Shown: positions 1 through 64,000 of the stretch, piece after piece
Layout: every line of letters starts with the position of its first letter
How positions within the stretch are numbered: position 1 is the first letter of the stretch
Assembly: GCA_914767715.1 (NCBI GenBank)
Contig: OU612065.1
Span: 23,994,001 to 24,058,000 of the forward strand
Reading direction: 5' to 3'
Length of the DNA: 64,000 nt
Origin: Membranipora membranacea
Taxonomy: Eukaryota > Bryozoa > Gymnolaemata > Cheilostomatida > Membraniporidae
Notes under the pieces: model-generated
What the model saw: only the letters and a program-made list of their open reading frames with translations
Database searches by the model: none
Told to the model about the DNA's origin: nothing
Made by a program: the position numbers and the translations under genes

Positions 1-6191
<6,191 letters not shown>

Positions 6192-6300
6192 AGTGATGAA
6201 ATGTTAGGGAATCAATCGCAAAGAGGTTGTCACAGAGCGCTATTATTTCCCCCCAAAAGTACACCACAGTTAATTTGGGATAACTCCACGTTTTTTTAGG

Positions 6301-6306
6301 AATAAA
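6301..6306 (+). terminator. Candidate poly(A) signal of the DCLK gene
   Basis: AATAAA 110 bases after the DCLK stop codon. It is the first canonical hexamer after the stop; later sites could also be used. Confidence 0.4.
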
Positions 6307-7598
6307 TGGAGAGTTGTTTTCCGAGTTTGTGCTTCGAGATTATTTTTACTATTCATATATCAGCTGTGTTACTTTGTCATTATGTCACATACTGTTGATA
6401 TTATTGATTTCTATTTTTGTAGCTGTTTGAAAGTCATCAATTATTAATCTGTTCTGTTTAATGTGGCCTTCGGTAGTTGGGACGAATGATGAGTGATACT
6501 TTGTTTCAAAACATGGAATGTTGCTCAGCAAACAGGAATTGAGTCATCACTACTTGATATTTTCTTGAGTTTCTTATTCCGTCCAATGTGCTCAACGTCA
6601 AGATTTGAAATGATCCTGTTTATCCCTTCGCGGTCTCACATAAGTGTGTTGCTATATCACATACGGGCCTTGGATATCATTCCAGGACTGATATATGTGT
6701 GATGAGAAACTGATGATCCCTTCATGATTGCTCATTCTTGACAGAGTACTGCCCATAATACTCCCTTTTTTTTCTTCATCTTTATTCCTTTGCACAACAA
6801 CCTCACCTAAACAACAAAATTTGTTATGGTAAATTGATACAACATGTATTTTAGACATTAAACTGTTAGAATCTAGTCACTTGTTAAGATGTACTGCACC
6901 CAAACTGTTTTTATGCAGCAAAATGCTAACAAAGCTCAATTGTATATTTATGTGCTGAAAACTTGATTGCTCCCTGTATTGTGTTTCCCTTGTAAGAAAC
7001 TTGGGCTTGGATTTTCTAGAGGAAGAAAGGGGGATGCACAAGTTGTTTCACGTGGTTGTGATTTTGAGTGTTTATTTTTATATTATACAATATTTTGTAA
7101 CATTTTACATGCCATGATGTTAATTTATGAAAAATAATACGATGTAGATTGAAAAATATAACTCAAGTATCAGATCTATCTTTACTTGCTGAGACAGAGC
7201 AGGGAAACAACAAGATGGAGAAAAACTACTAGTTAACATTTCAATACTGGAACAATGATACACTACTAAACATATTTTGAAGTTTTATGAACTGCAGCTA
7301 CTGAAGGTCTCGATAACTGCCAGTTGTCTTCTTCCTAGGAGTAAGATTGAATGTCTACAAGATATTTCCTGATTTACCATTGAATACTCTTCAGCTATTA
7401 TCTTCATTGAAAAAGATGTATGGTATTGCTAATGCTGAGTACTGTATACATCCTATTATACAGCAGACCACTGCTACTGTGAGCTAAAACGGCTTGATGA
7501 GAACAGTCTAGAAGTTGTCTTTCTTTTCTTCAAGTAAAGACAACTTAAGTGTCGTTTGATAGTTCGCCTTTAGAAATCACTGTTGTTCATCAAACCAC

Positions 7599-7949
7599 TC
7601 AATTAGGGTCGCTTGTTATTGCATGACGGCCGACTTTATTTAGATGTGTTGATTTCCTATACTGAAAATCTGATTCACCTGTAGTTTGATAATGACGGCA
7701 AAATGTAATAACGTCATCTGGTCCTTTTACTGGCACCAGTGATCTGCTCTCTAGCTCTGCAAGCAGTGGGGTATAATCGTAGTATTCCGCTAAGGAGAGT
7801 CTAATAATGTATTTTTTCAGCAGGCACTGATATATGCTCAAAAACGATGTTCTAACTTCAGTAAAGTAGGCTAAGACTGAGACTAATATATAATGTCTGT
7901 ATGCTTCATCGTCTGTGCCTAGTGTGAACCATGTCAATCGACCCAGCAT
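7599..7949 (-). CDS. Unrecognised 116-codon ORF, possibly not a gene
   Basis: An uninterrupted minus-strand ORF with its own ATG. The predicted product is a mixed, weakly hydrophobic sequence with no motif, signal peptide or repeat that I recognise. It lies in the gap between DCLK and MAK. In AT-rich DNA a random ORF of this length is uncommon but not exceptional, and I see no strong splice sites that would tie it to other exons. It could be a decayed gene fragment, an exon of an unseen gene, or chance. Confidence 0.15.
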   Translation of the reverse strand: MLGRLTWFTLGTDDEAYRHYILVSVLAYFTEVRTSFLSIYQCLLKKYIIRLSLAEYYDYTPLLAELESRSLVPVKGPDDVITFCRHYQTTGESDFQYRKSTHLNKVGRHAITSDPN

Positions 7950-9405
7950 GTTTGATAGTTTGAAGAGAAAAAGAGAAAGTGTTTAGCTAACTTTTTAAGC
8001 TTTTAATTTGTTTAAGAGTATTTGATCATGTTGTGTAGAGGAAATGGCTGCTTTTGTAGTGATTTTCTTAAAGGGCAACCAAGGTTTCGCAGCAATGCAT
8101 AGATGGGTAGTAAAGAATGTGCTAGGCAGCATCAGCTTTGTGCATGATGCGGTGCAAAACTCAAAGTAGTTGCTGACTCTAAGTTGGGTAACACTTCAGT
8201 TTAGGGGAGGTTCCAAGACATTGCTGTAATAATTATAGAGCACAGGCTCAATAATAACAGGGACAGGAAACTGCTCTGTGGTATTCTATTTTAGCTGAGT
8301 TTGAGTACCTGATGGATGAATTGTTTCACAAGAAATCTGGGTGAATAATCATCTGAATTAGATTTTGTCTTTTTCCCTATGCAGCAGGTGCAATCTGCTA
8401 TTAATCAATGAGAAGTTGTTTGAAACCCTGGTTGCCCTTTAATGAAATTTCTTGTTATATTCATGACATTGAAATGTCATGATGAAGAATTTGCTACTTC
8501 GATAACGTTGTAACAGTTTCCTATTTAGATCTGCAATTCAGTGGTGTAGTAAATCGAGTGAGATTACTGAGAGGCAACAACCATAACATTAAAAAATACA
8601 CGTTTGGGTCGAGAAAATCTGAAAGGCAACAGTTAGGGTATGAGAAATACAATTCATCAAATGACACGTTTGTTTTTTCTAGAAAATAATACGTGTTGGC
8701 TGGGATGTGTCTTCAACTAAATCGCTGGATCTCAAAATGTAATTGTTAGCAAACACATATATAATTCATAGTCTCATAGTTTCATAATTCATATGTTTGT
8801 CGTGTTAGGGATGAATAACTGCCCCTGGCTAAGCTAAATCATTTATGTATGACATGCATATGTTATGAGATGCATATGACAGAGTATGAAATACTAAATG
8901 AGACTTGCTTGGAGTTGGACAGACCAGGGAGTTTTAAATTTCCTGGACAGACCAGGTTAAAAACCCTTTAGTGAGTTGTCTTCACAATGGTATAAAATGA
9001 GTTGTCTGCTTATCATTTGCTAAACTGAGAATGAGATCACGCAACATACGGGATTGGTTGCCACAATAAAGGTCAATGGCAAAGATTCCTTGACTGATAT
9101 TATTGTGAAAATCCCTTTACTGAAAAACCAAGAGAGGAAGACATCTGAATGAGGAATATACTATAATCTGCATTACAGCTGTATCGAGTATCACTCTTTT
9201 CAGATATTGTCCTGTACCTGAAAGCTTGGAAAGGATAGAACACACATTTGTGGTGAGAGTTGAACCCTTCAATCTTCCTTTCAATTGAGAGTCAATGATC
9301 TTATTAAGAAAAGAAGCATTAATCTTCTGTCTGTGTCATAAGTTCAGGTACCATGGTTCTTTCCTACATACCTACTATCTTGTTCAGTGGTAGGGCACAT
9401 TGTAT

Positions 9406-9446
9406 CATAGCTACTAGACATATATAGTATATGCCTAGTAGCTATG
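9406..9446. repeat. 41-bp inverted repeat
   Basis: Arms catagctactag and ctagtagctatg pair perfectly across a 17-base AT-rich loop upstream of MAK. It may be a foldback element or a cruciform-forming site. No flanking duplication is obvious. Confidence 0.6.
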
Positions 9447-10192
9447 AGAAGGTACTGCTTGGGATTGACACTTGGCAGTATGATGGGCCAAGGCGCCCAA
9501 GGAGTTGGATCAATGAACTTAGGTAGTTCATTGGTTGGATGGGCCCTCTATCTATCTAATCTATAAATGAGAGCAATACAAGTAAGACAGTCCCATGTTG
9601 GCCATATTGATGTGGCTCTACAAGACGTTTTGAATGGATAATATCTCAAATAGAATGTTTTTTATGGAGTCGGTTTGGCCTACAACAGATAAACAAACCC
9701 CCGCCTCTGTGCAGATGTTACTTATATCATTGGTGAGCAAGTTGTTGAAGTGAAATATTCCACGGTGAAACATTAATGGCTGCAATGAATATCCAGAACA
9801 ATGTACTTGAATTCAAAGCTATGCAATGTGTTATTGCCTACACTGGCTTGTAAAGTTCTCAGCATAACACCGATTTTTGGATCTATCATTTGTCGGGTGC
9901 CGACCCAAGTACCAAAAGTTGTTATGTCAGGCTGCCTGTGACAAAGCCTGTATACCCATAAGAAAAGTGTGTTTAGACTGTCAAATATGCTGCCTACAAA
10001 TCTGGGTTAGTTGGTATCATTCCAAGTTCAATTATGACCAGAATAATCAGTGAATCATATCACTTTTTTTTCAGTACAACTTGGAAAGCTTGTTTGCAGA
10101 CACGGAAAATTGGTGAGCTCTAAATTAGACACCTGGAGAGATATTTATAATGGTATAAGTTACTACATATATTCAGTGCTACTGCTCTCACC

Positions 10193-13100
10193 ATGAATCG
10201 GTACAACGTCTCCAAACAACTTGGAGATGGAACATACGGAAGTGTTCTCCTGGCTACCAACCTAGAGTCAAATGAAAAGGTTGCCATCAAACGGTTAGTG
10301 CTTCCCAATAAAATACCAGTAGAAATGTGATTTGATGGCCTTTGATCATGACATTAACATAATCTAACACAAATTGTATATGTATATAGGTTTTACCCAT
10401 CTGTATGCCTTCAAACAATTGCTGAAATGATTTTGGCACACCAAACAACCTCCCCTGTTTACGAACATGCGTTAAGAGAATAGTTTCTGCATTATTGTCC
10501 CTTATCCATCGAAAATGTGCGTCCATCAAGTCCATTTTATAACTAATTTCAACTCGAATAATACTGATGAATAAACTATGTGAATATTAATGTCATGGTA
10601 TAGTTTTATTCCAAGAGGGAAAAAGCAATTGTCTGGTGTACTTGATGTTCCTAATTGTAAAGTTAGGTTTAAAGTATATCAAATTAGATTTAAACGTTTA
10701 CACTATTTTGTCTTCTTGTGATACGTGTTTTTCGTTTGTTTTATAGAATGAAAAAGAAATATTACTCATGGGATGAGTGTCTAAACCTACGTGAAGTCAA
10801 GGTTAGTTTGTTTTAGTGCTCAGACGATATGATGTAGGCAACATCCACGGTTTCGGCTATTCAGAAAAAAAACTGAGAGTTGGTTTTGTAATTTTGACTT
10901 GGTACATTTGGAAAAGATGTGATTCTGGAATGCATTGCAGAATCAGGTCCTTGCACACACTTGCTGACCTGTTGTTGACATAAGCGTCATAACATGTCAT
11001 TGGATTCAGAAGAGTAGCTTCATCTAATGCAATTACCACCTCATTTATACTGCTTCAACGAACATTGAGCTCTGCCTTATATCTCATTGTCTTAAACAAA
11101 AGAAAGATCTTGGCAGCATAAAAGCATAATAGAAGTGTTTTGATGTTGACATTGGGTCATGATCATTATTTGTGATACCATTCAATAAATTATTGAATAT
11201 TTAAGCCACTGTAAACACGAAGTTTCCCATCAGCAACCCCGTGTTTACCTGCAATGTTGAGTGTTAGATAATTTGATACAAAAGGAATGTGGCCCATGGT
11301 TCAATCAGGTGGCTGATCGCAGGTAAATTTCCATGCTTTGTTTTGCAGTCTTTGAGGAAACTGAACCATGCCAACATAGTTAAGCTAAAAGAGGTTATCA
11401 GAGAAAATGACAACCTCTACTTTGTGTTTGAGTTCATGAAAGAAAACCTCTATCAGATGATGAAAGATAGGTAAGTTTAACTCATCAGAGCAGGATGTCC
11501 ATAAATGAGGCCAATAATCAGCATGTATGTGATAGGTACCGATCCTCCGCCCTGTCTGCAAACTGAGAGAAACTTGGCGCTGAATATGGATCATGCTATT
11601 ATCCCTCGGTCTTCATACTGAGACCAATGAACTCCCTGAGTTCACTGCTGAGACAACCTAACCATTTTATACAACATTTTAGAAGAATAGCCTATTGAAT
11701 AAGTTTCACATTTAAATGGCGGTACGTAGGGAGTGTGAAATAACCAAAGTCGTGATGCTCTCTTGCATAAATAACTTATTGAAGTCACAATATTCAACTG
11801 CCGATACGATACGCTCTCCTTTGATAACTTACATAGCACATTTATCACGACTATTCATTCAATTCATTCAGCTCTCAAGTGTGTACATCTTTCTCTATTT
11901 TCAGAGATAAGCTCTTCCCAGAATCCTCAGTCAGGAATGTCATATATCAAGTAATGCAAGGGCTCGCCTTCATGCACAAGAATGGTATGATATTACTTTA
12001 CAAGGATAGTCAACCAAATGCACTTACATTTGACCGACGATTTTCATGCATGAATTTTTTAAATCACCCCAAAACATCAACATCGACTCATGATGAAATA
12101 GAATAGAGTTCCCAGCTGAGATTTACATTGATTGTTACAGGATTTTTCCACCGTGACTTGAAGCCAGAGAATTTACTCTGTGATGGCGCTGATAATGTGA
12201 AGCTTGCCGATTTTGGTTTAGCTAGAGAGATTAGATCCAGACCTCCATTCACTGACTATGTATCCACAAGATGGTTAGTCGGCTAACCAGCTGAAAATGT
12301 TTTGGCCGCTGTCATGTCCCGTGCTTCAACATATGGGTTTCATTTCAGCTCTCTTCTCACACTGTACCCATTAATCAGCACAAAAGTCAGCTAAACATTG
12401 GGACTGTAATACACAGGTTATCTGTAATTTAATATAGATAAGATTAAGATAAATGAAATTGGATATTTACGCTGACTTTAGTGCTGGTCAAGGTCTATGC
12501 ATGCTCTGTTTATGTAAGCTAGATCAATGTAGCATTGCTGACACTACTTCTATTCCATTGGTGTGTAGGGTATTTCCATCGTGATTTGAAGCCAGAGAAC
12601 TTGCTATGTGGTGGGCCAGATAACGTAAAGCTAGCAGACTTTGGTTTAGCTAGAGAGATTCGCTCAAAACCTCCATTTACAGACTATGTCTCAACCAGAT
12701 GGTTTGTATTCCGCTTTATCTGATAAGCGCTCATGCTCTCTACGTACATTCGTAAGACCATTAATTACAGTGTTGGTTGTCATGTCAAAATTACACACTT
12801 TCTTCATCTAAGGTGATGGATGTTCTTGCACCATCTAAGAACCATTTACTAAAGTTCTGTAGGGTATGTGGACAAATCTGTGTATCATATCCATGAGTTG
12901 ACCTTGAGATATAGCACATGATGTTCAGAACCACTTTTCTTGACGATATAAATTGAATAAGCCTGTTTTTTTTATCTTGATACCTATCATAAGTGTCAGT
13001 TCAAGTTTTGTTGGAGTTGCCAAGATACTTCTACATTTTCTAATGATTTACCTGTACAGGTATTATTTACTATCAGCGTCTATTTCAATGTTTGTTTCGT

Positions 13101-16100
13101 TATCTTTAACTTTCAGGTACAGAGCACCTGAAATATTACTTCGTTCAACGAATTATAACTCGCCTATAGATATATGGGCTGTAGGTACGATCATGGCGGA
13201 GCTGTACACACTACGGCCACTCTTCCCAGGCAGTAGTGAGATCGATCAGATCTTCAAAATATGTTCAGTTCTTGGTACTCCGTCAAAGGTGAGTATAATT
13301 GAGTGCGACTGTGTCATAACAAATAATTTGCTACAGAAAATGCAATAAAAAGGGGTTTGCATTCTGCACGTACACTGTGTCTGTTTATTTAATGCTGCCA
13401 AATTTCAAGTTGGTTGACTAATAATAATCCACTGTAGTAAATTCTTGAAAAGCCTGAATTGTGTAGAGGCATTTAAGAAGCCCTGATTAAATCATTAAAT
13501 TAGAAATTAATTTACTAACTGAACCTACTCGAGGGCAGTTTTCATTCAAAATAAACCCCAACAGGTAGAGAACCAATTTAAATTCGAAACACTCTTTGTT
13601 TCGATGTTTATTCGGCATCAAATTTATGAATCAAGAGTGTTTTCAATGAACGGCACATTGTTACAACGCTGCAAATCTCAACTGATTAAAAATTCTGTTA
13701 GAGAGGGAAAGTACACGTACATACACATCGTGTGCACAGACCAAGGGTCTCCTCGGTTTGTATATAAGGCTTATGTCATTTTGATTTGGTTGCCTGCTTA
13801 ATTTATTGCTCGCTGTTAAAGCCCTTGTTATCGATGCTGACATTCTTCACTGTCCAGAAATCGTAGTCACTAACCCCAAAAAATCAATTTTTCGTAATTA
13901 CATTTTGCATTGTGTTGCGTGATATGGATTTGAGAAGGTTGTGTATGCATGTGATGGGATGCTGTACTCGAAAATTACCTATGAAGTGTTCAGCTCGCAC
14001 TGCTGGTCAATGTTTGTTGATGGTTTTACACACTATGACAATATGACAGTTGACTTCAAAACCAAACATAGCCTACCTGTGATGTTTTTCACATTTTGAT
14101 TAAACCAAAGACTTGACTGGTAATTTAATATGTTTTACAGCAAGCATGGCCAGAGGGACACCAGTTAGCCGCGGCTATGAATTTCCGCTGGCCTCAGTGT
14201 GTGGAGACAAATCTGAAAACATTGATACCCAATGCCAGCAATGAGGCGTTACAGCTGATGAGGGACACTATGATGTGGGACCCGAAGAAAAGGCCCACAG
14301 CAACACAGGTATGTAGCTTGTCCATTATAGTAATAAATATAATAAAAGTGTATAAATAATGTAAATAAATAAATATAATATATATATATAATATGAATAA
14401 ATATAATAAAAATAAGTATATATAAATATAAGTAAAATATATATATATAATGTATCACTGCAAAACCAGTACTTGAATTGTGTGACCTGACAATACAACA
14501 TTCCAAGTATAGCTCGTTACTCATACAAAGTAATCATTCCCTATTTATTTTGTTCAGATATTAAAAAGCTCCTACTTCACAGTTGGACAGAATCTTGGTA
14601 CATCGAAACCAATGAACACATCAAGTTATGGCAGTAACATGCGACAGGCTCAACCGATTTCCCAGCAGCCTGCCAGGCAGCCATTTGCTGACACCACTAA
14701 AAACCAAAACAAAAACACCACAGACTTTCCTACATTTGGTGGTGACAATACAAACAAGAAACCTCACATGGAATACGAAACATACAAGGTAAGCAAAGAT
14801 TGCTTTTGAATTCATTCATTGTTGTTAATATGCAGAACCATTATGTCCATTCTTCCTCAATCATCAACTGAATATCTCTTGAGTTAGTCTACAGATTTTA
14901 TAATCTCCTAACCGGTAAAATAATCAAGGATTTGCATTAAAAAAGCCTTATGCTGCCTTCATAGTCTTAGATAATTTAAAATTTCACTCACTAACAATTG
15001 CATGATTTCAGTATCAAGTCCCTGGTGCTATAAGCACTGCACAACCTAAGGACACCAAACCATTGGAAAGCAGTTCCAAACCCACCAATAAAGCTGGGAA
15101 GGTAAAAGGATGTTCATTACTGATGCATTATGGATGCACAATCACACAGTTCTTGCATGTTCACATTGATATATATCATCACACAAGACTTTCTCTGAAT
15201 GTTTCAATTCAATATATTCTTTGATGAAAAACCTGGAAGGGACCTTGCACTCGGACTTGTTGCGGATTATTGATTGATCATATGTCAAGAATTTGACTGC
15301 TTGTTGGTTTCATGATGTTATTATTGTTTCGTTCTGCTGTCTCACATTAAATTTTAATTTCATTTTCTCTACATCTATTTTCCAATTAAAAAGCAAAGAC
15401 CCCTTGAGACGCTATAAATATAATTGTAATGTCAATGATTGGTCAAGGTAGGTTTTAGAACTGAGTGCAATTCCGTTATCGATTAACTATTTTGATGGTA
15501 TTTTCATGTTCCTATGAAGTAGGAGGTTTGTTAGCATGCCGTTCCTTCAGCATGTAAATGTTGAAGGTTGTGGGTACGAATCCAACTTCAGTCCACTGAG
15601 TACTGGGACTTGTTGGACCCTAAAGTGTGCTCTGACCTACCTACAAACTGAGAGCCAAATGGCGCAGACATTGCGGCCTAGCCCCTAAGGCACCCACTAT
15701 ATCATCATCCATTCTTCGGAATGTGGTGAGTGACTGTACCCTGCAATTTCAACCAACATTTATCATGGTTTTAGCCACCTGTAAAGCCTGCTATACCGGC
15801 TGCTGGTGCTAACAGGAAGAGATGGGGTGCTGCTCAGGACAGCTGGGATGACTGGGATGAGTTTGGATTGGATGATTTTGGTAAAAGTAATGCTGCGGCA
15901 AAACCTAACAAGATACCAACTTATGCTCCTGCCCCATCAATTGGAAATCAGTCTAACAAGAAGCTTATGGATTTTGAGGACGATGATTTCCTAAAGTAAG
16001 TTACGTGCCATTATTGTTGTTGTATGATTTGGAGATATCAGATGAGGGGTCAGTTAAAACACTCCATTTTTTATCAATACCATAATGGTATACAAGGCGC

Positions 16101-17694
16101 TAAAACAAGCTTCAGCTATGTTGAACAAAATACAAAGATTACAATGGCATAGTTTTTTTGTGTTTATCAGATTTCTTTACTCTGCTTAAATTTTAACTCT
16201 TGACGATAATGAAGATGTATACAAGAACTGAGCTATAATTAATATAATTTTAAATGATTCTTAAACATTTCACATTGTAGTTCCATCGGGGGCAGTTCGT
16301 CGAAGCCAGCTTTCAATTCTAAGAATCTGTTTGGTGCATCACATCAACGTGGATCTGTAGCCTCAGGTCGATCTTCTGCTTCCTCTGCTAAACAGCACTA
16401 CATGAACAAAGCCAGATACATGCCAGGTTCGTTCTTTTTACTATCACACAAGTTCAATTGCTTTTATTGATCATGCTCTATTGTCCCAGTAATTCTCAAA
16501 GCTCATTATTTAAAAGCACCCTCGAAAAAGAATGTTTATATTTTGGTGGCCTTCTTTCATGGTACTTGTGATGAAGATAGCTAACATTACCACGTATGAT
16601 GCTACACATCTCTTGTCCGAGTTATTGTATAACAACTTATGGAAAGAATCCCATAACAAATCTAGTTGCTGTAATTTTAAGATTCTTGAAAAATCTTCTA
16701 CGGGTCAGGTCAGTCTCCTAATATGGCCAGAACACTAATACAGATAATATATTCATTCATTTAAATTTCTAAACATTTATAATAAAAGTTAATTGAAAGT
16801 AACTTGTTCATCTAATGCTTACATATAACTCCAAATCACAGGTCTTACAATATATATTCATTTTATTTTCAGGAATAAACTCAAAACAAGCCCCTGCAGG
16901 CGACTGGGGAGCTTCATTCGGGAAAGGTAACCCACTGCCTGGTATCAATCTAAACACGGGTCACGGAAAACCTGCAGCCAAACTGGCTACTATCAACAAC
17001 ACTGGATATGTATCTTCATTCATGGGATCAGGAAAGAAACAAGCCAGTAAGTAACTGCTGCCTAATTTCTGATAAATGACAATTCCTTTTACGAGATCAA
17101 TCCTCATTACTCCCAGTTGATTGATAATGAAATAATGAAGTTATATGCACCTTATTTATGAGGGTACAACTCCAACTTTAAAAATGTATCTGCACTCGAC
17201 GCCCAAACTTTCTGCTCTGAGTATGAGAACGTGAGCATTATTACGGTGTAAAAACTGTTTATTATTCCAAGTATTGTTTGAACTTTTTAGATGCACAGCA
17301 GTGGAAGCCTGCTAAGTTGGCACCGATTGGTGGACAGCAGCCTAGTGCTAATGCAGGTGTAACAGTCGGTAGAACAGATTGGGCTGCCAAGTAAGTATAA
17401 CTAACTTATTTATTTCCTCGCTAGTCTCTTTAACTCATGTTAGTGCGAGTACTTAAGTTACTCTTATTTATGCTTGTCGCATTTGAGGAAATTTGCACTG
17501 CTGTTATGCCATAGATATCAAAATCTGTATTTTTATATCCATGTGTCATGTCATTATGTCAATTCGTTGTAGGAATCAGGCGCATGATTCAATCTTAGTA
17601 TATAACTAAAAACATATATACCGGCGGTTTTTGTGGCAAGGGAATAAATTCTGTGTGTGATAAGTTATTACTTTGTTTCAGGTACCTGAAGTGA
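10193..17694 (+). CDS. MAK: MAK/CILK1 (ICK) family ciliary kinase, complete, with a duplicated catalytic exon
   Basis: RCK-family Ser/Thr kinase; relatives control cilium length and intraflagellar transport and are activated at a TDY motif. Exons: 10193-10293, 10747-10801, 11349-11470, 11905-11984, then 12141-12273 or 12569-12701, 13117-13288, 14141-14308, 14558-14788, 15012-15101, 15775-15995, 16281-16426, 16873-17046, 17291-17390, 17682-17694. With either version of exon 5 the frame is continuous for 601 residues. Glycine loop GDGTYG (11-16), Lys33, [21 protein letters not shown] (Asp125), DFG (Asp143), TDY (Thr157, the human position), [19 protein letters not shown]. The long Gln/Asn/Ser-rich tail keeps family islands: [26 protein letters not shown] and the terminal GRTDWAAKY. 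One gene may stand for the vertebrate MAK/CILK1 pair. The start lies in a normal context and matches the family N-terminus. Confidence 0.96.
12141..12273 (+). CDS. MAK: MAK exon 5a (alternative catalytic-loop/activation-loop exon)
   Basis: First of two tandem versions of the same exon. It is preceded by ttgttacag, followed by the donor gttagt, and is 133 bp long. It enters in phase 1 and leaves in phase 2, as exons 4 and 6 require. It encodes residues 120-163, with [20 protein letters not shown] and [10 protein letters not shown] intact. Its own residues are Phe121, Asp134, Ala136 and Arg153. It shows no stop, frameshift or lost catalytic residue, so I read it as functional rather than a dead copy. 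Confidence 0.85.
12569..12701 (+). CDS. MAK: MAK exon 5b (alternative catalytic-loop/activation-loop exon)
   Basis: Second tandem version, also 133 bp with the same phases, 295 bp downstream of 5a. Acceptor gtgtgtag, donor gtttgt. It differs from 5a at about 25 bases, roughly 20 of them silent. Its own residues are Tyr121, Gly134, Pro136 and Lys153. Gly134-Pro136 resembles the vertebrate MAK sequence (CMGP) more than 5a does, and the phenylalanine of 5a at 121 matches vertebrates better than the tyrosine here. Including both exons, or neither, shifts the frame of exon 6, so usable transcripts take exactly one. Confidence 0.85.
14330..14452. repeat. AT-rich simple repeat in a MAK intron
   Basis: Alternating runs of ta dinucleotide and aataaatat-type units just after the exon ending at 14308. 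Low-complexity sequence only. Confidence 0.8.
15525..15690 (+). mobile_element. Possible tRNA-derived SINE in a MAK intron
   Basis: A B-box-like gggtacgaatcc at 15572-15583 follows an A-box-like ttagcatgccg near 15531, the arrangement of a tRNA-type pol III promoter. The segment after it (ctacctacaaactgagagccaaatgg... near 15640) is unlike the surrounding intron. No tRNA cloverleaf can be drawn, so this is a SINE head at most. Boundaries are guesses. Confidence 0.4.
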
Positions 17695-18214
17695 GAAGCG
17701 GCTCATCTGATCTTATTTGCTGTCATCATTACTCTCAATCACATATCTTATATTCCGTCCTTTGATAGCGCTAAACATTGCGGTTTTTCTATTACACGAT
17801 CTCCTTTGCTCTCGCCCCATTTGGTCAAGATGCCAGGATAAATGTGGTCATGTCTCGTACCTTATTAGAGAGATTAATCTCTCAAAATCTTTTTGAAATC
17901 AGGGTAGCCATGCTTACCAAACTTAGTGGTCTCGAAACTGAGATATATTATTATTCACCTCTCTTCATGTATCTCATATCATAGCTACAAAGCTGCATTG
18001 GGATGCTTCAACCCATGCATGTACTTTTATTTACTTGAGATAAAGCCTATTACAAATATTTTTGTACTCTGAATATTTTTCATCAGCTATCCTTATGCTG
18101 GAAAGTGGCTGTCATTCATTTGTGAGAATGCAGCCAATTTGTGTATCCATTATGATATATGCTACTCCGGAGTAATAGCAGTTTTGTGAGATTTCGTTGT
18201 TTTGTGGACACATA

Positions 18215-18220
18215 AATAAA
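18215..18220 (+). terminator. Candidate poly(A) signal of MAK
   Basis: AATAAA about 520 bases after the MAK stop and close to the convergent DCTN2 3' end. Confidence 0.35.
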
Positions 18221-18404
18221 CAAGTCGTAGACCTGTGCTATTATTCCCCTGGAAGCAGTTATGTTATTTTTTCTGTAAACTTCTATAATGATGTCTCTTC
18301 TTCTAGTTGGTTCAAAATATAATCTCTTTTTATATGAACAATACAACTGCGGGATTTATCTTCGTAAATTAATCAAGTTAGCGTAACATACATTTAATTG
18401 ATAT

Positions 18405-18410
18405 TTTATT
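18405..18410 (-). terminator. Candidate poly(A) signal of DCTN2
   Basis: TTTATT on the plus strand, AATAAA on the coding strand, about 170 bases after the DCTN2 stop. With the MAK signal at 18215, the two convergent transcripts would end within about 200 bases of each other or overlap. Confidence 0.5.
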
Positions 18411-18577
18411 GCTTCTACAAAAGGAAAAGAGTATTACCAAGGTATTAAAAAACAACACAGGTGACACATGGATTTGAAATGACAGTCCGCTAAGATTATA
18501 TTTCATTCTTATCGAAAGTTTCAGGAACACCTTTAAGATGATTCAAAAGCACATGACTAAGTAATCACAACAATAGC

Positions 18578-19926
18578 TTATTTTTTAAGTGCGCTCATTC
18601 TCTTTTCTAAATTTTCCATATTTGCTTTGATAACATCAACATTGCCGGTGAATGTCTTATGAATATCAGTAACAAGCTGGGAGTGTGTTCCTAGGTTTTC
18701 ATTCAACTCTGACTGAGCTGATTCCAATGACTTGAGACTGGATGAGAACTCCATAGCATGCTGATGCAAATCTTGAAGAGTGTACAGACGATCTACTATT
18801 GTCGGCAGGGAATCAGCACAGGAATCCCACTTCTTAATCAGCTCGTACAGCTCGTTGATCTTATCCATGTTCTTAGCCTCTGTGGATGCACTGTTGTCTT
18901 TCACCTGAGAAAAACAGGATTGTAAAAGCGATTAAAATTGAAACTATCCCAAGTGGCATAAAATATATGGGGCGCAAGCCGGTTGAGTTAAAAAGGTCTT
19001 CAGTTTATTTAAGCCAATCAAAGATCTTGTCAAGATTTTCCCTGTACATTACATTGCCTCAGGTTAGGCCTATATCTATCTTGATAAAGCATATTTCTTA
19101 TGTCATGTCAAATTACCTTGCTCAAGGTTTGGAGTAAGATCTGTAAGCGAGCAGACAACTTGTCCACCTTATCATCTTCAAGTAGACCAAGCTTAGAAGA
19201 CAGATGAGCAACAGATTCCATCACAGAGTTGCCACCGATACTCTCGCCTATAACAGATACATCTGCACTACGACATCCGACCATGTCTTCAAGTCGTGAT
19301 AGTCTGGATTCAAGACTAGCTTCCTTAGCAGCTTGTGCGGTATCGGGCATATAATTCAGCTCATAAATGGTAGTATTGGCTTCTCCACTTGCAGCCGCGC
19401 CACCTTTCTTGGGGCTCCCTTTCTTCGGAGCAGTGGTAAGCATACCAAGAAGCTGACTGTAGGCACGCTCATTATCATCAGGTGAAGCAACAGATAGTGA
19501 TGAAAATGAGTCTAGCTGTCGTTTCAGTGCCTCAACATCATTCATGATGGAAGCAGGGCTCACCTCATCAGCTGAGAACACTCTTGCAGAATCCTCAAGC
19601 TCTTTGACTTCACACTTGAGTCTTTGGAGCTTTTGAAGAAGACTCTCTCCTGCCTGTTCATGATGTGGTAAGATCTCATAATGCACTGAGTAACCAGATC
19701 TCCCACTCACTATGTCTTCACTGAAGTTTGATCCTGTACTGTCAACTGTGGCCTTGTTAAATCTCTTGAAAGCATCTTTTGGGTCAACCAACAGAGTCTC
19801 AACAGCAGAATCTTGATCCCCAGCATCAAACTGGCTCTGATCAGACTCTGGCAAATCTCCTGTTTCATACACATCTGGCTGATCAGCAGCAATATAGGGT
19901 AAATTCTGGTACTTTGGGTCAGCCAT
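18578..19926 (-). CDS. DCTN2: Dynactin subunit 2 (dynamitin, p50)
   Basis: Structural subunit of the dynactin shoulder, which links cytoplasmic dynein to cargo. Two coding exons on the minus strand: 19926-19117 (270 codons) and 18904-18578 (108 codons plus stop), joined in phase 0 across a 212-bp intron with donor gtaatt and acceptor ttctcag. The 378 residues are slightly fewer than the roughly 400 of vertebrate dynamitin. The N-terminus MADPKYQNLP...QPDVYETGDLPE is almost diagnostic. YELNYMPDTAQAAKEASLE, followed by ESRLSRLEDMVG, matches the central coiled-coil region. The C-terminal exon is a long amphipathic helix (INELYELIKKWDSCADSLP, LHQHAMEFSSSLKSLES). The start is the first ATG and fits the family N-terminus. 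It is convergent with MAK and divergent from RAB10. Confidence 0.95.
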
Positions 19927-20686
19927 CTCTTTTCTCTGCTTGGTATTCTCTCAGTCACAGAACTTTACAGTGACAACTTTTAGTTATTGTGTGAATTTTC
20001 CTAGATTTAGAGTAAACCGGAAATGATATTCTAGTCGAATCAAAGTGTTTTTAACATGATTCTAACCAATTACAAGTACTCTAAGAAAGTCACGTGACAT
20101 ATGCATTGCCCTTATTCTGCTCTCAGGGATTCAATGAGGAGATCATATTAAACTACATGGAACAATAAAGGCCAAGACTAATACAGATATTTCAGGTATA
20201 TACCCAAGCATGACACTAGCTGAGTAGTGGATTATGAGTAGCAAGTGACTGAACTAACTAGGATGACCATAGTCTATCTTGACAAACAATGATTGTTGCC
20301 ATGATAGGCTAGGATTCCCCTTCCCTGCCTCATCATGCCTGTCTGAGTCTGACTCTCTGAGTGTTGTGCTTTGTTTGTGTTGTACCAAGGTACTGTTGTA
20401 CTACAACTACACCAGGTTTATGTGTATAGCCTACCATGTTTTGCCTCTACTGCTACTGTTGTGTAGCAGCTTGTTTTAGATGTATTTCCTCTTGACCAGC
20501 ATAGGCTGACAAACTTGCCAAATCAAGTACTATCTAGCTTAAATTGGAACATCATGTGACATTGTGGTTGAGTGTGGAGGATTCAATTATAAGCAAAATA
20601 TAGCCACTAGTTTGGGGCTAACAACATGAATCTCTGATCTACTGAGGCTTGCAAGGATGTAATTTAGCATTGTCAATTAGTTCAGC

Positions 20687-20710
20687 CAAGGAGTAACCTG
20701 CTACTCCTTG
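20687..20710. repeat. 24-bp palindrome (CAAGGAG family)
   Basis: Arms caaggagta and tactccttg with a 6-base spacer. Confidence 0.7.
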
Positions 20711-21962
20711 TTTCAGCAAATATCTCATACTATATCGTATCATATATCTTATAATATATCTTATAATATAATATGTATAAAGTGACAGTCACAGCTGCAC
20801 AGATAGATGTTTTAGACCTAGACAAGTTAGGACACTCATCGATGTTACACATTATTACACAATTAACAGTGTAATTGTTATTGAACTGATAGTAGTACGC
20901 AAGTTCGACAACCTAGTGTGACTCAAACTGATCTGACATTGGGCATTCGTATCACAGAGAAGATCCCCCATCATGATATATGGAGAGCTACATGGTTCAG
21001 TCATCTGAGAAAGAAAGAACCTCTGACCTACTCTGTTACCGTGACAATCACGTATTCCCTGTTGTTTGACACCACTTTTTCCTGCTACGACCATAAAAAC
21101 ATTGATACACTATAACTTTATCAGAACCACTGTTTGTGTGTGATGTCTGTCCGCCAGTATAGCGAACCAGAGACAACTGCTGCAGCCTTTTGAAAGAAAG
21201 CGTAAAACTTATCTGATTAAAAGAATCCGATGTCATGTCGCTCTAATTGAACTGCTCAATAAGATGATCAATGCGTCATAGGAAGGGTACAATCTGTGCT
21301 GCATCCAGATCTAGGTTTGAGACCAGAAGATATTTGGCTTCTGCCAGTGCCCTGCCGGATGGTAAAAATTATGTCGTTTCTGAAAATATGTATAGACGAG
21401 GACAAGTAACTGCCTGACTGATAATTATGGATGGACAGGCAAGTTTCATCAACGGATAACAAATCTCTTTCCTGAAACCCAGTTACCAAAACAGGTCATC
21501 CCATTTAGCCCCTATGCAGCCTGATATGACTTCACGCAAGCCTCATGAAACCGGATGGGCATTTGGTGCGATCATAGACCCAGATTATATATTATCCGAT
21601 CCGCGGAGATCACCATGCTTAGTACACATTTTGTGAATCAGGGCAAAATATATTGTGATGGAAAGTGTCTGGCGTATTTTGGTTCTGTTTGGTGTGGATA
21701 CCCCTTTATATGTAGCAGTTAGTGCTGTGGTCATTCTCAAGAACTTACAACCTCAGCTTGCGTTCACACTGATGATTTCCAAAGTAGCAGTTAGAGAAAG
21801 TTGAGATAGCACAACATAGAAATATCATATAGTTATGAATAATAGCGCCAATGCATGTCTAATATAGTATGTGAATAATTAATTTAATTTATAATTTTAT
21901 AGATAAAAATTATAAACTGTGCAGGTAAGTGAACTTGATATCGTAGTCTATGATCTTGCTGT

Positions 21963-22160
21963 GTATGTTACTGCAAGTAAGTTTGTTACCTCGTTAAAGT
22001 ATGTTACCTCAAGAAAATATAATGTTACTTCAAGTTAGACTGTTTCTTCAAATAAGTACGTTACCTCAAGTAGGCCTAAGTATAAGTTAGTTGCCTCAAG
22101 TAGGCCTAAGGATGTTACCTTGAGCAGGTTTGTTACCTCAAGGTAGTAGGCTTAGGTAAT
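21963..22160. repeat. Degenerate tandem repeat (gttacctcaagtaggcc units)
   Basis: About eight diverged copies of a 20-28 base unit whose core is gttacctcaag; the last copies add taggcctaag. It lies about 500 bases upstream of the RAB10 start. This is probably an old minisatellite; a regulatory role is only possible. Confidence 0.7.
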
Positions 22161-22619
22161 GTGCACTTAGTCCAGTCTACTGGTCACTGCACATGAAAAA
22201 GTGCAATAAGTACCGAGTTTCTGTTTAATTTACCCTTATCCAGACTTGCTCAAAGTAAGCCGTGTCCATTTCGCAGTATCAAGCTGTGCACGGTAAGAGA
22301 CTATGTGAGGATACAGCAATCTATGCCCAGCCCAAAGAGCTGATGGGCGTGGACTGTGGAGAGTACATATTGGTTTTTGGTATATCACTACAGGCCTGAG
22401 AGAATGAATCCTAAATCCCACATGTGATGTCCTAGGGTAGTACACAAGGACCCTTGTGATTCACGTTGCATGTGCCACAATCCTAGAATTTTTAAAAGCA
22501 GTCAAGAATTATCGCAGAAAACAAACTTCAACATACAAATCAGCTTGACGTAGTGTAGTCACTTGACTGCACTCCTCTCACTTGTTACACTTCTGTTTTA
22601 GATCCATGTGCTGAAGATT

Positions 22620-24963
<2,344 letters not shown>

Positions 24964-25628
24964 GCATCACGACTATAAACTTATTCTTGACCCAGACACA
25001 AGGGAAAGTGTCATGGAAACACCCTGTTGATATTGAACGCCTAATGACGATCTATAATAATGTTCTAAATGATATTTTTTCGATACAGTAGTCACAATTG
25101 CTATTTACAGGGTATAAATACTTATAGTAAAGCCAAATACATGTACATTCTTTTTGTGAACAAACTATGTCCCCCCTCCGTTGAGGAGGGATAACTTCTC
25201 ATCATTACTCTACTTATCATTTTCTAGTTTACAATCCAGACTCTACTCAATTACAGTTCATTTCTCAGTGCTTTTGATATTTTGTCGCGTATTGGCTTTT
25301 TATTGAATACGTTGTGCAACTAGTTGTGGCTTTAGCTTCTAAATAGAAATCTCATATCACCTGTTTCATGCGCTTAGAATTTCTTTTTCTTTTCTGAGCC
25401 AGCATTAGTAGTTTTGTTCTCATGTTCATTTTGTATACATTTATTTTCATTAATCATCGTCAAACAATCAATAGTTTTTGATCATTGTTCTTCATGTTCC
25501 AACTGCCTCAGTTTTGTTTTGTTTATTGTGCTTGATAATCCTTGCCAAAATCTTTGTTTTCTGCAGAAGCTATTTTATTATACATCCATATGAATCAATT
25601 ATATATATGTTCTAACATCGAGTCTTCG

Positions 25629-25634
25629 AATAAA
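25629..25634 (+). terminator. Candidate poly(A) signal of RAB10
   Basis: AATAAA about 670 bases after the RAB10 stop, upstream of the retrotransposon remnant. Confidence 0.35.
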
Positions 25635-25925
25635 AAATATTAACCATACCTAGATAAACTGCTGCCCATCAAGGCAAATGTCTGCCTCACTCACTTTGTA
25701 ACAGGGTTTAGCACAGGCATAAGCCAATATCTGCAAAATGTTCAGCAACAATTATCAAATTATATGTACTTTTAATCAAGTAGTACACTGACACACTGCT
25801 AGCGACTCTTCTCGATCACGAGATACGCGTCAGTGTCGGACAGGTAAAACACTGGCTAAATAGTATAGACACCAGCAAGTCGACCTGCTCGTCTGATTTT
25901 CCATCGTGGGTGTCTAAGCTATGTA

Positions 25926-26470
25926 GTGAAGATATCTGAAGCCATAGCCATCATAGCCTTCCTAGACATGTCTAAGGTGTTTGATCACATGGATAAGTCC
26001 AAGCTTCTCACCATGCTGGTAGAAAGTCGTGTGAGTAGACGAATCGTGGCTATCGTTGAGAGTTTTTTGAGCGGCCGCTGTCAATATGTAAGGTTGGGCA
26101 ACTCCAAAAGTGCCGACCTACCTGTGAACGACGGGACGCCGCAGGGTACACTGCTGGGACCAATGTTCTGGCTGCTATATATAGACACTCTTGCCACTAC
26201 CTCAACTGAAACCATCAAATATGCCGACGACATAACTCTCACACCAAACCACACCTCCGACGCCAACAAAAATCTTCAGACCGCATCATGGGCAGCCCTG
26301 AACATTGTCTCCACCAGCTAGCCCATAGCTATACTCCTGCAGCACCCCCTCGGAGATCCGCCCGCCTAGACCTGCCCATACCACCATCCACTCGAACCGA
26401 ACTCAGATCGAAGGGTCCGCTCATTTTCTATCATAATGTTCAAAAGTCACTCTCGATTCCACTTTTTTTG
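25926..26470 (+). mobile_element. Decayed non-LTR (LINE) retrotransposon fragment with reverse-transcriptase motifs
   Basis: An open stretch of 131 codons (25926-26321) carries reverse-transcriptase blocks: AFLDMSKVFDHMDKSKLL, the fingers/palm block GTPQGTLLGPMFWLLYID, and the catalytic YADD. Another frame at about 26320-26450 encodes a segment resembling the end of non-LTR polyproteins (RRSARLDLPIPPSTRTELRS, then LIFYHNVQKSL). The thumb and linker between them are missing, so the copy has an internal deletion and a frame change. No endonuclease domain, poly(A) tail or target duplication was found. It is dead. The clade (CR1/Jockey-like or other) cannot be settled by eye. Confidence 0.85.
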
Positions 26471-26674
26471 TTTTTATATCCAAAGATCAATAATAGATTT
26501 TGAATAATTTTTAAAATCTCTGATCAAATATAAAGTAACTATAACTATCAGCTTTGGTACGGTCAAGGTTTCTAGAAGTAGGTAATTATTAATTATACCA
26601 GTTCTGGATTCAGTGTATCCAAAGTACTTCTGACATCACCCTTCAAGTAAAATTACATTGATTACACAAATTGA

Positions 26675-26704
26675 TCAGGGAGAGTTGAATTTCATTCTCC
26701 CTGG
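26675..26704. repeat. Imperfect palindrome (CAGGGAG family)
   Basis: Arms tcagggagag and attctccctgg around a short AT-rich centre; third member of the family seen around RAB10. Confidence 0.6.
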
Positions 26705-28023
26705 TATGACATGGAAATGAAACTCCTTTGTTTGGAATTGGTTTTGTCTTCTCTTCAAGTATGAGAAGACAAGTCCATCACATATGGATATTAATTAGAA
26801 GCTTTTTAATTTACTAACCATACTGATGTTATTGTTATAGATGTCTTCTGCAAAAACATACCTGTTAAGGGAATTGGGATTAAATCCGCGAGACCCATCG
26901 TTTCAATGGATAATTTAATTTGATATCCCCACAATAAAACTCACCTCTGAATATAGAAATAAAGCGACTGCCCTATTGTCTATACTTTGATTGGTGCTAG
27001 AATTCCTTATTTCAATCTAAGAGATAGAAAAAAAAGCTGATACAAACACTTTCTGTGCTGAAATTTGCTCGGATAATCCTGAATGGAAATAGATGAATAT
27101 CTTGCAAATTTCACAGTGCATTTCTAATGTCGAATCATTCAAGCTACATGCGACAGCTCAATTTAAAAAGTGTTTTAGCCAAACCAATCATCAACTTTAC
27201 AGACAAAAACTTCTCAAATCAATAATTAATGACTTGGCATAAATCATATACAGTACTTTCCCCATTTAACTCTTCAGGCGCAGACAGATTGAGTTTTCTA
27301 AGGAATTTGCTGATGTTCATCTATGCTCAAAAAAGATAAACAAAGTGTTACAGCGGCCTTATACACAATTACAGTTTACATTACAACCATATGTTGGCTA
27401 ACTTGGCCATTTGCATGCAAATAATAAGTCTGAAGCAAAGGTTCTAGCTACGTCATTGTCATTATATCATTGTATATTCTCTGAGGTAAGTAAAAGCTTT
27501 AGCGTAGTCTACCAGGATTGAGATATGTATCATCATTTTAACTTCCAACATTGTTTTACTTCACATTATTTTCAGATGAAAGGATCCTCATATTGCAAAC
27601 CTGTATATGACATGCAATTTGGCAATTTGATGAGCCGCTTTATCATCTAAATTCTAAGCTACAGGACAGTATCAGTAAAATTTTAATTTTAATGGTTGTC
27701 ATGCCTGGCCATCGCTTAAAGGTAGGTGAAAACAAGGGTAAATAAATTCTTTGAAAGTGCCCTGTAGCTAGGGTGTACAAAACTTGCCATCAATAATCCC
27801 ACACTCCATAATGATGTATGCTTCTCAGATACTGTTTTATCGTTGTTATATTATAATCTGCAGTGCATCATAAAGATTGACGGATAAACTTGTAGTAGTA
27901 GAATAAAAGTTGGAAGATTATTTACAATATTTTTGGCAGAAAAAAGGGTATTGATAATAATTGCTTTGCTAACGAATCTCCGGAAAAAAAAACAATTGGA
28001 AGTTAAAATATACACCACATTGA

Positions 28024-28029
28024 TTTATT
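28024..28029 (-). terminator. Candidate poly(A) signal of PDE4
   Basis: AATAAA on the minus strand, about 340 bases beyond the PDE4 stop codon. Confidence 0.35.
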
Positions 28030-28371
28030 ATGATGTTTACTAAGCTTTCTTTTTCATTCTAAAACGAAATAATAGAGAATATCTTTTCTGTGTCATATTT
28101 TATAAATAGAAAAAAGCTGTAGAATACTAATTTGAGTTATCCGGACAAAAATAAATGTTATTTTCCTCAAAAGCAAGAAGGTAAAAAAATAATCACTTTA
28201 CTATGGAATATTATAACATGTATATCACAATGCCTTCACTGTGCGGTTTCCACTTTTTTGCTTTTTACTATTAGCTCAGCCCATATGTTGCATGCATGCA
28301 AAACTCTTACACTACCTTCATCAAACCCCATTCAGTCAGGCATAATCTTTATAAGCAGTGTTATGACTATG

Positions 28372-31300
28372 CTAGGCTTGACTAGATTTAATCTCGTCAC
28401 TATCATCTGTTGAGTGGGGTTCGGTAGGTAGAGAGCAGTCTTCACTACGAGCGTCCTCTAGGCACCGGTTATACATAGTTTGGTAGAAATCTCTGTTCTC
28501 CTCCAGGTGGCAGAGCTGTTTACTTGCATTACTGACCAGATCACCCCAAGTCTCCCACAACGGGTGTACTACGTAGGTTATAAATCCAATCTGAGACAAG
28601 AAACATCATCAAATGAGCAATAGAGGACTCTTAATTAGGCTCCCAAGTCACTCATCATTACACTAACAATGTTAAAGCTAACCAGCTGTGTCAAGAAAGG
28701 GGGCCAGTTCTAAAAATAGCGCAGTGGCCCTCGGTTGACCATAGTGACAACTGAAACCTGGACGTGTGAAGGACACCAATTATTGTGAACCCTGAGTGCA
28801 AATTATCAATTGATTTAATTGTCAAACACAGGAAGTAAATACACCGAGAGCACAGGGGACTGGAAAAATCAATCATAAATGTCCTCCAATGGGGCTCGAA
28901 CCCATGGCTCCAGTGGCATCAATTGACAGACGGTGGATAGCCATCACGCTAGGCCAAGTTTGGTCCATTTGCATGCATTCGGAGTAGCTCTCGATCCACT
29001 GGTGGAAGGGGAGCAACTGGAATGCAGGCAAAATGAATCAAACTTGTTCCACCATCACGCTAACCAATTAAAATTGCGCTGAATGGGTTATGAGTGCATG
29101 ACTCCCAGAGGTGAATAGTAGGAAATCTAGTTAGCACCATCGACGCTTTCTTTTATGGGATGGTGTGTTAATTAGCGAGCCTGTATTCATGACTCGGAGT
29201 CGTGCACTCGCATCCCACTTAGCACATTCCATTCTGCTGCCACCCTATTTAACACTTTTAGCCTTTATAATGTGTGTGAGTCATTGAGTTTAAGACCCCT
29301 GATAGTATTTAGCTGCATCTCCAGTAAACACATACATAAACAGGTTGCTCGGCATCTATATATGGTGTTCCGGTGTTTACCTGTGTTCGAGCGACAGTTT
29401 CTTTAAGTTGAGCCTCATTTTCCGGCCTCTCACACATGGGACTAATTGCCATATCTAGTTTCTTCTCGCGATCACCTTGACAGAAAAACTCCTCTGTGAT
29501 CCTATTTGTCCATTGATTGTAAAAGTTACGAGGTTTTGTAGGGTTGCTTAGGTCTGCGCAGTGCACCAGATTCTGTAGAACCTGTAAACATGCATATATA
29601 TGTATTATTATCATAAACATCTAAATACTCATTAAATACATATAAACACATATAAATACGTATACAATTCATAGATATGTAAATATTTATATGATTATGA
29701 TTGTTATGTACACCGTCAAAGCCAAAAGATATCTCAAGAACCTCAAGGCAGCCTTGCATAAACATCTTCAGGTACAAGAATCAATCACGCCCAATTCTTA
29801 ATTTTCAGTAGCTAAGCTGCTCAGATGTCAAGATGAAATCAACTTGTTAGCCTATTGAGTCAAAAAGAATTATTTTGATTGAGATGATCCTGAGCAGTTA
29901 ATCACATATCGTAGGATACACTCATATCATGTTCACTTGTGTATACCTACACATTACCATGTAGGCTGTTTACCTGAATGCGTTCAGCATAGTTGTCTAG
30001 CTTCAGTTCATATGCAGCAGCTACTTTTTTGGTTTCAACCATTGTTTTCAGGTCAGCTAGCAATCCCATATGTTTGGACATATCAGTAGCGAGCACCTAA
30101 GAGAAAAATGATATATGTCATTTAGATTCACAAATACCAAGTCATATGTTAATAATGTGGACGCAGGTGGGAACAGGGTAGGAATAGACTGATTTCAGAT
30201 CAACCGGCAGCAGTTGGCAGGTAGTTGGAATTTTGCCAGTGCTGAGTAGAATAAAAAGTACTAGGACTACTAGTGTTTACTTATCAGCAGCTTGTAAACT
30301 GTTCACTTACTACCCCAAATAACATGAAGCTTCCCACTGCGTTGTAAATGCATGTAGAGCCAATATTTTCTTTTGCCTGGCACATAATGGAAGGTCTCCA
30401 AAGCTTTACGTAAAACACATATTCTTTTAAATAAATCTCGGTTTTAATCGTCAATCTAAGAACATTAATCTCCAATGTAAATGTTCAGCTCGTTTTCAAT
30501 TTTATTTGATTTTCATTTAAAACCCATGAGAACAAGGTTCTTAATTTCAAAGTCAACAAAATGGCAAGTAAAACCACATTACAATGACGCGACCAGCGAA
30601 ATATCGTACTAATTAAATTTATTGAAGGACATTCAGAAGGGTCCAGTTTAACAGCTACACATTTCCATCTCAAAATCATGTCCTGTAATTCAAGTGACTT
30701 TCAACACCAATCCAAATTTGCTTGTAGTCAATATTCATTATTTCAGTAGGGTTTGGTGCACAAAAAGTATATTTGTATAAGAAATGGTATATGTCAACAT
30801 CACATCAATACTGACCATTGCGTCTCCACAGCAATGTGGCAGCGGGGCTGACATTTTGCACTTCAAGAGGTCATTTACGTAGCGCTATGTCAACATAAAG
30901 CTATCAGCCTACTTTGACAGAATGTTCGGCGTTCTATGCTTGCATAAGCATAGACAGGAAACCCATAAATGCAGGCGTTGTGTGGTTCAAGATAGGAGAG
31001 GCACACACAAATTAATGACCCTCTTAGAATGATAATTAAAAAGTCATTCACCCTCATACACTTCCTGTGTATATGTATATAAGTTAGTTTGACACTTTGA
31101 ATGTCAAAAATATGTAGCATAATTTCACAGAGTAAGGATATATATCCTTACTCTGTGATAATTTGTTGTAGGGAAAAATCATTCCCACGATGCAATGGTG
31201 GTGGTTAGAGAAAACTGAATTTTTGTACACATTCTGTATGAGCAGTAGTTATACAAACTTACCATATCGATGGCCATTTTCCTCATACTCTTCCACTGTT

Positions 31301-34300
31301 TGGCAGATAGATTAGAGAACATGTTACATCCCTCATCCTTGAGTAACTGGAAGGCTAGTGATATATGATGGTTTTCTAGAACTGATTCGTCATTGTACAG
31401 CCAGGCTAACTGATCCTCTGCAAACAAATACACACAGCATAAGTAGTTTTCAATTCACTTGCTGATGGTAGAGAACATCAGCGTGTTGATGACCAGTTCT
31501 AATTTAAGTCAGCAATAATACAGGCAGCTGTGAAAATTCGCAGACATTGAAGAATGATGTTGTTCCATGAGCAATGTCCCTATAGGTGCATCATGCTTGT
31601 CTTGCGGATGGTCGTGATATTTTTAGGAAGAAGTTGGTAATTATCTGAATCAGTCTTACCTGTACCGACAAGAAACTGGTTTGAGACTCCTGGATGGTCA
31701 ACATCATGCGCCGCACAGGCAAATAGTGTAGATAATATCTCCAGGTCATTGAATATTGGCTGAAAAAAATATATCATTTGAGCGATGAACATCTGGGCGT
31801 CTGGGCAATCGCGAAAGTAATAATAATATATTTACCAACAACCACCATTACTACTGAGACTTTAAATTCAGTATCAGTCAGGACCCACAAGACCACAAGA
31901 CCCACATGCAGGTTGGTGGTCTTTGCCAATGGCGACGAAGCCATTTTTGCCAATAGCGATGAAGCCGTACATGCTACTTCTCCTGTGATAAGCAATTAGC
32001 AGTTGTGCAGCAGTCATACGGCAAAAAGATTAGCATAAAAAATTAACAAGGCTTTTGAATAAGTGAACTTGAGACATGACACATGTATATAACAGACACC
32101 CACAACAATCCCAATCACAGCCGATCCACATGAAATAATCAAGCCATGCTATTAATGATTAGTATAACGGTGAAACACAAAACCAAAATGAGAAGAGACA
32201 GCAACAGAAGAATGTTAGGGTATTAGAAAGCTAAGCGACACACCTTCAATACCTGGGCATTTAACAAGACGTGTGCAGACTGCACAACGTCAGCAGCGTG
32301 CATGTTATTATGGTACGGAACATCCTGATGGTAATGTGCTTCTAAGTGCATCAGGTAAGTCACTAGAGTCTGTGGGTTTATTTGGAAGATATTCATTAGG
32401 TTTCGTCTCTACAACAAACAGAACGGATCGTTAACGTTAAAAGATCATAAACTGAAAGAAAAACAGGCTATAACATCACAGAGTAAGGATATATCCTTAC
32501 TCTGTGATAACATGGAACGTGATGTTTGAACAAATTTTCATATTGCAATTACTATTTTCTGCCAAGCTTTCCTGGTCGTGTTAATACCAAAAAGAAGCTA
32601 AAGACGCTTGATGAACATATTGACTAAAGTTTGCATGCGCTCACTGAAGACTTTAAGTGTGTTAATTAACTCCTTTGTACAAAAGCATTGACCTGCAGCT
32701 TTGACGTCATGAATTAATTAAGAGGCTGATTAACTGTTTAATAAAACTGGATGGTTTGCTGCAAAGATTAATTAGAGAGCAAAAGACTTGATGCATTGAT
32801 CAAGGCCCTATGCAAACACTATGCATCCGTCAGGCTGCCCAACCATTGAACGTCAGGTCAGCCGACGGAACATTTTGTAACCAGCATAAATGTCACAGCT
32901 GTTTTTCCTAAGTCCATGACACTTCTCGTTAAATGTTCCAAGAGAAATTTGAAGCTGTGATCGGTTTGCTGTTTAGTCACTGATTCAGAACTTACCTTCA
33001 TTATGGTGTAAGTGATACAGGTAAGAGGTCTGTTGTTGGATAACTCATTTATCTTAAATATGTCTATTCCCCAGTTGTCTATGTTATCCAAATACTGAAA
33101 GTAATAAAAAGCAACTTAGGCATTATGATCTTAGTAGACATTATCAGAAAATCTTCAGACAACAAGAGTTTATGGACGCAAAAACCAAACCTATGGAAGT
33201 GGCAACATTTGATGAGGTTTTCAGAAGTGGGGTTGTGTTGGAATACCATGTTTCAGTGACCAGTATCTTGCATCAAGGAGTTAGGGACAACGCCTTGATT
33301 GCATAGATGTGCTTTCCTAGTTGCTTAATAATTGATGACCACAGCAAGAACTAATTGTCCTTCAATCAATGCAAAACATTGATGAGCCAGTCAAGTACAA
33401 AATGGTAGTGACCAATAGTGATCAAAGCCAACGTAGTCCAGCGGGACCAATAACAGTTATTTACAACATCATTCGCTCCACAATAGCCACCTCCTTTCCT
33501 TCCTAATATTCCATAATTAGCTACATCCGCCTTCTGCCTTGTAGCCATAAACCCATTATATTTTCATTGTAATTCCTCCCTGTTTCAAGACTACCCAAAG
33601 ACCAATGCATGTTAAAGTCAGGCAGTTACCATGCAAATCAGACAAAATTTTATCATAAGTAACTGCTTTACTTTAATCAAGGAGTAATTCCTTGCTTTAT
33701 TAACATACATACAGTCTTTGGGTAGCCTTTAAACTAAGATGAAAAATGAACAAAATAAAGAGCACTATAAATTACATACTTGCATAAGTTCTTGCTCGTG
33801 TGAGGTTTCCACTCCAGATACAGGAATATCTTCAGGGCACTCCGGTATACAGCCTGTTAATGAGTTTGTCTTGGAGAGTACTTTTGGAGAGATCTAATAA
33901 AACCAACAATAATTACAGGGCCAGGAAACACAGCAATTCAATTAACTCAAGAGAAGTCTGGCAGCTTGCTGTCACAGCTGGGTCAGTGTCATCCACTCAC
34001 ACACGCAGCAGTGTCTGCCTCTGACTGGCTCACAAAGTAGTCTAAATGCTCGGACTGCTACAATGCGAGTTAGAGGCATTACATTATCAAATAGATGGTT
34101 GCTAATGTAATGCCACTAGCTAGCATTGTAGCGGTCTGAGCACTTAGTCTAGGCATGTAGTTATTATCTCATGCATTAGAAGATGAAACCAACATGATAC
34201 AGGCCCGGGTAGCTAAAATTCATTTCCTTTCAGACACAGATGTTTAGGAACATAAAGGGTCTAAACCCAGCAAGAAGATCCACCCAATCTTCTGTGAACC

Positions 34301-37300
34301 ATGTCGATATCAGGGATGAGAATCTCAATTTGGTAAGACTTGGATTTTGTCAGATTATTTTGAGGACATTTCAAAATTAACAGTAAGTGTTAGAACAGCT
34401 GTGCCAGATGTCTTCAGGAATCTTCTATTGATTTTTGACAAGTGCTATAATTTTCTTTGAAAACATCACTAGAATTGAGTAGCCAAGCTACCATGTGCGT
34501 TTACAGATTAAGGTATAATACAAATGCTGCATAGTATGCTATGAACTAGAAAGAAGCAAACCTCAAAAGTTTAGTATAGTATGTCTTCAGGAAATTAATG
34601 ATAAAGATGCCTAACAAGATTAGCTCTACAGCAACCAGCGCAGAGATCAGGGGTATGTGGGTAACATAAAGAATGAGTGTGTTCCCTCTGAGGATGTGGA
34701 GTGATATTTAAAAAGCTTTGTGCCAAGGCGCGGCACTTCAATTCCTCACTTTTGCAATATCACTCCGCCACCACAGGGAACAAACTTGTCCTAGGTAAAA
34801 CACAAACCACAACTGAACACTTTAGAAGGGGTCCACTTCTTATTATATTACCTGAGTAGTATAGCTGATCTTTGCGCTATCATCAGATGTTGTTGCAGCA
34901 TCAGCTGATGTGAGAGGTAATGGTGAGAATTTACCAGCTGAGCTACCTCCCTCACTCTCCTTGGGGGAAGGCAAATCCAACTCCTGCTCTTTATCTGTAC
35001 AACGTAAAACAATCGGGTTAATCGCTACACATCACTTCCCTTTGATCAGTGTCCCGTAATAATAAAGTTTCAAAACTTCAAGACACTTTGCCCGGCAGCG
35101 TTTTATGTAAACTAACATGAATGATAAAAAAGAAGACAATATGTAGCCTAACTGCAATCAAAATTTTGATGTAGCAGTAACCATATGTTGTAGAGAACCT
35201 ACTCCGTCATGTCACGGGAACAATTTTATTAGGTTAAGAGGTACTTACCCAGGTAAGTATTAATGATAAATTCTGACACCCTGCTATTGCCTCCAGCAGA
35301 GTTCGTGCCGGCAGCTTCAAATGCTGTCAGCTCTTTGCCTAGCATCTTACGGAACTGTAAATATATAAATTCCACCATTTACCATACGCGTTTTCCGTAA
35401 GTCACGCTTAGCGCATTAGCAGAACTGGAAAGTATAACACCAAATCCTAGCTAACACGCTTAGCCACCAATGATCAAAATATCTTTTGTTTCCTTTTGTA
35501 TCCTTATTAATATCAATTTTACTTATCTTCATTCTCAAGCCTTTCCTCTTTCCTTTTCCCCTTTTTTTTCGGCACTATTTGGAAAACATTCTAATATTGA
35601 TATTGATATGAAAAAGACTGCTAATAAAAATGTTAGAAAAAAGTATGAGCTTCTATAATATACCTTCGTTGATGCAAGATCACCCACTGATCTGTGTGTA
35701 TGCATTGTCTCGAGCTGGTCTAAACACCAATCCAACTCCTCGAGGGTCTCCCTTGCTATCCTCTGTCCTTCTTCATCTAAAATTATCAAAAAAATACACA
35801 AGTATTTAATATTTGACATCAAACACAGGGTTAATCGATCGATGTCTTATTATATCAATTTGGCGTTTAAAAATGGATGTGACACCCAATGGTCGTTAAT
35901 GTCATCATTATGGTCAAAATAATGAAATTTGATGGAAAGTAAAAAATGAACTACGCAATAAGTTCCCCTGTCAGTTGTCACTACTGCTGCTATAATTGTC
36001 TCGTCCTTTCACATTAGATTTTTTACAAAACCATCTGTATTAAAACGCTGTAATGGGCTGGGAATTCAAGGTTAGAGCTAAAAGAGCCATTATGTTGCTA
36101 AAGTTATCGTTTGCACTCTAGAGGGAATTCAATCAATGGTCTCAATACTCATATTTACGTCATAACGCTGCAGCAATTATTGGATCACTACTGCTAATTT
36201 CAGTGCGAAATATCATAATGCCTTATACTTTCCTTATTCTTAGAACAGGAGCAAGTACCGAGTAGTAGGTGAGCTATAAGTGAAAGCTCAAACCATTTAT
36301 CGGCATCGTGAGAGAACTTCTCGATTTTGGGGCATATGAGAATATGCTTACAATAGTAAAATAAGACTTATCACATTTATTTAGCACACCCCTGTACAAG
36401 GTAGGGGTGGGCAAGCTATGGTTATATATGAAGAGCTCACCTTCATTAACAGCATGGGTAGCAACCGGAATTCGAACACGCAACTTTCAGATTGAGCAAC
36501 TCGAATCCTAATCACCACACCACCCTGCCAGCCTTAGTAGGGTAGCATAATACATAAAGCTCTTACCTGAGGTAGAATGTTTCATATTATTGACATTATT
36601 CGCTTGTTGAGGAGTGGTTGAGCCTCTTCTACCCCTGAAATAACAATCAAGAATATTTTTTATAAGCCACAAATAGTCATGGCACTGATATTGAGGGTTG
36701 GTTGTGCTGACATAGGTACATTTATGTCTGACGTCCCATGCAATTGAAAAGATTCTGTTCCCAAAATTTTTTCCATAGAATGATTTAATGATAAGCATGA
36801 CTGTAGGCTAGATCCTGGTACCTCTGCAGGGGCTAAAGATCAATATCCTTACAGTTTTGCAAAAATAAAACCAACTGTTTTACTAGTCTCAAAGGTGCAA
36901 AATTTATCTTTCGTCGATGTCATTCACTATTGCAGCTCTCGCCTGTATACACACAATTTATAAATTGGTATCAAAATTCCAAAATGTGGATATGATTTTG
37001 ATTATGTTGGAGATGGATGCTATTTGGAAGAAGCCATGGCTCGCTGCCGCTGACAACTTGTGGCAGGTAACATCACTATATACCAACAACCTGTCAGCAT
37101 CTGACAGACTGACATAATGGCAGGCTTATCTTGACAACACAGGTAGGGATATATTTCCTTTTCCTTTGGGCATTATCATCACAATAGACTGTTAACTTCC
37201 AGGTCCTTTTCATTTTGTTCACGCACAGGAACAAGACAAAAAAAGGAGATCGAAGTGATTAATGAACATTAGACACTTTACTGCCTCTCTTCAAGGATGT

Positions 37301-40300
37301 AACATATTTTGTTGGTAGAAGCGATGGTAAAACTTCCTACAAATACCTACTTTGGATTAGATACTTTGGTTATGAACATGAAGTTATTCCTGACTGTTCT
37401 CAGTGTCTGTAAGATCTGAGCAAATGGCGTCACGATTACATCCTCATGTCTATCAACATAAACATCAACATAAACATCAACATAAACATCAACAACATGA
37501 ATATGAACGTAAACCAAACACAATCCACCGCACCAGAAACAGAGCGTTCACTTAGTTCGTTTTTTACAATTTACAATTCGAAAGTTAGTGAAATCATAAA
37601 AAATTTATGATATACATGTAATTTTTTTGGCAGATCGTTTTTTATTTCATATTTTGTGAGATCAAATTCATAAAGATTGCCAGCCTACAACAGCCTATGT
37701 CGCAACGAATAGTCTAAGAAGCGAATGCAGCTTCATTAACTATGAATAGCAATTTTTATGCGAAATCCAGTATGGTCACAATGGAATCGTCAGGTTTTAC
37801 TCTGGTTTTACCATAGACCAAACACAACCCAGTGTGTTGGCTTTGGTTTCTACCAAGAGTTTTTCACATGCTGTTACATGACTTGCAATGACATTTGGGG
37901 CATTTGTTCATGCAGTGCCAGCTTTTCAAGCATTTTCCTAAGTACCAGTTTGAACTTTTTTGACACTATAAATGGCTTCACTACCATACCTATATAGTTA
38001 TATTATCCGTGCTCAGATATTATTCTTGAAGGTCACTAAACCTCTCATAGTTAAAGGTGTAACAAGCAATCGGATGTCCTTTTTGCTCATGGAGCTTCTC
38101 AAAACCCAAACTTCATAAACATTGACGATACAGGCAAATTCACAATAGTGGCTTGAGAGAATAATTACATAGCGTGTTCCATTCTAGTGGACAAATTATA
38201 TCAGGTACATCAATAACATATTCTTGTCACAAAGTATACAAGTATACAAGGGTATGGTGATTATCCTAATAATACTCTTTAGAACCTTATATTTAAATCT
38301 GAGCTCTCTATTTGCAAACATTGAGCTTTTCTCGATAGTGCAGCAGCTTTGGAATGAAATGAATGAAATGTGTGTTTTTTCTCTCTACCATTATGTTGTA
38401 GTTTGTAGTGTAATTTCAGTATTCATGATTCTACGATGTTTTTTCGATTGTTTCCAGTTTTTGTTTGCAGTTCCTGTAAACTTGTCTTGATCATGGCTCC
38501 TACCAACAAGCTTGCTCCTACCTATGCCTATAATTCATAGATGTATAGTGACTAAACAATGACACAAGTCGGCAAGCAGCGTGGCGCACACAGCAGCATA
38601 CTTCATGTATACCTTTCTCCTCCCGATGATTTCCAACAGATCCCGGAAACATATCACCTGTCATCAGTCTCACTACCACTGGCACTTACCCAGGATTAAG
38701 ATAATGGTCGTGACCGTCAAACTCGTGAGAGTTTAGAAAGGAGGCTTTGTAAAGCCTCTGAGGTGTAGCGGATCGCTTTATACCCTGAGAAGGAGAAGGA
38801 ACGTCTAGCTGCTGTAAGCGATCCATGTTAGACATAAGAAGACCATTAGTGTGAGGTGTTCTGGAAGAGGAGTCGTGATATAATATCTGTGGCAGCTGAG
38901 CTGAGCTAGTTAGAGCCATCAGAATACTGACTGCAGTCACGACATGTTCTCTTATAATATAATATCTTTATAATAATCCAAGATTCAAGCCTTTTCTTCC
39001 AAGCCACTGAGTGTGTGTGTTTGCGTTCAACTTTGATCAGCAGCGCAGTCGTTTGTTCTCGAGCCTTGGTGTGAGTGTGTGGGTTTCAGTGTATAAAGTG
39101 AACAGCAGCAGTATTTCAGTATTTGAGTGTCAATGCAGTACTTCTATATATGTTATAACTGCTTTGTATTGTGTACAGCCTCACTTTACTAAGCTACTAA
39201 GAATCTACGTCATCAAGTAGCTATGATCAATCAATAACTTCAATGACCACACTCTCCTTTCTTTAGAATATCGACTGAGGTAGTTAACATGCCTTACATT
39301 TTTATAAGGGTGCTGCGAATGGTACAGTATTATTAATGCTCTGCAATCAAAACAATTCAAGAATTAAGAATACCATCCACGCACAAAATGGAGAGTGTTA
39401 CACAATCATTATTAGTACTGTGTATATAGTAAGTACAATTATGAATCGCTGCTGCATTACAGATTTAAGATTTGAAACTTATCCAACGTGTATAAATCAT
39501 CTTTGCAGTTTACCTTGGGGTTTTTTTACCATTCAGATTTGAATAATGTCTTAGAAGCGCTGTATCTTATCATGATGTAAACTTTTAATTCTGTGTTTGT
39601 TGCATATTCATGGATTTATGGTTTTGGTAATAGATTTAAATATCATAATTGATGGCCTTGGCAATATTTTAGAATATCAAAAACAATATCGTTAGCTAGA
39701 ACTCTGTCAGCCTCCTCTTCTTGATGTTTTGCGGAGGCCGCACAACTAGATAACCTCATCTCTCATTTAATTATTCAAACCCTGATTTAATTTTCGACCA
39801 TGGCAAAAGAAAAACTTGGTGCTTCACATATACTATCACAAAACTGCATTTCTAATAAACTTTTTTCTTAGATCAATGGACTCCATACAATCACAAGTAG
39901 AGGTTTAACTGACACAAACCTAATTTATTCATCTCTTTTGATCATGACTATAATCTGCATGTAATTTCTGATGTGAATCAATTGCTGTAGTAAAGAGGAG
40001 ACAACTCCAAACTAGTGTTATATTTTTTAGAATTGATTTCTTAAGGATTTCTACTCTACCTGTAACCATGCATTTGGTTATGAGATTTTAGGATGGATGT
40101 TTTAATACGTGCATTTCAGAAGGAGGAGTTTGTGGTTAATTTATTGCATTGTGTGGTGTTTCTTCACCAGAGCAGCGACAGAGGTAATTTGGCCACTCAC
40201 ACTTGGTGTAAATGTAAAAAGGTCGGAGCAAAAAAGTTAATCACAGGGTATCACTAAAAGTGAGGTAAGGAGAGAGAAAGTGAACCAAACATAGGTCAAC

Positions 40301-43300
40301 ATTCAGGTGCACCCTGACCACAAGTATAAAGATGGGTTAAGTTTGTTTGCTTGGCTGGTTGCCTATACTACGACCTGTTGCACTTTATTAACTAGGGGAG
40401 TTATCTGCTCTGTGGCGGAGGCTTATCATTGGTCAATAATTTACTGGTAGTTTAGTATTTCAAGCTATTATGAAACTAGGTTTTCTGGCCACCACACAAC
40501 ATTGATATGAAAATAACAACCAAGAACTTGGAAGCTTTGAAACTAATATTTAGTGCTGACATTGACAGGGTTCACCCAACTAAACTTTGGTACCTGATGA
40601 AGCTGGTAGGACCCGCAACACCAGCAGGACGTCTAGAAACAGTTTAGTGTCGGCTTTAGTCATGAAATAAGCAGGAAGCAAAGCATATAGGTGAACACAA
40701 AGTGACACAAAAGGCTTAGAACCATTGATCGGTCCAAAGGAACCTATACAGGCTCGTTTTTTAGCGGGACAATCTAACTTAACACATGTAAGTGTGGCGT
40801 GTTCATTAAGTATTTTTGGGAGGAATCTTTAGCGTATATACGAGTGTGAGTAACTTGAATAACAATGCAAATTAGGTGAAACATACCGAGGTGAAAGGCC
40901 AGCAGCGTTGTTAAACTGGCTGGCCTTCTGTAGTCTAGATAATGTAATCGGATCGCTGCGTACGAAAAACACAGTGACTCAAATGTAAATCAGCTTGACC
41001 AGAGAGAAGGAAGAAAAGCAAGACAGTTACACACTGATGAACCCTTTGTTTCTAAAACCCATCCCATGCCAAACGATTTCCCGGAATTTGCTTACTAGCA
41101 GGTCCTAGCCTTGTCACGCTGCTATGTTTTTGTTTTGGGTACTCCCCAAAACAAACAAAAGTCGCAGCGCGACAAGGCTAAGCAGGTCCTTATTCAAATG
41201 CAATGAATTCCCCCAACAGTAGGTATGACATACTACACGCAACTTGAGGTAACCTGTCTTGACAAGCTTTGTTGTGGGTTGGGTCTCCCCCCCCCCCTCC
41301 TCAACAAAGCTTGTCAAGACAGGCAAAACTTGAGGATGACATAGGTAGATATGGAGGTGCCAATGCGAAAAAATTATAATTATCTTTTTGGTGTGTGTTG
41401 CGTATACATGAGCTGCTCAAGGTAATAGATATGGGAGATGGCAATTTTAACTATCAACAAACCATTGCGATGCTTACATACAAGTATATAAAACTTAGCG
41501 AGCAACGGGGAAGAGCATCACTGAATATCGCGATGTTTGGGGTTGATGTCTTTACGTGTGCAGTGCAAGGAGCTAACCTATATTGTGGACTCAACTCAAT
41601 TGACTGATAGAAAAAAAGCTAGGGAAATAAATATTCAATAAATTTCAATCTTCAAGTCACTAATTTTATACCGCCAAACATAGCAGTTAGAATGTAGAAT
41701 ATGATCAGCTGCTGACTTGAATCTCAACTTCCCTCCCTGCAGATTTATACTAACTACAATATCATATTAGATGTAGTGAGGTGAACCAGTAAATCGGTTA
41801 CCATTCATTATATCTGACCTGTTGTAATTTTTACGTTAACAAAGAGGGGACAACTTACATGCTATCACTAGCTAGAGAAGAATGGCGTGAGATAGACTTG
41901 GTTGAGAGGTCAAATTCACTGTCTGATCTGTAGAGAAAAGACTCCCTCCGCTGCTGTCCCATACTGCTGAGATATAACGCTGTATTTGAAGCTGGGCTAG
42001 CTCCATCTGGATAAGCTCTGTCATCTCCATCAAAACTGTTAACGATAAATGATAGACATTGTTCATGATTAAAATTTAGGTACCCTGCAGCGTAACAAAG
42101 TTTACCTGTAAAATTCATTCGTGCAATGATCAGGACCCTACTTCACCGCTTCACTCCGCCATACACAATACAAATTCTTTTTAGCTCCGACATCTGAAAG
42201 GGCATATTAGCACAATTACGTAGACATATGGTTCACTACCTGTCTCAGTAAAAAAGCAAACGCAGACACATACACAAATACATGATGTGAAAAATTTGCG
42301 AGATCTGAACTGAATGTTGATGAAGAAATAAAAAGATGAAGACGTAAATATGTTTGATGCAATCTTTTTTCTGCAACTGGATCCAGTTATTGGGCAATTA
42401 ATTTCTTATTTTTCAACTGGCTACGCAGGCTGCTCATAGATACAGACCATACTAAGGCCGTGTCATAGTGCCAACAACTGACTGCAGAGGCTTTCGTAAT
42501 GTGTTATATGTGGTATATGGACATGACAGTTATTGCAGTGAAAGGTGACGAACACAACCCTTCGTTTTGGCTATGGTGATGGCTACGGTAACGATGACGG
42601 CATTGTCTGCAAAAACTATGGTCCAGCCATAACATCGCTGATCATAGCTTAGTAATGTACGTATTGCTGTGGCGACAATGAGTACAAACATGCCTTAGGG
42701 GATTTTGTGGAACAATACAAAATTGACAAAATCCTACCGCCTACGCTATTTGCAGTTCAGGTTAAAATAACATAACCAAAATGATGGCTCTTTTGTTGAT
42801 GTGAGCATCAATATTAATATACAAATACAAGGAGATATGCAAAGGATCTGACCGAACACGTGATCTCTGATGGTGCGGCTGTGTATCATGTTGACGGTCA
42901 TCTGGAGAATGGACATTGAGCTTTATTATTCCTGCTACCATGATGGGAGATATCACTCGATACACACAAAGCTCCACTACTAACTTTCAGAATGAACTTT
43001 GTGGAAGGAATGTTACTACACACACATATTTGAAATTCCTAGTGCAATGAATGACTTCTACTAATAACCAGAGTCAAACAAAGTCTATTGCATTGCACCA
43101 AATGTCGCTGCAACAACCAGCATAATCATGAACTGACTAGTTTCGCCATAGTATTGCGATTCAGACACCAACTTCCAAAGCCTCTGAGTAATATCATAAC
43201 AACAAGGCTTTCAAAACATTGTGTTTTTCAAAAAGACTCACCAGCTAATAAAAATATCCATCTTCTCAGCAGAATACTGCCGTCATGATTGAAATTGAAC

Positions 43301-45165
43301 AGCAATCTTAATGGATTCTAAAAGCTAGGAGTAGTACGACTAGCACTCCTAGTTAAAATCAATCAGCACTGTTTTCTAATTGCTTTCCTGCTCTATCAAC
43401 TCGTTGTCCGTCAACATCTTCAGTTGAAGTCAAATGTAAAGATCCCTGACAAACTTTTATAACTGTGCGGACTGACTATCGAAGATTAATAAGATACGTA
43501 TTTTGCACCTGCTGACAGTTGAAAATGCTTGTATTGGCGTCAGTAAAAGTAATAATGACGGCTTCACAGCGTCAGTATAGTTTAGTTCTCTAACGTTGCC
43601 ATAACATACTGGTATACTCATGATATAAGACTTATACAGACTGACTGGCTGAGAGCAGAATACGCTAGAAACAAAACATTTTTCTATCTAGTTTGAAAGC
43701 GCTTGGATCAATGTCGGTCTGAAAGTACGTCATGACAAGGAGCAAGGAGTTAAAGTCTTTAACTCCTTGCAAGGAGTTAGAGACTCTAACTCCTTGGCCA
43801 TGAGCTGCAACTTTTCTACTAAATTGGAATCAAAACGATAGCAGCTACAAGTAATGCTAGAAAAACTCACGGAGTTGTCCCTACATCGGTCGAGCAACTG
43901 CCTGTAAAAGCTGTAAAATGCAATTGAATAAAACATTTCTCTGCTAAATAAACAAGATTCAATTTGTGCTGCTAAGTTGTTGGAACTACCAGCTGAATGA
44001 CCATGGAAGTACTGCCCTTATCTGAAACACAGCCCTTACAAGTTCCCTGACTTTGTTGTCAAAATCAAATGAAGCTATTAAAATCAACACCTTGTTTGCT
44101 GAAATAAATTTGTGCACCCTTCTTTACCTGCTGCAGAGGCGCACTTATATAGCCGATTTGTTGGATAAGCAAAAAGTGATTTACATTTATGCATTTTAAT
44201 TTTTCAGAGAATTTCCAACTAAATCAACAAGCCGTATTTGAAGTCTGCATTGACCTCAACAATTTATTCTAAAGTACTAATTGGCATTTCACTTGTGAAG
44301 CTGCTGGAAGACTATTTTAATTTATTAAGCACTAAGTTAGTCCACAAGGGAATTGAATTACTGTTTTTTCTCCAGTTGACTGGTTATCGCTTATACTTCT
44401 GTTGTCTGTTTTCCCACACATCAAACCAGTTGACACACGGGTTGACACTAATTTCAACATTAGTTGCGACAAAGAGGCTACTACATATATTCTCTTATTC
44501 AATAACACGGAAATTAAACATAGCAACAGAAAAACATCATAAACCACAAATCAAAACATATGACCGTGTGTGCGTCCAAAGCAAAGACAACAGACAGGCT
44601 GTTGGGAATTGAAACACACAACTTCATCTAACCGTTCAAGAGCTTTCTTGTTGATAATGGTGGACAACGGTGTGATGTATGCATCTGACATTTGAGTGCA
44701 ACTGAAAACTAATATGAATCTGCCAATCTGCCAATTCGGGTGTTGGTTATTCAGGGTGGCTTTTTTATCATTCTAGGTATTTAGGCTTTACTCTTTATCT
44801 TTAACTACAATCCTGCATTTAACTACATCACTAAACTGGAATCAGCACCAGGGGAGTTTGTCTCAAACTCCATGCTGGAATGAGCTGGAATCAAAGTGGT
44901 CAGAGTCAGCAAAAGAGTAAGCCACAAGTATCTACCTACATGCTTTCAAAAGAAGAATAACCTAGACAAACTAAGAGATAAAAACAAACAACGAAGAGGC
45001 TTAATTGATGTCCACTGATAAGGCTGTTGGTGTGAGATATGTAGGATGTACACCCAGCAGTATAGCAACGAAAACAAAGGCACACCAACCAAGATGAAAT
45101 TAAACATACCACGATCCGCTAGGCCTCAAGTGATGGCGTGTACTTTCTCGCTGGTAAATATCCAT
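28372..45165 (-). CDS. PDE4: cAMP-specific 3',5'-cyclic phosphodiesterase, PDE4 family (dunce-like)
   Basis: Hydrolyses cAMP. Minus-strand exons, 5' to 3': 45165-45110, 42035-41859, 40955-40887, 36634-36567, 35776-35664, 35354-35249, 34994-34852, 33893-33780, 33094-32996, 32408-32244, 31759-31660, 31417-31263, 30096-29974, 29581-29381, 28590-28372. All phases agree; 635 residues in this long form. UCR1 shows the PKA site [19 protein letters not shown]2 shows [24 protein letters not shown] and [12 protein letters not shown]. Catalytic metal site: [34 protein letters not shown]. The purine-clamp Gln and WETW are present. Oddities: the usual end of UCR1 is absent, six extra residues lie before the Gln, and the C-terminal ERK site is missing. 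The first exon MDIYQREST...GS joins C|FDGDD exactly where human PDE4D3 joins C|FDVDN. Confidence 0.95.
28870..28962 (-). mobile_element. tRNA-derived SINE head in the last PDE4 intron
   Basis: On the minus strand, an A-box-like tggcctagcgtgatgg (28956-28941) is followed 37 bases later by a near-consensus B box gggttcgagcccc (28903-28891), whose T arm pairs. The acceptor and anticodon stems do not fold, so it is not a working tRNA. The body of the element probably extends beyond these limits; a related ccatcacgcta motif recurs near 29050. Confidence 0.55.
31125..31158. repeat. 34-bp perfect palindrome (TCACAGAGTAAGGAT family)
   Basis: Each arm is tcacagagtaaggatat, with no spacer. It lies in a PDE4 intron. 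Near-identical palindromes are at 32476-32507 and 49906-49935. Confidence 0.85.
32476..32507. repeat. 32-bp perfect palindrome (TCACAGAGTAAGGAT family)
   Basis: Each arm is tcacagagtaaggata. It is the same sequence as the element 1.35 kb away at 31125 minus one TA at the centre. Confidence 0.85.
33678..33694. repeat. Short palindrome (CAAGGA family)
   Basis: Arms caagga and tccttg around gtaat in a PDE4 intron. Confidence 0.5.
34037..34153. mobile_element. MITE-like inverted repeat, about 117 bp
   Basis: The left arm runs from tagtctaaatgctcggactg to ggcattacat. The right arm is its approximate complement, ending gtctgagcacttagtcta. The two roughly 48-base arms pair over most of their length around a short loop. 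This is the form of a small non-autonomous DNA transposon or foldback element inside a PDE4 intron. No coding capacity. Confidence 0.65.
34677..34792. mobile_element. MITE-like inverted repeat, about 116 bp
   Basis: Terminal arms gtgttccctctgagg... and ...ccaccacagggaacaaac, continuing inward through ggagtgatatt and aatatcactcc, enclose a GC-richer centre. It is unrelated in sequence to the element at 34037. It lies just downstream, on the coding strand, of the UCR2-region exon at 34994-34852. Confidence 0.6.
36455..36535 (-). mobile_element. tRNA-like SINE head beside a PDE4 exon
   Basis: On the minus strand, an A-box-like tggtgtggtgattagg (36522-36507) and B-box-like cgtgttcgaattcc (36480-36467) stand at tRNA-like spacing. 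The acceptor and T stems do not pair, so it reads as a SINE head or tRNA pseudogene, not a tRNA gene. It ends only about 30 bases from the donor of the exon 36634-36567. Confidence 0.5.
37452..37494. repeat. 12-bp tandem repeat, about 3.5 copies
   Basis: Perfect copies of atcaacataaac in an intron of PDE4. Confidence 0.85.
38690..38919 (-). CDS. PDE4: PDE4 alternative first exon C (short form without UCR1)
   Basis: A 230-base coding stretch from ATG 38919 to a strong donor gtaagt at 38689. It encodes 76 residues plus two bases, starting [19 protein letters not shown], Ser/Pro/His-rich. It ends in phase 2, as the exon at 36634-36567 requires; the junction codon is Gly (LNPG|GRRGS). No convincing acceptor precedes the ATG, so it is best read as a first exon with its own promoter. 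The resulting protein would skip UCR1 but keep UCR2, like vertebrate short PDE4 forms. It could also be a cassette exon of an unseen form. Confidence 0.6.
41104..41183. mobile_element. MITE-like hairpin with gccttgtcacg ends
   Basis: Arms cctagccttgtcacgctgc and gcagcgcgacaaggctaagc enclose a second inverted pair, gttttgggt and ccccaaaac. A related element with the same gccttgtcacg end is at 58334. It lies in the PDE4 intron between the two UCR1-region exons. Confidence 0.6.
41253..41323. mobile_element. Foldback element with 22-bp perfect arms
   Basis: Arms cctgtcttgacaagctttg and its complement pair perfectly around a C-rich loop (about ten consecutive C). The 9-base sequence aacttgagg occurs just outside both ends (41241 and 41327) in direct orientation, as a target-site duplication would. 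Confidence 0.65.
43743..43796. repeat. Two adjacent 27-bp palindromes (CAAGGAG family)
   Basis: 43743-43769 and 43770-43796 are both perfect palindromes except for the centre base, with outer arms caaggagtta and taactccttg and different centres (aagtctt, gagactc). They probably arose by duplication of one unit. They lie in the large 5' PDE4 intron. Confidence 0.8.
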
Positions 45166-45850
45166 CGCTGGTTCCTTGCTGAGTCAACGGAACAATGAGT
45201 AAGTATTCACAAAAGCCGCTACTTCCATTCAAACCGCCAAGTTCCTACTCGGCAATTATCTTAGCTTGCGGATAGTTCATCGTATCAAAGTAAATACCAG
45301 AGCTCCAGAGGTTATGTCTAACTCGACTTCACTGAATGAACACTTGCTTAGAGGAACAGAGTGGCTTACGCAACTAACTGGAGGATAATGTCAAGCCAGA
45401 TGGGCATTTATTACACCCTGTAACAACAGTGTTATCAACCAATGCTCAATAAATGTCTCTACAGGCCTTTCAATGTGCTGAGGGGGTATTATTAGTAACA
45501 TAAAATAAACATTCCATTTGCAGGTCATAAGATAGTATTCCAAATTAACAGAGTTTAGGCAAACATTGTTGTAATATGTAACCATTTAGCTGAGCAGAGC
45601 CTTCGATGCTGATTTATGCATAACAACAGTTTGAAGAAATGCGGCCAACAGTCAGGACTATCTCATATTTTGCGTCGGGTTGGTGCTTAAAACAACCAGA
45701 CTATACAGCCCGCCATTCCAGAAATCTATAACACTGACAGCCTGAAACAAAGGTGCAACAACTTGACGGTACCGGTTCTTATTTATTACTGAAGACATGA
45801 TACGCTACGATGGGGGACTTCCATAGCGTTGATAACTTAGCTACACCAAC

Positions 45851-45981
45851 CTGTTATAACCGTCCGAGATGATGAGAGTGGGTAGATTTAGCGCGAGATG
45901 TATCGACGATGCTGTGCTGGTCGCAGCTGTATCTGTGGAAGTACTTATACTCCCATCCATACCAGAACTGTCCAAAGACAT
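45851..45981 (-). CDS. PDE4: Candidate PDE4 alternative first exon A
   Basis: From ATG 45981 the frame is open for 43 codons plus two bases (MSLDSSGMDGSISTSTDT..., then a hydrophobic stretch LALNLPTLII), ending at a weaker donor, gttggt. It leaves in phase 2, as the UCR1 exon at 42035 needs; the junction codon would be Ser. The N-terminus is Ser/Thr-rich. Support is phase, open frame and position only, so it may be an isoform start or chance. Confidence 0.4.
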
Positions 45982-48900
45982 GTCGACTTACTAAGCCACA
46001 ACTATGACTGACTAATCCCTTACAACAACTTGCACGTAAAAAAACTTACAAACAACTGGCAGTCTCAGTGATGCGTTAACTTTGCTTCCATAGGAAACAA
46101 ATGAAGCTTGTGTATCCCACTTGTTGCTTTTTATATTAATAAAATCAATTTCAAAGTATTATTGGCTATCCACGGATAGATAAATGATATCTTTGAGTAA
46201 CTAGCCATTTAGTGCATTACATATTAGGCCGATGATACAGCTGATCATGATGAACACGCCTACATTCTCACAATAACTGAATAAACTTTATAGTCTGACA
46301 GGTAATGGGCCAATCATGATTTAAAATTTAGATAAGAGAAGAATAATACAAGGCCATAGATTTTCTTTGATGAAAATTTGTATACCCTGGCCTGTGCAAC
46401 CGAACTAATAAATGAAATCCTCTGAGGTAATTAATAGATATTCGATCAAATTCTGAAATCATGCCAATGTTCGGCTGATGAAGAATATTGACGCTCTGCT
46501 AAGTCAAGATCACTGTCTGTGGAATGAACTTACGTATATTCTAGGTATAGAGGGTAATTAATTATTGAAATTAGCAGATCAGACACTACAATATGAGAAT
46601 TATGAGTGGGTTCCCAAGCTGCAAAGAGCAGGCCGATATGTAAGTAGGTGCAAACAAAAACTATCCTGTGAAATACCGATTAGTTAAGTATTCTACAGGT
46701 ATGAGTGGCGAGCTAGTAGAACCATGTGTTCTCAGTGGTAAAATGCTAGAATATAGAACCATCAAATCTCCCATCATCATGAAAAGCAGAAAAAGCTAGA
46801 GTTTATTGGACACGTAATTCCGATAAGATAACTCAATATCACAATTCACAATCATTGAAACAACTATCGATGGGCCCAAAGTGTGACATCAAACATGGCA
46901 CCTGACCACCATATTTTTGGAATTGATATTTATGCATATTCTGAATATGCGCTGACACGTACTGTACGTACACGTACGTATTATATTTTGTCGGGGAAAG
47001 CGGGTCTTCCCAAATTATGTTCTGAGAAGCTATGCAAGCGCTTCCACATCACTGAGGGCAACCGATTGTCATAATTTTTCACAAAAAGGGAAATAGGATA
47101 TCACGTTGATGAAGATAATTTTGCAGCTGATATGAGCGACTGAGCAATGATAATGCAGGAGCTTTGTGAGGCTTTACGTATGTAGTGAATCAACGTATTA
47201 ATTATCTGCAACGCAGTAGCCGCTTCTTAGCATGTGATATGTGACGACAATTGCAAATGACGCAAATGGCATGCTTTACTGATTAGTAAGGGAAACCCAT
47301 GGGCCTGGGAATTCCCACTTTCAATAGAAGATAGTTAGATCTCCACTTCAGAAAAAATGACAAGATATTCCAAACTATGAGCTGTCATTTTGCATAAAGC
47401 CACGAGACCATCTTTTAGTTTGATATTGAGTATTCCACAACGGGCAGTGATCAGGAAATTTTGAAGATGTAATCATCGGAAAACAATCAGGAACTAAAAT
47501 AATATATGAGGGAAAATAACTGATTATTGCTTTTTCTAACAACTCCGTTCGTTCGAACATCTGTACTTTGAAGGAAAGATCTATCATTCTCTATTGTTGT
47601 GTAGTACTCGTAACCCATTGCCTCTCAAAACTAGGCCCAGAAGCAAGGCCTACGCTTTAGTCATCACCACGCAAAATCAGTCAACAATCTGCTAGTTACT
47701 TGAAAATTAAAAATACACAGAGAGTGACTTCCAGTGATTAACCCAAGTCTACCTATCACATAATCTGCATAGATGAGGGCTGACACTAATAAACACTCTA
47801 AGATATAACCATATACGATAATAAAATACTATATAGGATGATGGATATTATAATATTAATGACAATGGATAAAACACTTCTCACTGAAGTTTTGCAGCCC
47901 GGGTTCAGAGTGAATATTCATTTTTTGCGTTTATGCCAATGTGTTGTTATTTTCTTGCCATGAATATCATATAAATTTTTCTCACTTCTCATCTTTTTCT
48001 CATTTAACACATTTTTATGAATGATTATTATGACAATATAAGTATAATACATACCCTAAGTGAAAAGTTGGCCTTTTTGCACAGGCAAAACATTACTTAA
48101 CCCCATTACTTTATTTATAATCACACCTTAGCGAGACCTATGAATGGTGCGAGATTCATATAGTCTGTTCCCCCCATCTTCCTGATTTACCAAATCCAAG
48201 CTAATAATTGCTGCTCTAGCACATATAGTACGCCTAATAACATCAAACATCAAAATGTACCAACGCCAAAACTTAAATTGTAAATCCAAGTAATGACACC
48301 AAGGAGTTCGGAGTTATGTCCCAAACTCCCTAATGTCACATAAATGCATCATGTCATTCTATGTGATTTGTGAGTATAGAGAAAAAACCCCAATTTCGCG
48401 AACAACTGTATGCATGCCTCCTACCTCCTACCCCCCCTCCCCTGGATAATTGAAGGCATAAAAAGATAGATTCGTAGTCATATCGCTTATATTTCTATTT
48501 TTCTTTTCTGGCACTGAGTGCGAAACATTTTCAAAGAGATGCCTTTGGTTGCCAATAAAAATATATCTATGTTGCCTAAAATCAAGGATCCAGGAAGACT
48601 CAAACATTTTAGTGGTAAACAAACTAACATGATAGTCAGAAAAGTAAGATAAATCATTGACATCATATTTGTGGTTGTTATTATTTGTTACTATGATTTG
48701 TTATTATGATGTGATCCCTGTGCACTTCCAATTTTCATAAACAGTGGAATTAATCATTGAACCAAACCACCCTCCCTGAACCAAAGCAACATCGATTCTT
48801 CCTTAAAACACAAGAAGTTGTTCTCCCTTGTTCCATGTCACCACAACCTGCAGTGATCTCCTTTTTGTTGGATACTTTTTATTGGCAACTATATCATTTC

Positions 48901-49288
48901 TCCGCATAATACGTAACCTACACAAGTACCATCAACCTACCAAGAGTATCCACCTGACTAAATGTTAATGTGTATGTTGAATGTTCATGTTGAATGTTAA
49001 TGTTGAGTAAAATGAACACAAGCTTATCAACTTGGTAAGATCTATGGAGCCACATTGGTTATATTCTGCTAATGTTTTCACTTAGCGAGTAGATACGGTA
49101 GAGGCCATCTTTAACCAAAATTGAGGTGATAAAAAAAGAGTATCGCTGGATTCATCGCGATAACACTCAATATACCTGGCTCATAGATTGCGGGTAACGC
49201 AAGAATTAAGAACCTCCGTTCGGACATAGCATGAAGGTCATTGATTTATCGGGCATGAAAATTATGCTATCTATGTTAAGGGGTGAGC

Positions 49289-49583
49289 ACACACACACAG
49301 AAGGTACAAATAGTGAATTGTCGACCTTAGATACACATTAGTATAGTGTAATCTCAATGTCAATGTTTTTGTTATAGGTAGCCAGATTCGATCATGGATT
49401 TCCCAGACACACACACACATAAGGTACAGATTTTGAATTGACAATAATAGAATAACATGTTAGTATAATCTCAATGCCAGTGTGTTTTTGTTTTAGCCAG
49501 TATGTTTTTGTTTAAGTATTATGTTTGTTTTAGATGTAGTGTGTTTTTGTTTTGGGTAGCCATATCTGATCATGGATTTCCCA
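49289..49583. repeat. Imperfect tandem duplication with (AC)n heads
   Basis: Copy 1 (about 49289-49404) and copy 2 (about 49406-49582) each run from an AC dinucleotide tract and aaggtaca through atctcaatg and gtttttgtt to gatcatggatttccc. Copy 2 has extra gtgtttttgtttt units inside. Confidence 0.75.
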
Positions 49584-49905
49584 TCAACACCATCATGCAG
49601 CGTTGAACTTGGGTTAATAATTGCTCATAATTACATCTCAGCAAGTATCTGCAACAAATTAAATTTGCTTCGCAATCCTATAATCAGCTCAGAAATTTTA
49701 TTATTAGATAGAAATTTAATTTATCAGCGTGAGTAACGCTACTTGCAGAGTAATTGTTGATCTGACCAACCACTGGTTCAGAACAATACCGTTTGGTATA
49801 ATGCCATAACAGGTAGCTGACCAAGTTTTCAGTAGCAAACAAGTTGTGGAAATTATGTGAACACCATCTTGGCCACCACCTGCTAGTAATTGTGGTTCTA
49901 TTTTA

Positions 49906-49935
49906 ATCACAGAGTAGGATATCATACTCTGTGAT
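49906..49935. repeat. 30-bp palindrome (TCACAGAGTA family)
   Basis: Arms atcacagagta and tactctgtgat around a near-palindromic centre; third copy of the family found at 31125 and 32476. Confidence 0.75.
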
Positions 49936-50311
49936 GTAAGATTTCCAGCAAAATGAAATGTCTGGCAGGTCGAGCTCAGTTGTCGCCAAACAACAACAGA
50001 CAGTTAAACCAATCATTCCTATAAGACCGCCTACTGGTTTGGACTGATGCTATAAATAACAAAACCAAGATAAATCTCATTCAATTATCTTTGATATATT
50101 ACAGCTCAATTGTCAAGAATTATCTAATCTTGATAGAGCCAAGCTATCAAGATGTCAGAATTTAGCAGCCAGTGCCAGCTTGGACTCAAAACAGATTAGA
50201 TAAAAGACATTAATAGATATGGGTCTTGTGTAACACTGGTAAATGAAGTAGCTGAGTTGTTATGTTCCATGTCTCTACAAGACAGTGATGACAACAAGAG
50301 ACAGTTCTAAT

Positions 50312-50343
50312 CAAGGAGTAACTGTTACTGTGTGTACTCCTTG
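50312..50343. repeat. 32-bp hairpin (CAAGGAG family)
   Basis: Arms caaggagta and tactccttg separated by 14 bases. Confidence 0.6.
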
Positions 50344-52455
50344 GTCTAATCAAGCAAACCATAACTTCTAGCCCGCCCCCCAAACTCTTGCCACTGGTCT
50401 GAAGGGTATGGGGGGAGGAGCCCTAGTCACCACACCTAAAGAGGAGGTTCATACTCTAACCTTACTCACACCAGGATCTTACCCTTTCTTAATAATAATA
50501 TCCGTGCATTACACAAACAATTACTGGTATGACCAAATTGAAACAAGATGTTTACCTGGACCATCACTGTGAGCATCATCCACGATGAGCGAGCATCATG
50601 TCATATTAAAAATAAATTAATTGGCGAATTAAAACCTTCGTGCCAACTTCATCTATCGTTTCGTGATCATACCCTGGTTGCTTCTCAGGATATTTACAAG
50701 AATATGCTGTCAATCTATTCTTAACTGCTGAATTCTCTTCGATTTCATGTAAATATTTAACTGTATTTACTGATATTGATACAACAAAGGTGATATTCTA
50801 GTAAACCTTATAATCAGCAAATTAATTGATGTCGCCATTTGGGCTATTTATAGCAAATCAAATCTAGGTTTTGACTATTGGTTTTAGATATTACACTTCC
50901 TTTGCCAGACTTTGCGGGGCTCCTTCCCGCTTCTTAATTTCTTAGAGTTACAACCAGGTCCTGTGTCTATACTACCTGACACCTTGCCCCCATTTTTTTC
51001 CACAGTGATCAATTTATGCGTGGTGAGTGTGAGCGGTTACCAAACTATTGGCCGTGGAAGTAGCGACCTTGGTTGAGAAGATCGTGGTATCCGTCACGAA
51101 AGAGTTACCACACCACCATTGGGTGTCAAGCTCTGATCTGGCCGAGAAATGTAGGAACAAGTTCAGGGTCAAGCAGATTTAAATTTTATTTATGTTATTT
51201 TCCTTATGCAATATCCCCAGTGACCAGTATAATTGTAATAATCTTTTATCGATCACAGTTATGCCCCAGGGTTTCAATCTTATAGACCCATCCTGGCTAA
51301 AATTATGACACTTCATCTGGATTTGCTTTTCTCTCGGCCAAACCCAGGCAACCAACTGATCAGTACTGGTACCTGATTGTCAATATCGACTACCAAAAAT
51401 TGAAAAACTGCTACTACAAGAGGAAATACATTCTAGAGTGAGACATACCACACATTGGGCAGTTGGGTTAAAACTTTAGCTGCACCACTTGGTCATCAAT
51501 CATCGACTAAAGATATATTACCAATGTAGCTTGGGAGACTAGAACTAGAAAATAGCATACATTAGGCAGTTGGGCTGAAACTTTGATTGGGAGAAGAGAA
51601 CAGAGCTCATGGCAATTGGTAGATAATGAAATGACCGCAGCAACATGAGCAAACACGGTGACTGAGGAGTTCAAGTATCTACGAATTAATTATTTGCAAG
51701 TCAACAGCAGAGTCAGAGAACTGTAACAGTGCCAAAGCAAACCACTCATAAAAATATTGAGATAATTTAAAACACTTGCCTCGCCAAGGCTCGAGGGAAC
51801 CTAAATTAAGATACCTGCCGAAGATAAATTGTCTATCACATTCTATTCTATTCTCAAGTTGATGATATATGTGATTTGAGCTTCAACTTATCAGTTTCTC
51901 ACCTGATTATTACACACTTTTATCTCCAATTCAAACTGGATACGGAGAAATCACAGGAGTACACTGACACACATTTCGAAAGATTAACCTAATAAATCTT
52001 ACATTATCCTACCATATTATGCCATGACCATGTATTCTCATAAAGAAAATAAATGCCAGCTTGGCTGTAAATACAGTACCACCTGAGTAAAAGTTTCGAT
52101 AATGAGTAACAGTTTTATACTCAATCAAAACCCGAGATTCTGATGCATCGACAAAAAACCTGAGCTCCCCAACATCACATAACGGCACAAGAATAACTTC
52201 ATGTACTCTATTGAGCTCAGAGCATAACACCATAACAATTGAAACTATTTGGTAGATCATTTTCAAGATCGCCAGAGTCATATTATTATGATTTCAAACA
52301 TTTCATCCCCATTTGACCTCGAGTAGAAGCGCTTCCCATACCGTTCGAAGTTTTTTCAGTAATAGTGTTGTTAGGTGCAAAGTTTTGGCTGGAAGTTTGT
52401 TTCTTAGATCTATCACATTGAAAGAGGAAGCTGCGAGGGGAATGGTAGCACATAC

Positions 52456-52658
52456 CTTCTGGTTGATGATAATATTTTGACAAAAGCTGCCACCTGAGGA
52501 TCAAACACCTGACCGTTACTGGAGTTTCGCTGCTGTAGATGTCTGTATGCGTGTGGTGTGGATCTACTTCTCATTCGTACATATGGAGGCGGGTATCTGA
52601 TGGACGACTCGTGAACTGCCCCTCCGCATCCACTAGAATTCAAACTACTTGCTGACAT
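52456..52658 (-). CDS. PDE4: Candidate PDE4 alternative first exon D
   Basis: ATG at 52658 opens 67 codons plus two bases ending at a good donor, gtatgt. The peptide (MSASSLNSSGCGGAVHESS..., with basic YVRMRSRST and HAYRHLQQR, ending VKILSSTR) is Ser/Arg-rich, like the isoform-specific N-termini of long PDE4 proteins. It leaves in phase 2, matching the UCR1 exon; the junction codon would be Ser. It could belong to a different gene, but no other partner exon is visible on this strand before UCR1. Confidence 0.5.
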
Positions 52659-55600
52659 TGTCTATGCTTAGTTAACCTGTCAGGCCTAAAGCTGATGCCT
52701 AATTTAGATTAGCCTACAGATAACTCTATTTTAACTTTGATACTGAGGGTCGAAGATAAGTGAAATGAAGTGAGGTAATCCGTTTTCCTTCTCAGTTTCC
52801 TAGTATTCCTCTTATATACTCACAACTCCCACATGGCGCAGGGCATCGACTGGGAGTTGTTGACAGTGTTCGAACACTGACACTAGGTAGCGTAGGCAAA
52901 TAACAGCGTCTCGATGCCGATCCCACTGGAAAATGGTTGGACTTGCCACACGTCTTATCGATTCTGCCGAGAGGTGAATAAGATGTTATCAATGAATACT
53001 TAAATCACCATGTGTCTGCTGCCTGATGAACCAGCTTCTCCGATACGAAGCAGAGTCTGTACTTATACTTCCCTGTGTAGGCTGCTGACTGCTGACTGCT
53101 GAGGAAGCTAATTTATAGTCATTTATGATGTCAGTCAGATGAACGGATCATTAGTCAGCCAATGCCGAGCTATCAAAATATGGTATCAAACCTCCAAAGA
53201 TAAAATCCGACACGATGAGATAATAGTACACTAATACAACACTCTATTCCGACGGCTCCGGCACAATTGTGAGAGAGGTCAAGTGAGATCCTCTGTCAAA
53301 AGGTCCTTCAGAACTGCTCAACTGTATATTATTGTAATAAGATAAACCGCTTAGTGACGTGTTGAGTGGAAGCACTCAGTGTGATATGTATCTTACCAAG
53401 CGGGAGCAGTGGTATTATAGCTAACCGATGATTCCGAGACCAACGACCAGCAACGTTATATTAATTTCTCTTTACTGCGGAGTTTTAATTATGCGCCATT
53501 GTGGCCCCAGAGAAGACTACCAATTACATTCATATTTACTGTGACCACAAGCAGAATTATACTGCGGTAATTAAAGTTAGGCATGATGTAATCAGCGGTC
53601 TCAAGACTACAAAACTGAGGTGATTATACAGAAGAACTCACACACTATTGGTTACTTTTTACTCATCATAATTTTTTTGTCAGGATACTGTTGCATAAAC
53701 AAAGATATTACTACATATATAATCCCAGGCTTCTGCGTACATACAACGTACATACAACAGTGTATGTATGTGATAGTAATATGAACAAGTATACAAACTA
53801 CCCTCACTGTCAGACAGGCAGCAAATAATGTCTGCATTCACATGTTTACCGGAGGCCTTATAGTTTCATGTCTGCCATTTTACAAAACTAGTTCAGCTAA
53901 AAAAAGCCGTCTGGTTAGTCCGCTTCTGGTTCACCTACCCTGGAGCCCATAGACTACTTGTTAATAACATAGAAGATGAATGGCCTCTCCGTGAGGATTC
54001 TTTGCGGTATACACATGGGATAACAGTACATTTCTAAATATAAATACGATTTGTCTTTTCTGAGGGTGATTATCGCCCAAGTAGCCCAAGGAATACACGA
54101 GACTGCACTTGTGCGCGAATCCTGTATATTTATCTTGGCACTTCTCCCATAATAATTTATAAAGACAGAGTGGACTGTGTAAATGGATGTATGGTAGACT
54201 GTATAGTGTGCCCTCATCACCAGCAGTCAATAATCCAATTCCCTTCGGCATACCCTGTTGGACTCTTCTTCCAAATCGAAGCATAACAGACCGATTCAAA
54301 GGCTTCCAGGCACAGCAACTCTCATAATAGATTCTTATGATATTTTGGAAAGGAGTGGCACACTAGTTTTTTTCCACTATTCTTTATGCCTCTGGAAGCT
54401 ACATTCTGAGTGGGAATATATCTTCAGTAATAGTCGGTTCAAATACCTTTTAGGTGAACAGAACAGGAATTCCCTGGTTATCTATCAAGAAAGACAATAA
54501 TCTAAATTTTATTACCCCTCAGGTGCCAATACAGCCCTCTCAAAAGGTAAACATTGCGCAAAAAATATCTTCAAAGAATCATTGAAATACCAATTGAGTG
54601 TCATTATATAAGATAAGGTAATACGCCATGGTAAATGTTTCATAATTCGGCAGAATGAGGATAACTATATTTAGGTTTCCAGATTAGAGTTATCATATAT
54701 TAGAGTCAATAATAATCTTATACTCAAATATAGTGGTTGTAGCAATGAGTAAAATACTCCTTGGTTGTAGGATTTAGGATTTAGGTTTAAGTTTGTGATT
54801 TCAAGCCTTTATCACCGACAAACGAGTGAGAAAGAAGATAGATTGTACTGATAACAAGTTTGGTGCACAGGATTATCAGCCGAGTCAGTCAGATTCTTGG
54901 CTTTTTTTTATACATTCATTGAGTTGGGTAAATGCCAGCCACAAACAACATCAATATCTCTCAATGCTGACAAATTCAGTTAACAAGATAACCATGCCAT
55001 ATCATCATAGAATCAAATCTCAACACCTGAAACTCAAATCATCCTACCAAAAAACCATCTTTGTTAATATTTCATAGGGCTGTTATCGGTCATATCAAAA
55101 AATGCAGACATACTATAATGATATGGTAAGCAGGATAATAGGCTCTGACCAGGTGAACCATCTTGAACGCCAACACGAGAGTGATATCTACTCGGATCGT
55201 GTATTTAGTCTACGATCAAACCTGTACTCGAGAAGGAGATATCACATGCCAATGTCATATCCTTACAAGAAAGATCAGAGAGAACTGCATTGACGTACAC
55301 CATTTTATTCTTGCCGTGAAATAAATTGGAATAGTTCTCCCTTCTATTCCTGTAAGCTTATCGCAAATACAACATACAAGAGAAGACAATCCCTCGTTAA
55401 GAAAGTAGATTGACCAGATGAATGTCAGTATTTTGTGCATGCTCTGTTTTATCTACAGGTTATGGTAAAAAGCTTCAATGAACAGTTTTTGCTCTCCAAC
55501 TGTCTTTGTTGCCAGACGGTTGTTGATTTGTCCTCTCTCGCACAACAACATATAGAATCCAAGTAAACAACAGCATCTGTTTTGTGACTACAGTAATTGT

Positions 55601-55824
55601 TTTTATCAGATTCTTGTATTCAATTTTATACACTAATGGTTTTTTGCCCCTTAACCCTAGCTTGATGCAAGCACCGCAATAACACTATGTATTATCAGTT
55701 ATATTATAATGTTTTGTCAAGGCACGGTGACTTCTAGATAGAAGCTCGACATACGCTTACCTCGAAGCGATAATTGAACACAAAGAGATTATGTTATTTT
55801 CTCATTTCAGTCAAGGGTATGTCC

Positions 55825-55853
55825 ATAGACTTAATAACAATTATTAAGTCTAT
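55825..55853. repeat. 29-bp palindrome
   Basis: Arms atagacttaataa and ttattaagtctat pair perfectly around caa. Not related to the other palindrome families here. Confidence 0.75.
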
Positions 55854-56779
55854 AGGTATGTCATACTTTGGTGATAATATGAAGCCGGACAAAATACTGT
55901 CTATAAAAATTCGGACTATAGCACGATGTGTGGAAACTGTTTCCCCAAAGTCTGCAAACAGAGTATCGGATATTTCCAGCAATTATCGAGGGAAAATTTT
56001 GATTTCCATCCATGCTTGATCCTTGATTCAATGCGACAACAAGTACGCAAAGGGAAAATAGACAAACCTCAAATCACTTATTATCACCCTGGAGACTTTT
56101 ATACCTAGCTCCTGCAATTGTTATTTATGCAAATTCTTGATTCTATGTCTTCTAATTATGATTATTGGTGCTTTCTCGGCCAATGGTTACAGCGTTAACG
56201 ACATCATAGTAGTATGCCACATTTTACCAGGCAAGCTTCCAATTTCCAATAAATAGTTGAAACTACAACCTAGTGTCAGGACGAAATCTACCAAAAACCT
56301 AGTGTCAAGGAGCAAACAATAGCCAACAACTAAGTGCAAGTTATTTTTGCGATATAAATACACAGTGCGCACCACAAGGTCAGGTAGTAAAATCAAATCC
56401 TCATCGATGCTGTGCCGTATGGAACGGTACCTTATGTTACAGTATACCATATAAGAGTTAATGATAGCTAGAGTTTAAATCAGCTAGTTTGAAATTGACT
56501 TAACATAGTTGTCTCCGGTAACAATAAATTTCACCCTTTCTATCATGTGCAAAAGGGCGTACATTTCTTCCTGTGAATACCTTATTATCCTAGAGTATAA
56601 CGCTTTCAAGTGCCATGATGAGGCCTAGTAGTAAAACTTCCGTGGTTGTAAGGAAAACCTAAAACCCATACCAATGCAAGTCTCTCAATCGAAGGAAATT
56701 GTTCCATATGTAAAGTACTTCCATAGGGAGGAGCAGAGCGATAAAACTGCTGCACAAGACAAACAAAGTTTGAACTTAC

Positions 56780-57087
56780 TCTGAGATATAGACATCAGGA
56801 AGGCCGTGATCCCTGTCATCATCCGTGTTTATCCAGCTCGATATATTACCGACTAGTCTATTGAGACCTATCCTTGTAGTGAACGCCTCCCATTTTTCTT
56901 TCAGGGGCATGTTGAGCAGTACGTTATACCATGCGTTCAAACGAGTAATAATATATGCTTGCAGGCTTGTAACTTGAGCAAATTCGAATTGGTTCAACTG
57001 AGCGATACGATGGTCTCGATGACTACATTGAACAGTCTCTGCCAGTATGATTGATGAAGGTATATCATGTTCAATCTGATATGACAT
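56780..57087 (-). CDS. Candidate coding exon F, possibly an upstream PDE4 first exon
   Basis: An open frame runs for 138 codons on the minus strand up to a strong donor, gtaagt, at 56779. The first ATG in it is at 57087, giving 102 codons plus two bases. The peptide (MSYQIEHDIPSSIILAETV..., ending HGLPDVYIS) is neutral and partly hydrophobic, with no motif I recognise. It ends in phase 2, compatible with the UCR1 exon (junction Asp). Length, donor and phase together make chance less likely. The frame is also open upstream of the ATG, so it could be an internal exon of another transcript. Confidence 0.35.
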
Positions 57088-58333
57088 CAGAACAGAGGAA
57101 TAGCTGACCCAGCGATGTGATACAATCTCAACAAAGCAATGCTGTCTATGAGATGCAGTGGGCAGATAAAGCTGAGAATCAACAGCCGTCAACGTCTACC
57201 TTCCTCTTATCGCAGGCAGCAGCATCCTGTACAAGTCTGAACCTAAGCCAATACTTTCAGGCAGCACCGTCTAAGTACCTACATACGTCAACTCTGCGGG
57301 AGCGTCCACAATAGTTCCATGACAGCGATGTTTTATCAACACATTAGTATATATATATGTCACAACAACATCGAAAAACCATGGAAAAGTGTTAATCGTG
57401 ATGTTTCTTCTTCCAGTAATGTAAGAGAGTGGAAACAAGCTGACAAGCTGACACATTAAAGTTATTGCTGTCGGAGCTAATCAAATAGTCAATGTAATTA
57501 ATAATCTGAAAACCAATCTTGATCACAATTATCTAGAAACAGTAGAATTGTATATGGTAATAGAAAATAAATGAGTCCTATACTGTATTGTAACTGTGCT
57601 CTGTAATTTTCACTAAGTTGGACAGGTCACTGTTCAGTAATATTAGTAGAGGATTAGAGCCTTTCATTGACTGGATTACGTTACCTGATAGTTATAAGCA
57701 GATTAATCGAATCTAGGAGAAAAAGTTCTCAGGTGAAACTTGGCCAACATAGTATAGAGCTGCCTAAGCCACTCACATCAGCCGTAAAAATTCACACATC
57801 ACATTTACCAGCAGCGAAAAAATTAAAAACAGGTTATAATGTAACAAATAAACAAAATGTTAATCTCATCGCAGAGACTGTATTTTAAATGAGACATTCT
57901 CCAGCATATCGGCAGACAGTGGCAACATCATAAGGATATAAAAGAGTCAAGGATGATCAACTGGCACTGATCACAGCACTGACACCCACATGCTATCGAT
58001 CAAAAAACTGAGACCAACACGGCACTGATTGCAGTGAGACTGTGAGACCCAAATATCACTGATGGCAGCACAAGTGTGCAAACTTTGAATAGATGCAGTA
58101 TCCTGACATCTTACTCCAAATTTCTTTTTACTATTGACTCATAACAAAGAGCATCAAGCAAAGGGTGAACATTCATCAGCCGTACCGCAAAATGATGACG
58201 AGATGATAAATAAGACAACCAAAGCATGAGATCAAAATCCACAAACTGGAACCAAATAGGCAAACTTTATCAAAAAATACCGCTGAATGAGTCAGGGATA
58301 AGTGTGAGTACAAATCATCTGTTAGATTCCCCT

Positions 58334-58408
58334 GCCTTGTCACGAGGCCACTTATTTTGTTTATGTTGCGAAAACAAAATAAGTGGACGCGTGACGAGAC
58401 TAAAGGCA
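58334..58408. mobile_element. MITE-like hairpin with gccttgtcacg end
   Basis: The left arm gccttgtcacgaggccactt continues with attttgttt; the right arm is aaacaaaataagtgg then gcgtgacgagactaaaggc. The outer gccttgtcacg is shared with the element at 41104. Confidence 0.6.
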
Positions 58409-59714
58409 CCTGGATGGGAAAAAAGGGTTCAAAACATCATTATCTTACGACGATATGCGTAGATATCAAAACAGCTTAACCAACTTCTAGATTTTCAATT
58501 TGAGGAACGTATTTTGTCTAGCTTTGAGCAGGCAGCTAGGTATGATCCAATCTCAACTCACTGCTTACAGACTTTTTAGGACTCGAAATGAATAACCTGG
58601 GAGTTGCGCTATTTTTACAAAACTATCCACACAGGGAGACTGAGCATGAGATTGCGAACTTGTGGCAAGGATATTAAGCTAGCAAGCTGCAACCTAGTAA
58701 TCACATACCATCCAACAATTATATAGCATCACTAACATCTCCCAAGTCAAGTTGTTGACCTGATAATGTCAGCCATACCAATATAACTACTGTAATTGCA
58801 GGCCATTGCCAATAATAAAACTAAATGATAACCATTCCTCTATCACATTACCAGTAAGTAACATCTATAACTTTCAAATAATTTTGGTTATTCTATTTAC
58901 ACCATTAGGCCATCTAATCGTGAAACCCCCTCTTACGCCCCGGCAAGAAGCTATATGACATGAACTATGTTATCAACCCCTGACATAAGGAACCAACACA
59001 ATAACCCTCTAGCACATAATATAACCTCTTAAATCTATTTCAAGTAGCAATATGTAATAATCATTGTATACACACAACCCAAAACGGAATGGATAGTCAA
59101 TCGGCATTACCACTCAGAATCATGCAACTCAAAAGCCAAAATGTACATTAACGCTCTAGTCTAGATCAGTCTCTAAATTATGATTGCACAGCGAAAAACT
59201 GGTATCAAACCCGGATGAAGCTTTCTGTGACCATGTGCCATAATGATCACCCCCAAGGAATTAGGATGGGCCTAATGAAATCTACCATCGGTGAAGAAAT
59301 CATAATAACTATAATCACTATGATTTCTGGATTTCTGGATATTCAATAAAACAACAATACTAGAGGAATTCAACGCGGTACAACAAGCTAACTAGCTATA
59401 TATAGACCTCATGCAACACAAGATTTTGCCCACGGTTTGGTTCTAAGGAGAGGATACCATGCACTGTAGAAGCCGTAGCGTCATTCAGTTTCTCCACCAG
59501 AAATTTTTTTCCCACTGAGAGCGTAAGCCGTTCTAACAGCTCAACAAAACAATTGAAAAGTGATGAAGAATTGCTGATGTTTCTATAATGCTTAGGAAAC
59601 GCATTTGCGAGTGATATAATGAAACACAAAATTGCGTTTAAGCTGGTTGATGGAAGCTATCAATGAGAAAGTGATAAGCTTGAGCGGAAAATATGGAGGA
59701 GCTTATAAACTTAC

Positions 59715-59971
59715 ACGCTGAAGCTTCTGGCTCGGAGACATATGGAGTTAACATACGACGAAGAGTTCCCAGTCTGGATATGTAGCCCAGTCTTGCTACC
59801 CATAATGCCTCGTTTCTTGTACATGTCTCCGGTGCTTGTGATGGTCTGGCGTCGGCGCGAAGGGTTCGGGTAACACTCACTCAGTTTTTGCAGATCTTGT
59901 CTGAACTTCTCCTGCTTTGCCTGCAGCGTAACGCGCTCAGCCTCGCTGGGTGAACTTGGTGGAGTTGCCAT
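59715..59971 (-). CDS. PDE4: Candidate PDE4 alternative first exon E
   Basis: ATG at 59971 opens 85 codons plus two bases, ending at the strong donor gtaagt (59714). The peptide begins MATPPSSPSEAERVTLQAKQ, runs through a Lys/Gln-rich helix-like stretch, then basic NPSRRRQTI and MYKKRGIMGS, and ends CLRARSFS. It leaves in phase 2, as the UCR1 exon requires (junction Val). Splicing would cross about 17.7 kb, as in vertebrate PDE4 genes with distant promoters. It may instead start an unrelated gene. Confidence 0.45.
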
Positions 59972-62243
59972 AACGTGACCTGACGTAGACCTTTATACCG
60001 TTAAGTGTGCTATTTTCATCCTTTCCAAAGAAAATGGATAGAATTCAAGATGTAGAAATCGATGCAGAGTCTTATTTTAATTAAAATGAAGCTTCGTATG
60101 TTACATGAAACATTGAGACAAGACAGATAATATTGAACCCATCATATAGAGCACAATGGTAACTCATCTCACTTCGTCATTAAACGAACGAACTGTGATG
60201 AAAGAGTTCATCTATTACCATTTCAATATATACACATCCGTACTGACTGCTAATCAAACTTCTATTTTATCCATAACCTTTATGGAAATTAGATGCAGTA
60301 CATAAAGAAAACTCAATTACACCGCTGTAATATCATCGTGGCGTCAGCATCTGTCGCTCAAAGAGAATAAGAAATGAAGAGCAGTGATCCATCCAAGACT
60401 GCATCAGTAAAATGTAAAATACTAGCCCGGATAACAAGTTTAGGTTACTTACAATATTTTCTCTTGGTAGACTATCCAAGCCAATGTGTAAAAGGCTAAG
60501 CGTATATAGCTAAGAGTCCTCTCCTGCCAAATTAAATTGATGACTAGCGATAAGCGTTAAAACATTCAAGACATTCTAACTGCACTCGACTTACAATGAT
60601 GAATTCAATACGAGAAAATTACTAAAGACTCTGACATATCAGGATATTATTCCCTCTGTCAGTCACATCACAGTAGTGATATCAGTGTAGGCATTTATGA
60701 TTACAAAGTATGCAAAATTATAAGGTGCGCATGTCACTAATACTGAGTACAATTGTCTCAAAGATACTGAAACACTGTGTAGTCGGTTTGCTTAGCTTCA
60801 CAGCGTTCAATATGATGACATATCATTACCTTTTATTTCCCAAGAAATCCGAGAGGCATGCTCTTAAAAAATTTCACATACCAAATATCCTAAAATACCA
60901 TTTGATTTGAATGTACTGTTGATAATGGCGTCATTTCCCACAAATTGAACAACAAATTTTGTCATCCTACACTTTGCCGGCTGAGTCAGACATAGGAATG
61001 CCGCCTGGGCAAAGCTTAGACTACACCAATACTAAACAATACAAAAGTTGACTGCTATTTCTGAATGATTTGAGAGAGTCAAAACTTGGGAAGCTTACCC
61101 AAATTTCTTCTAACCTGGTCTTACACAAAAACAAGTGTAAATCTTCTACCAGTACATACAAAACTCTGTCTCTGTCTTGACAGTCGAAATAGCTCCACTT
61201 GAGGTGCTTCAAGAGGTACTCTTAGCAGAGACTCATAGAAGGGCATGAATAACCATTGATAAGTGGCTACGAATGCTGGCACAACAACGGAGGTAATCTA
61301 ATTTGACGCAACACCATATTTATATCCACTGAGAGGAGTAATAAAGGTGGGGATTAATTTATTTCATTATAATGGAGATGCTCCAGAGGTACTCTAGGTT
61401 TCTTATACTGATTATACATACTAAGCCTCCATCGCTTATTCTCAAGAACCAAAAAAATTCGTAACTGAGAGCTAATTACATCAATCATTCCATTATTAGC
61501 TGACATTAATTTGATTTTCCTTCTATTAGTTGCTCAACTCATCATGAGTATTCAACTAAGACCTTATGACAGCAATCAATCCGTGTTGGCCAAAACCAAT
61601 GAGACAAATTACTGTAAATGACAGTTCCAGGAAAATGACCCTGATGTCAATAGAATGATCTATGGGGTCATCATGGGGCTGATGTTGAGTCAAATCCAGT
61701 CATAATTTCAAAATTGTGATGGTGCTTTTACAGCTATATTTTGAGAGTTTATATATCAGTGGTAGGTTCCTGCTTAAATTTTGGGCTTAGTGTCATCACA
61801 GTAGCACAAACCTTATTCACATGCTCCTGCCATGAGCTGGTGTAGCACGCCGGTGTAGATCTAGATAAAATTCCGTAGTTTCCCTGAACTTCATCAAAGT
61901 TTTCCCTACACCCTGGAAGCATACTTGAGCTTTGATTACTTGAGATAACATGACAGATATCAATGCAATGAACTAGAGATAATTCATTGATTGTTTTTAC
62001 CGCCAAATTTGAGCTAGTAAATAGATAAACCATGGCTTATCATGATCTTCATATGCTGGTTTTGTCTTCTACTATTTTAAAAGAAGGCAACTCCGAAAAA
62101 GTAAATGAATCTGATATCTTTTTGGGTCAAACAAGTCCTGTTTGCTTATATAACAAATATATTAAGGTAAGGTGACAAAAGTATTATTATCGATGTTATT
62201 TTAAATAATATTGGTGAGGTTTTCTGGACATGAAGAGATTTAA
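59972..62243. other. Intergenic stretch upstream of the last candidate PDE4 exon and downstream of C7orf25
   Basis: About 2.3 kb with only short ORFs. The right end should contain the C7orf25 3' UTR. No repeat or regulatory site was recognised. Confidence 0.5.
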
Positions 62244-63801
62244 CTATTTAACGAGTTGACTAGCCTCACCTAGCCGCATCTTCTGCTCACTCAAAGCTCT
62301 GGGCTCATGTAGCTTGGCTGATATATGTATGCCTTGGCCAGCAGCTGCTCTAACAAATCCTTCATTAGAAGTGAGTATGTCACATCTCAGCATATCAGCA
62401 CTACCAAATATCAGTTTGGACCGCCCTTTTATCTGACCACTTTCAGCCAAGACAGAAAATTTACGTGACACACAATCGGGTACAATGGTCAAACGGCTGA
62501 TGAGCTCCTTTGCTCGGATTCTTTCTTCTTTCCCTCCAAGCAAACCAACAATCCCATTGTAATCATCCAGAGCAGATTGGCATGTGATTAGAGTTCTCCC
62601 TTCCATGTGTGGTAGAATGGAGTCTAACGCTGACTTTTGCCGTTCCGAGGCAGCTTGTTCAGACAATATCTTCTCACGAAAATCGAAGTGACAGCCGCCA
62701 TTGCACACATCAGATACATACACCAACATTGTAGTGATATCGAGGAACACCTTCTTTTCTGTGGTTATTTCTCTCAGCTGCTTGATTAATTCAGACTCAA
62801 TATCCTCATCAGATTCTGGGTCTGATTGTGGTCCACTTCCTGAGTCCCCCTAAATGTGTAAAATAACGTATGGATATTATTATCTAGACAGCTGTTATTG
62901 ACGGCATTGATAGTGACATTTAGAAATTGCAATGGTGATGTTGTGGCAATAAATGCGCAGGCTATGAATCAACTTAGATGTAGTCAAAGCCTTCAGCCAA
63001 TAAATCACATCAAGGTTTTGTTACAAAATCACATAATGAATACAACATCTGCAAGCTTCTCCACAATTTTGGATCAGCGATTGAATAGTTTTGAGGAGGG
63101 AAGGTAACAACGATAGAACAGATATTGCATACCTGCATGAGTTGATTGGCATTCGCTTGGAACTTCCGTGCTTGTTCAAATAGATCGTCTTCATCGCTGT
63201 CATCAGAATCGTTCATAAAACATTCATTGAGCCTTTCTTTGATTTCCTGGGAGACATCAAGTCTCTCTCCTTCCACGCTGATTCCTTTAGACTCTAGATA
63301 CTCGGCCATACTGTGAGTAACACCGTTGCTGAACACACATACCACTCGTGGAGGGGAAAACTCACAATATAACTTTGCAGCCTCTACATATTTTTCAGCT
63401 TTCTTGACTACATCCTTAGTACCATATTGCCCCTTCCCAGCCCATATTAGATGAAGTGACTGAGGATTCCGGGCTATTACTTTCTTCCAAGTCTTTCCAC
63501 CATCACACACAACGTCAACAATTATTCCATATTTCCTCAGATCACAGATAACCTCTTGGACATCATCGGATTCTTTCACAACTTTTAAAACACCTGAGAG
63601 GTAAGGCACATTGCTACTGGACAGAACGCCTTTCTTATCATTATCCTTAGTACCACCCTGGGACTTGAATTTCTCGAGAAAAGATGCATCAGCTTTTATT
63701 TTCCTCGACAATTTGAGGCAAACTTTTGAGAGCTTCTTGTCCGCTTCTGCTAATTTGTTGGTTTCTTCCAACAGACTCTGTGCTTCCTCGAGCTCATCCA
63801 T
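62244..63801 (-). CDS. C7orf25: C7orf25 homologue (UPF0415, DUF1308 family)
   Basis: Conserved eukaryotic protein whose biochemical role I do not know. Two coding exons: 63801-63133 (223 codons) and 62849-62244 (201 codons plus stop), joined in phase 0 over a 283-bp intron with donor gtatgc and acceptor tttag; 424 residues against about 421 in human. Matching islands: VDVVCDGGKTWKKVIARNP and IWAGKGQYGTKDVVKKAE (N-terminal domain), an acidic linker (NDSDDSDEDD; SDPESDEDIESE), then LDITTMLVYVSDVCNGGCHF, LLGGKEERIRAKELI, FGSADMLR and NEGFVRAAAGQGI of the C-terminal DUF1308 domain. The start ATG lies three bases inside an exon whose acceptor is tctttttag, so a 5' UTR intron is likely; an extra upstream coding exon cannot be excluded. 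Confidence 0.93.
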
Positions 63802-64000
63802 GTCCTAAAAAGATAAAACAAAATAGAAAGACTAGGTAAAAATGCGCAGCTTCCATTTATTATCAAGAACTAAACAGCCTTCCTCAGACTATACTCACTG
63901 GGAGAAGACAGAAACAGGCAAAAAAAACTGTGACTTGTTCTGTTAAAGTACATGTTCATATTTAGCCTTGTCACCCTATTTTTGACTGTTATCGCTATGA
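63802..64000. other. Probable 5' intron of the C7orf25 homologue
   Basis: On the minus strand this runs into the acceptor tctttttag at 63805, so it is probably intronic. No coding sequence is recognised up to the window edge. Confidence 0.5.

Follow-up and report, generated by a model that had tools for sequence, protein, structure and literature searches.

A candidate pair of mutually exclusive exons encoding the catalytic core of a MAK/CILK1-type kinase in a cheilostome bryozoan

The kinase gene and its surroundings

The window, which is the whole stretch of 64,000 nucleotides analysed in this study, contains a protein kinase gene with two neighbouring copies of its fifth coding exon, here called 5a and 5b (Table 1). 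After splicing, the reading frame is open from ATG to TGA and gives 601 aa with 5a and with 5b alike. The encoded kinase domain carries the HRD, DFG and TDY motifs and is most similar to MAK/ICK proteins, and on this sequence basis the gene is assigned to the MAK/CILK1 (RCK) type of an invertebrate. HRD and TDY were present in all of the best 120 listed homologues, of which the named ones were mostly MAK, ICK and dyf-5. Among 7980 scored candidates, the best protein match was a MAK-like protein of Watersipora subatra (P0001, 76% across the full length), in which Pfam recognises a protein kinase domain, followed by an ICK of Bugula neritina (P0002, 68% over 80%). Both species are cheilostome bryozoans, and by these matches the window is most likely of bryozoan origin. 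The sequence-only reading had compared the gene with vertebrate MAK and CILK1; the MAK/CILK1 type stands, but the vertebrate frame does not, since the two best matches are bryozoan. MAK/CILK1 kinases form a family that controls cilium length and is tied to human ciliopathies. The ciliary localisation and function of the present kinase are assumed by analogy with that family.

Several other features were observed in the window. Upstream of the gene, a putative doublecortin-like or CaMK-type kinase gene was noted by eye (1-6191, + strand), and a weak tblastn match to the MAK catalytic loop was found at 4111-4176. Putative genes, also recognised by eye, were a dynactin p50-like gene (18584-19926, − strand), a Rab-type GTPase gene (22622-24963, + strand) and a PDE4-like cAMP phosphodiesterase gene (28384-45990, − strand) with exons far upstream. 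An open frame of 131 aa at 25926-26321 (+ strand) aligned with positions 69-172 of the 205 in the Pfam reverse transcriptase profile PF00078 (E 3.9e-11) and is identified by this match as a retrotransposon fragment. At 21965-22160 lies a degenerate tandem array, its units resembling ATGTTACCTCAAGTAAG. The two short, near-perfect palindromes at 31127-31156 and 32478-32505 share one sequence (ACAGAGTAAGGATAT or its reverse complement). Four matches were found against 0.3 expected, and these palindromes may represent a small mobile element with inverted repeats; judged by eye, another of the kind seems to lie near 49913-49936. The window gave no match to Rfam.

Table 1. Positions of the kinase gene, its coding exons and associated motifs in the window
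Feature	Position	Strand	Remarks
MAK/CILK1-type protein kinase gene, coding part	10193..17694	+	14 exons with one exon 5 copy, 601 aa
Coding exons 1-4	10193-10293, 10747-10801, 11349-11470, 11905-11984	+	
Exon 4, constitutive	11905..11984	+	donor ATG/GTATGA (slash at the exon end)
TGCATG upstream of 5a	12047..12052	+	weak evidence
Exon 5a	12141..12273	+	F121, D134, A136, R153; HRD catalytic loop, DFG, TDY activation motif
Intron separating 5a from 5b	12274..12568	+	295 nt, GT-AG, TGCATG at 12498
TGCATG upstream of 5b	12498..12503	+	weak evidence
Exon 5b	12569..12701	+	Y121, G134, P136, K153; HRD, DFG, TDY region as in 5a
Exon 6, constitutive	13117..13288	+	frame restored by exactly one exon 5 copy
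Coding exons 7-10	14141-14308, 14558-14788, 15012-15101, 15775-15995	+	
Coding exons 11-14	16281-16426, 16873-17046, 17291-17390, 17682-17694	+	

Structure of the exon 5 pair and selection on its copies

The sequence-only reading had described two exons of 133 bp with a gap of 295 bp, and these coordinates and lengths are exact. As it had also claimed, acceptor and donor are separate for each copy and the phases are equal (one base in, two out), each copy lacks an in-frame stop, and each encodes the HRD catalytic loop, DFG and TDY. Its count of 25 base differences is likewise exact (108/133 bases identical), and 20 of these 25 fall at third codon positions. The number of residue changes had been put at about five. 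The four listed changes, F121Y, D134G, A136P and R153K, are correct, but the number is exactly four: 23 of the 45 codons differ, 19 of them silently, and 41/45 residues are identical. Both copies have AG at the acceptor and GT at the donor, and blastn aligned 129 bp of the two at 82% identity (E 8.7e-33).

The duplicated unit is a direct repeat of 141 nt (12139-12279 and 12567-12707) that consists of the exon, its AG and six donor bases; it spans the acceptor AG to the sixth donor base and no further. Of the four direct-repeat families detected in the window within a distance of 5 kb, it is the longest. Among 1565 stretches of 25 aa or more that are free of stops, five neighbouring matches were obtained; four were the exon 5 pair or its antisense, and the fifth was a match of 16 aa at 81% near 49.5 kb. 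No third copy of exon 5 and no copy of the gene's other 13 exons was found in the window at E < 1e-4. Seven successive codons (codons 24-30; 12212-12232 and 12640-12660), from the DFG region to REI, are unchanged between the copies without even a silent difference. As a conserved splicing element this run was rejected, as it was not significant (P 0.09).

The copies are neighbouring and homologous, free of stops, equal in length, and share phases and splice-site pattern. Equal length, equal phases, the same splice-site type and sequence similarity are the common properties of mutually exclusive pairs in the available part of PMC3228551, and all three sequence criteria given there apply to 5a and 5b. 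According to the same part of that source, only 90 of 16180 non-mutually-exclusive exons of Drosophila X-chromosome genes share such features.

Selection was estimated on 45 codons only and with dS near saturation. The Nei-Gojobori method gave dN 0.049 and dS 1.65 between 5a and 5b, and maximum likelihood gave dN 0.038 and dS 1.30. With 25 random changes, not one of 2000 simulated exons stayed at or below four residue changes; when 13 random changes were placed in one copy only, 3 of 2000 did. Because dN (0.04-0.05) is low against dS (1.3-1.65) and neutral simulations do not reproduce the pattern, the earlier claim of purifying selection on both copies is upheld. On the same pattern of change, in the dN/dS estimates and the simulations, a pseudo-exon was rejected.

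Bryozoan homologues and the age of the duplication

The exon 5 segment was compared across 339 proteins. Eleven of these yielded no segment, and another 95 were omitted because their segments differed in length (91 of 44 residues, 2 of 42, one of 52 and one of 63), leaving 233, a set that includes plants, protists and near-duplicates. The Watersipora subatra segment agrees with 5b at 45/45 residues and with 5a at 41/45. The Bugula neritina segment agrees with 5a at 41/45 and with 5b at 39/45, where the gene model starts at exon 5 and its first residue is not comparable. Among the 233 segments, G134 occurred in Watersipora only and D134 in Bugula only, while Y121 occurred in 24, K153 in 13 and A136 in 3. 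The likeness of Bugula to 5a hangs mainly on D134, with F121 and R153 being common states. The comparative evidence thus supports the occurrence of both kinds of segment in bryozoan proteins.

Relative to Watersipora, exons 1-4 and 6 differ at 4/177 residues, 5b at 0/44 and 5a at 4/44. The two copies in one gene therefore differ more from each other (4/44) than the neighbouring exons differ between the two species. Because Watersipora has the 5b form entirely while Bugula is nearer to 5a, the duplication, going by these segments, is very probably older than the split between the window's species and Watersipora, and it perhaps predates the Bugula split too. The Watersipora protein cluster contained one member sequence, and there was no second isoform in the database at 90% clustering; this species may lack 5a, use it seldom or simply have it unannotated. 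A second bryozoan form was not recognised among the matches listed in two further protein searches. The strongest match of one of these (P0241) was considered for that role and rejected, its segment not being bryozoan-like. Each protein among the best 120 homologues has one segment, against two encoded here, and three MAK isoforms of Mustela erminea (P0070, P0087 and P0089) are identical over the exon 5 segment.

Exon choice, rival explanations and possible function

Inclusion of both copies leads to a stop after 168 aa and inclusion of neither to a stop after 136 aa. The sequence-only reading held that the length of 133 bp enforces a single choice. This is right as far as the double and null products are concerned, which are frame-shifted with early stops, but the splicing step itself is not forced: the frame shift makes wrong products unproductive rather than compelling a choice during splicing. 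Splice sites were scored with a small matrix built from the gene itself. The donors scored 8.4 (5a) and 6.7 (5b), against 3.9-10.0 for the gene's 12 other donors, and the acceptors 6.7 (5a) and 6.6 (5b), against 0.1-9.4 for the 12 other acceptors. The exon 4 donor, common to both choices, is the weakest of the 12 constitutive donors, a weak lead to how the choice is made.

Known causes of exclusivity were considered. There was no sign of steric blocking, as a branch-point-like site lies 28 nt before the 5b acceptor, in an intron of 295 nt. Competing RNA pairing of the docking and selector kind among the three introns did not exceed that of shuffled sequences (z −0.4, −0.5 and 0.15), and the observed pairing energy was reached by 10, 9 and 16 of 30 shuffles for the three intron pairs. 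Incompatibility of U2 and U12 sites was also not indicated, as the donors GTATGAT, GTTAGTC and GTTTGTA do not resemble the U12 consensus. TGCATG, a motif of Rbfox type, lies upstream of each copy. It occurs twice in the 866 nt of the three introns, where 0.31 would be expected; with six motifs examined and no correction applied, P is 0.04, and the motif is a weak lead.

Since no steric, RNA-pairing or U12 cause was found, we infer a choice controlled by factors. Each transcript would take 5a or 5b, splicing factors that differ by cell or stage would make the choice, and the frame-shifted products with both or neither copy would be removed by nonsense-mediated decay. The outcome would be two active kinases that exchange a segment beginning shortly before HRD and ending with the activation loop. 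Taking the evidence together, we believe, with a probability of about 0.8, that 5a and 5b go back to an old tandem duplication of the exon and have been retained as a mutually exclusive pair.

HRD (123-125), DFG and T157-D-Y159 are retained in 5a and 5b. Both forms should be catalytically active, because all catalytic motifs are kept in each. Alignment with CDK structures places residue 121 two positions before the H of HRD, residues 134 and 136 in the turn that follows the catalytic loop, and residue 153 in the activation loop, four positions before T157. The vertebrate MAK and CILK1/ICK proteins belong to the same family, and in mouse Mak and Ick phosphorylation of Thr-157, which has the same residue number as the threonine of TDY here, is needed for activity, as stated in the accessible part of PMC11412320. 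The four changed positions could influence how the upstream kinase activates the enzyme or how substrates are handled. The sequence-only reading had suggested that residues 121 and 153 could make the forms differ in activity; a subtle difference between the forms seems likelier than an on/off one, because Y121 and K153 are also found in other MAK/ICK proteins. Extending this, we tentatively propose, at somewhat worse than even odds, that the ciliary MAK/CILK1-type kinase of cheilostomes is made as two splice forms that exchange the whole catalytic core (HRD loop, DFG and the activation segment with T157/Y159) as a unit. This ancient pair would be used in different ciliated tissues or life stages, e.g. 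the larval corona and the lophophore, and exon choice would set the control of cilium length or turnover or the response to the upstream kinase.

The pair may instead act mainly as a switch of expression, with the two exons nearly equivalent for the protein and splicing factors deciding whether a transcript is productive or, with both or neither copy, decayed. Three observations are in keeping with this: the exon length is not a multiple of three, so that neither inclusion of both copies nor skipping of both gives a productive transcript, the catalytic motifs are equal in both copies while Y121, P136 and K153 are found in other MAK/ICK proteins, and the donor of exon 4, which both choices share, is weak. 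Against it, the 5b residue set is preserved whole in Watersipora, which suggests that the protein difference itself has been maintained, with the caveat that general constraint on a conserved segment could explain this too. We consider such a switch unlikely. It is more improbable still that one copy is disused and slowly decaying. By the Watersipora annotation this would most likely be 5a, as that species is in the database with the 5b form only, but the Bugula gene model uses a 5a-like segment. Moreover, the changes are mostly silent over both copies, stops and frame changes are absent and the splice sites are intact, and a neutral copy with 13 random changes almost never kept its residue changes to four or fewer in the simulations.

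An assembly artefact, in which two alleles or two genes were placed in tandem, is least probable of all and can nearly be dismissed. Misplaced alleles would match in their introns, but here the introns do not align, exon identity is 82% and at each end the repeat goes no further than the splice signals, so collapsed alleles were rejected. The residues of the two copies also occur separately in two other species. Among these readings we continue to prefer two selected copies that are used in a mutually exclusive manner.

Tandem exons of mutually exclusive use are well established, kinases included; for this gene and this site our search showed no earlier report. The alternative exons 6a and 6b of JNK1 and JNK2 (MAPK8 and MAPK9) lie in a later part of the kinase domain. 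Like 5a and 5b, they form an alternative pair within the kinase domain of a CMGC kinase with few residues changed. They differ in belonging to another gene family, the present gene being of MAK/CILK1 type and not a member of MAPK8/9/10, and in that the exon swapped here itself contains HRD, DFG and TDY. The resemblance is one of way of working, not of descent. In JNK 6a/6b, 5-7 residues are changed and altered substrate binding is reported, according to the available portion of PMC8699841. FYN (FynT/FynB) also has tandem duplicated mutually exclusive exons in a kinase, chosen in a tissue-specific manner (PMC9741552). Unlike the present gene, FYN encodes a tyrosine kinase, and its exons exchange the linker between SH2 and kinase domain together with the first part of the kinase domain, where the ATP site lies, instead of the catalytic and activation loops. 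Among the papers listed by our literature search, which covered few subscription papers, none described such an exon pair for MAK, CILK1 or dyf-5, or one in which the catalytic loop and the activation loop are exchanged together. Nor did any of the listed papers deal with mutually exclusive splicing in bryozoans. MAK and ICK were not found in the main text of PMC5740500.

Exon pairs within kinases are few, and the described ones that were found alter other parts of the domain. A natural swap of the catalytic loop and activation segment with four residue changes would test which positions near HRD and T157 tune MAK/CILK1. In bryozoans, the pair adds a datable splicing innovation.
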